A model generated the notes under the pieces. That model did not search any database, was not told where the DNA came from, and saw only the letters and a program-made list of their open reading frames with translations. Made by a program: the position numbers and the translations under genes. DNA of 34,366 bases from NCBI GenBank assembly GCA_026392465.1, contig JAPLCA010000008.1, positions 296,194 to 330,559 on the forward strand, read 5' to 3'. The DNA comes from Propionibacteriales bacterium (GTDB lineage: Bacteria > Actinomycetota > Actinomycetes > Propionibacteriales > Nocardioidaceae). This document shows positions 1-34,366 of this stretch, in pieces. Position 1 is the first letter of the stretch; every line of letters begins with the position of its first letter.

Positions 1-421
1 GCAGGGCGATGCCGGCGCCGGTCACGCCCCAGCTGGCGGTGATCGCCCAGCGGGGGCGGGGGTGGCCGGTCGAGGCGATCCGCAGCACCTGCGCAGCCGC
101 CTCGTCACGGTCGATCTCGCCCGCGAGCAGCGCCCGCACCAGGAGGTCGACCGCGGTGAGGTCCGCGTAGTCGACCTCGCGGTGCGTCACGTGCCGGCGC
201 ATGACGATCGGCGTGTCGTCCACGCTCTCCTGGTGGCTGAGGGTCAGCGACGTGAACGTGACGTCGACGAGCGTGTGCCGCAGCCCGAGGTGGTGGGTCA
301 CCGACGACATCGTCGCAGTCACGTCGGCCGCGCCGGCCCCGTTCGACAGCAGCAGCTCCCCGATCCTCAGGGCGAGGTCGAGCGTGCGCTGCACGTCCTT
401 GGTGTCGCTCACGGGCACCAT
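1..421 (-). CDS. Threonine/serine exporter family protein (ThrE/DUF1212 N-terminal part), partial
   Basis: Reading the minus strand gives a frame running off the left edge. Its translation contains LDLALRIGELLLSNGAGAAD followed by a segment rich in V/T/S and then RRHVTHREVDY, which is the N-terminal signature of the ThrE family of inner-membrane threonine/serine exporters. Only the N-terminal cytoplasmic part and the first hydrophobic residues lie in the window; the membrane helices would be beyond position 1. Start choice: ATG at 421 is used here. An in-frame GTG at 478 would add 19 residues; neither has a clear Shine-Dalgarno. A 6-bp inverted repeat (CGGGTG/CACCCG, 427-441) lies just before the ATG. 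The gene is divergent from the GAF-ANTAR gene at 517. Family assignment is from remembered motif similarity; substrate is inferred. Confidence 0.8.
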   Translation of the reverse strand, partial: MVPVSDTKDVQRTLDLALRIGELLLSNGAGAADVTATMSSVTHHLGLRHTLVDVTFTSLTLSHQESVDDTPIVMRRHVTHREVDYADLTAVDLLVRALLAGEIDRDEAAAQVLRIASTGHPRPRWAITASWGVTGAGIAL

Positions 422-516
422 GGTGACGGGTGCGACACCCGGACGTCCCAGTGGCCACGGCGTCTGCTGCCGCACCACCTGGATCTCGGTAGTCTCGGGT
501 CCGAGGAGGTCACACC

Positions 517-1212
517 ATGTCGGACATCGTCGACGACGGACTCGACGGGCGGCTCGCGTCGATCGCGCAGCAGCTCGCGGCCGAGGACACGCCGGAGAGC
601 ACGGCCGAGCGGCTCACCACCCTCTCGCTGGAGCTCGTGCGCGGGGCCAGCGACGCGGGCGTCTCGCTCGTGCGGGGCCGGGGCCGCGTGGAGACCGTGG
701 CGCCCACCAGCGACCTCGTCGCCTGGGCCGACGACCTGCAGCACGAGCTGTCCGAGGGCCCCTGCGTCGACGCCCTGCACGCCGACGAGGTCGACGTGCC
801 GGACCTCGCCGCCGACCCGCGCTGGCCGTCGTGGCGCCCGAACGTGGTCAGCAAGGGGGTGCGCTCCATGTTCTGCGTGCAGCTGGCGCTCGCCGACCGC
901 GAGCTCGGCGCGCTCAACCTGTACGCGACCGAGCCCGAGGCGTTCGACGAGGCCGACCGGATCGCCGCCCGGCACCTGGCGAGCCACGCCGCCGTCGCGA
1001 TCGCGTCGGCCCGCGAGCGCAGCACCCTGCGGGAGGCGCTCGCGTCGCGGACCGTCATCGGGCAGGCCGAGGGCATCCTCATGGAGCGCTTCGGCGTCGA
1101 CGCCGACCAGGCCTTCGGCGTGCTCGTGCGCTACTCCCAGCACCGCAACGAGAAGCTGGCGGTCGTCGCGCAGGAGGTCGTGCGCACGCGCACCCTCCCC
1201 GACGACGCCTGA
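517..1212 (+). CDS. GAF and ANTAR domain-containing regulator
   Basis: The 231-residue protein has a GAF sensor domain at about residues 25-160 and a C-terminal ANTAR RNA-binding domain at about 165-225. The ANTAR part shows the usual pattern: VIGQAEGILMERFGVDADQA, then LVRYSQHRNEKL and VAQEVV. ANTAR proteins act as antiterminators by binding paired hexaloop hairpins in mRNA leaders; the GAF domain senses a small ligand or redox state. The ATG at 517 follows a strong GAGGAGGT Shine-Dalgarno at 503-510. It is convergent with a second GAF-ANTAR gene (1233-1931), 20 nt away. Which RNA it binds cannot be told from the sequence. Confidence 0.93.
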   Translation: MSDIVDDGLDGRLASIAQQLAAEDTPESTAERLTTLSLELVRGASDAGVSLVRGRGRVETVAPTSDLVAWADDLQHELSEGPCVDALHADEVDVPDLAADPRWPSWRPNVVSKGVRSMFCVQLALADRELGALNLYATEPEAFDEADRIAARHLASHAAVAIASARERSTLREALASRTVIGQAEGILMERFGVDADQAFGVLVRYSQHRNEKLAVVAQEVVRTRTLPDDA

Positions 1213-1232
1213 CCTGCCGCCGACCCGCGCGG

Positions 1233-1931
1233 TCACGTCGGCTCGGCCGGCCCGTCGCCCAGGTCCGGCGGCTGCTCCGGCAGCTCGCCGCTCTCGACGA
1301 GGTGCCGGGCGACGTCGCGCAGCTTGAGGTTCAGGTGCTGCGAGTGCCGCACGAGCACGCCGAAGGCCCGCTCGACGGAGAGGTCGTAGCGCTCCACGAG
1401 CATCCCGATCCCGATGCCGATGAGGCGTCGTGCGGCCACCGCGCGATGCAGCCCGTCGCGGTCGAGGGCGACGGCGAGGGCCGACGACGCCATCGCGGCG
1501 ACCTCGCCGAACGCGGCGACCTGGGCCTCGGAGAACGCGTCGGTGCGGTCGGCGTGCACCGCCAGCACGCCCGGTGGGCGGTGCGTCGTGCGGACGGGCG
1601 CGAGCAGCACCGACCGGACGCCGAGGCCGACCAGCGTCGTCGACCAGGTCGGCCAGCGGCCGTCGAGGGACGTGTCGCGCACGACGAGCAGACCGTCGGC
1701 CAGGTCGTCGGCGTCGGGGCCGGGCGGCAGCCCGAGCGCCACCGACGCCAGCGAGGTCGAGGCGGCCACCAGGTCGTCGGCGTCGTGCGGCGTCGCCAGG
1801 ACGAGGCCGCCGTGCGGGGTCCCGCCGGCGGTCGTGGCGAGCGCCACGAGGTGACGAGCGAGGTCGGGGGTCGTGGGGGGTCCGTCGCGGAGGGGGTCCG
1901 GCGGAACGGGGGAGTGGGTCAGGTCGACCAC
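1233..1931 (-). CDS. GAF and ANTAR domain-containing regulator (second copy)
   Basis: The 232-residue protein has the same layout as the protein at 517-1212: a divergent GAF region (about 25-155, including VVRDTSLDGRWPTW and GVRSVLLAPV) and a C-terminal ANTAR domain (LIGIGIGMLVERYDLSVERA, then LVRHSQHLNLKL). The ANTAR helix spacing is preserved, so it is probably functional. The GTG start at 1931 has a purine-rich GGAG directly against it, which is unusually close, so the start is uncertain by a few codons. The element GGTTGAGCAGCAGCC at 1953-1967 lies upstream and is nearly identical to one upstream of the sigma gene at 6243-6881. The two GAF-ANTAR genes are convergent and similar rather than identical. 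Confidence 0.9.
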   Translation of the reverse strand: MVDLTHSPVPPDPLRDGPPTTPDLARHLVALATTAGGTPHGGLVLATPHDADDLVAASTSLASVALGLPPGPDADDLADGLLVVRDTSLDGRWPTWSTTLVGLGVRSVLLAPVRTTHRPPGVLAVHADRTDAFSEAQVAAFGEVAAMASSALAVALDRDGLHRAVAARRLIGIGIGMLVERYDLSVERAFGVLVRHSQHLNLKLRDVARHLVESGELPEQPPDLGDGPAEPT

Positions 1932-2011
1932 CTCCAGGCGTGCGAGGTCGTCGGCTGCTGCTCAACCGGGGGACAGCGAACCACATGGGTGCGGTCCACC
2001 GCTCGACCGGG

Positions 2012-2563
2012 TCACTCCTCGTCGATCAGACCCTCCTCGCGAGCCTCCTCCACCAGGCGGCGCACGTTCTCGGTCCGGCCGCAGTCGGCGTCGATCTGCT
2101 GGTTGCGCTCCGTCGCGAACGCCTCGCCCAGACGCGCCAGGACCTCGGGGCCGAGCTCCTCACGGGCCGGGTTGAGGATCGTCAGCTCCTCCTCGGTCAG
2201 GTGGTGGCTGATCAGACGGGTGAGCTCCTCGACGGCGTCGTCGAACTTCTGGGTGTCGGTCGAGGCGCACTCGAGGACGGCGAGCAGCGCCTCGTTGCCC
2301 TCGGCGTGCTCGTGCTCGCCGTGGTCGGCCTCGTGCGCGCCCACCGCGCGCCGCTTCTTCAGCTGCGGGTACACGTGCCGCTCCTCCGCCTCGGCGTGCG
2401 CGACGTGCAGGGCGGCGAAGGCCTGACGCACGGCGTCGCGGTCCGACGCGGTGCTGCGCAGCTGGCGCAGCAGGTCCTCGAAGCGACGGTGGTCGTCGAG
2501 GATCAGGTCGACGACGTCGCCCGAGACGGGCCGACCCAGGTCGATGGTGGTGTCCATGCTCAT
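2012..2563 (-). CDS. Hemerythrin domain-containing protein
   Basis: A 183-residue protein with a hemerythrin-like four-helix bundle. Candidate diiron ligands are spread as in the family: His25 (DDHRRFEDLL), His53/His56 with Glu60 and His63 (HVAHAEAEERHVYP), His81/84/86, and His120/121 with Glu124/125 (ISHHLTEEEL). It is probably cytosolic, binding O2, NO or redox signals; proteins of this type are common in actinobacterial stress regulons. ATG 2563 is preferred over the ATG at 2557 because a box reading GCCTAC on the minus strand lies exactly 9 nt upstream, a degenerate form of the GGGTAC boxes found at neighbouring genes. It is divergent from the gene at 2639. Confidence 0.88.
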   Translation of the reverse strand: MSMDTTIDLGRPVSGDVVDLILDDHRRFEDLLRQLRSTASDRDAVRQAFAALHVAHAEAEERHVYPQLKKRRAVGAHEADHGEHEHAEGNEALLAVLECASTDTQKFDDAVEELTRLISHHLTEEELTILNPAREELGPEVLARLGEAFATERNQQIDADCGRTENVRRLVEEAREEGLIDEE

Positions 2564-2604
2564 GCGGCGAGCGTAGGCACGGGGGAGACCCTGCGCACGT
2601 CGGC

Positions 2605-2629
2605 GCATGACCCGCGTCTCCAGGGGTAC
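2605..2629 (+). promoter_or_regulatory. SigB/SigF-type promoter of the 2639 gene
   Basis: GCAT at 2605-2608, a 15-nt spacer, and GGGTAC at 2624-2629 fit the GNNT-N14-16-GGGTAY consensus known for Streptomyces SigB. The start codon at 2639 lies exactly 9 nt after the -10 box, so the message would be leaderless or nearly so. Confidence 0.6.
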
Positions 2630-2638
2630 GGCGTCCAC

Positions 2639-3223
2639 ATGACCCGTCTGCTCGAGACCGCGCGCGACCGGCCCGGCGTCGTCGTGCTGGACGTCGACGA
2701 CGGTCGGGACCGTGACCATTTGCTCGCGCTGGAGGACGCGCCCGACCGGGACGCGGTGCTGTGCCTGCTGCCCGCGGACGTCGACCCGCCGGCGCGGGTG
2801 CAGGCCGCGTGGCACCGCCTCGCGCGACGCCGGTTCGTCCTGGTCCTGCGCCACGACGGCGTGTGGTGCAGGACGCCGCAGCGCGACGTGGCCGACGGCC
2901 TGAGCGCGGTGTCGACGGTGGCGCGGTGGGTCGCGCGCCGCACGGAGCCCGGGCTGCGTCTCATGCTGCTCGAGCGCAGCGTGCGCGAGCCCAGCGTCGG
3001 CGAGCACGGTCCCGACGTCCTCGGCTGGTCCGAGATGCATGGCTTCCGGATCCGGGGGAACGTCGAGGTGACGACCCTGACCGAAGGAGTTCGCATGACG
3101 CTCGCACCTGACGCACCCCTGCCCGACCCCGACGTCGAGCCGGTCGAGCCGACCGACCCCGACGACGTGCCCGAGGTCCCCCTCGAGCCGACCCCCGCCC
3201 CCGACGAGACAGGCATCCGATGA
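2639..3223 (+). CDS. Uncharacterised protein with acidic proline-rich tail
   Basis: A 194-residue protein of unrecognised family. Residues 1-150 look like a folded alpha/beta domain (VVVLDVDDG, DAVLCLLPADVD, RRFVLVLRHDGVWC). Residues 153-194 are a Pro/Asp/Glu-rich tail that looks disordered. GC at third codon positions is high throughout, so the frame is real. The ATG at 2639 has no Shine-Dalgarno but sits 9 nt downstream of a GGGTAC box. Its TGA overlaps the ATG of the SDR gene at 3220 (ATGA), so translation is coupled. An internal in-frame ATG at 3095, preceded by GAAGGAG at 3083-3089, could produce the 42-residue tail as a separate protein. Confidence 0.7.
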   Translation: MTRLLETARDRPGVVVLDVDDGRDRDHLLALEDAPDRDAVLCLLPADVDPPARVQAAWHRLARRRFVLVLRHDGVWCRTPQRDVADGLSAVSTVARWVARRTEPGLRLMLLERSVREPSVGEHGPDVLGWSEMHGFRIRGNVEVTTLTEGVRMTLAPDAPLPDPDVEPVEPTDPDDVPEVPLEPTPAPDETGIR

Positions 3224-4077
3224 GCGACGGCTTCCCCGCCCAGCAGCAGGACCCGCCCGGCAGCACCGCCGCGATGGACCCCCGCCCCGACCACGGCGAG
3301 GAGTCCTACGTCGGGCACGGCCGGCTCGACGGCAAGGTCGCCCTCGTGACCGGCGGCGACTCCGGCATCGGCCGCGCCGTCGCCATCGCGTACGCCCGGG
3401 AGGGTGCCGACGTCGCGTTCACCTACCAGCCCGAGGAGGCGGAGGACGCCGCCGAGACCACGCGCTGGGTGGAGGACGCAGGGCGTCGGGCGCTGGCCCT
3501 GGAGGTCGACCTCCGCGAACGGTCGGCGTGCGACGACGTCGTGGCCCGCACGGTCGACGAGCTCGGTGGCCTCGACGTGCTGGTGAACAACGCCGGCTTC
3601 CAGATGGCGCGGGAGGAGGGCATCGAGGCGCTCACGGACGAGCACCTCGACCGGGTCCTCAAGACCAACCTGTACGCCACCTTCTGGCTGACGCGCGCGG
3701 CCGTGCCGCACCTGCGGGAGCGGCAGGGCAGCGTCGTGAACAACACGTCGATCCAGGCCTACGAGCCGTCGACGTCGCTGCTGGACTACGCCTCGACGAA
3801 GGCCGCGCTCAACAACCTGACCGTGAACCTCGCAGCCGAGCTCGGTGCGGACGGCATCCGCGTGAACGCCGTGGCCCCCGGACCCATCTGGACCCCGCTG
3901 CAGCCCGCCACCCAGCCCGCGGAGAAGATCGAGCAGTTCGGCTCCGACACCCCGCTGGGGCGCGCCGGGCAGCCCGCCGAGGTCGCGCCGGCCTTCGTGT
4001 TCCTCGCCTCCGAGCGGGACGCGAGCTACGTCTCCGGCACCGTGCTCGGCGTCACCGGCGGCAAGCCGGTCTTCTGA
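3220..4077 (+). CDS. SDR family oxidoreductase
   Basis: A 285-residue short-chain dehydrogenase/reductase with an N-terminal extension of about 35 residues. This is the layout of the YghA/YhxC 'general stress' subgroup. The Rossmann motif TGGDSGIG is at residues 44-51, NNAG at 123-126, and the catalytic YASTK (Tyr190, Lys194) follows the serine-bearing NTSIQAYEP segment. The APGPIWTPLQP loop is typical of the subgroup. It should use NAD(P)H on an unknown carbonyl or sugar-alcohol substrate in the cytosol. Start ATG overlaps the preceding stop. A 30-nt gap with GAGGAGG leads to the Rho_N-like gene, so the three genes probably form one stress operon. Confidence 0.93.
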   Translation: MSDGFPAQQQDPPGSTAAMDPRPDHGEESYVGHGRLDGKVALVTGGDSGIGRAVAIAYAREGADVAFTYQPEEAEDAAETTRWVEDAGRRALALEVDLRERSACDDVVARTVDELGGLDVLVNNAGFQMAREEGIEALTDEHLDRVLKTNLYATFWLTRAAVPHLRERQGSVVNNTSIQAYEPSTSLLDYASTKAALNNLTVNLAAELGADGIRVNAVAPGPIWTPLQPATQPAEKIEQFGSDTPLGRAGQPAEVAPAFVFLASERDASYVSGTVLGVTGGKPVF

Positions 4078-4107
4078 GCCCGCACCACACCACCTGAGGA
4101 GGACACC

Positions 4108-4386
4108 ATGCCCGCAGGCAAGGACGCGCGCGACGAGCCGTCGCTGAAGAACCCCGAGATGTACGAGGCGCTCCGTGACGACGGCGCCTCGAAGGAGAAG
4201 GCGGCCCGCATCTCCAACGCGGCCGCGCGCGACGGCAGCAAGACCGTCGGGAAGCGCGGCGGGGAGTCCGGGTCGTACGAGGACTGGACGGTCGAGGAGC
4301 TGAAGGAGCGGGCCAAGGAGCTCGGTCTGGAGGGCTACTCCGACCTGCGCAAGGACGAGCTCGTCGAGAAGCTGCGGAACCACTGA
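4108..4386 (+). CDS. Rho termination factor N-terminal (Rho_N/SAP-like) domain small protein
   Basis: A 92-residue, highly charged protein. The C-terminal 38 residues ([20 protein letters not shown] then [13 protein letters not shown]) are the Rho_N/SAP-like helix-extended-helix fold that binds nucleic acid. The N-terminal half ([20 protein letters not shown], then a run of AARISNAAA) matches a family of small actinobacterial proteins often found in stress gene sets. It lacks the rest of Rho, so it is not the termination factor. Strong Shine-Dalgarno GAGGAGG lies about 7 nt before the ATG. Likely a nucleic-acid-binding stress protein; its target is unknown. Confidence 0.85.
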
Positions 4387-4433
4387 CCGCGTCCTCGCAC
4401 CCGCGGGAGGGCGTCGGCTGGGAGGATGGCGGC

Positions 4434-5966
4434 ATGAGCGACGCCGCCCCGGACCCGTCCGCGCCCGACCCGGGGCCCCCGGGCCTCGGCGACCTGACGG
4501 CCGGAGCGCTGGTCTTCGGCTCCTCCGCCGCGGTCCTCGTGGTCGAGATCGTCGCGCTGCGGCTGCTCGCCCCCTACCTGGGCCTCACGCTGGAGACGTC
4601 GACGACCGTCATCGGCCTGGCGCTCGCGGCCATCGCCGCGGGCTCCTGGGCCGGCGGTCGTGCCGCGGACCGTATCGACCCCCGTCGCGCGGTCGCCCCG
4701 CTCCTCGCTGTGTCGGGGGTCGTCGTGGCGCTGACGCCGTTCGCGGTGCGTGCCGCTGCCGAGCCCGGGTCGTCGGCGCTGCTGTTCCTGGTCGCGGCTG
4801 CGACGATCGTCGTGCCGGGGGCGCTGCTGTCGGCGGTCACGCCGATGGTCACGAAGCTGCTCCTGCACGACCTCGACGAGACGGGCACCGTCGTCGGCCG
4901 CCTCTCCGGCATCGGCACCGTCGGCGCGATCGTCGGCACCGTCCTCACCGGGTTCGTGCTCATCTCCCACGTGCGCGTCAGCGCCATCCTCGTCGGGCTG
5001 GGCGTGCTCCTGGGCGTCGCCGCCGCGGCGTTCGAGCTGCGTCGGCGTGGCCCGGCGGTCGGGCTGCTCGCCATCGGTGGCGCCCTGCTGGCCGGCGGCA
5101 CCGCCGGCCTCGTGCCGAGCGGCTGCGAGGTCGAGACCACGTACCACTGCGCGACCGTCGAGGCCGCGGGCGGGACGAGCGGCGGTCGGCTGCTCGTGCT
5201 CGACGGCCTGCGCCACTCCTTCGTCGACCTCGACGACCCCACCTACCTCGAGTTCTCCTACACCCGTGCCTACGCGGCAGCCATCGACGCGATGTTCCCG
5301 GGCGACGGTCCGCTGCGGGCCCACCACCTGGGTGCGGGCGGGGTGACCATGCCGCGCTGGCTGGCCGCCACCCGTCCCGGCAGCACGAGCGTCGTCTCCG
5401 AGATCGACGGCGGCGTGGTGCAGCTCGACCGCGACGACCTCGGCCTGAGGACCGGCCCGGCCCTGCAGGTGCGGGTCGAGGACGGTCGGCTCGGCATGCG
5501 CGACGTCGACGCGGGCAGCCTCGACCTCGTCGTCGGCGACGCGTTCGGCGGGGTCAGCGTGCCGTGGCACCTGACCACGCTCGAGATGCTCGACGAGGTG
5601 CACCGGGCCCTCGACGGCGACGGCGTGTACGTGCTCAACCTGATCGACCACGGTCGGCTGCGGCTCGCCCGTGCCGAGGCGCGGACGCTCCAGGAGCGCT
5701 GGTCGCACGTGGCGGTGCTCGGTGCGCCCGCGCCGACGTCGGCGGGAGCGGCCCCCGCGGACGAGGTCCAGGGCGGCAACCTGGTGATGGTCGCCTCGGA
5801 CCGTCCGCTGGACGTCGCGGCCCTGCGCTCCCGGCTCGAGCGTCGTCAGGTCGGGTGGACGGTGCTCTCCGGCGCGACGCTGGACCGCTGGGTCGGCGAC
5901 GCGCCGGTGCTCACCGACGACTACGCGCCGGTCGACCAGCTGCTCACGACTCGCGCGGGCGCCTGA
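4434..5966 (+). CDS. Fused membrane/spermidine synthase-like protein
   Basis: A 510-residue protein in two parts. Residues about 20-225 are hydrophobic, with roughly six or seven membrane helices (for example SAAVLVVEIVALRLLAPYLG). Residues about 235-505 are a spermidine-synthase-like SAM-type Rossmann domain: HHLGAGGVTMPRWLA gives the glycine-rich loop, VVSEIDGGVV an acidic residue of the second strand, and LVVGDAFGGVSVPWHLTT the DAF motif. NLIDHGRL and the terminal TDDYAPVDQL are also typical. Such fused proteins are annotated as polyamine aminopropyltransferases, but many are uncharacterised, so substrate is inferred only. GGAGGA precedes the ATG by 7 nt. Its last 23 nt overlap a small convergent gene at 5944-6093. 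Confidence 0.88.
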   Translation: MSDAAPDPSAPDPGPPGLGDLTAGALVFGSSAAVLVVEIVALRLLAPYLGLTLETSTTVIGLALAAIAAGSWAGGRAADRIDPRRAVAPLLAVSGVVVALTPFAVRAAAEPGSSALLFLVAAATIVVPGALLSAVTPMVTKLLLHDLDETGTVVGRLSGIGTVGAIVGTVLTGFVLISHVRVSAILVGLGVLLGVAAAAFELRRRGPAVGLLAIGGALLAGGTAGLVPSGCEVETTYHCATVEAAGGTSGGRLLVLDGLRHSFVDLDDPTYLEFSYTRAYAAAIDAMFPGDGPLRAHHLGAGGVTMPRWLAATRPGSTSVVSEIDGGVVQLDRDDLGLRTGPALQVRVEDGRLGMRDVDAGSLDLVVGDAFGGVSVPWHLTTLEMLDEVHRALDGDGVYVLNLIDHGRLRLARAEARTLQERWSHVAVLGAPAPTSAGAAPADEVQGGNLVMVASDRPLDVAALRSRLERRQVGWTVLSGATLDRWVGDAPVLTDDYAPVDQLLTTRAGA

Positions 5967-6093
5967 CCCGACGCCCGTGTCGGCGGGCACGCGACCAGGC
6001 GTCGACGATCGCGGCACGCAGCGCCCCGGGTCGGAACGCGTCGCCCCGGCGGACGGGGTCCTGCGGTCGGTGGGATCGGCGGTGGTCGCTCAT
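5944..6093 (-). CDS. Small basic protein, 49 residues
   Basis: An ORF of 49 codons starting MSDHRRSHRPQDPVRRGDAF and ending RRVRRPRES, very rich in Arg and His. No family is recognised. It is supported by a strong AGGAGG Shine-Dalgarno 5-8 nt before the ATG at 6093 and by a complete SigB-type promoter (GCAT-N15-GGGTAC) at 6122-6146. The middle (FRPGALRAAIVDAWSRARRH) could form one amphipathic helix. It overlaps the 3' end of the convergent synthase-like gene by 23 nt. It could be a nucleic-acid-binding stress peptide, but that rests only on its charge. Confidence 0.55.
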   Translation of the reverse strand: MSDHRRSHRPQDPVRRGDAFRPGALRAAIVDAWSRARRHGRRVRRPRES

Positions 6094-6121
6094 CGGGGCC
6101 TCCTGCGGTCTCACCCCTCAC

Positions 6122-6146
6122 GTACCCGTCGGTGCCCGCGGCATGC
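6122..6146 (-). promoter_or_regulatory. SigB/SigF-type promoter of the 5944-6093 gene
   Basis: On the minus strand: GCAT (6146-6143), 15-nt spacer, GGGTAC (6127-6122). The start codon is 28 nt further on, with an AGGAGG ribosome-binding site between them, so unlike its relatives this gene would have a short leader. A second minus-strand GGGTAC (6202-6197), without a clear -35 box, and the GGTTGAGC element (6158-6173) lie further upstream. Confidence 0.55.
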
Positions 6147-6242
6147 GGACGCCCCCTGGCTGTCGGCTCAACCTGGGGACGTCCTGCAGCCAGGCTGTAC
6201 CCGGGAGGCTCGCCCCGCAGGACGAGTGCGCGGGTCGGGATC

Positions 6243-6881
6243 TCAGGCCGCGACGTCGCCCACCTCGCGGCGCAGCCGCGTCAGCAGGTTCGACAGGCGG
6301 CGCGAGACCTGCATCTGGCTGATGCCGAGCCGTGCGGCGATCTCCCGCTGGGGCAGCTCATCGACGAACCGCCACGCGAGCAGACGTCGGTCGTCCTCGC
6401 TCAGCCCGCCTCGGAGCGAGCGGACGGTCAGCCACGCCTCGACGCGGGCGTAGCCGGCGTCGTCGAGCGCGCCCGCCCCCTGCTCGTCGTCGATCCGGTC
6501 GTTGGTGAAGCAGCTCCCGGCCGCCATGGCCTCGCGGACGTCGGCGAGTGGCACGCCGAGGCGGGTGGCGAGGGTCTCGGGCGCGACCGGCCCGGTCGCG
6601 GTCTCCCGGGCGATCTGGGCCTGCAGGTCCTGCAGCCGGCGCGGAGGTCGCACGCTCCACGCGACGTCGCGGAAGTAGCGCTTGATCTCGCCGCGGATGG
6701 TGCTGGCGGCGAACGGCGCGAACGCGCCGACGCTGGCGTCGAAGCGTTCGGCGGCCTTCACGAGGGCGAGGCGAGCGACCTGGAGCAGGTCGTCGTCCTC
6801 GACGCCGCGGCCGCGGTATCCGCGGGCCAGCCGGGCGGCGAGGTCGAGATGGTCGGTCACGAGCGGGATGCAGTCAGCCAT
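6243..6881 (-). CDS. RNA polymerase sigma factor, SigB/SigF subfamily
   Basis: A 212-residue group 3 sigma factor. Region 2 is at about residues 10-85 (YRGRGVEDDDLLQVARLALV, then FDASVGAFAPFAASTIRGEI and the promoter-melting KRYFRDVAWSVRPPR). Region 3 is at about 90-135. Region 4 ends with the helix-turn-helix QREIAARLGISQMQVSRRLS. It is shorter than typical SigF, but regions 2 and 4 are complete. No anti-sigma or anti-anti-sigma gene lies beside it. A GGGGGGA Shine-Dalgarno precedes the ATG. The element GGTTAAGCAGCAGCC at 6911-6925 lies upstream and recurs before the other sigma gene and a GAF-ANTAR gene. Likely reads GGGTAC-type stress promoters. Confidence 0.93.
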   Translation of the reverse strand: MADCIPLVTDHLDLAARLARGYRGRGVEDDDLLQVARLALVKAAERFDASVGAFAPFAASTIRGEIKRYFRDVAWSVRPPRRLQDLQAQIARETATGPVAPETLATRLGVPLADVREAMAAGSCFTNDRIDDEQGAGALDDAGYARVEAWLTVRSLRGGLSEDDRRLLAWRFVDELPQREIAARLGISQMQVSRRLSNLLTRLRREVGDVAA

Positions 6882-6910
6882 GTCGGTCCCCCCAGGACGG
6901 GTGACGGTGT

Positions 6911-6925
6911 GGCTGCTGCTTAACC
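6911..6925 (-). promoter_or_regulatory. GGTTAAGCAGCAGCC element upstream of a sigma gene
   Basis: Fourteen of 15 bases match the element at 1953-1967 (upstream of a GAF-ANTAR gene). Related 16-base forms lie at 7739-7754 (+, upstream of the other sigma gene) and 6158-6173 (-, upstream of the 49-residue protein). All four are oriented toward the downstream gene. It may be a -35 region, an operator or a leader RNA element. Confidence 0.4.
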
Positions 6926-6968
6926 ATCGCCACTGTCACCCCGTGCCGCGTCGTCCGCAACTCGGCGT

Positions 6969-6994
6969 GGTTCGTCGGGCCGCGCGCGGGGTAC
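6969..6994 (+). promoter_or_regulatory. SigB/SigF-type promoter of the 7004 gene
   Basis: GGTT at 6969-6972, a 16-nt spacer, GGGTAC at 6989-6994, then exactly 9 nt to the GTG start at 7004. It fits GNNT-N14-16-GGGTAY and predicts a leaderless mRNA. Confidence 0.65.
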
Positions 6995-7003
6995 GCGCAG
7001 GAC

Positions 7004-7705
7004 GTGGACACCGCAGCACCGACCCCCGACCCATCCGCCCCCGCGGCGGCGGCACCCTCCAGCCGGATCGTCCCCTTCGGACCGCTGGAGATCCAGGTCG
7101 ACGGGACCGTCCTCGAGCCCCGGCCGTGGACCTACGCCCAGTCGACGTGGGCCGCCGAGCTGCTCGAGACGTTGCCGCCCGGCGACGTGCTCGAGCTGTG
7201 CGCCGGAGCCGGGCAGATCGGCCTCGCAGCCGTGCACGGGACCGGACGACGGCTGGTCATGGTCGACGCCGAGCCCCGGGCGTGCACGCTCGCCCGGCTC
7301 AACGCCGCGCAGGTCGAGGAGGAGGTCGAGGTCCGGGAGGGCCGCTTCGACGCCGTGCTCGACCCGGGCGAACGGTTCGCGCTCGTCGTGGCCGACCCGC
7401 CGTGGGTGCCCAGCCAGCGCGTCGAGGAGTTCCCGGAGGACCCGGTGTGGGCGATCGACGGCGGCATCGACGGCCTCGAGGTCGCCCGACGCTGCGTGCG
7501 GACGGCGTCGCGGCACCTGGCCGCGGACGGCCGTGTGCTGCTGCAGCTGGGCAGCGTCGAGCAGGTCGAGGTGCTCGACCACACGTGCGAGACGTCCGGC
7601 ATGGAGGTCCTGGCCGTCCGGGAGGCCGGCGAGGGCAGCTCCCGAGGCGTCCTCGCGCTGCTGGGACCGGAGGCCTGGACGGGTCTCCGAGCGCACGAGG
7701 GTTGA
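7004..7705 (+). CDS. Class I SAM-dependent methyltransferase
   Basis: A 233-residue methyltransferase. The N-terminal 20 residues are Pro/Ala-rich and probably disordered. Motif I, VLELCAGAGQIG, is at residues 62-73. An acidic residue follows strand 2 (VDAEPRA, 88-94). DPPW at 131-134 corresponds to the (N/D)PPY catalytic signature of amine methyltransferases such as the HemK/PrmC, RlmG and TrmN groups. The substrate is therefore probably a nitrogen in a protein, RNA or small molecule; which one cannot be told. The GTG at 7004 has no good Shine-Dalgarno but sits 9 nt after a GGGTAC -10 box. Downstream lies the sigma gene at 7781. Confidence 0.85.
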   Translation: MDTAAPTPDPSAPAAAAPSSRIVPFGPLEIQVDGTVLEPRPWTYAQSTWAAELLETLPPGDVLELCAGAGQIGLAAVHGTGRRLVMVDAEPRACTLARLNAAQVEEEVEVREGRFDAVLDPGERFALVVADPPWVPSQRVEEFPEDPVWAIDGGIDGLEVARRCVRTASRHLAADGRVLLQLGSVEQVEVLDHTCETSGMEVLAVREAGEGSSRGVLALLGPEAWTGLRAHEG

Positions 7706-7780
7706 CGTCCGGCGGTTCCCGTGGTGCCGTGGAGAGGAGGTTGAGCCACCAGCCGCACTCGTCCGACGAGAGGCAGCACG

Positions 7781-8536
7781 ATGGAATCGACCGATCCCGA
7801 CACCCGTACCTGCGAGACGCTCGACGAGGCGGCGCACGCCTCACCGCTGGAGCGGCTGAGGCTCCAGAACGGCGTCGTCACCGACTACGCGCCCATGGCG
7901 CGGCGGCTGTCCCGGCGCTACCGCGACCGCGGCGTGGAGTCCGACGACCTCGAGCAGGTGGCCCACCTGGGCCTGGTCAAGGCGGTGCGTGGCTTCGACC
8001 CGACCCGCCGGTCGTTCGCGGCGTACGCCGTGCCCACCGTCCTGGGCGAGCTGCGGCGTCACTTCCGCGACAAGGCGTGGGCCGTGCGGCCCACCCGCTC
8101 CACGCAGGAGCTGCAGAGCGCGGTCACGGCGGCGCGCGATGCCCTGCGCACGGAGGAGCAGCACACGCCGACCGACGACGAGGTGGCCGAGCGGCTGCAC
8201 GTCAGCCGGGCCCAGGTGCGCGAAGCCGATGCCGCGCACGACGCGTTCGCCCCGCAGTCGCTCGACCGTCCGTCCGCCGTCGACGGGCTGCCGGGGCACG
8301 AGCACCTGGGTGCCGAGGACCCCGGCCTCGACGCCGTCGACCGGTTGCAGAGCGTCGTCCCGGCCGTGCGGTCGCTGTCCGAGGAGGACCGTCGGCTGCT
8401 CGAGCTGCGGTTCGTCGACGACCTGACGCAGCGCGAGATCGGCGAGCGGGTGGGCATCTCGCAGATGCAGGTGTCGCGCCGGCTCTCCCGCGCGCTGGCG
8501 GAGGTCCGCGACCGCATGGGTGACGTCGACGGGTGA
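7781..8536 (+). CDS. RNA polymerase sigma factor, SigB/SigF subfamily (second)
   Basis: A 251-residue group 3 sigma factor close to the usual SigB/SigF length. Region 2: RRYRDRGVESDDLEQVAHLG, then FDPTRRSFAAYAVPTVLGEL and RRHFRDKAWAVRPTR. Region 3: TPTDDEVAERLHVSRAQVRE. Region 4: LRFVDDLTQREIGERVGISQ then MQVSRRLSRAL. The region 4 recognition helix (ISQMQVSRRLS) is the same as in the sigma factor at 6243-6881, so the two may recognise the same promoters. No anti-sigma factor gene is adjacent. The element GGTTGAGCCACCAGCC at 7739-7754 lies upstream. It probably controls the GGGTAC promoters mapped around it, which is inference. Confidence 0.94.
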   Translation: MESTDPDTRTCETLDEAAHASPLERLRLQNGVVTDYAPMARRLSRRYRDRGVESDDLEQVAHLGLVKAVRGFDPTRRSFAAYAVPTVLGELRRHFRDKAWAVRPTRSTQELQSAVTAARDALRTEEQHTPTDDEVAERLHVSRAQVREADAAHDAFAPQSLDRPSAVDGLPGHEHLGAEDPGLDAVDRLQSVVPAVRSLSEEDRRLLELRFVDDLTQREIGERVGISQMQVSRRLSRALAEVRDRMGDVDG

Positions 8537-8539
8537 GGC

Positions 8540-8564
8540 GCATGTCGCGCCCCGGTCGGGGAAC
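8540..8564 (+). promoter_or_regulatory. SigB/SigF-type promoter of the 8574 gene
   Basis: GCAT at 8540-8543, 15-nt spacer, GGGAAC at 8559-8564 (one change from GGGTAC), then exactly 9 nt to the ATG at 8574. The matching spacing makes the degenerate -10 credible. Confidence 0.45.
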
Positions 8565-8573
8565 GCTGCGTGC

Positions 8574-8732
8574 ATGAGCGCATCGCAGCACGACCCCGAC
8601 CGGAACGATCCCGAGCGGTCCACCGCCGAGCCTGGCGACGACGACCAGCACGAGCGCCGTCCTGACGAGAAGCCCTTCGGCGACGACGCGCAGGAGCGCC
8701 AGGGCGACGACCCCGCCAGCGGCGGGTCCTGA
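8574..8732 (+). CDS. Small, very hydrophilic acidic protein (52 residues)
   Basis: The ORF begins MSASQHDPDRNDPERSTAEP and is almost entirely D, E, R, Q, P, G and S with no hydrophobic core, so it should be intrinsically disordered. An in-frame ATG at 8520 would extend it by 18 residues but overlaps the sigma gene. ATG 8574 is preferred because a SigB-like GCAT-N15-GGGAAC promoter ends 9 nt before it. Small disordered proteins of this sort occur among stress-induced genes. No named family is recognised. Confidence 0.6.
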   Translation: MSASQHDPDRNDPERSTAEPGDDDQHERRPDEKPFGDDAQERQGDDPASGGS

Positions 8733-8733
8733 C

Positions 8734-8758
8734 GCGTCACGGTGCCGGGGCCGGGTAC
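8734..8758 (+). promoter_or_regulatory. SigB/SigF-type promoter of the 8768 gene
   Basis: GCGT at 8734-8737, 15-nt spacer, GGGTAC at 8753-8758, then exactly 9 nt to ATG 8768. It fits the SigB consensus and predicts a leaderless mRNA. The -35 box begins 2 nt after the stop codon of the preceding gene. Confidence 0.65.
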
Positions 8759-8767
8759 GTGAGGGGC

Positions 8768-8926
8768 ATGAGCACCTTCGGCAGCACGCCCCAGTCCGGT
8801 CCCGGCACCCACGACCACGCGCCGGTCGACCCGGCCACCTCGCCCGACACCGAGCCCGACACCGACGAGCCCCCCACGGAGCCGTCGCCGGACGCCTCCG
8901 AGCTCGAGGACGACGACGAGGACTGA
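8768..8926 (+). CDS. Small acidic, proline-rich protein (52 residues)
   Basis: The ORF begins MSTFGSTPQSGPGTHDHAPV and ends in a Glu/Asp run (ELEDDDED). It has repeated P-D/E-T/S steps and no hydrophobic core, so it is predicted to be disordered. It resembles in composition the Pro/Asp/Glu tail encoded at 3095-3223. It lacks a classical Shine-Dalgarno match at optimal spacing but has a full SigB-type promoter 9 nt upstream. It is too short for many gene callers. Function is unknown. Confidence 0.6.
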   Translation: MSTFGSTPQSGPGTHDHAPVDPATSPDTEPDTDEPPTEPSPDASELEDDDED

Positions 8927-8930
8927 CGGG

Positions 8931-8944
8931 GCCCGCAGGCGGGC
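8931..8944. terminator. Short GC hairpin between convergent genes
   Basis: GCCCGC-AG-GCGGGC is a perfect inverted repeat in the 38-nt gap between the convergent genes ending at 8926 (+) and 8965 (-). There is no U-tract. It could act as a bidirectional terminator. Confidence 0.35.
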
Positions 8945-8964
8945 TGCCGCGCGGCGCTCGGTGC

Positions 8965-9456
8965 TCAGTGCACGAGCGCCCGCGCGGCCGCCCGGTGGTG
9001 CGCTTCGGCCAACCGCCTGTCCTGCTCCGCGGCCTGCTCGGCCAGCATCTCCAGCTCCTCGCGGTCGAGTGCCGCGTGCACGTCGACCACCGCGAGCAGC
9101 GCGTGCCACCCCGCGCGCTTGCCGTTGACGGCCACGCGCATCGCCTCCAGCTCGACGAGGTCGGTGAGCGGGGTCCGCTCCGTCCACGAGCCGTTGGGCT
9201 TGAGCCGAGCCGCGCGCTCGCCAGCGCGCGCCGCGAGCGTCATGAGGTAGGCCTCGCCGACGCCGAGGTCGTCGGCCATCCGACGCAGCCGACGACGCTC
9301 GTCGAGCAGCTCGCGGTGGATGTCGCGCACCAGCGTGGCCGCCTCCGGGTCGAGCAGCCCGGCCGCGCTGCGGCCGAACAGGTCGATGCCGGCGGCCGAC
9401 CCCGCCAGGTGCGTGTGGACGTGGTGGGCGATCGGGGATCCTCCAGGTACGAGCAT
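8965..9456 (-). CDS. Uncharacterised helical protein (163 residues)
   Basis: A 163-residue protein with long predicted helices: DPEAATLVRDIHRELLDERR, then LVELEAMRVAVNGKRAGWHA, then LEMLAEQAAEQDRRLAEAHH. The spacing of Glu and His residues along these helices resembles ferritin-like bundles, but the ligand pattern is not clear enough to name a family. No signal peptide or membrane helix is seen. ATG 9456 is chosen over an upstream extension to 9690 because a complete minus-strand SigB-type promoter ends exactly 9 nt before it and because the extension would read into the divergent dehydrogenase gene at 9587. Confidence 0.75.
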   Translation of the reverse strand: MLVPGGSPIAHHVHTHLAGSAAGIDLFGRSAAGLLDPEAATLVRDIHRELLDERRRLRRMADDLGVGEAYLMTLAARAGERAARLKPNGSWTERTPLTDLVELEAMRVAVNGKRAGWHALLAVVDVHAALDREELEMLAEQAAEQDRRLAEAHHRAAARALVH

Positions 9457-9465
9457 GCCTCCGTG

Positions 9466-9490
9466 GTACCCCGTCGGCACGGCTCGACGC
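9466..9490 (-). promoter_or_regulatory. SigB/SigF-type promoter of the 9456 gene
   Basis: On the minus strand: GCGT (9490-9487), 15-nt spacer, GGGTAC (9471-9466), then exactly 9 nt to ATG 9456. The 9 nt include GGAGG, so translation could be either leaderless or Shine-Dalgarno-led. Confidence 0.65.
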
Positions 9491-9526
9491 AACGTCCGGC
9501 CGTGCCCCGCGTCGCGTCCGGACGGG

Positions 9527-9551
9527 GCGTCGGACGCGCGTGGTCGGGTAC
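9527..9551 (+). promoter_or_regulatory. SigB/SigF-type promoter of the zinc dehydrogenase gene
   Basis: GCGT at 9527-9530, 15-nt spacer, GGGTAC at 9546-9551. The start codon is 35 nt further on, after a GAGGAGG ribosome-binding site, so this transcript has a normal short leader. The promoter is back-to-back with that of the 9456 gene. Confidence 0.6.
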
Positions 9552-9586
9552 GTCCCGCGTGACCCACCCCGACCCGAGGAGGACCC

Positions 9587-10765
9587 GTGAGAGCAGTGAC
9601 GTGGCAGGGACGCCGTGACGTGCAGGTGATGGACGTGCCGGACCCCCGCATCGAGGACCCGACCGACGTGGTGCTGAAGGTGAGCAGCACAGGGCTCTGC
9701 GGCTCCGACCTGCACCTCTACGAGGTGATGGGCCCGTTCATGCACGCCGGCGACGTGCTCGGCCACGAGACGATGGGCGAGGTCGTCGAGGTCGGGTCGG
9801 GGGTCTCGCGGCTCTCGGTCGGCGACCGGGTCGTCGTGCCGTTCCAGATCTCCTGCGGCGACTGCTTCATGTGCCGTCGCGGCCTGCAGACGCAGTGCGA
9901 GACCACGCAGGTCCGCTCGTCGGGGATGGGCGCCGCCCTGTTCGGCTACAGCGAGCTCTACGGCAGCGTGCCGGGCGGGCAGGCGGAGTACCTGCGCGTC
10001 CCGCACGCCGACTACGGCGCGATCACGGTCGGGCCCGACCTGCCCGACGAGCGTTACGTCTACCTCTCCGACGTCATGCCGACGGCGTGGCAGGGGGTGC
10101 GGTACGCCGACGTCCACGAGGGCGACACGCTCGTCGTGGTCGGTCTCGGGCCGATCGGCGACATGGCCTCGCGGCTGGCGCTGCACCACGGCGTCCGGGT
10201 GATCGGCGTCGACCTGGTCCCCGAGCGCCTCGAGCGGGCCCGCGCCCGCGGGGTGGAGGTGCTGCACGTGGAGCACGACGACGTCGCCGCGGCGGTGCTC
10301 GAGGCGACGTCGGGACGCGGTGCCGACGGCGTCGTGGACGCCGTGGGCATGGAGGCGCACGGCTCGCCGGGCCCCTCGGCGCTGCAGAAGGCGGCGGGGC
10401 TGCTGCCCGACGGGCTCGCGAAGCAGGTCATGACGTCGGCCAGCGTCGACCGGCTGGCTGCGCTGCACCTCGCGACCCAGCTCGTGCGCCGGGGCGGGAC
10501 GGTCTCGCTGTCGGGCGTCTACACGGGCACGCACGACCCGATGCCGATGCAGCAGCTGTTCGACCGTCAGGTGACCCTCCGCATGGGGCAGGCGAACGTG
10601 AAGCGCTGGGTCGATGACCTGCTGCCCCTCGCGGAGCGCTCCGACGACCCGCTCGGGCTCGAGGACTTCGCGACCCACCGTCCGTCGCTGGAGGACGCGC
10701 CCGCCGCCTACAGCGCGTTCCAGAAGAAGCAGGACGGCACCGTCAAGGTCGTCTTCCGCCCCTGA
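9587..10765 (+). CDS. Zinc-dependent alcohol dehydrogenase
   Basis: A 392-residue medium-chain dehydrogenase. Catalytic zinc ligands are Cys38 (TGLCGSDLH) and His60-Glu61 (GHET). Structural zinc cysteines are 90, 93, 96 and 104 (CGDCFMCRRGLQTQC). The nucleotide-binding loop VVGLGPIGD is followed by an acidic strand end (GVDLVPERLE), suggesting NAD. The overall pattern resembles the glutathione-independent formaldehyde dehydrogenase-like branch; true substrate is unknown. GTG 9587 follows GAGGAGGACCC. A SigB-type promoter lies upstream, so it is probably part of the stress regulon. Its stop is followed by a 21-bp inverted repeat before the convergent CDGSH gene. Confidence 0.93.
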   Translation: MRAVTWQGRRDVQVMDVPDPRIEDPTDVVLKVSSTGLCGSDLHLYEVMGPFMHAGDVLGHETMGEVVEVGSGVSRLSVGDRVVVPFQISCGDCFMCRRGLQTQCETTQVRSSGMGAALFGYSELYGSVPGGQAEYLRVPHADYGAITVGPDLPDERYVYLSDVMPTAWQGVRYADVHEGDTLVVVGLGPIGDMASRLALHHGVRVIGVDLVPERLERARARGVEVLHVEHDDVAAAVLEATSGRGADGVVDAVGMEAHGSPGPSALQKAAGLLPDGLAKQVMTSASVDRLAALHLATQLVRRGGTVSLSGVYTGTHDPMPMQQLFDRQVTLRMGQANVKRWVDDLLPLAERSDDPLGLEDFATHRPSLEDAPAAYSAFQKKQDGTVKVVFRP

Positions 10766-10800
10766 CCTCACACGGTGACCTCCCACGATGACCTCCCACA

Positions 10801-10855
10801 ATTCGGTACGTCATCGCCCTTTCCGACCGTCAGGAAGGGCGATGACGTACCGAAT
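10801..10855. terminator. Perfect 21-bp inverted repeat between convergent genes
   Basis: Left arm 10801-10821 and right arm 10835-10855 are perfect reverse complements with a 13-nt loop (TCCGACCGTCAGG). Flanking CCACGAT/ATCGTGG (about 10783-10789 and 10854-10860) offers extra or alternative pairing. Just before the left arm TGACCTCCCAC is directly repeated (10776-10786 and 10789-10799). Placed between the dehydrogenase (+) and CDGSH (-) genes, it is well suited as a bidirectional terminator, although 21 bp is long for that and there is no U-tract. Confidence 0.65.
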
Positions 10856-10873
10856 CGTGGCGAGGGGAGGTCG

Positions 10874-11080
10874 TCAGACGAGGCGTTTGTGGGTGCCGTC
10901 GCACCAGGGACGACGCGCCGAAGCCTCGCAGCGGCAGAGCGCGACCACCGGGCGGCGTGCCTGGGTGGCCTCGCCGTCGGCGTCGACGACGAAGCCGACG
11001 CCGCGCACGAGCGCCGGACCGTGCGCGGCGCGCTCGCGCAGCGCCTCATGGGCGGACGGTCCGCCGCCACCGCTGCTCAC
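10874..11080 (-). CDS. CDGSH iron-sulfur domain protein
   Basis: A 68-residue protein carrying the complete CDGSH motif: Cys49, Cys51, Ser54, Pro58, Cys60, Asp61, Gly62, Thr63 and His64 (CRCEASARRPWCDGTH). This 3-Cys/1-His site binds a redox-active, labile [2Fe-2S] cluster as in mitoNEET-type proteins. The GTG start at 11080 overlaps the TGA of the upstream diiron-type gene (GTGA), so the two are translationally coupled and the protein probably works with that enzyme, for example as an electron donor or cluster carrier. It is cytosolic and has no membrane anchor. Confidence 0.88.
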   Translation of the reverse strand: MSSGGGGPSAHEALRERAAHGPALVRGVGFVVDADGEATQARRPVVALCRCEASARRPWCDGTHKRLV

Positions 11081-12009
11081 GCGGGCACCGGCTCGGGCAC
11101 CAGGCGTCGGGCGCAGCGCTCCTCCAGGGCGATGCACACGAACGCACCGAACACGACCTCGCGCTCCAGCTCCGGGTCGCCGCCCGTCACGAGGTCGCAG
11201 ATGTCCCGGGCCAGGTGCTCGTGGACCGCGTCGGCCTCCACGTGCTCGTCGTAGTAGCGCCACACCGGCTCGGAGAATCCGAGGCGCTGCAGGCCGCGCA
11301 CCATGTCGGCGCTGGGCAGGGCGCTCGTGGCCTCGAAGGCCGCGAGGTGCCCCGCGGCGGCGTGCCGCAGCCGCCGGTGCAGGCACAGCAGGGAGATCGC
11401 GTTGTTCAGCGTCAGCGTCTCCTCGTCGGCCTCGTCCACGTAGGCGCCGTACGTCGGGTCGAGCCCGGCGGCCGCCATCGCCTCCGCGAAGAGGTGCTGG
11501 TGCACGCGGGCAGGGTCGCCGTCGCCCAGCTCGTCGTACTGCAGCTCGGTGAGCGCCGCCTTGGCGGCCGGCTCGAGCCGCGGCAGGACGAAGCACTGCG
11601 GGTCGGCCTCCTTCAGGTGGTAGACGCTGCGCTGCACGAGGATGCGGCGCACGTCGTCGGCCGTCGCCCGCTCGCGGACGAACCGCGCCACGCCGGGGAG
11701 GTCGCCGTCGGCGTCGACCAGGCCCGTGACGGTGCGCGGCAGGGTCGAGGTCGCGAACGCCTGGCGCAGCCACGCCTCCAGGTCGCGGTTGAGCCGGTTG
11801 CGCAGCCGCAGGACGTCCGGCGACCACTCCAGGTCGGGGTCGACGCCGTCGAAACCGCGGTACGCCAGCTCGTGCAGCATCCACAGCGCGAGCGCGTGGT
11901 CACGCGACGTCGGCTCCGGCGCAGCGGGCAGGTCGGGGAGCGGAGCGCCGGAGTCCAGGTGGTCGTGCACGGCCTGGCTCACCGGGCCGCACGGCGTGGG
12001 GATCCTCAT
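11077..12009 (-). CDS. Iron-containing redox enzyme family protein (haem-oxygenase-like diiron fold)
   Basis: A 310-residue helical protein matching the haem-oxygenase-like 'iron-containing redox enzyme' family. Supporting segments are LWMLHELAYRGF, LKEADPQCFVLPRL, LQYDELGDGDPARVHQHLF and YYDEHVEADAVHEHLA, in which repeated Glu/Asp/His residues are candidate diiron ligands. Members of this fold activate O2 for oxidation or C-C/C-N cleavage; substrate here is unknown. An in-frame GTG at 12018 is possible, but ATG 12009 sits exactly 9 nt after a minus-strand GGGTAC box. It is followed with a 4-nt overlap by a CDGSH Fe-S protein gene, a plausible redox partner. Confidence 0.88.
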   Translation of the reverse strand: MRIPTPCGPVSQAVHDHLDSGAPLPDLPAAPEPTSRDHALALWMLHELAYRGFDGVDPDLEWSPDVLRLRNRLNRDLEAWLRQAFATSTLPRTVTGLVDADGDLPGVARFVRERATADDVRRILVQRSVYHLKEADPQCFVLPRLEPAAKAALTELQYDELGDGDPARVHQHLFAEAMAAAGLDPTYGAYVDEADEETLTLNNAISLLCLHRRLRHAAAGHLAAFEATSALPSADMVRGLQRLGFSEPVWRYYDEHVEADAVHEHLARDICDLVTGGDPELEREVVFGAFVCIALEERCARRLVPEPVPA

Positions 12010-12018
12010 GCCACGCAC

Positions 12019-12044
12019 GTACCCCGGGTACGGGCCGGCGACAC
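12019..12044 (-). promoter_or_regulatory. SigB/SigF-type promoter of the diiron protein/CDGSH operon
   Basis: On the minus strand: GTGT (12044-12041), 16-nt spacer, GGGTAC (12024-12019), then exactly 9 nt to ATG 12009. Confidence 0.6.
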
Positions 12045-12285
12045 GTCCGCAGGTCGGGGACGGTTCGGACCCCGACGAGCGGGTACGAGCCAGGTGGGTG
12101 ACGCGGTCCCGGCGTCCGGCTTGCGCAGCGCGGGTGCCGGGCCGCGCCGCCCCGGGACGTCGGCCCTCCCACGGGTCCCTCGCCGCCCGGTCCGCCGTAC
12201 GGGTCGGTGCTCGTCGGCCCGCGCGAGGTGCGCGCGTGTCCTAGGCTCTCCTCGGCGAGATGCCGGGGGAGCACGAGGAGGCACG

Positions 12286-13272
12286 ATGACCGACTGGCGG
12301 CCCGACGTCCTGGGCGACGGCTACGAGCAGCTCACGTACGCGCTGGGTGACGACCCGGACGGGCAGGGCGAGGTCTTCGCCACGCTCGTGCGACGCACCT
12401 GGACCGGGACGGAGCCGGCGCGGCGCGCCGTCCTGTACGTGCACGGCTTCAGCGACTACTTCTTCCAGACCGCGATGGCCGACTTCTTCGCCGAGCGCGG
12501 GTTCGCCTTCTACGCGCTCGACCTGCGCAAGTGCGGCCGGTCGCGGCGCGAGGGGCAGACGGCCCACCACGTGACCGACCTGGCGCACTACGACGCCGAG
12601 CTCGACCGGGCGCTGGCCACGGTGCGCGAGGAGGTGCCCGACGGGCCCGTGCTGCTGTCGGCGCACTCGACCGGCGGCCTGGTGCTCCCGCTGTGGCTGG
12701 ACCGCCTGAACCGGCGCCCGGGCGGCACGAAGGGGGCCGGTATCAGCGGCCTCGTGCTGAACAGCCCCTGGTTCGACCTGCAGGGCAAGCCCTGGATGCG
12801 CGAGGTCGGCACGCTGGTGATCCGCGGGATCGGCCGCGTGAAGCCGTTCGACGTCATGAAGCTGCCGTTCACCGACGCCTACGGCAGCAGCCTGCACGTC
12901 GGCGCCCACGGCGAGTGGGACTACGACGTCGCGCTGAAGCCGCTCAACGGGTTCGAGGTCACCTTCGGCTGGCTCGGGGCCGTGCGGGCCGGTCAGGCGC
13001 GTCTGCACCGCGGGCTCGACGTCGGCGTCCCGTCGCTGGTCCTGCGCTCGGACAAGAGCCGCTTCGCGCGGTCCTGGTCCGAGGAGGTCGACCGCGCCGA
13101 CGCGGTGCTCGACGTCAAGCAGATCGCCCGCTGGGCCGGCTGCCTCGGCGACGCGGTCATGTCGCTGCCGATCCCGGACGCCCGGCACGACGTGTTCCTG
13201 TCGCTCGAGGAGCCGCGCGAGGCCGCCTACCGGGCCGTCGACACCTGGTTGCGCACGACCTCGCTGGTCTGA
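12286..13272 (+). CDS. Alpha/beta hydrolase (S33/monoacylglycerol-lipase-like)
   Basis: A 328-residue alpha/beta hydrolase. LYVHGFSDYFFQ is the HG oxyanion-hole region. LLSAHSTGGLVLPLW is the nucleophile elbow, with serine in an A-x-S-x-G variant of G-x-S-x-G. DARHDVFLS near the C-terminus supplies the catalytic histidine, and an acidic residue upstream (SLVLRSDKS region) would complete the triad. The cap region has LNSPWFDLQGKPW, typical of the lysophospholipase/monoacylglycerol-lipase-like group. No signal peptide is seen. ATG 12286 follows GAGGAGG. A TAGGCT box at 12242-12247 is a possible housekeeping -10 element. Lipid or ester hydrolysis is inferred. Confidence 0.9.
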   Translation: MTDWRPDVLGDGYEQLTYALGDDPDGQGEVFATLVRRTWTGTEPARRAVLYVHGFSDYFFQTAMADFFAERGFAFYALDLRKCGRSRREGQTAHHVTDLAHYDAELDRALATVREEVPDGPVLLSAHSTGGLVLPLWLDRLNRRPGGTKGAGISGLVLNSPWFDLQGKPWMREVGTLVIRGIGRVKPFDVMKLPFTDAYGSSLHVGAHGEWDYDVALKPLNGFEVTFGWLGAVRAGQARLHRGLDVGVPSLVLRSDKSRFARSWSEEVDRADAVLDVKQIARWAGCLGDAVMSLPIPDARHDVFLSLEEPREAAYRAVDTWLRTTSLV

Positions 13273-13293
13273 CCGGCACAGGTCGGCGCGGTG

Positions 13294-13299
13294 GGGTAC
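13294..13299 (+). promoter_or_regulatory. GGGTAC -10 box upstream of the LON-domain gene
   Basis: GGGTAC is followed by exactly 9 nt and the GTG at 13309, the same spacing as at neighbouring stress genes. No convincing GNNT -35 box stands 14-16 nt upstream (GGCA is closest), so this assignment is weaker. Confidence 0.4.
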
Positions 13300-13308
13300 A
13301 CCTGGACC

Positions 13309-13905
13309 GTGACCGCCATGCCGATGTTCCCGCTCGGGACCGTCCTGCTGCCGGGAGGCCTGCTGCCCCTGCGGCTGTTCGAGCCGCGCTACCTGGCCCT
13401 GCTCGCCGACGTCCTCGCCGACGACGAGCCCGAGATCGGGTTCGTGCTGATCGAGCGGGGCGTGGAGACGGGCGGTGGCGACTCGCGGTTCTCGACGGCG
13501 ACGGTCGGACGCGTCGTCCAGGTCGAGCCGCGGCAGCAGGAGATGGGCCTGGTGGCCGTGGGCGAGCGACGCATCGAGGTCGAGGGCTGGCTGCCTGAGG
13601 ACCCGTACCCGCGGGCCAAGGTGCGTGAGCTGCCGCCGCTGGAGCTCGACGTCGACCTGGTCGCGGTCGCCGAGGTGCACGAGCGCGCGACGGCCGCCGC
13701 GGTGCGACTCGGGGCGATGCCGCCCGAGCCGCCGCCGCACGACCTCGAGGCCGCCTGCTGGCACCTCGCCGACGGCTGCCCGATGGGGCCGTACGACCGT
13801 CTCGGCCTGCTGCGGACGACGTCGGCGAGCGCCCTGCTGGCGAAGGTCGACGACGCGTACGAGCAGGCCGTCGCGCTGCACGAGGCGTTCGGCTCCGGCG
13901 GCTGA
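13309..13905 (+). CDS. LON peptidase substrate-binding domain protein
   Basis: A 198-residue protein consisting of the N-terminal (substrate-recognition) domain of Lon without the AAA+ and protease parts. MFPLGTVLLPGGLLPLRLFE then PRYLALL is the hallmark start of the domain; EIGFVLIERG and VGRVVQVEP continue the beta-barrel, and the C-terminal 60 residues are helical. Stand-alone LON domains are common in Actinomycetota and their role is not settled. GTG 13309 (9 nt after GGGTAC) or ATG 13318 are both possible starts. dnaX follows after 46 nt. Confidence 0.9.
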   Translation: MTAMPMFPLGTVLLPGGLLPLRLFEPRYLALLADVLADDEPEIGFVLIERGVETGGGDSRFSTATVGRVVQVEPRQQEMGLVAVGERRIEVEGWLPEDPYPRAKVRELPPLELDVDLVAVAEVHERATAAAVRLGAMPPEPPPHDLEAACWHLADGCPMGPYDRLGLLRTTSASALLAKVDDAYEQAVALHEAFGSGG

Positions 13906-13938
13906 CCGCACGCCGTGACCCGTGTCGGGCGGCGCGGC

Positions 13939-13944
13939 TAGGCT
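13939..13944 (+). promoter_or_regulatory. Housekeeping -10 box of leaderless dnaX
   Basis: TAGGCT, fitting the TANNNT -10 element, lies 7 nt before the dnaX GTG at 13952. This is the usual spacing for leaderless actinobacterial genes and contrasts with the GGGTAC-N9 class. No Shine-Dalgarno is present. Confidence 0.5.
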
Positions 13945-13951
13945 CGGGGCC

Positions 13952-16090
13952 GTGGATGCCCCTCTCGCCCTCTACCGCCGGTACCGTCCCGAGACGTTCG
14001 CCGAGGTGATCGGGCAGGAGCACGTCACCGACCCGCTCCGGCACGCGCTGGCCGCGAACCGGGTCAACCACGCCTACCTGTTCTCCGGCCCGCGCGGCTG
14101 CGGCAAGACGACCAGCGCACGCATCCTGGCCCGGGCGCTCAACTGCGAGCAGGCGCCGGTGGCCGACCCGTGCGGGGAGTGCCAGAGCTGCCGCGACCTC
14201 GCCCGCGGCGGACCGGGCAGCGTCGACGTCATCGAGATCGACGCCGCGAGCCACGGTGGTGTCGACGACGCCCGCGACCTGCGCGAGCGCGCGTTCTTCG
14301 CGCCCATCAGCAGCCGCTACAAGGTCTACATCATCGACGAGGCGCACATGGTGAGCCCGCAGGGCTTCAACGCGCTGCTCAAGCTCGTCGAGGAGCCGCC
14401 GCCGCACCTGAAGTTCATCTTCGCGACCACCGAGCCCGACAAGGTGATCGGCACCATCCGGTCCCGCACGCACCACTACCCGTTCCGGCTCGTGCCGCCG
14501 AAGGCGCTCGGCGACTACCTGAACCAGCTGTGCGAGGCCGAGGGCGTGCGCCTCGAGCCCGCCGCGCTCCCGCTCGTGGTCCGTGCGGGCGCCGGGTCGG
14601 TGCGCGACACCCTCAGCGTCCTCGACCAGCTGCTCGGCGGCGCGGGGCCCGAGGGCGTCACCTACGACCTCGCCGTCCAGCTGCTGGGCTACACGCCCGA
14701 CTCGCTGCTCGACGAGGCGGTCGCGGCGTTCGGCGCGTCCGACGGTGCCACGGTGTTCGGCGTCGTCGACAAGATCATCGAGTCGGGGCAGGACCCGCGC
14801 CGCTTCGCCGAGGACCTGCTGCAGCGGCTGCGCGACCTCGTCGTGCTGCGGGCCGTGCCCGACGCGCTCGCGACCGGTCTGCTCGACGTGCCGGGCGACC
14901 GGGCCGAGCGACTGCAGGGCCAGGCCACGTCGTTCGGTCCGGCCGACCTGACGCGCATGGCCGACATCGTCAACGCGGCGCTCACGGAGTTCCGTGGTGC
15001 CACCGCCCCGCGTCTGCTGCTGGAGCTGATGTGCGCGCGCATCCTGGTGCCGGCCTCCGACGCGTCCGGTGTGGTCGCCCGCGTCGACCGGCTCGAGAAG
15101 CGGCTCTCCATGGGCGGGGTGCCGGCCGACCAGGTGCCGGTCGGCACCCGGCCCGCACCGGCGCCCAGCGTCGAGGCGGCGGCCCCGGCGGCCCCCGCAG
15201 CGCAGTCGTCCGCGCCCCAGCCGCCTGCCTCGCAGTCGTCGAGCCCGCGGGAGGCGGCCCTGCGGCAGGCGGGGGCCGCCCCGTCGGCACCCGCCCCGGA
15301 GCCCGACGACGTCCCTGAGCCGCCGGACCTGCCGCCGTGGGAGGTGGAGGAGCCGGTCGAGCGGTCCGCGTCCCCCCAGCCGGCGACGCCTGCCCAGCCG
15401 GCTGCCCAGCCGGCTGCCCAGCAACCGGCGCCCGAGCAGCGCCAGGCCGCCCCGGCGCAGGAGCCGGGCCGCCCGGCGGCGCAGGAGTCGGCACCGCAGC
15501 CGCCCGAGCAGCCGGCCCGTCAGGAGCCGGCGCAGCCGGTTGCGCCGCCGACGCCTGCGGCCGGGGGCATGGGCGTGGCCGACGTGCGTCGGCTCTGGCC
15601 GGAGGTGCTCGAGGTCATCAAGGGGCTGCGCCGGTTCACCTGGATCATGCTCAGCCAGAACGCGCAGGTGCAGGCGCTCGACGGCCAGACGTTGACCATC
15701 GCGCTGGTCAACGCCGGCGCCCGCGACTCGTTCGTCGCGAGCGGCTCGGCCGAGTACGTGCAGCAGGCGTTGCAGCAGGTCATCGGCGTGCAGTGGCGGA
15801 TCGAGGCGATCGTCGACCCGTCGGTCGACCCGCGTGCGGCCAGCGCGCCGCAGCCGTCGGCGCCGGCCGCCCAGCCGGCTGCTCCGGCGCCGTCCGGCCA
15901 GGGTCGTGGCGTCGGTGCGCCCGAGGCGGTCCGCCAGGCCATGCGCGAGCCGGGCTCGGTGGCACCGCCGGAGGACCCCGACCTCGCGGCGCACCCTGAC
16001 GACCCGGTCGTCGACCAGGGCGCCGACCCCGAGCAGCTCCTCTCGCGCGAGCTGGGTGCGCGGGTGATCGATGAGATCGACCACGGCTGA
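13952..16090 (+). CDS. dnaX: DNA polymerase III subunits gamma and tau
   Basis: A 712-residue clamp-loader ATPase. The N-terminus is LALYRRYRPETFAEVIGQEH. Walker A SGPRGCGKTT is at about residues 43-52. A four-Cys zinc module (CEQAPVADPCGECQSC) is at about 63-78 and Walker B IIDEAHM at about 126-132. The arginine-finger region is FIFATTEPDKVIGTIRSRTH. Domain III follows to about residue 370. A Pro/Ala/Gln-rich linker spans roughly 395-540, including tandem QPAAQPAAQ. A tau-type domain (VRRLWPEVLEVIKGLRRFTW) follows. GTG 13952 is chosen because an upstream ATG at 13922 would add ten residues that do not belong to the family. No ribosomal-frameshift slippery site was examined in detail. The genes often found after dnaX (ybaB, recR) are not here. 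Confidence 0.97.
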   Translation: MDAPLALYRRYRPETFAEVIGQEHVTDPLRHALAANRVNHAYLFSGPRGCGKTTSARILARALNCEQAPVADPCGECQSCRDLARGGPGSVDVIEIDAASHGGVDDARDLRERAFFAPISSRYKVYIIDEAHMVSPQGFNALLKLVEEPPPHLKFIFATTEPDKVIGTIRSRTHHYPFRLVPPKALGDYLNQLCEAEGVRLEPAALPLVVRAGAGSVRDTLSVLDQLLGGAGPEGVTYDLAVQLLGYTPDSLLDEAVAAFGASDGATVFGVVDKIIESGQDPRRFAEDLLQRLRDLVVLRAVPDALATGLLDVPGDRAERLQGQATSFGPADLTRMADIVNAALTEFRGATAPRLLLELMCARILVPASDASGVVARVDRLEKRLSMGGVPADQVPVGTRPAPAPSVEAAAPAAPAAQSSAPQPPASQSSSPREAALRQAGAAPSAPAPEPDDVPEPPDLPPWEVEEPVERSASPQPATPAQPAAQPAAQQPAPEQRQAAPAQEPGRPAAQESAPQPPEQPARQEPAQPVAPPTPAAGGMGVADVRRLWPEVLEVIKGLRRFTWIMLSQNAQVQALDGQTLTIALVNAGARDSFVASGSAEYVQQALQQVIGVQWRIEAIVDPSVDPRAASAPQPSAPAAQPAAPAPSGQGRGVGAPEAVRQAMREPGSVAPPEDPDLAAHPDDPVVDQGADPEQLLSRELGARVIDEIDHG

Positions 16091-16097
16091 TCCCGGC

Positions 16098-16205
16098 GGG
16101 GGTGCCGGGCCCCGGGCGGCGGACGGCGGAGCCGGGGGTGCCGGGCCCAGGGCGGCGGACGGCGGAGCCGGGGGTGCCGGGCCCCGGGCCGCGGACGGGG
16201 GAGCC
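16098..16205 (+). repeat. Three tandem 36-bp repeats between dnaX and pab
   Basis: Units at 16098-16133, 16134-16169 and 16170-16205 are near-identical; each starts GGGGGTGCCGGGCCC. Unit 2 has one change and unit 3 two. Each contains a GC-rich self-complementary CCGGGCCCCGG-type core. The unit is 12 codons long, so copy-number change would not shift a frame reading across it. If translated in the pab frame it gives a Gly/Ala-rich repeat, unlike the rest of the protein. Confidence 0.9.
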
Positions 16206-16211
16206 GGGGCC

Positions 16212-18941
16212 GTGGCCGTGGTGGCGCACCGACGGCGTCTCGAGCTCGCCGAGGGTCCGCTGGAGGTGCTGCGACGCTTCCGTGACCGCGACCGTCCGGT
16301 GGCGCTGGTCGGCGCGTGGCACCAGGGCGACGCGCTGGTGGCCTGCGACCCCGTGCGGGTGCTCGATCCCGAGGTGGACGACCCGTTCGACCTGCCGCTG
16401 CCGGTGGTGGCACCGGACGCCGACGGACCCGGTGCCGGCTTCGGCGGGGGCTGGATCGGTCTGTGGGGGTACCGGCTGGGCGGCCGGCTGGAGCGGGTGC
16501 CGCCCGCCCGCACCCGTCCCGTCGAGCAGCCCGACGCCCGGCTGGCGTTCTACGCGTGGGTGCTGCGACGCAGCCGGGGCACGTGGTGGCTGGAGTGGCT
16601 GGGCGACGTCGACGTCGCGCCCGTGCTGGCGATGCTCGAGGGTCCCGCGCCGGAGCCGGGCGCGCACCGCGTCGGGCCGCTGCGGCTGGTGCCGTCACCC
16701 GACGAGCACGCGGCAGCGGTCGCGCGGGCGGTGGCGCACGTGCACGCCGGTGACCTCTTCCAGGTGAATCTCTGTGCGCGCCTGGAGGGCGAGGTGCGGG
16801 GGCACCCGGTCGACGTCTTCTGCGCGGGCGCGCAGCACCTGCGGCCAGCCTACGGCGCGTTCGTGGGCGGCCCGGCGGGCAGCGGCGAGGGCGTCGCGTC
16901 GTTCTCCCCGGAGCTGTTCCTGCGCCGCACGGGGCACGAGGTGCTGACGTCGCCGATCAAGGGCACGGCGCCGCTCGGAGCCGGACCGCGGGACGACGCC
17001 GCCGCGGCCGCGACGCTGGTGGCCTCGGCGAAGGACCGCGCCGAGAACGTCATGATCGTCGACCTGATGCGCAACGACCTCGGTCGCGTGTGCGCGCCGG
17101 GCAGCGTGCGCGTCCCCGCCCTCGTCCGGCCCGAGCGGCACGCCGTGTGGCAGCTGGTGTCCGACGTCGTGGGCCGCCTCGCGCCGGACGTCGACGACGC
17201 CGACCTGTGGCGGGCGACGTTCCCGCCGGGGTCGGTCACGGGTGCGCCGAAGGTGCGGGCGATGGAGGTCGCCGCGGCGCTCGAGGCCACCGGGCGGGAG
17301 GCGTACACCGGGGCGATCGGCCACGTCAGCCCGCTCGCCGGTCTCGAGGCGAACGTCGTCATCCGCACGCTGGAGATGGCCCAGGGGCGGGCGTGGCTCG
17401 GCGTGGGCGGTGGGATCGTCGCCGACTCCGACCCGCACGCCGAGCTGGCCGAGGTGTTCGTGAAGGCGCGCCCGGTGGTCGAGGCGGTCGGGGGCAGCCT
17501 CGTCGACGACGTGCCGCTCCCACCGCCCGCGGCCCCGTCCGCGCCGAGGTCCGCGCGGGAGTGGTCCGCGGACGTCACGCGCGGGGTGTTCACCACCCTG
17601 CTCGTGGAGGACGGGAGGGCCGTCGACGTCGCGTCGCACCTGGCCCGGCTCGACGCCAGCGTCCGCGCCGTCTACGGCAGCAGCGTCCGGGAGGGGCTCG
17701 ACGACGCGGTGGCCCGGCGCGCGGCGAGCCTGCCGTCGGGCCGGCATCGGGTGCGGGTCGAGGCGGTGCCCCTCGAGCCGCTGCGCGACGCGGACGACCA
17801 CGCCGTGCCGGTGCGGGTCCGCCTCGTCGACGCCCCGCTCGCGCCCGCCCCCGCCTCGTGGCGGCTCGTGCCGCGCGAGGTCCCGGGCGGCTGGGGCAGC
17901 CACAAGTGGGTCGACCGCGGCCCGCTGGAACCCCCGGCGGGGGCGGACGAGCTGCTGCTCGTCGACGTCGACGGCTCGGTGCTGGAGGGCGGTCGCACCT
18001 CGGTGTTCTGTGTGCTCGACGACGGCGTGCACACGCCCGCGCTCGACGGCAGGGTGCTGCCGGGCACCCAGCGCGCCCGGGTCGTCGACGCCCTCCTGCG
18101 CGCCGGCCTGCCGCTGCGTCAGCGTCGGCTCACGCGCTCCGACCTCGCGGCGGCGTCGGAGGTCTTCGTCACCAACGCCCTGCGCGGGGTCGTGCCGGTG
18201 CACGAGGTCGCGGACGTCGGCGCGTGGCCCGCCCCCGGCCCCCTCGCCACCCTCCTCACCTCGGAACTGGCCTCCCCCCACCCCCCTGACCGTGACGTTT
18301 CCGGGGTGAGAACGCAGGTTCCAGCCCGGAAACGTCACGCTCAGCGGGAGGGGGCGGGCGGGGCCAGGGTGCTGTTCGTCGACAACTACGACTCGTTCGT
18401 CTTCAACCTCGTGCAGTACGTGCGCGAGCTCGGCGCCCGGGCCGACGTCGTCCGCAACGACGAGGTCGACGTCGAGCAGCTCGTCGCCGCGCGGTCGGCG
18501 CGCGAGCTGACGCACGTGGTCCTGTCGCCGGGGCCGGGCGCGCCCGCCGACGCGGGCATCAGCGTCGACGTCGTCCGTCGCCTCGGTCCCACCACGCCGC
18601 TGCTCGGGGTCTGCCTCGGCCACCAGGCGATCGCCGAGGCCTATGGCGCGCGGGTGGTGCGTGCGGCGCAGGTGGTGCACGGCAAGCCGTCGCTCGTCCA
18701 CCACGACGGGCTCGGCCTGCACGCCGGGCTGCCCGCGCCCCTCGTCGTCGCCCGCTACCACTCGCTGGTGGCCGAGGAGGCCAGCCTGCCGGCGGAGCTC
18801 GTCGTCACGAGTCGCACCGCGTCGGGCGTCGTGATGGGCCTGCGGCACGCGACCCATCCGGTCGAGGGCGTGCAGTGGCACCCCGAGTCGATCCTCACGA
18901 GCCACGGGCACGACCTGCTCGCCACGTTCCTCGACGCCTGA
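16212..18941 (+). CDS. pabB: Aminodeoxychorismate synthase component I / aminodeoxychorismate lyase / glutamine amidotransferase (PabB-PabC-PabA frame)
   Basis: One 909-residue frame carries three enzymes of p-aminobenzoate synthesis for folate. PabB, residues about 1-435: FSPELFLRR, SPIKGTAPLG, DRAENVMIVDLMRNDLGRV and FPPGSVTGAPKVRAMEVAAA, the chorismate-binding signatures. PabC, about 450-695: RGVFTTLLVEDGR, the PLP-lysine segment GSHKWVDRG, EGGRTSVF and VTNALRGVVPVHE. PabA, from about residue 720: DNYDSFVFN, SPGPGAP, Cys in GVCLGHQAIAEAYGA and His/Glu in VQWHPES. GTG 16212 with GGGGGAG upstream is preferred; the frame stays open back to ATG 16071 (47 more residues encoded by the 36-bp repeat), overlapping dnaX. 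The PabC-PabA linker (about 18285-18345) looks non-coding and may mark a one-base indel; GTG 18369 would start a separate PabA. Confidence 0.85.
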   Translation: MAVVAHRRRLELAEGPLEVLRRFRDRDRPVALVGAWHQGDALVACDPVRVLDPEVDDPFDLPLPVVAPDADGPGAGFGGGWIGLWGYRLGGRLERVPPARTRPVEQPDARLAFYAWVLRRSRGTWWLEWLGDVDVAPVLAMLEGPAPEPGAHRVGPLRLVPSPDEHAAAVARAVAHVHAGDLFQVNLCARLEGEVRGHPVDVFCAGAQHLRPAYGAFVGGPAGSGEGVASFSPELFLRRTGHEVLTSPIKGTAPLGAGPRDDAAAAATLVASAKDRAENVMIVDLMRNDLGRVCAPGSVRVPALVRPERHAVWQLVSDVVGRLAPDVDDADLWRATFPPGSVTGAPKVRAMEVAAALEATGREAYTGAIGHVSPLAGLEANVVIRTLEMAQGRAWLGVGGGIVADSDPHAELAEVFVKARPVVEAVGGSLVDDVPLPPPAAPSAPRSAREWSADVTRGVFTTLLVEDGRAVDVASHLARLDASVRAVYGSSVREGLDDAVARRAASLPSGRHRVRVEAVPLEPLRDADDHAVPVRVRLVDAPLAPAPASWRLVPREVPGGWGSHKWVDRGPLEPPAGADELLLVDVDGSVLEGGRTSVFCVLDDGVHTPALDGRVLPGTQRARVVDALLRAGLPLRQRRLTRSDLAAASEVFVTNALRGVVPVHEVADVGAWPAPGPLATLLTSELASPHPPDRDVSGVRTQVPARKRHAQREGAGGARVLFVDNYDSFVFNLVQYVRELGARADVVRNDEVDVEQLVAARSARELTHVVLSPGPGAPADAGISVDVVRRLGPTTPLLGVCLGHQAIAEAYGARVVRAAQVVHGKPSLVHHDGLGLHAGLPAPLVVARYHSLVAEEASLPAELVVTSRTASGVVMGLRHATHPVEGVQWHPESILTSHGHDLLATFLDA
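18291..18339. repeat. Perfect 15-bp inverted repeat inside the pab frame
   Basis: CGTGACGTTTCCGGG (18291-18305) and CCCGGAAACGTCACG (18325-18339) are exact reverse complements around a 19-nt loop. Past one mismatched pair, CTGA/TCAG extends the stem. It lies just after a C6-A-C6 tract and an out-of-frame TGA (18287-18289), exactly where an intergenic hairpin would sit between pabC and pabA. Third-position GC drops sharply across it. Confidence 0.85.
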
Positions 18942-18973
18942 GGTCGGCACCGGCCGGGGGCGCGTCCGCGTGG

Positions 18974-18979
18974 CAGCAT
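18974..18979 (+). promoter_or_regulatory. Possible -10 box of the acyl-CoA dehydrogenase gene
   Basis: CAGCAT, with 7 nt to ATG 18987, has the same spacing as TAGGCT before dnaX. There is no Shine-Dalgarno, so the gene may be leaderless. The match to TANNNT is imperfect. Confidence 0.3.
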
Positions 18980-18986
18980 CGGACCC

Positions 18987-20138
18987 ATGGACCTGACCCT
19001 CACCGACGAGCAGGCCGGATTCCGCGCCCTGGCCCGCGACTTCCTCGACCGGGAGGTCGTGCCGCACCGTGCCGCGTGGGACCGCGCGGAGTCCGTCGAC
19101 CTGTCGATCATCCCGAGGCTGGGCGAGATCGGCTTCTTCGGTCTGACGATCCCGGAGGAGTACGGCGGGGTCGGCGGCGACTACCTCACCTACGTCCTCG
19201 CGGCGGAGGAGCTCGGCCGCGCCGACTCCGCGATCCGCGGCATCGTCTCGGTCTCGTCCGGGCTGTTCGGCACGTCGGTCCTGCGGCACGGCACCGAGGC
19301 GCAGAAGCAGCGCTGGCTGCCCGACATCGCCGCCGGCCGCATCCTCGGCTGCTTCGGGCTCACCGAGCCCGGCAACGGCTCCGACGCCGGCAACCTGCGC
19401 ACCCGGGCCCGCCGCGACGGTGACGACTGGGTGATCGACGGCTCGAAGGTGTTCATCACCAACGGCACCTGGGCCGACGTGGCCCTCGTGTTCGCCCGCA
19501 CCAGCGACGACGGCCCGCGTGGCGTGTCCGCGTTCCTGGTGCCGACGGACACGCCCGGCTTCGAGGCCACCGAGATCACGGGCAAGCTCGGCCTGCGCGG
19601 CCAGGCGACCGCAGCGCTGTCCTTCGACGGCGTCCGCGTGCCGGGCGACGCGCTGCTGGGCGAGGAGGGCCGGGGCTTCAAGATCGCGATGCAGACCCTC
19701 GACAAGGGCCGCGTGACCATCGCGGCCAGCTGCGTAGGCATCGTCCAGGGCTGCCTGGAGGAGACCGTCGCGTACACGGGCCAGCGCGAGCAGTTCGGCC
19801 GGCCGATCGCGTCGTACCAGCTGGTGCAGGAGATGATCGCCGACATGAGCGTTGACGCCGACGCCGCGCGGCTGCTCACCTGGCGCGCCGCCGACCTCAT
19901 GCAGCGCGGCGAGCCGTTCGGGACGGCGGCGTCGAAGGCCAAGCTGTTCGCCTCGGAGGCGGCCGTGCGCGCCGCGAACCTCGCCGTGCAGGCGTTCGGC
20001 GGCTACGGGTTCATCGACGAGTACCCGGTGCAGAAGTACCTGCGCGACGCTCGCGTGATGACGCTCTACGAGGGCACGAGCCAGGTGCAGAAGCTGCTGA
20101 TCGGGCGGGCCGAGACGGGGATCAACGCGTTCGTCTGA
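18987..20138 (+). CDS. Acyl-CoA dehydrogenase family protein
   Basis: A 383-residue FAD enzyme. GCFGLTEPGNGSDAGNLRTR is the first family signature. YTGQREQFGRPIASYQLVQE and QAFGGYGFIDEYPVQKYLRD form the C-terminal signature. VMTLYEGTSQVQKLLIGR carries the catalytic glutamate in the YEGT position used by short/medium-chain enzymes. It oxidises an acyl-CoA thioester at the alpha-beta bond and hands electrons to ETF; chain length cannot be read from sequence. It stands alone, 45 nt after pab, with a short stem-loop directly after the stop. Confidence 0.95.
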   Translation: MDLTLTDEQAGFRALARDFLDREVVPHRAAWDRAESVDLSIIPRLGEIGFFGLTIPEEYGGVGGDYLTYVLAAEELGRADSAIRGIVSVSSGLFGTSVLRHGTEAQKQRWLPDIAAGRILGCFGLTEPGNGSDAGNLRTRARRDGDDWVIDGSKVFITNGTWADVALVFARTSDDGPRGVSAFLVPTDTPGFEATEITGKLGLRGQATAALSFDGVRVPGDALLGEEGRGFKIAMQTLDKGRVTIAASCVGIVQGCLEETVAYTGQREQFGRPIASYQLVQEMIADMSVDADAARLLTWRAADLMQRGEPFGTAASKAKLFASEAAVRAANLAVQAFGGYGFIDEYPVQKYLRDARVMTLYEGTSQVQKLLIGRAETGINAFV

Positions 20139-20164
20139 CCGAGATGCGGGACGAAGGTCTCGGT
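20138..20164 (+). terminator. Stem-loop after the acyl-CoA dehydrogenase gene
   Basis: ACCGAGA (20138-20144) and TCTCGGT (20158-20164) pair around a 13-nt loop, starting on the last base of the stop codon and followed by TGATT. This is a plausible terminator isolating the following secretion operon. Confidence 0.5.
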
Positions 20165-20192
20165 TGATTGGGCAGCCGGGGTCCGGCTCGCC

Positions 20193-20198
20193 TATCCT
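20193..20198 (+). promoter_or_regulatory. Possible housekeeping -10 element of the secretion operon
   Basis: TATCCT stands in the 173-nt gap before the operon at 20312. A TTGATT lies at 20164-20169, but the 23-nt gap is too long for a normal spacer, so the -35 box is uncertain. The gap is visibly less GC-rich than the genes around it. A small CCGGA/TCCGG hairpin at about 20206-20223 lies in the predicted leader. Confidence 0.3.
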
Positions 20199-20311
20199 CA
20201 GCGTGCCGGACTTGGGAATCCGGTTCAGTAACTCGATCGAATCGACATCGTTCCTCCAGGGGAACACCGCCGTCCCGAGGACGGTCGCCGACGCGAGAAG
20301 GACATGCAGCC

Positions 20312-23029
20312 GTGGGAGACACCTTCACCGCACCGACCGGACGTCGGACGCGCCGCCGCCTGACCCTGGGCGTCGTCGTCACCGCGTCCGCCGGTCTCGT
20401 CACGTTCGGCCTGATGCCGGCCCAGGCGGCGCCCCAGAAGGTGCTCCAGTCGGTCGCGGTGTCGGTCGACGACAGCGGTGCGATCACCAGGATCACGAGT
20501 GACACCGTGTCGCAGGAGGGCGACGCCGACCCGGAGAAGACCGAGCGGGAGCACGACCCCGCGAAGACCGGCTCGGAGCTGCCGCTGCGCGTGCTCACGT
20601 CCTACCGGCTCGGCAAAACGGTGGGCACGGACCTCCAGGACCTCGACGGCAAGACCGGTCGCGCCGAGATCCTCGTGACCGTCCAGAACACGACGGTGCG
20701 GCCGAAGGTGCTCTCCTACGACGCGAACGGCGTCGGCAAGGAGGCGCCCGCCCTGGTCGGCACCCCGCTGACGGTGATGGCCGCGGCGAGGCTCGACGAC
20801 GTCGACACCGCCTCCGTGGTCTCCGCCAGCGAGGACGGGGGCGCTGGCACCAACGGTGTCGTCAGCCGTGACGCGGACGGCGCGACGCAGGTCCAGTGGG
20901 CCACGATGCTCGCCCCGCCGCGGCTCGCCACGAGCGCCACGTTCCGTCTCGTCATCGACTCCGCGGACATCACCCCGCCCTCCTTCGACATCAGCGCGCA
21001 GCCCGGCCTGGTCACCGACACCTCCGTCGCACGCCTGGTCGACTCGGCGTTCTCGGAGTCGGCCGGCAGCCAGCGCGACCTCGAGACCCGGACGATCAGC
21101 GTGCTCACCGGGGTTGGCCAGTCGCTCGCCCAGGCCGGCGACGTGCTCGTCAAGGTCGAGCAGCTGCTCAGCGGGTCCGCGCGCCAGCTCGGCTCGAAGA
21201 CCCTCTCCGACCTCGACCGCAGCGCGGGCGACGTCGACTCCGCGCTCAGCGGTCTCGCCTCGGACATCGACGGTCTCGAGTCGCAGATGAGCGCCGCGCT
21301 GGACTCCTCCAGCGACAAGGCCGTGCAGCAGATGAGCGACTCCCTCGGCCAGGTGAAGACGCGCGTGCTCGGCGACCCCGAGAAGCTCGAGGAGCCGGTC
21401 ACGGTCCGACCGGGCACCGGCCAGGGAGCCACCTGCACCCTCGACGCGGCGCAGGTGCGTCCGAGCGCCACGGTGGTCGGTCAGCTGCGAGCCGTGCGCG
21501 CCCAGCTCGGCCAGCTGAAGGCCGAGTCGGGCGCCTGCCGCGACGCGGTCGTGGCCAGCCTCAAGGCCACGCTCGGCAGCACCACGGACGTCTGCCCGGC
21601 GACGCCGAACGCCCCGACGACCGCGCTCGGCGCGCTGAACTGCGCCTCCGGGCGACTCGGCCAGAGCGTCACCGCGGTGGCCAGCGCCAAGGCGTCCGTC
21701 ACGGGCTCGATCGACGCGCTAGCCGTCGGCACGCTCTCGGACCAGCTCGGCACGGTCCTCACCGACCTGCAGGGCGTCCGTGGTCTCGTCTCCGACATCC
21801 GCAGCGGCGCGCAGGGCTCGTCGATCGGCGATCTCGTCACTCGTCTGAGGGGCATCCTGACCTCCATCAGCACCAGCAGCCAGCTCTCGCAGAGCCTCGC
21901 CACGATCCACAGCACTGCCGCCGCGCAGGTGGCCGCGTTGTCGGACGGCGACGAGAGCGTGCAGGAGCAGGTCGAGGCGCTGCAGACCACCCTGTGCACC
22001 CTGCCGGACTCCCCGGAGCGCACGCAGGCGGCCGGTCTGCTGAGCGGCAAGGACTGCGCAGGCCTCCCGGCACCCACCGGCGACTTCCCCGAGCCGCTGG
22101 CCGAGCGTGTCGACGACCAGCTCGCCGCCTGGCAGCAGATCGCCGACCTGTCCTCCTCGACGGGCGTCCCGTCGATCGTCGAGTCGCTGCGCGACAGCAT
22201 CGGCCAGGTGCTGGACGCCACCCAGGGCGGTACGGGCAGCGTCGACGAGAAGGTCGACGGCACCCTCGCCTCCCTGGACGACCTGTTCGCCAGCGCCCCC
22301 GTGACGTGCGACGACGACGACCTGCCGCCGGCCAACGCGCTGCGCTGCACGGTCGAGACCCTGACCACCAGCCAGGGCCAGATCTCCCAGGACGTCGCCA
22401 CCGCCTTCGACGGCGTCGACGACGCCCTCGCCGACGCCAACCGACAGGTCGCCGACGGCTCGACCAAGGTCCAGGCCGGTGGCGACGCCGCCGCGAACGG
22501 GACCAGCTCGCTCTTCGGCGGCTTCGGCTCCTCGCTCGACGGGATCGGCCGGGCCCTCGCCGACCAGGGCAGGAAGCAGATCGAGCGCCAGCGCCAGCGG
22601 CTCGACGCCCAGGCCGCCGGCTTCGAGACGGCGCTCGACAGCACCATCGCGAAGTCGACGCAGGCCATCGAGGACCGCGTCTCGGCGTCGAATCGTGACC
22701 TGGCCGCCTCGGAGAAGGAGCTGGCGGCGGATTTTGCGGCCATCATCGCCTCGATCGGCTCCCCCGACCGCGCAGGTAGCGGCCTGCTCGTCTCGATCAA
22801 CATCGGTGCCCGCAACACCGGGGCGTCGAACCAGAAGGTCGCCTCCGCGGGCGGTGCTGTCGACGCGTTCAGCGGTGTCCGGGCTACGAGCCTCGACGCC
22901 CTGCTGCTCCAGCAGGAGCAGGTGGCGGCCTCGCTGCAGGCCGAGTCGGCGTTCCCCGCTTTCGACCTGAAGCTGCCGAGCGGCTCGTCGCACACCACCG
23001 TGTTCTCGTTCCACGTCGGCAAGGACTGA
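20312..23029 (+). CDS. Large exported helical/coiled-coil protein, first gene of a type VII-like locus
   Basis: A 905-residue protein with an N-terminal export signal: basic RRTRRR, hydrophobic LTLGVVVTASAGLVTFGLMP, then an AQA-AP cleavage site. About 200 residues of beta-rich sequence follow. The remainder is long helical, Ser/Ala/Gln/Asp-rich segments, with KQIERQRQRLDAQAAGFETA a likely coiled coil. Several Cys pairs (for example TCDDDDLPPANALRC) may be disulfides. The C-terminus ends in a beta-like segment (LPSGSSHTTVFSFHVGKD), with no second membrane helix. No family was recognised; the shape recalls the extracellular domain of EsaA/YueB-type secretion proteins, by analogy only. GTG 20312 places the signal peptide at the N-terminus. 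The lipoprotein gene follows after 2 nt. Confidence 0.82.
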   Translation: MGDTFTAPTGRRTRRRLTLGVVVTASAGLVTFGLMPAQAAPQKVLQSVAVSVDDSGAITRITSDTVSQEGDADPEKTEREHDPAKTGSELPLRVLTSYRLGKTVGTDLQDLDGKTGRAEILVTVQNTTVRPKVLSYDANGVGKEAPALVGTPLTVMAAARLDDVDTASVVSASEDGGAGTNGVVSRDADGATQVQWATMLAPPRLATSATFRLVIDSADITPPSFDISAQPGLVTDTSVARLVDSAFSESAGSQRDLETRTISVLTGVGQSLAQAGDVLVKVEQLLSGSARQLGSKTLSDLDRSAGDVDSALSGLASDIDGLESQMSAALDSSSDKAVQQMSDSLGQVKTRVLGDPEKLEEPVTVRPGTGQGATCTLDAAQVRPSATVVGQLRAVRAQLGQLKAESGACRDAVVASLKATLGSTTDVCPATPNAPTTALGALNCASGRLGQSVTAVASAKASVTGSIDALAVGTLSDQLGTVLTDLQGVRGLVSDIRSGAQGSSIGDLVTRLRGILTSISTSSQLSQSLATIHSTAAAQVAALSDGDESVQEQVEALQTTLCTLPDSPERTQAAGLLSGKDCAGLPAPTGDFPEPLAERVDDQLAAWQQIADLSSSTGVPSIVESLRDSIGQVLDATQGGTGSVDEKVDGTLASLDDLFASAPVTCDDDDLPPANALRCTVETLTTSQGQISQDVATAFDGVDDALADANRQVADGSTKVQAGGDAAANGTSSLFGGFGSSLDGIGRALADQGRKQIERQRQRLDAQAAGFETALDSTIAKSTQAIEDRVSASNRDLAASEKELAADFAAIIASIGSPDRAGSGLLVSINIGARNTGASNQKVASAGGAVDAFSGVRATSLDALLLQQEQVAASLQAESAFPAFDLKLPSGSSHTTVFSFHVGKD

Positions 23030-23031
23030 CC

Positions 23032-24294
23032 ATGAAGCGTGCCCTCGTCGCCGTCACCGCGTCCGCCGGTCTGCTCGCCCTCACGGGCTGCACGGGTGGG
23101 GCGCAGGCCGATCCTCGCGAGCCAGCGGCGGTCGCGCTGGCGGCCGACAAGGTCGACGCTCTGACGATCGGCCTCGTCGTCTCCTCGACATCGGACGCAG
23201 GCCAGGGCTCGGAGTGGCTGGAAGCGTCCGCGGGGGCCGAGGTGGCGGCCTACCGGTTCGGTCTGGCCGGTCGGAAGATCACGTTCTCCGTGGTCGACGA
23301 CCGGGGCTCGGCCGAGCGGGCCACACAGGGGGTGCAGAAGCTGGTCGACGAAGGCGTCTCCGGGATCGTCCTCGCGACGTCGGGCTCGCACGTCGAGGCC
23401 GCGCTCGACCTCGCCTCGGACGCGGACGTCCCGGTGGTCGCCCCGTACCTGCGTACCGGCGGCGTGCCGGAGGGTGTGCACGTCCTCGGTCCCAGCGAGG
23501 GGCAGGTCGACGAGCGCCTCACGCAGGCCCGGGAGTCCGACGGCGTCTCCGCGAGCGTCGTGCTCGTCGGCGACGGCTCCCCCGCCCCCGACCTCGAGGG
23601 TGCGCGCACGGTGCAGCTCGACGGTGACAACCTCAAGCAGGCCGTGCGGGGCATCGCGAAGGGCGTCGAGGACCGCACGGTCGACTCCGTCGTCGTCAGC
23701 GCGTCCACGACCACCCAGGCCCGGGCCGTCGCAGCGCTCCAGGGCGCGGCTCCGGACCTGCCGGTCTACCTGACCCCCGAGGCACTCAGTCCCCGGTTCG
23801 CCAACGCCGTCGTGCGTGGCGACGGCACCGTCGCAGGCCGGCTCGAGGCCGTGGGCGTCGACGCGTCCGACGCGTCGACGCTCGGCTCCGACGCCGCTGC
23901 CGACTCCGCCGCCGCCTACTTCTCCGCCCTGCGGCTGCTCGCGTCCGACCCTGATGCGACCTCGGTGGTCGACGGCACGCCGTTGCAGGAGGCGGCCGCC
24001 GACGCCGACCTGCCGAGCCACGACGCCGTCGTCGCCCTCGTGCGCGCGGCGTCGAAGGCAGGGTCGTCGAAGCCGGGCGACGTCGCCCAGGCTCTCGATG
24101 GCCTGAAGCTCGGCGCGAAGCAGGCGCTGGCGGGCCCGGCGCTCGACTTCTCCTCCACGTACGTCGTGCCCGGCCGCGGGGTCGCCGTGCTGCGGGCGAC
24201 GACGCAGGACCCGGGGGTGCGGCCCGAGCCGGCCGACGGCGACGACGCCCCGCGACTCTTCTGGTTCGGCGTCGGCGACGACGCGCAGGACTGA
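23032..24294 (+). CDS. Lipoprotein with periplasmic-binding-protein (type I) fold
   Basis: A 420-residue lipoprotein. The signal MKRALVAVTASAGLLALTGC has lipobox L-T-G-C with Cys20. The body (KVDALTIGLVVSSTSDAGQG, then VQKLVDEGVSGIVLATSGSH and DADVPVVAPYLRTGGVPEGV) matches the two-lobed branched-chain-amino-acid type substrate-binding fold. No ABC permease or ATPase is near, so it probably senses or presents a ligand rather than feeding a transporter. It is 2 nt from the exported protein gene and 11 nt from the kinase gene, so the three are co-transcribed. The signal segment shares VTASAGL with that of the preceding gene. Confidence 0.82.
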   Translation: MKRALVAVTASAGLLALTGCTGGAQADPREPAAVALAADKVDALTIGLVVSSTSDAGQGSEWLEASAGAEVAAYRFGLAGRKITFSVVDDRGSAERATQGVQKLVDEGVSGIVLATSGSHVEAALDLASDADVPVVAPYLRTGGVPEGVHVLGPSEGQVDERLTQARESDGVSASVVLVGDGSPAPDLEGARTVQLDGDNLKQAVRGIAKGVEDRTVDSVVVSASTTTQARAVAALQGAAPDLPVYLTPEALSPRFANAVVRGDGTVAGRLEAVGVDASDASTLGSDAAADSAAAYFSALRLLASDPDATSVVDGTPLQEAAADADLPSHDAVVALVRAASKAGSSKPGDVAQALDGLKLGAKQALAGPALDFSSTYVVPGRGVAVLRATTQDPGVRPEPADGDDAPRLFWFGVGDDAQD

Positions 24295-24305
24295 CGGGGC
24301 CGGAC

Positions 24306-26321
24306 GTGGACGTGGGGAGCCGTCGGGCGCTCGGCAGCCGCTACGAGCTCCAGGAGAGGCTCGGCTCGGGTGCGATGGGCGAGGTCTGGCTGACCCTCGA
24401 CCGCACGTCGGGCGACCACGTGGCCGCCAAGCTGCTGCGACGTGAGCTGACCGAGGATCCGGAGATCGTCGGCCGGTTCATCCAGGAGCGGTCGATCCTG
24501 CTGGGGCTGCGTCACGACAACGTGGTGCGCGTGCGCGACCTGGTGGTCGAGGGTGACGACCTCGCCATCGTCATGGACCTCGTCACGGGCTCCGACGTGC
24601 GTACGCTGCTCGACCGGTCCGGCACCTGCACGCCGCGCGAGGCCGTCGAGGTGGTCGCATCGGTGCTCGACGCGCTGGCTGCCGCGCACGCCGCTGGATG
24701 CCTGCACCGTGACGTCAAGCCCGACAACGTCCTGCTGGCCGAGGGGCCCGCGCCGATCGGCACGCGTGTCCGGCTGTCCGACTTCGGCATCGCGCGGCTC
24801 GCGCAGGACTCGACGGTGCAGGCCACCGGCCTGCTCGGCACCCCCGGGTACATGCCACCGGAGCTGTTCTCCGAAGGACGGTTCAGCGGGGCGTCCGACG
24901 TGTACGCCGCCGGTGTCATGCTCTACGAGCTGGTCGCAGGCCGCACGCCCTTCGCCGGCGCGGGCACCGCCCACACGGTCGGCTTCCGGCACGTGACGGC
25001 GGCGCCGCCCGTGCTCCCGGTCGCTCCCGAGCTCTGGCACGTCCTCGACGCGCTCCTCGCGAAGGATCCGACCGTCCGGCCCACCCCCGCCACGGCGGCG
25101 CGCATGCTGCGGGGCCTGCCCGACGCGGTCCTCGACGCCTCCCCGCTCTCCCCGCAGCCCGAGCCGACCGAGTGGGTCAGCGTGGCCGCAGCGGCCCCCG
25201 CCTCGGTCATCCAGCCGCGGGCCGACGACAGCATCGACGTCGGCGCCACCCACCTCAAGGGCCTCGCGCCGGTCGCGGCTCCCGTCGCGGCGCAGGGCGA
25301 GGTCAAGGCGCTGGCCGGCGGTGCCGATGCCGCGCTCGTCGACGGGGAGACCAACCTGGCGCGCCGCGACCGCGCGTTCGAGGCACCGGTGCTCGCGCCC
25401 GGCGCGCCCACCGTCGAGGTCGAGCGGCGACGGCGGATGTGGGTGTGGGTGGCAGTGGCCGCAGCGGTCGTCGTCCTGGCCGGCGGCGGCTACCTCGTCG
25501 TCACGAGCCTGACCGGTGGCAACGGAGGCGGCTCGGGGGCGCCCGTGACGTTCCAGGCCGATCCGGTGAGCTATCCGTCGGGTCTGGAGGTCGCCCGAGA
25601 GGCCACCTTCGACCCCGAGACGGGCAGCATCGACCTGGTGATGACCTTCGACTCCACGGGTGGCCCGCTGCGTGGCGACGTGCTGCAGGTGATGCCCGAG
25701 GTCGAGGGACAGGGCTGCCCCGAGGTGACCTGGGACGTCGAGACCACCCTCAATGTGACCCGGGCGACCGGCATCCGCTCCACCTGTCCCGGCCAGGTCG
25801 TCCCCGTGGCGGTCGAGTCGGGCGGCAGCCAGCGCGTGGAGGCCACCGTCGGCGCCGACCTCGGGTCCGATCCTGAGCAGGCCCTGGAGACGTGGCTCGG
25901 CTCGCAGGCCGACGCCACCGCGGCCGCCGTGGACGACCCGGACGTCGTGAAGTCGACGGCGTACGTGCTGCAGCGGCTGGCCGGCATCGAGGTCGTAGTG
26001 CCCAGCACCCTCACCTTCGCGGACAAGGTCGTGCCGGTGAAGCTGTTCCCGCGCTGGTCCAACGGGGAGCCCGACGACCAGAACGTCCTGTACGACTCCG
26101 ACAACCCCGGGCCGCGGACGCAGATGCTCGCCGCCGTCGCCGGTGACGAGGAGCTGCGCTTCAACCCCGGTCCGAGCTGCGACGGCGCCGTCTACGCCGG
26201 GCCCGGTGGGGCGATGGTCCTCGAGGGCCGAGCCGTGGACGGCTGCACCCTCACCACCTCGATCGGACGTTTCACCGACCTCGAGAGCAATGCGCTCACC
26301 GTGGTCGGCCCTCGGAGCTAG
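24306..26321 (+). CDS. Transmembrane serine/threonine protein kinase
   Basis: A 671-residue kinase of the bacterial PknB type. Glycine loop RLGSGAMGEV is at residues 18-27 with Lys42 in AAKLL. The catalytic HRDVKPDN starts at residue 134, and DFG is at 159-161. Activation and substrate loop: GTPGYMPPELF. A juxtamembrane Ala/Pro-rich linker spans about 280-375, and one membrane helix (MWVWVAVAAAVVVLAGGGYL) begins at 378. The outer 270 residues have no PASTA repeats; they form a unique ectodomain with a few cysteines. The next gene encodes an FHA-domain ATPase, and FHA domains bind phosphothreonine, so the ATPase is a likely target. GTG 24306 is the start. Confidence 0.92.
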   Translation: MDVGSRRALGSRYELQERLGSGAMGEVWLTLDRTSGDHVAAKLLRRELTEDPEIVGRFIQERSILLGLRHDNVVRVRDLVVEGDDLAIVMDLVTGSDVRTLLDRSGTCTPREAVEVVASVLDALAAAHAAGCLHRDVKPDNVLLAEGPAPIGTRVRLSDFGIARLAQDSTVQATGLLGTPGYMPPELFSEGRFSGASDVYAAGVMLYELVAGRTPFAGAGTAHTVGFRHVTAAPPVLPVAPELWHVLDALLAKDPTVRPTPATAARMLRGLPDAVLDASPLSPQPEPTEWVSVAAAAPASVIQPRADDSIDVGATHLKGLAPVAAPVAAQGEVKALAGGADAALVDGETNLARRDRAFEAPVLAPGAPTVEVERRRRMWVWVAVAAAVVVLAGGGYLVVTSLTGGNGGGSGAPVTFQADPVSYPSGLEVAREATFDPETGSIDLVMTFDSTGGPLRGDVLQVMPEVEGQGCPEVTWDVETTLNVTRATGIRSTCPGQVVPVAVESGGSQRVEATVGADLGSDPEQALETWLGSQADATAAAVDDPDVVKSTAYVLQRLAGIEVVVPSTLTFADKVVPVKLFPRWSNGEPDDQNVLYDSDNPGPRTQMLAAVAGDEELRFNPGPSCDGAVYAGPGGAMVLEGRAVDGCTLTTSIGRFTDLESNALTVVGPRS

Positions 26322-26347
26322 CGGCTCGGACACCAGGAGGCCCCCGG

Positions 26348-29300
26348 ATGCGGATCATCGTCACCACCTCGTCGTCGAGCGGCGACCGGGACGTGCTCGT
26401 CGACTGCGACGACGCGACGTCGGCGCGTGACCTGGAGCAGGCGCTCGGGCGGGAGATCGGCACCACGGCCGCCTGGAGCCTGGAGGCCGGCGACGCGCAC
26501 GAGGGCGACGTCGCGGTGGCGACGGCCGGGCTCGAGGGGCTCCACCACGGGGCGCGCATCGGCTTCGGGGTCCCTGTCGACGACGCGACGCAGACCGAGG
26601 GTCTTCAGCTGCACGTCGTGTCGGGCCTGCGCGCCGGCACCGTGTTCGTGCTCCCGGTGGGCACGCACGAGGTCGGTCGCGTGGGCGCGCTCTCGTGGGG
26701 CGACCAGTCGATGTCGCGGCGGCACTGCCGCGTGACCGTGACCAGCGAGTCCCTGACGGTCACCGACCTCGGCTCCACGAACGGCACGTTCCTCGAGGGG
26801 GAGCGGCTCGAGGCCGAGCAGGAGGCCGCCTGGCCGCTGGGTGCGCTGCTGGAGCTCGGCGACTCGGCCGTGGTGGTGCGCGAGGCGCGCCGTGACGAGA
26901 CGGTCGTGGAGAACGCGGACCCGGGCTGGCGGACCTTCCTGCGTCCGCCGCGCATCCAGCCGTACCACCTGACGCCGTCGGTGGAGGTGCCGCGCCCGCC
27001 GGGCAAGCAGCACAAGCGCAGCTTCCCGGTGATCGCCATGATCGCGCCCGTGGTCCTCGGCCTGATGATGTTCGCGGTGCTGCGGAACCCGATGTACCTG
27101 ATGTTCCTGCTGATGTCCCCGATGATGATGGCGGCGAACTACTTCTCGGAGCGTCGCGGCCAGGGCAAGACGCGGGCCGAGGAGCTCGCCGAGTACCACG
27201 AGAAGCTCGCAGCGGCGCAGGCGAAGCTGCTCGAGCACACCGAGGCGGAGCAGCAGCGGCTGCGCTCGGCGCTGCCCGACGCCGCGGAGACCTTCGTGAC
27301 GGCCACCCTGCCCGGCGCGCGCCTGTGGGAGCGCCGGCGTCAGGACGACGACTTCCTGGCGCTGCGTCTGGGCACCGCCGACCAGCCGACCACCATCCAG
27401 GTGACCGGCGAGGCGCCCGAGGAGGAGCTGAAGCTGCACGCCGTGCCGGTCGGCTTCTCGCTCGCGGAGTCCGGCGTCGTGGGCCTGGCCGGCCCGGACG
27501 AGGTCGTGGACGACGTGCTGCGCTGGTCGATGCTGCAGCTGGCGGCCTACCACGCCCCCCGCGACCTGACGATCTCGTTCCTGACGTCACGCGGCGGCGA
27601 GGAGTGGTCGTGGCTCGCGTGGCTGCCGCACCTGTCGGCGGGCGACCTCGACGCGTGCATCGCGATGGTCGGCAACGACGCCGAGACGCACAAGGCGCAG
27701 GTGGCGTGGCTGACGGCCACGATCAAGGAGCGCAAGGCACTCGCGAAGGACCACCGGGCCGGTGCTGCCAGCTTCCCGGCGCACGTGGTCGTGCTGCACG
27801 GCTACCGCGCGCTGCGGGCCCTGCCGGGGCTCGCAGCGGTGCTGGAGGACGGACCCGCGGTGGGCGTGTACGCGCTGTGCGTCGACGACCACCAGCGGTC
27901 GCTGCCGGAGCGCGCGAGCGCCACGCTCCAGGTCGACCCCGTCGACCGGACGCGCGCGGCGCTGCGCAGCAGCGGACGACCGTCGGTGCCCGACCTGCAG
28001 ACCGAGGGCGTGAGCCTGGCGGTCGTCGACCGCGCGGCACGGGCGTTGGCCAGCCTGCGCGACGTCGGCGAGGGCGAGGAGGGCGGCCAGGTGCCCGACT
28101 CCGCGCGTCTGCTCGACGTCCTCGGTATCGACCCGCCCACCCCGGACGCCGTCCGCTCGGGCTGGATCATCTCCCCGCGCAGCACGTCGATGACCCTCGG
28201 TCTCGGCGCTGACGGGCCGTTCGCGCTCGACCTGAGGTCCGACGGCCCGCACGGACTCGTCGCCGGCATGACCGGGTCGGGCAAGACGGAGCTCCTCCAG
28301 ACCATGATCGCCTCGCTCGCGGTCGCGAACCGGCCCGACCAGATCAACTTCGTGCTCGTCGACTACAAGGGCGACAGCGCGTTCAAGGACTGCGTGAAGC
28401 TGCCGCACACCGTCGGCAAGGTCAACGACCTCGACCCGCACCTCGTGGTCCGTGCCCTGCAGTCGCTCAAGGCGGAGCTGAAGTACCGCGAGCACTTCCT
28501 CGCCGAGGCCGGCACGAAGGACATCGAGGACTACCAGGACCTGCAGGCCAAGGAGCCGCACCGTCCGCCGCTGCCGCGCCTGCTGATCGTCATCGACGAG
28601 TTCGCCCAGCTGAGCAAGGACCTGCCCGACTTCGTCACCGGCCTGGTCGCGATCGCCCAGCTCGGACGTAGCCTCGGCATCCATCTGCTGCTGGCGACGC
28701 AGCGACCGTCCGGTGTCGTGTCGCCCGAGATCCGCGCCAACACCAACATGCGCATCGCGCTGCGCGTGGCCGACGCCGCTGACAGCTCGGACGTCCTCGA
28801 CGTGCCCGACGCGTCGCGGATCGCGAAGTCGACGCCCGGTCGCGCCTACGCCCGCCTCGGCGCGGGCACGATGAAGCTGTTCCAGTCCGGCCGCGTCGGT
28901 GGACGTCGCCCCGGTGCCGTCGCGACCGACGTGCCCCCGCCGTTCCTCGCGCCGGTGGGGTGGCGCAACCTCGGCTACCCGCCGCCGCGCCCGCCGCGGC
29001 GCAAGGAGGTCGAGGTCGAGGGGACGGACCTGTCCGAGCTGGTGACCGCCGTCGTGGAGGCGGCGCGCCTGGAGGAGGTGCCTGCGCAGCGCAGCCCCTG
29101 GTTGCCGTCGCTTCCGGAGTCCCTGCTGTGGTCCGAGGACGTCACCGACGAGGCGCGGCGCGGTAGCGTCCCGGCGCTGCCGTACGGCCGCCAGGACCTG
29201 CCGCACCGGCAGGAGCAGGTCGTGGCCGCGCTCGACCTGGTGCGCGACGACCACCTGCTCGTGGTGGGTTCCTCGGGCAGCGGTCGCTCGCAGCTGCTGC

Positions 29301-30652
29301 GCACCATCGCGGCGTCGGCGGCCCGCCTGACGCACCCGACCGATCTGCACCTGTACGGGCTCGACTGCGGCAACGGCGCGCTCAACGCGCTCACCGCGCT
29401 GCCGCACACCGGTGCCGTGGTGAGCCGCACCGAGGGGGCGCGGGCAGCTCGTCTGCTGGCGCGCATCGGCGAGGAGCTCGACCGTCGTCAGCAGATCATG
29501 GCGGCCGGCGGGTTCGGCGACATCTCCGAGCAGCGGGCCTCGGGGGTCGACCCGCTGCCGCACGTGCTGGTCCTGCTGGACCGGTGGGAGGGCTACACGG
29601 CCACCATCGGCGAGGTGGAGGCGAACCACAACGTGGTCACCCGGATCCTGCGCGAGGGTGCGGGTGCCGGCGTGCACCTGGTGGCCACGGGCGACCGGAC
29701 GCTGGCGTACAACTCGCGAGTGTCGTCGATGGTCGAGAACAAGCTGGCGCTGCGCCTGGCCGACCGTGACGACTACGGTCTCCTCGGTCTCAAGCCGCGC
29801 GACATGCCCGACTCCGTGGCTCCTGGCCGGGGCTTCACGCCGCAGGGCTACGAGACGCAGATCTTCCAGCTGGCGGCCGACCCGTCGGCGCAGGCGCAGG
29901 CGCGTGAGCTGCAGGTGCTCGGCGACCGTGCCAAGGAACTGGTCGACGCCTCGACGGTGCGGCCGTTCCGGGTCGACCCGCTGCCGGCCCGCATCACTGC
30001 GGAGCAGGCGCTGGAGCTCGTGCCCGAGGGCGTGGCCGGACCGCACGCGGTGGTCGGCGTCGGCGGCGACGAGCTGACGGCCTTCGCGCTGCACGTGGGC
30101 GAATCCACGGGCTTCGTCGTGGCCGGCCCCGGCCGGTCGGGCCGCAGCTCGGTGCTCGAGGGCATGGCGCGCACGTTCGTGGCCAGTGGTGGTGCGGTGA
30201 TCGCGGTCGCGCCGCGGCCCAGCCCGCTGCGCGACCTCGCGGGCGACGGCGTGCTCGCGGTCGTGACCGACGCGACGACCCCGGCGTCGGAGTTCGACGC
30301 GTGGGTGGAGCAGGCGGGTCGTCCGGTGCTGGTCGTGATCGACGACGGCGAGGGTCTGCGCGACTGTGCGGCCGGGGACTTCTTCCTGCGCTCCATCCGC
30401 GGCCAGGTCCCGGGCACCCTCGTGGTGCTGGGCGGTCACGCCGAGGGCGTGGGTGCCGGTCTCAGCGGCTGGCAGCCGGAGATCAAGAAGGCGCGCCAGG
30501 GCCTGCTGCTGTCGCCGCAGGGCCTCGGCGACGGCGACCTCGTGGGCGCGCGGGTGCCGCGCAACCTGCTCGGCCAGCCGGTCGTCGTCGGTCGCGGCCT
30601 GCTGCACGTCGGTGACGGCTCGCTGCGCCAGGTGGCCACGCTGACGTCCTGA
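26348..30652 (+). CDS. FHA-domain FtsK/SpoIIIE ATPase, type VII secretion EssC/EccC-like
   Basis: A 1434-residue membrane ATPase. An N-terminal FHA domain at about 95-150 shows GRVGAL, SMSRRHCRV and DLGSTNGTFLEGE. Two membrane helices at about 225-262 (FPVIAMIAPVVLGLMMFAVL, then MYLMFLLMSPMMMAANYF) are followed by three FtsK/SpoIIIE modules. Module 1 has a canonical Walker A AGMTGSGKTE (about 641-650) and Walker B LLIVIDEFAQL. Module 2 has GSSGSGRS with Lys replaced by Arg and LVLLDRWEG. Module 3 has GPGRSGRSS, also Arg. So only module 1 looks catalytic, as in EccC where later modules are regulatory or bind substrate. It should power export of WXG100-type substrates. CAGGAGG precedes ATG 26348. 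It is the last gene of the operon. Confidence 0.92.
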   Translation: MRIIVTTSSSSGDRDVLVDCDDATSARDLEQALGREIGTTAAWSLEAGDAHEGDVAVATAGLEGLHHGARIGFGVPVDDATQTEGLQLHVVSGLRAGTVFVLPVGTHEVGRVGALSWGDQSMSRRHCRVTVTSESLTVTDLGSTNGTFLEGERLEAEQEAAWPLGALLELGDSAVVVREARRDETVVENADPGWRTFLRPPRIQPYHLTPSVEVPRPPGKQHKRSFPVIAMIAPVVLGLMMFAVLRNPMYLMFLLMSPMMMAANYFSERRGQGKTRAEELAEYHEKLAAAQAKLLEHTEAEQQRLRSALPDAAETFVTATLPGARLWERRRQDDDFLALRLGTADQPTTIQVTGEAPEEELKLHAVPVGFSLAESGVVGLAGPDEVVDDVLRWSMLQLAAYHAPRDLTISFLTSRGGEEWSWLAWLPHLSAGDLDACIAMVGNDAETHKAQVAWLTATIKERKALAKDHRAGAASFPAHVVVLHGYRALRALPGLAAVLEDGPAVGVYALCVDDHQRSLPERASATLQVDPVDRTRAALRSSGRPSVPDLQTEGVSLAVVDRAARALASLRDVGEGEEGGQVPDSARLLDVLGIDPPTPDAVRSGWIISPRSTSMTLGLGADGPFALDLRSDGPHGLVAGMTGSGKTELLQTMIASLAVANRPDQINFVLVDYKGDSAFKDCVKLPHTVGKVNDLDPHLVVRALQSLKAELKYREHFLAEAGTKDIEDYQDLQAKEPHRPPLPRLLIVIDEFAQLSKDLPDFVTGLVAIAQLGRSLGIHLLLATQRPSGVVSPEIRANTNMRIALRVADAADSSDVLDVPDASRIAKSTPGRAYARLGAGTMKLFQSGRVGGRRPGAVATDVPPPFLAPVGWRNLGYPPPRPPRRKEVEVEGTDLSELVTAVVEAARLEEVPAQRSPWLPSLPESLLWSEDVTDEARRGSVPALPYGRQDLPHRQEQVVAALDLVRDDHLLVVGSSGSGRSQLLRTIAASAARLTHPTDLHLYGLDCGNGALNALTALPHTGAVVSRTEGARAARLLARIGEELDRRQQIMAAGGFGDISEQRASGVDPLPHVLVLLDRWEGYTATIGEVEANHNVVTRILREGAGAGVHLVATGDRTLAYNSRVSSMVENKLALRLADRDDYGLLGLKPRDMPDSVAPGRGFTPQGYETQIFQLAADPSAQAQARELQVLGDRAKELVDASTVRPFRVDPLPARITAEQALELVPEGVAGPHAVVGVGGDELTAFALHVGESTGFVVAGPGRSGRSSVLEGMARTFVASGGAVIAVAPRPSPLRDLAGDGVLAVVTDATTPASEFDAWVEQAGRPVLVVIDDGEGLRDCAAGDFFLRSIRGQVPGTLVVLGGHAEGVGAGLSGWQPEIKKARQGLLLSPQGLGDGDLVGARVPRNLLGQPVVVGRGLLHVGDGSLRQVATLTS

Positions 30653-30969
30653 CGACAGCTCAGCGGGACCTCGGCCGCGATCGCGCGACGGGGCTCTCGA
30701 GGCTCGTCATCTGCCGTGCGGTCCACCGGCGCAGGAGCAACGCTGCGGCTCCCGGCAGGACCGGGATCGTCGCGGACGAGGCATTCGCGCTGGCCGGGCT
30801 GCCTGACGCGTCGGGTCGTCGACCCCACGCCAGGACGCTGGCGTCGTGGCCTCCGCGGGCCCATCTCCTGAGTGCGGGACCCGGCTCGATGGCCACCAGC
30901 CACTCGGCTCCTCGGCAAGGACCCCGCTCCGGGCTCCGGGGTGGAGCCAGCAGCCGGTCATGAGCGCAG
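30653..30969. other. 317-bp gap between convergent operons
   Basis: No supported gene. On the minus strand one frame (about 30890 down to a stop at 30660) reads a hydrophobic stretch (IPVLPGAAALLLRRW) preceded by AEWLVAIEPGPALRRWARGG. It has no credible start codon or ribosome-binding site, and its third-position GC is weaker than in neighbouring genes. It could be the decayed tail of a lost gene following the minus-strand operon. No strong terminator hairpin was found. Confidence 0.4.
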
Positions 30970-31635
30970 TCAGGAAGCGGGGTCCGGGCGGGGGTGCAAC
31001 GGCTCGGGCTCCCAGGCCAGCGCGCCCGCGCCGTCCTCGTCGGCGACGTGGAGGGTCTCGGCGATGCTGTCGAACAGGGCGACGAGGGGGTCGGCGAGCG
31101 GGTCGGTGGAGGTGACGAAGCTGAGCACGAGGACGCGGTCGAGGTCGGCCTGGACGAGGTAGTCGACATGGGTGTGCCAGATCAGCGGCGACCCAGGGGT
31201 GTCGGGATCGGCCGGTTCCTCGACCTTTCGGACGCGGCGCAGTGCGGTGCGCCCGGCAAGCTCGGTGGCGCTGTTCTCCGTGACGCCCTCGGCCGCACCG
31301 AGCAGGGTGGCGAGCTGAGGCCCGAGCGTGCTGCCGTCCCCGGTGAACAGCTGGGCCACGAGCAGGGTGGCGGAGACCGGCAACCCCCGGACCGGATCGG
31401 CGAGACCGTGAATCTGCGTGACACCGTTCTCGGCGGCGCGGGAGACGTCGGCGCGCAGCCGACGATCGGCCTCGATGCGCACCTGGATCAGCTCGTCCCG
31501 CGCGGTGCGCCGGAACTGGCGGTCGAGGAGCCGCTTGATGTCCGCCTCGCGGCGGGCATGGTCCGTGGAGAGGGTGATCCACCCGGCCGGCAGCACGATT
31601 CGCCACGCTCCGGGTGCACTGACGACGCGTTCCAT
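30970..31635 (-). CDS. Uncharacterised protein, last gene of the minus-strand operon
   Basis: A 221-residue soluble protein. The start AWRIVLPAGWITL, a helical middle (RREADIKRLLDRQFRRTARD) and a beta-rich second half (HTHVDYLVQADLDRVLVLSF, then DPLVALFDSIAETLHV) resemble the general outline of Mog1/PsbP-type domains; this is a guess from pattern, not a recognised match. The protein at 32834-33451 shows the same order of segments and may be a distant paralogue. The ATG at 31635 overlaps the preceding stop (ATGA). Its context suggests a chaperone or accessory factor of the neighbouring secretion system, like the role of EspG, but there is no sequence evidence for EspG itself. Confidence 0.75.
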   Translation of the reverse strand: MERVVSAPGAWRIVLPAGWITLSTDHARREADIKRLLDRQFRRTARDELIQVRIEADRRLRADVSRAAENGVTQIHGLADPVRGLPVSATLLVAQLFTGDGSTLGPQLATLLGAAEGVTENSATELAGRTALRRVRKVEEPADPDTPGSPLIWHTHVDYLVQADLDRVLVLSFVTSTDPLADPLVALFDSIAETLHVADEDGAGALAWEPEPLHPRPDPAS

Positions 31636-32837
31636 CAGCCGATCACCCCCGTGGATCCGAGGCTACGTCGACGCTGCCACGCGGCGAGGACAACTGCCGC
31701 GCTGCTCGCGAAGCAAAGCGTGGCGAGGAGAGCCCCGTACCAGCCGTAGGACCGGTCTGGGTCGAGGCCGCTGAAGACGCCGATCGTCGCCCCGCCGATG
31801 CCACACACGAGGGGCGTCAGCTGCCCTCCGTTGCCTAGAACGGGCCCTTGTCCGAAAAATGTCAGGATTGCCGGCGGCGCCTGCTTCAATGCTCGAGGCT
31901 CACGGTCCATCCTCACCTCGAGCCCCGCGGCCCGACATGCCCGTTGCGCGGCGTCGACGTCCCACTGCGAGCCGCCCGCCTGAAGGACGACGTTGCCGTC
32001 GCGCTCGAAGGACAGACCGTCGGGCGAGACGATGCAGCGGGTTGCCCCACCCCGGCGAGGCCCGGCGACCCATTGCTCCGCGACGCCCGCGCTGAGCAGG
32101 ATGTCGTCGGCGCCGATCTGGAGGTGAGAAGGACGCCCGCCGCCAGCGCCGGGAGTGCCCCCGGTGAGAGCGACGCGATCTTCCGGTTCCGGAGGTCGCA
32201 ACGTCGAGGAGAAGCGCCGACGCTGGCGCAACAGATCGAACGTGAGGGCAACGACCAGAGCGGTGCCGATGCCCAAAGGAACAGGGTGCTCGTACGAGAA
32301 CGCCCCGTCGCGGGAGCCGAGCACCACCGCCACGATGATGCTCAGCGCGATCCCCAGCGCCCCGAGGGCGTGCAACCAGCCCCTGCGTGTGAGCCCCGTC
32401 TTCAGGGGACCGGTCTCGAATGCCGCCCCGACGAGGGCAGCGGCGTCGTTCTGGTCGGCTCGCTCGAGCGGCAGCCCGAGCTCGGCGACGAACGCCTTGA
32501 CGCCGGACGCCGCGCGCTGCTGTTCGCCGGTGGTCTCAGACCCAGGAGCCAGCAGCACCAGGGGCACGGCCAGAAGCACGGAGCTCTCGGACCGTATGAC
32601 GAGTAGCTGGTCGAGCTCGGTCGGACCGATGCTCGGAGCAAGCAGTGTGTTCCGAGGCATCATCTGACCTGGCGCGATGCAAGCTCGCACGATCTCCCCT
32701 GCCGCAGCCACGCGTCGGGGCTCGCGGTTCGGTCGGTGCTCGGTGATCACACCCGCCTCGGCGTGGTACCGCCACTGGCGTGCCTCGGGGATCAGCAAGC
32801 CGGCGCGGGGCCCTGCATAGAGCCAGCGCCCGCTCAC
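31635..32837 (-). CDS. Uncharacterised membrane protein with four helices
   Basis: A 400-residue protein. Residues 1-150 are soluble (SGRWLYAGPRAGLLIPEARQ, LLVIRSESSVLLAVPLVLLA). Membrane helices are at about 154-174 and 185-203, then a soluble domain of about 135 residues containing a probable PH-like strand pattern (CIVSPDGLSFERDGNVVLQ). Two more helices lie at about 341-357 and 366-387. No family was recognised; it is not an obvious EccB, EccD or EccE. The GTG at 32837 overlaps the preceding TGA (GTGA), and its own TGA overlaps the next ATG. By position it may be a membrane component of the secretion locus. Confidence 0.75.
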   Translation of the reverse strand: MSGRWLYAGPRAGLLIPEARQWRYHAEAGVITEHRPNREPRRVAAAGEIVRACIAPGQMMPRNTLLAPSIGPTELDQLLVIRSESSVLLAVPLVLLAPGSETTGEQQRAASGVKAFVAELGLPLERADQNDAAALVGAAFETGPLKTGLTRRGWLHALGALGIALSIIVAVVLGSRDGAFSYEHPVPLGIGTALVVALTFDLLRQRRRFSSTLRPPEPEDRVALTGGTPGAGGGRPSHLQIGADDILLSAGVAEQWVAGPRRGGATRCIVSPDGLSFERDGNVVLQAGGSQWDVDAAQRACRAAGLEVRMDREPRALKQAPPAILTFFGQGPVLGNGGQLTPLVCGIGGATIGVFSGLDPDRSYGWYGALLATLCFASSAAVVLAAWQRRRSLGSTGVIG

Positions 32838-33451
32838 AGGCCACGCACCGATGCGGCAAGCGGCACCAGGTGGTCCGCGAGATCGGCCGCGCTGACGAGG
32901 TCGGGCATGGGCAGAGAGGTCAGCTCGTACGCGACGCCCAGCTCGGCATCCAACCAGAAGATCAGCACGACCTCGCTCAGCGCGAGGTCGCCCCCGGGCT
33001 GGTTCTCGTGCTCGACGAACTGGCGCAGCCGCACCAAGGTGGCCGGGCCTGAGCGCGTTTCGATGGTCTCCATCACCGGAGGTTGATACAGGTTGACCTC
33101 GCTCGCCAGGTGTTCGACGAAGTCGGTCGGAGTCGTGTCGGGGGTGATGCGCACACAGCACAGCGTGACAAGTCCGCGCACGTCAAGCACACGACCATCC
33201 GTCGGCAGCAGCACCCACGACGCCAGGTACAACGTCTCGTCGTCGCTGCGCGAGACGAGGTCCACGCCCAGGTCGTGGAGCTCGGTCCCGATCGCCTCGA
33301 TCACGTCCCGTGGCTGCGGATCGAGATCGACGAGCTCAAGGACGGTGCCCAGGAACTCGGTCAGCGAGGGTTCTGTGGGCAAGGGCAACCATGCCCGGAA
33401 CCCGTCGACCTCCAGCGCGGGCTCGAAGGAATCCGTCTCCGTGCCCGTCAT
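32834..33451 (-). CDS. Uncharacterised soluble protein, second gene of the minus-strand operon
   Basis: A 205-residue protein without signal peptide or membrane helix. GFRAWLPLPTEPSLTEFLGT is followed by alternating beta and helix segments (LYLASWVLLPTDGR, VLDVRGLVTLCCVRI, ETRSGPATLVRLRQFV, LSEVVLIFWLDAELGVAYEL, then ADLADHLVPLAASVR). Segment order parallels the 221-residue protein at 30970-31635, hinting at distant paralogy. ATG 33451 overlaps the stop of the upstream gene and its own stop overlaps the next start, so stoichiometric co-production is likely. Function unknown. Confidence 0.75.
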   Translation of the reverse strand: MTGTETDSFEPALEVDGFRAWLPLPTEPSLTEFLGTVLELVDLDPQPRDVIEAIGTELHDLGVDLVSRSDDETLYLASWVLLPTDGRVLDVRGLVTLCCVRITPDTTPTDFVEHLASEVNLYQPPVMETIETRSGPATLVRLRQFVEHENQPGGDLALSEVVLIFWLDAELGVAYELTSLPMPDLVSAADLADHLVPLAASVRGL

Positions 33452-34366
33452 CGGCCCACGGGTGTCACGCGCGTCGGATCTGGCAGAGGCATGTCGCGTT
33501 CGGGGACTCCGTCGGCGGCGTCCAGGATCGCGATGTCGCTGTCGTGCAAGGTGTCTGGGAACGATGTCACGGCGTCGAGGATCTCACTGAAGTCGTGTGC
33601 CTGCGCGACGCCGCTCATGCCCGCAGCGCCCAGTCCGGCCACGTTTCGCAGCGTGGCGGTGGTCAAGGCGGTCGTCTCGGCCGCCTCGAGACCCAGCGTC
33701 GACATCGCGCGGATACGGAGGAAGTTGTTCACGACGTCGTCGAGACCGACGACACCCAGCGCCCGAGTGATCAGGGGACTCCTGACAGCGGCGTCGTCGA
33801 TCACGGAGGCGGCACGCGTGACAGCGGCGGTCACGGCGGCCAGCTCGCGCCCCTGCGCCCAGCGCGAGACGAAGCCGATCGGGATCCTCTGTGCGAACTT
33901 GACGTAGAACGGAAGTGACCGCCGGGCCTGGTCCGCGACGCGGGTGAGGACTTGAAGGCGGGTCGTTCCGACGATCGCTTTCGCGCCGGCCCCGACGAAC
34001 TTCGTGAGTCCACCGCCGATGGCCCCGAGGGCCGCCCAGCCGACATCTTCCAGTGACGCGTCACCCATGAAGTACTGAACCGACGTCAGGGCGAGGATGG
34101 ACAGACCCACCCAGAAGGCGGCGGCAGTCAGGAACGCCGCGAGCGCGGTGCCGCCAGAACCGATGATGACCAGCACGATGAGCACGACCGCGATGATGAT
34201 CGCGATGATGGTCAAGGCATCGACGAGGACCTTGAGGACGGCGGACACGGCGCCCTTGACGTCGTCCATCGTGCTGTCCTTGAAGTGCCCGGACGCGGCG
34301 TTGATGGCGCGCTTGCAGGTGTCGGCGGCGGCGTCGAGGGCGTCCATCGCGTTGCGCAGGCGGGTG
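33448..34366 (-). CDS. Putative type VII-associated membrane/substrate protein, partial
   Basis: The frame runs off the right edge, so the N-terminus is missing; about 305 residues are visible. The first ones (AMDALDAAADTCKRAINAAS) look like the second helix of a helical hairpin as in WXG100/PPE-like N-terminal domains. Two membrane-like stretches follow (LTIIAIIIAVVLIVLVII and ALAAFLTAAAFWVGLSILAL). The rest is a mostly helical Ala-rich region and a Pro/Asp-rich C-terminus (LPDPTRVTPVGR). This layout fits large putative type VII substrates, but no toxin domain is recognised. It heads an operon in which every junction is a 4-nt overlap. Confidence 0.65.
   Translation of the reverse strand, partial: TRLRNAMDALDAAADTCKRAINAASGHFKDSTMDDVKGAVSAVLKVLVDALTIIAIIIAVVLIVLVIIGSGGTALAAFLTAAAFWVGLSILALTSVQYFMGDASLEDVGWAALGAIGGGLTKFVGAGAKAIVGTTRLQVLTRVADQARRSLPFYVKFAQRIPIGFVSRWAQGRELAAVTAAVTRAASVIDDAAVRSPLITRALGVVGLDDVVNNFLRIRAMSTLGLEAAETTALTTATLRNVAGLGAAGMSGVAQAHDFSEILDAVTSFPDTLHDSDIAILDAADGVPERDMPLPDPTRVTPVGR

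Follow-up and report, generated by a model that had tools for sequence, protein, structure and literature searches.

Among type VII secretion systems (T7SS), the nearest described relative of the locus considered here is T7SSd, reported from Olsenella and Bifidobacterium (Garrett et al. 2024, PMC11217815). As set out in the sections of that paper drawn on here, T7SSd comprises an FHA-ATPase with a conserved phosphothreonine motif; a membrane Ser/Thr kinase; WXG100 proteins; Rhs-type candidate substrates; TsdI, a large Ig-domain protein with a C-terminal transmembrane (TM) segment; and TsdH, which has a single TM segment and a short cytoplasmic tail. The same sections describe no ubiquitin-like protein, and raise phosphorylation control of T7SS as a possibility only (PMC11217815). 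According to PMC9436818, EssC of T7SSb (Ess) requires its FHA2 domain to associate with EssB, and this translocon is kept fully assembled. T7SSa (ESX) contains EccB-E and MycP. A sensor that acts on an FHA protein is known from mycobacteria and corynebacteria: in the GlnH-GlnX-PknG pathway, the reader is the FHA protein GarA/OdhI.

The locus lies in the window, a 34,366-nucleotide stretch of DNA from a Nocardioidaceae bacterium (G000:C4:296194-330559) that forms the end of contig C4; the contig stops where the window stops. A 956-residue fusion of a chorismate-binding enzyme, a class IV aminotransferase, and a glutamine amidotransferase, starting with a repeated Gly/Ala-rich stretch, is encoded elsewhere in the window (16071-18941, plus strand). 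The four genes of interest, all on the plus strand, follow one another at 20312-23029, 23032-24294, 24306-26321, and 26348-30652, with gaps of 2, 11, and 26 nt, exactly the placement and spacing first given in the preliminary description. In a Pfam scan the first product, P1, has no family above cut-off. The second (SBP) matches Peripla_BP_6 (E 5.6e-14); the third, Pkinase (E 1.8e-49); and the fourth, both FHA (E 1.4e-10) and FtsK_SpoIIIE (E 1.2e-65). We think it fairly likely that these four genes form the core of a T7SS variant present across many Actinomycetes, and that the kinase gates the FHA-ATPase through paired threonines in its own linker.

P1 (905 residues) is predicted to be exported. 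Its single hydrophobic segment is N-terminal (residues 17-37; signal or anchor, 20360-20422), and an AQA-AP sequence at the end of this segment looks like a signal-peptidase site. A structure prediction from 83 sequences (mean pLDDT 79, pTM 0.46) consists of a beta domain (residues 40-235; 20429-21016), a long helical part (21026-22948), and a last strand (22988-23017) assigned to the beta domain by fold matches, which are weak. The earlier label of exported coiled-coil protein needs widening: P1 is not a coiled coil only, but is predicted to be a beta domain into which a long helical part is inserted. Four cysteines (375, 409, 562, and 582) are invariant across the aligned family.

SBP has the type I periplasmic-binding fold and is a putative lipoprotein. 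Residues G118, H120, D326, H330, and D331 are each kept in 41-44 of 44 sequences. A lipobox-like site is present in 26 of the 44, and visual inspection suggests a TM-like start for most of the remaining 18. Conserved positions combined with lipobox or TM-like starts fit a membrane-held sensor rather than a shuttle for a permease.

The kinase consists of a catalytic domain (24342-25097), a juxtamembrane linker (25128-25433), one TM segment (residues 377-405; 25434-25520), and an ectodomain that matches no Pfam family (25521-26318). All 37 family members compared retain the catalytic residues, and the linker between kinase domain and TM segment spans 77-122 residues in the rows counted. A new feature of this linker is a pair of Thr-x-aliphatic-basic motifs, strictly T-x-[ILV]-[RKHG], a pattern chosen after reading these same 37 kinases. 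At least two such motifs occur in the linkers of 27 of the 37 (1000 shuffles: mean 0.5, maximum 5), and at least one in 35 (shuffle maximum 15). The pattern recurs among 97 sequences at <75% identity to the 37, out of 120 further homologues listed and belonging to the same family: 71 of the 97 have at least two (500 shuffles, maximum 6) and 95 at least one (shuffle maximum 31), with a density of 1.96 per 100 residues in the linker versus 0.29 in the ectodomain. All of these counts are inflated by the kinship of the sequences. The window kinase itself has one strict match, D-V-G-A-T-H-L-K-G (25236-25262, plus strand), whose Thr315 is a candidate phosphothreonine docking site; its second motif, D-G-E-T-N-L-A-R-R with Thr349 (25341-25367), departs from the strict pattern by an Ala at +3.

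Groups differ in these motifs (locus L108 was omitted from the grouping). At least two strict matches occur in 12 of 14 window-type kinases, 13 of 15 in a second group, neither of the Schaalia/Pauljensenia pair (one match each), and two of five loci without a full ATPase; L088 has none. One form of the motif, D-x-G-x-T, is present in all 14 window-type kinases accompanied by a full ATPase, and also in L073, whose ATPase is short. It is absent from all four ATPase-less Nocardioidaceae loci (Fisher p 0.0003, although these are two sister pairs and thus two events at most). The other ATPase-bearing groups also lack it (0/15 and 0/2), their motifs being worded differently, so its loss is informative only inside the window-type group.

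The ATPase has a TM region at 27017-27112 and three Walker A motifs, in domains D1 (28265-28288), D2 (29267-29290), and D3 (30125-30148). It matches NCBIfam models TIGR03928 (E 5.4e-173) and TIGR03924 (E 2.1e-127), both below curated cut-offs. The EssC model scores best (577.6 bits, cut-off 778.4); the EccCa model reaches 426.6 of 509.2 bits, and the EccCb model 299.1 of 346.6. Models and Walker motifs together mark it as an EccC/EssC-type ATPase in the broad T7SS sense. Within its FHA domain (26597-26890), residues G110, R111, S123, N145, and G146, which we take to be the phosphothreonine-binding positions, are kept in 29 of 29 ATPases.

The region before the FHA domain (residues 1-75; 26348-26572) is, to judge from several sequence comparisons, ubiquitin/YukD-like. 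From 29 sequences, AlphaFold2 predicts a strand-strand-helix-strand-strand arrangement (mean pLDDT 81, declining as residue 80 is approached). Of 35 such N-terminal domains, seven match the Pfam ubiquitin family (best E 2.8e-5) and six YukD (best 0.0023), the two commonest families; the window's N-terminal piece alone gives no Pfam match. Aligned against 19 EccD-type N-termini, the profile of this domain scores a probability of 68.7 over 63 columns, with controls of at most 3.2 (200 column shuffles), 2.5 (reversed profile), and 1.7 (FHA part). The fold search covered ATPase residues 82-182 only. No YukD match was obtained at E up to 1 on contig C4, nor was any YukD/EccD match found at that threshold in the whole genome of G008, a same-genus relative that has the system. 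Within the genus, five YukD matches short of the cut-off (E 0.004 to 0.36) lie in reading frames of FHA-ATPases outside P1 loci. Such a domain in cis may explain the lack of a ubiquitin-like protein in T7SSd.

How widely are these genes linked? A P1 homologue search yielded 69 proteins; 38 were aligned for a contig scan, giving 41 loci, and four further loci bring the set to 45. These come from 18 named actinobacterial genera and some MAGs. Because near-copies are among them (L065 and L096, for instance), the 45 should not be taken as independent events. SBP adjoins P1 on the same strand in 44 of the 45, the sole miss being a contig end. The FHA-EssC-like ATPase is present in 39 of 45 loci, or 39 of the 43 with enough DNA (contig ends truncate L101 and L112, and L073, with a short 839-residue ATPase, is counted as present). 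The kinase is in view in 37 of 45. Eight loci are kinase-less; in all six of their genomes that were checked (L101 and L112 left out), the kinase ectodomain finds a match elsewhere (E 1e-41 to 8e-10). Linkage of the four genes, which the preliminary description had proposed to look for in other genomes, exceeds chance. Four Nocardioidaceae loci (L077, L080, L084, and L085) have P1, SBP, and kinase without an adjacent ATPase, followed instead by L25- and pth-like genes; L073 has its short ATPase at the same kind of site. Among the genomes with ATPase-less triads, two have EccC-like ATPases and a different FHA-ATPase cluster elsewhere, and two MAGs have only a 29%-identical ATPase. These four triads suggest that P1, SBP, and kinase may do more than gate secretion. 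P1 was found in five of 58 relatives, including the window's own genome, and in one of 98 class-wide genomes, again the window's own (a single window protein was the query, so distant P1 proteins may be missed); the gene set is therefore patchy.

The window also contains convergent minus-strand genes (30970-34365) that run past the end of C4. That end overlaps the end of contig C27 by 141 identical bases, and C27 carries a WXG100 gene (PF06013, 60.3 bits), a 100-residue gene, and the start of a T7SS_signal protein (43.0 bits). The overlap, together with the same gene order in the contiguous locus L053 of G008, makes a C4-C27 join likely. In L053 the block is whole: WXG100 (PF06013, 49.1 bits), 100 residues, 440 residues (T7SS_signal, 35.4 bits), 374, 150, 218, and 195 residues, facing ATPase, kinase, SBP, and P1. 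Four convergent proteins of the window are 33-61% identical to their L053 counterparts: the gene at 30970-31635 (61% to the 218-residue protein, which has no Pfam family in L053); the ORF at 31635-33161, a relative of the 374-residue protein aligned from ORF residue 114, so that the gene probably starts within this ORF rather than at its beginning; the 205-residue gene at 32834-33451 (50% to the 150-residue protein); and, at 33448-34365, the C-terminal portion of a predicted T7SS substrate, whose N-terminus with T7SS_signal (PF21725) is on C27, as is the WXG100 gene upstream of it. Counted across the 141-base overlap, a WXG100-family protein probably belongs to the locus. The preliminary description was right that WXG100, EccD, and EccB are missing from the window (WXG100 and YukD/EccD by search, EccB by eye), but a WXG100 gene lies just beyond the contig end.

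Similar partners occur at other loci. WXG100-like genes are in view in nine of 45, and relatives of the L053 440-residue or L055 377-residue protein in nine, with a union of 14. Neighbour clustering identified a 93-residue family, in which a W-D-G sequence is invariant, at a further 14 loci belonging to another sub-lineage. Thirteen of these 14 hold a member of a large-protein cluster in the examined stretch; 12 have a WXG-like start, and many contain YD-type repeats. We read these large proteins as Rhs proteins with WXG-like heads. Altogether, 28 of 45 loci have a WXG-type gene or substrate relative in view. Of the 28 genomes having no WXG100-like gene in view, 21 contain a PF06013 match somewhere; of the seven without a PF06013 match, four (G045, G053, G068, and G073) have the W-D-G gene, and none was seen in the examined stretches of the other three. 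The idea that the Propionibacteriaceae/Microbacteriaceae type has no WXG protein was rejected on finding the W-D-G family. Among genomes whose kinase is detached from the locus, G045, G064, G065, and G066 have the W-D-G gene on the same stretch, and the G063 and G067 stretches lack it.

The conserved gene set, with WXG-type genes at or near the loci, thus appears by sequence to be a T7SS variant, nearest to T7SSd and without an Ig-type TsdI. Like T7SSd it is found in Actinomycetota, with an FHA-ATPase of phosphothreonine consensus, a membrane Ser/Thr kinase, WXG100 proteins, and Rhs-type candidate substrates; a separate ubiquitin-like gene was seen in neither, a comparison blurred by the ubiquitin/YukD-like ATPase N-terminus found here. 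Unlike T7SSd as described, it has an added SBP-fold protein, this probable ubiquitin-like domain of the ATPase, and, in place of the Ig-domain TsdI, P1 with its predicted beta domain and helical insertion: the only hydrophobic segment of P1 is N-terminal, a C-terminal TM segment is absent, and Pfam gives no Ig family. Shared with T7SSb are FHA on the ATPase, a membrane partner of kinase fold, and a large exported envelope protein. In contrast to T7SSb, the kinase retains catalytic residues where EssB is a pseudokinase, P1 has no C-terminal TM segment, and the EssC model falls short (578 versus 778). The arrangement of solute-binding protein outside, kinase inside, and FHA reader resembles GlnH-GlnX-PknG-GarA/OdhI, but differs in that the present kinase is itself a transmembrane protein and that a secretion ATPase bears the FHA domain. 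This gene set is not described among the matches listed from the open-licence literature, nor among subtypes T7SSa-j in the portion of text used from PMC11217815; the variant is apparently undescribed so far.

With T7SSa the locus shares an FtsK-type ATPase and WXG100-type genes. An ordinary ESX system was considered and rejected: the window ATPase is under all three NCBIfam cut-offs, whereas the same genome's classical EccC, on contig C26, scores 952 and 857 bits, above both EccC cut-offs. The genome's classical ESX parts (EccC, the EccD ubiquitin-like domain, and by eye an EccB-like gene) are on C26 and C7. C4 has no EccD match, the genome's PF08817 matches being on C7, C26, and C35; no EccB was noticed by eye on C4, nor mycosin, EccB, or EccE in the gene lists of the window and L053. 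The sub-cut-off EccC scores and the placement of ESX parts on other contigs agree with the original view that this is not a classical ESX layout. A complete ESX set just outside the window, named there as a counter-finding, was not found: such parts are on C26 and C7, with none in the gene list of the L053 block. (The start of C7, L015 53-3891, contains WXG100, EccD-like, and EccB-like genes, and over its first 141 bases it is identical to the start of C8, L016 1-141, an assembly fork.)

Other T7SS-like clusters were met along the way. Ten same-genus genomes (L054-L063) have another FHA-ATPase lineage, 43-48% identical to the window ATPase; in nine (not L054) it adjoins a pilus-like gene run that we read as Tad-type, and L054-L057 contain a WXG100-like gene. 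L064, L068, L069, and L070, of the same genus, have a T7SSd-like cluster with a repeat giant, an FHA-ATPase, WXG-type genes, and by eye MoxR-, DUF58-, and transglutaminase-like genes; in L068, a cluster different from the P1 type, the giant contains fn3, Big_9, and cadherin domains, and an RDD+FHA protein is present. In two Nocardioides genomes (L174 and L175), genes judged by eye to be clpX- and clpP-like lie close to yet another FHA-ATPase cluster, which includes WXG100-like genes.

ATPases linked to P1 fall in three parts of a 62-ATPase tree and need three changes (none of 500 shuffles is as low), and classical EccC is separate with full support. In the trees of P1 and the kinase, the second group stays intact and well supported (21 and 14 rows), and the ATPase-less loci are placed on the window-type side, where support is often weak; this placement reads as ATPase loss. 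The Schaalia/Pauljensenia pair joins Blastococcus in the P1 tree (99/99), and its ATPase is among the T7SSd-like ones in the ATPase tree. This disagreement between the trees makes a module exchange possible there, though long branches and the missing root weaken the reading.

These features suggest a mechanism in which the tethered SBP, P1, and the kinase ectodomain would together form an outside receptor. Ligand or envelope contact would activate the kinase; the linker threonines would become phosphorylated; the ATPase FHA domain would dock at these phosphothreonines, in place of the EssB-FHA2 contact of T7SSb; and the docked ATPase would export WXG-type proteins along with larger WXG-headed substrates. 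The built-in ubiquitin-like domain would substitute for EsaB or the N-terminal part of EccD, and P1 is a predicted spike through the wall. Invariant FHA residues, intact kinase catalytic residues, and paired linker threonine motifs all support this chain of sensing, phosphorylation, and FHA gating, which we infer from them.

Could the system instead be constitutive, with kinase, SBP-fold protein, and P1 as structural parts of the translocon (compare EssB and EsaA), and kinase-FHA contact serving assembly? T7SSb, as reported in PMC9436818, provides the precedent of an FHA2-EssB association in a translocon held assembled; the long helical part of P1 suits an envelope-spanning component; and the mixture of lipobox-like and TM-like starts among SBPs means that SBP need not bind a free ligand. 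A structural role is nonetheless unlikely in view of the catalytic residues kept in 37/37 kinases and the five FHA residues kept in 29/29 ATPases, unlike T7SSb as presented in PMC11217815. The SBP polar residues H120, D326, H330, and D331, kept in 41-44 of 44, likewise argue against it.

Less probable still is that P1, SBP, and kinase stand alone as an envelope or nutrient sensor whose main targets are elsewhere, the ATPase being one client. GlnH-GlnX-PknG shows that a sensor can act on an FHA protein, and the four triads followed by L25- and pth-like genes speak for such a sensor, two of their genomes holding a different FHA-ATPase cluster and two MAGs just the 29%-identical ATPase. However, the ATPase is kept in 39 of 43 loci with enough DNA, the P1 and kinase trees read as ATPase loss (with weak support inside the window-type side), and D-x-G-x-T is missing from the ATPase-less loci. 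That an ESX-like ATPase merely sits beside unrelated genes is hardly credible: the rarity of the set (one of 98 class-wide genomes, the window's own) would suit such a coincidence, but the same partners recur over 18 named genera despite altered order and strand, and the linkage contradicts it. Gating of the ATPase by the kinase is therefore the reading we prefer.

A broader combination can be offered more tentatively: P1, SBP, and kinase may be a portable receptor module that responds to an outside signal by having the ATPase dock at phosphothreonines, so that polymorphic toxins are fired on cue, and FHA-type actinobacterial ATPases may carry their ubiquitin-like subunit in cis, which would remove the puzzle of the missing EsaB in T7SSd. 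Control of T7SS firing is an open question, and this locus brings together, in a single gene row, a kinase with two candidate threonines, a putative receptor, and a reader domain. Moreover, the cis ubiquitin-like domain could account for why T7SSd seems to have no ubiquitin-like protein.
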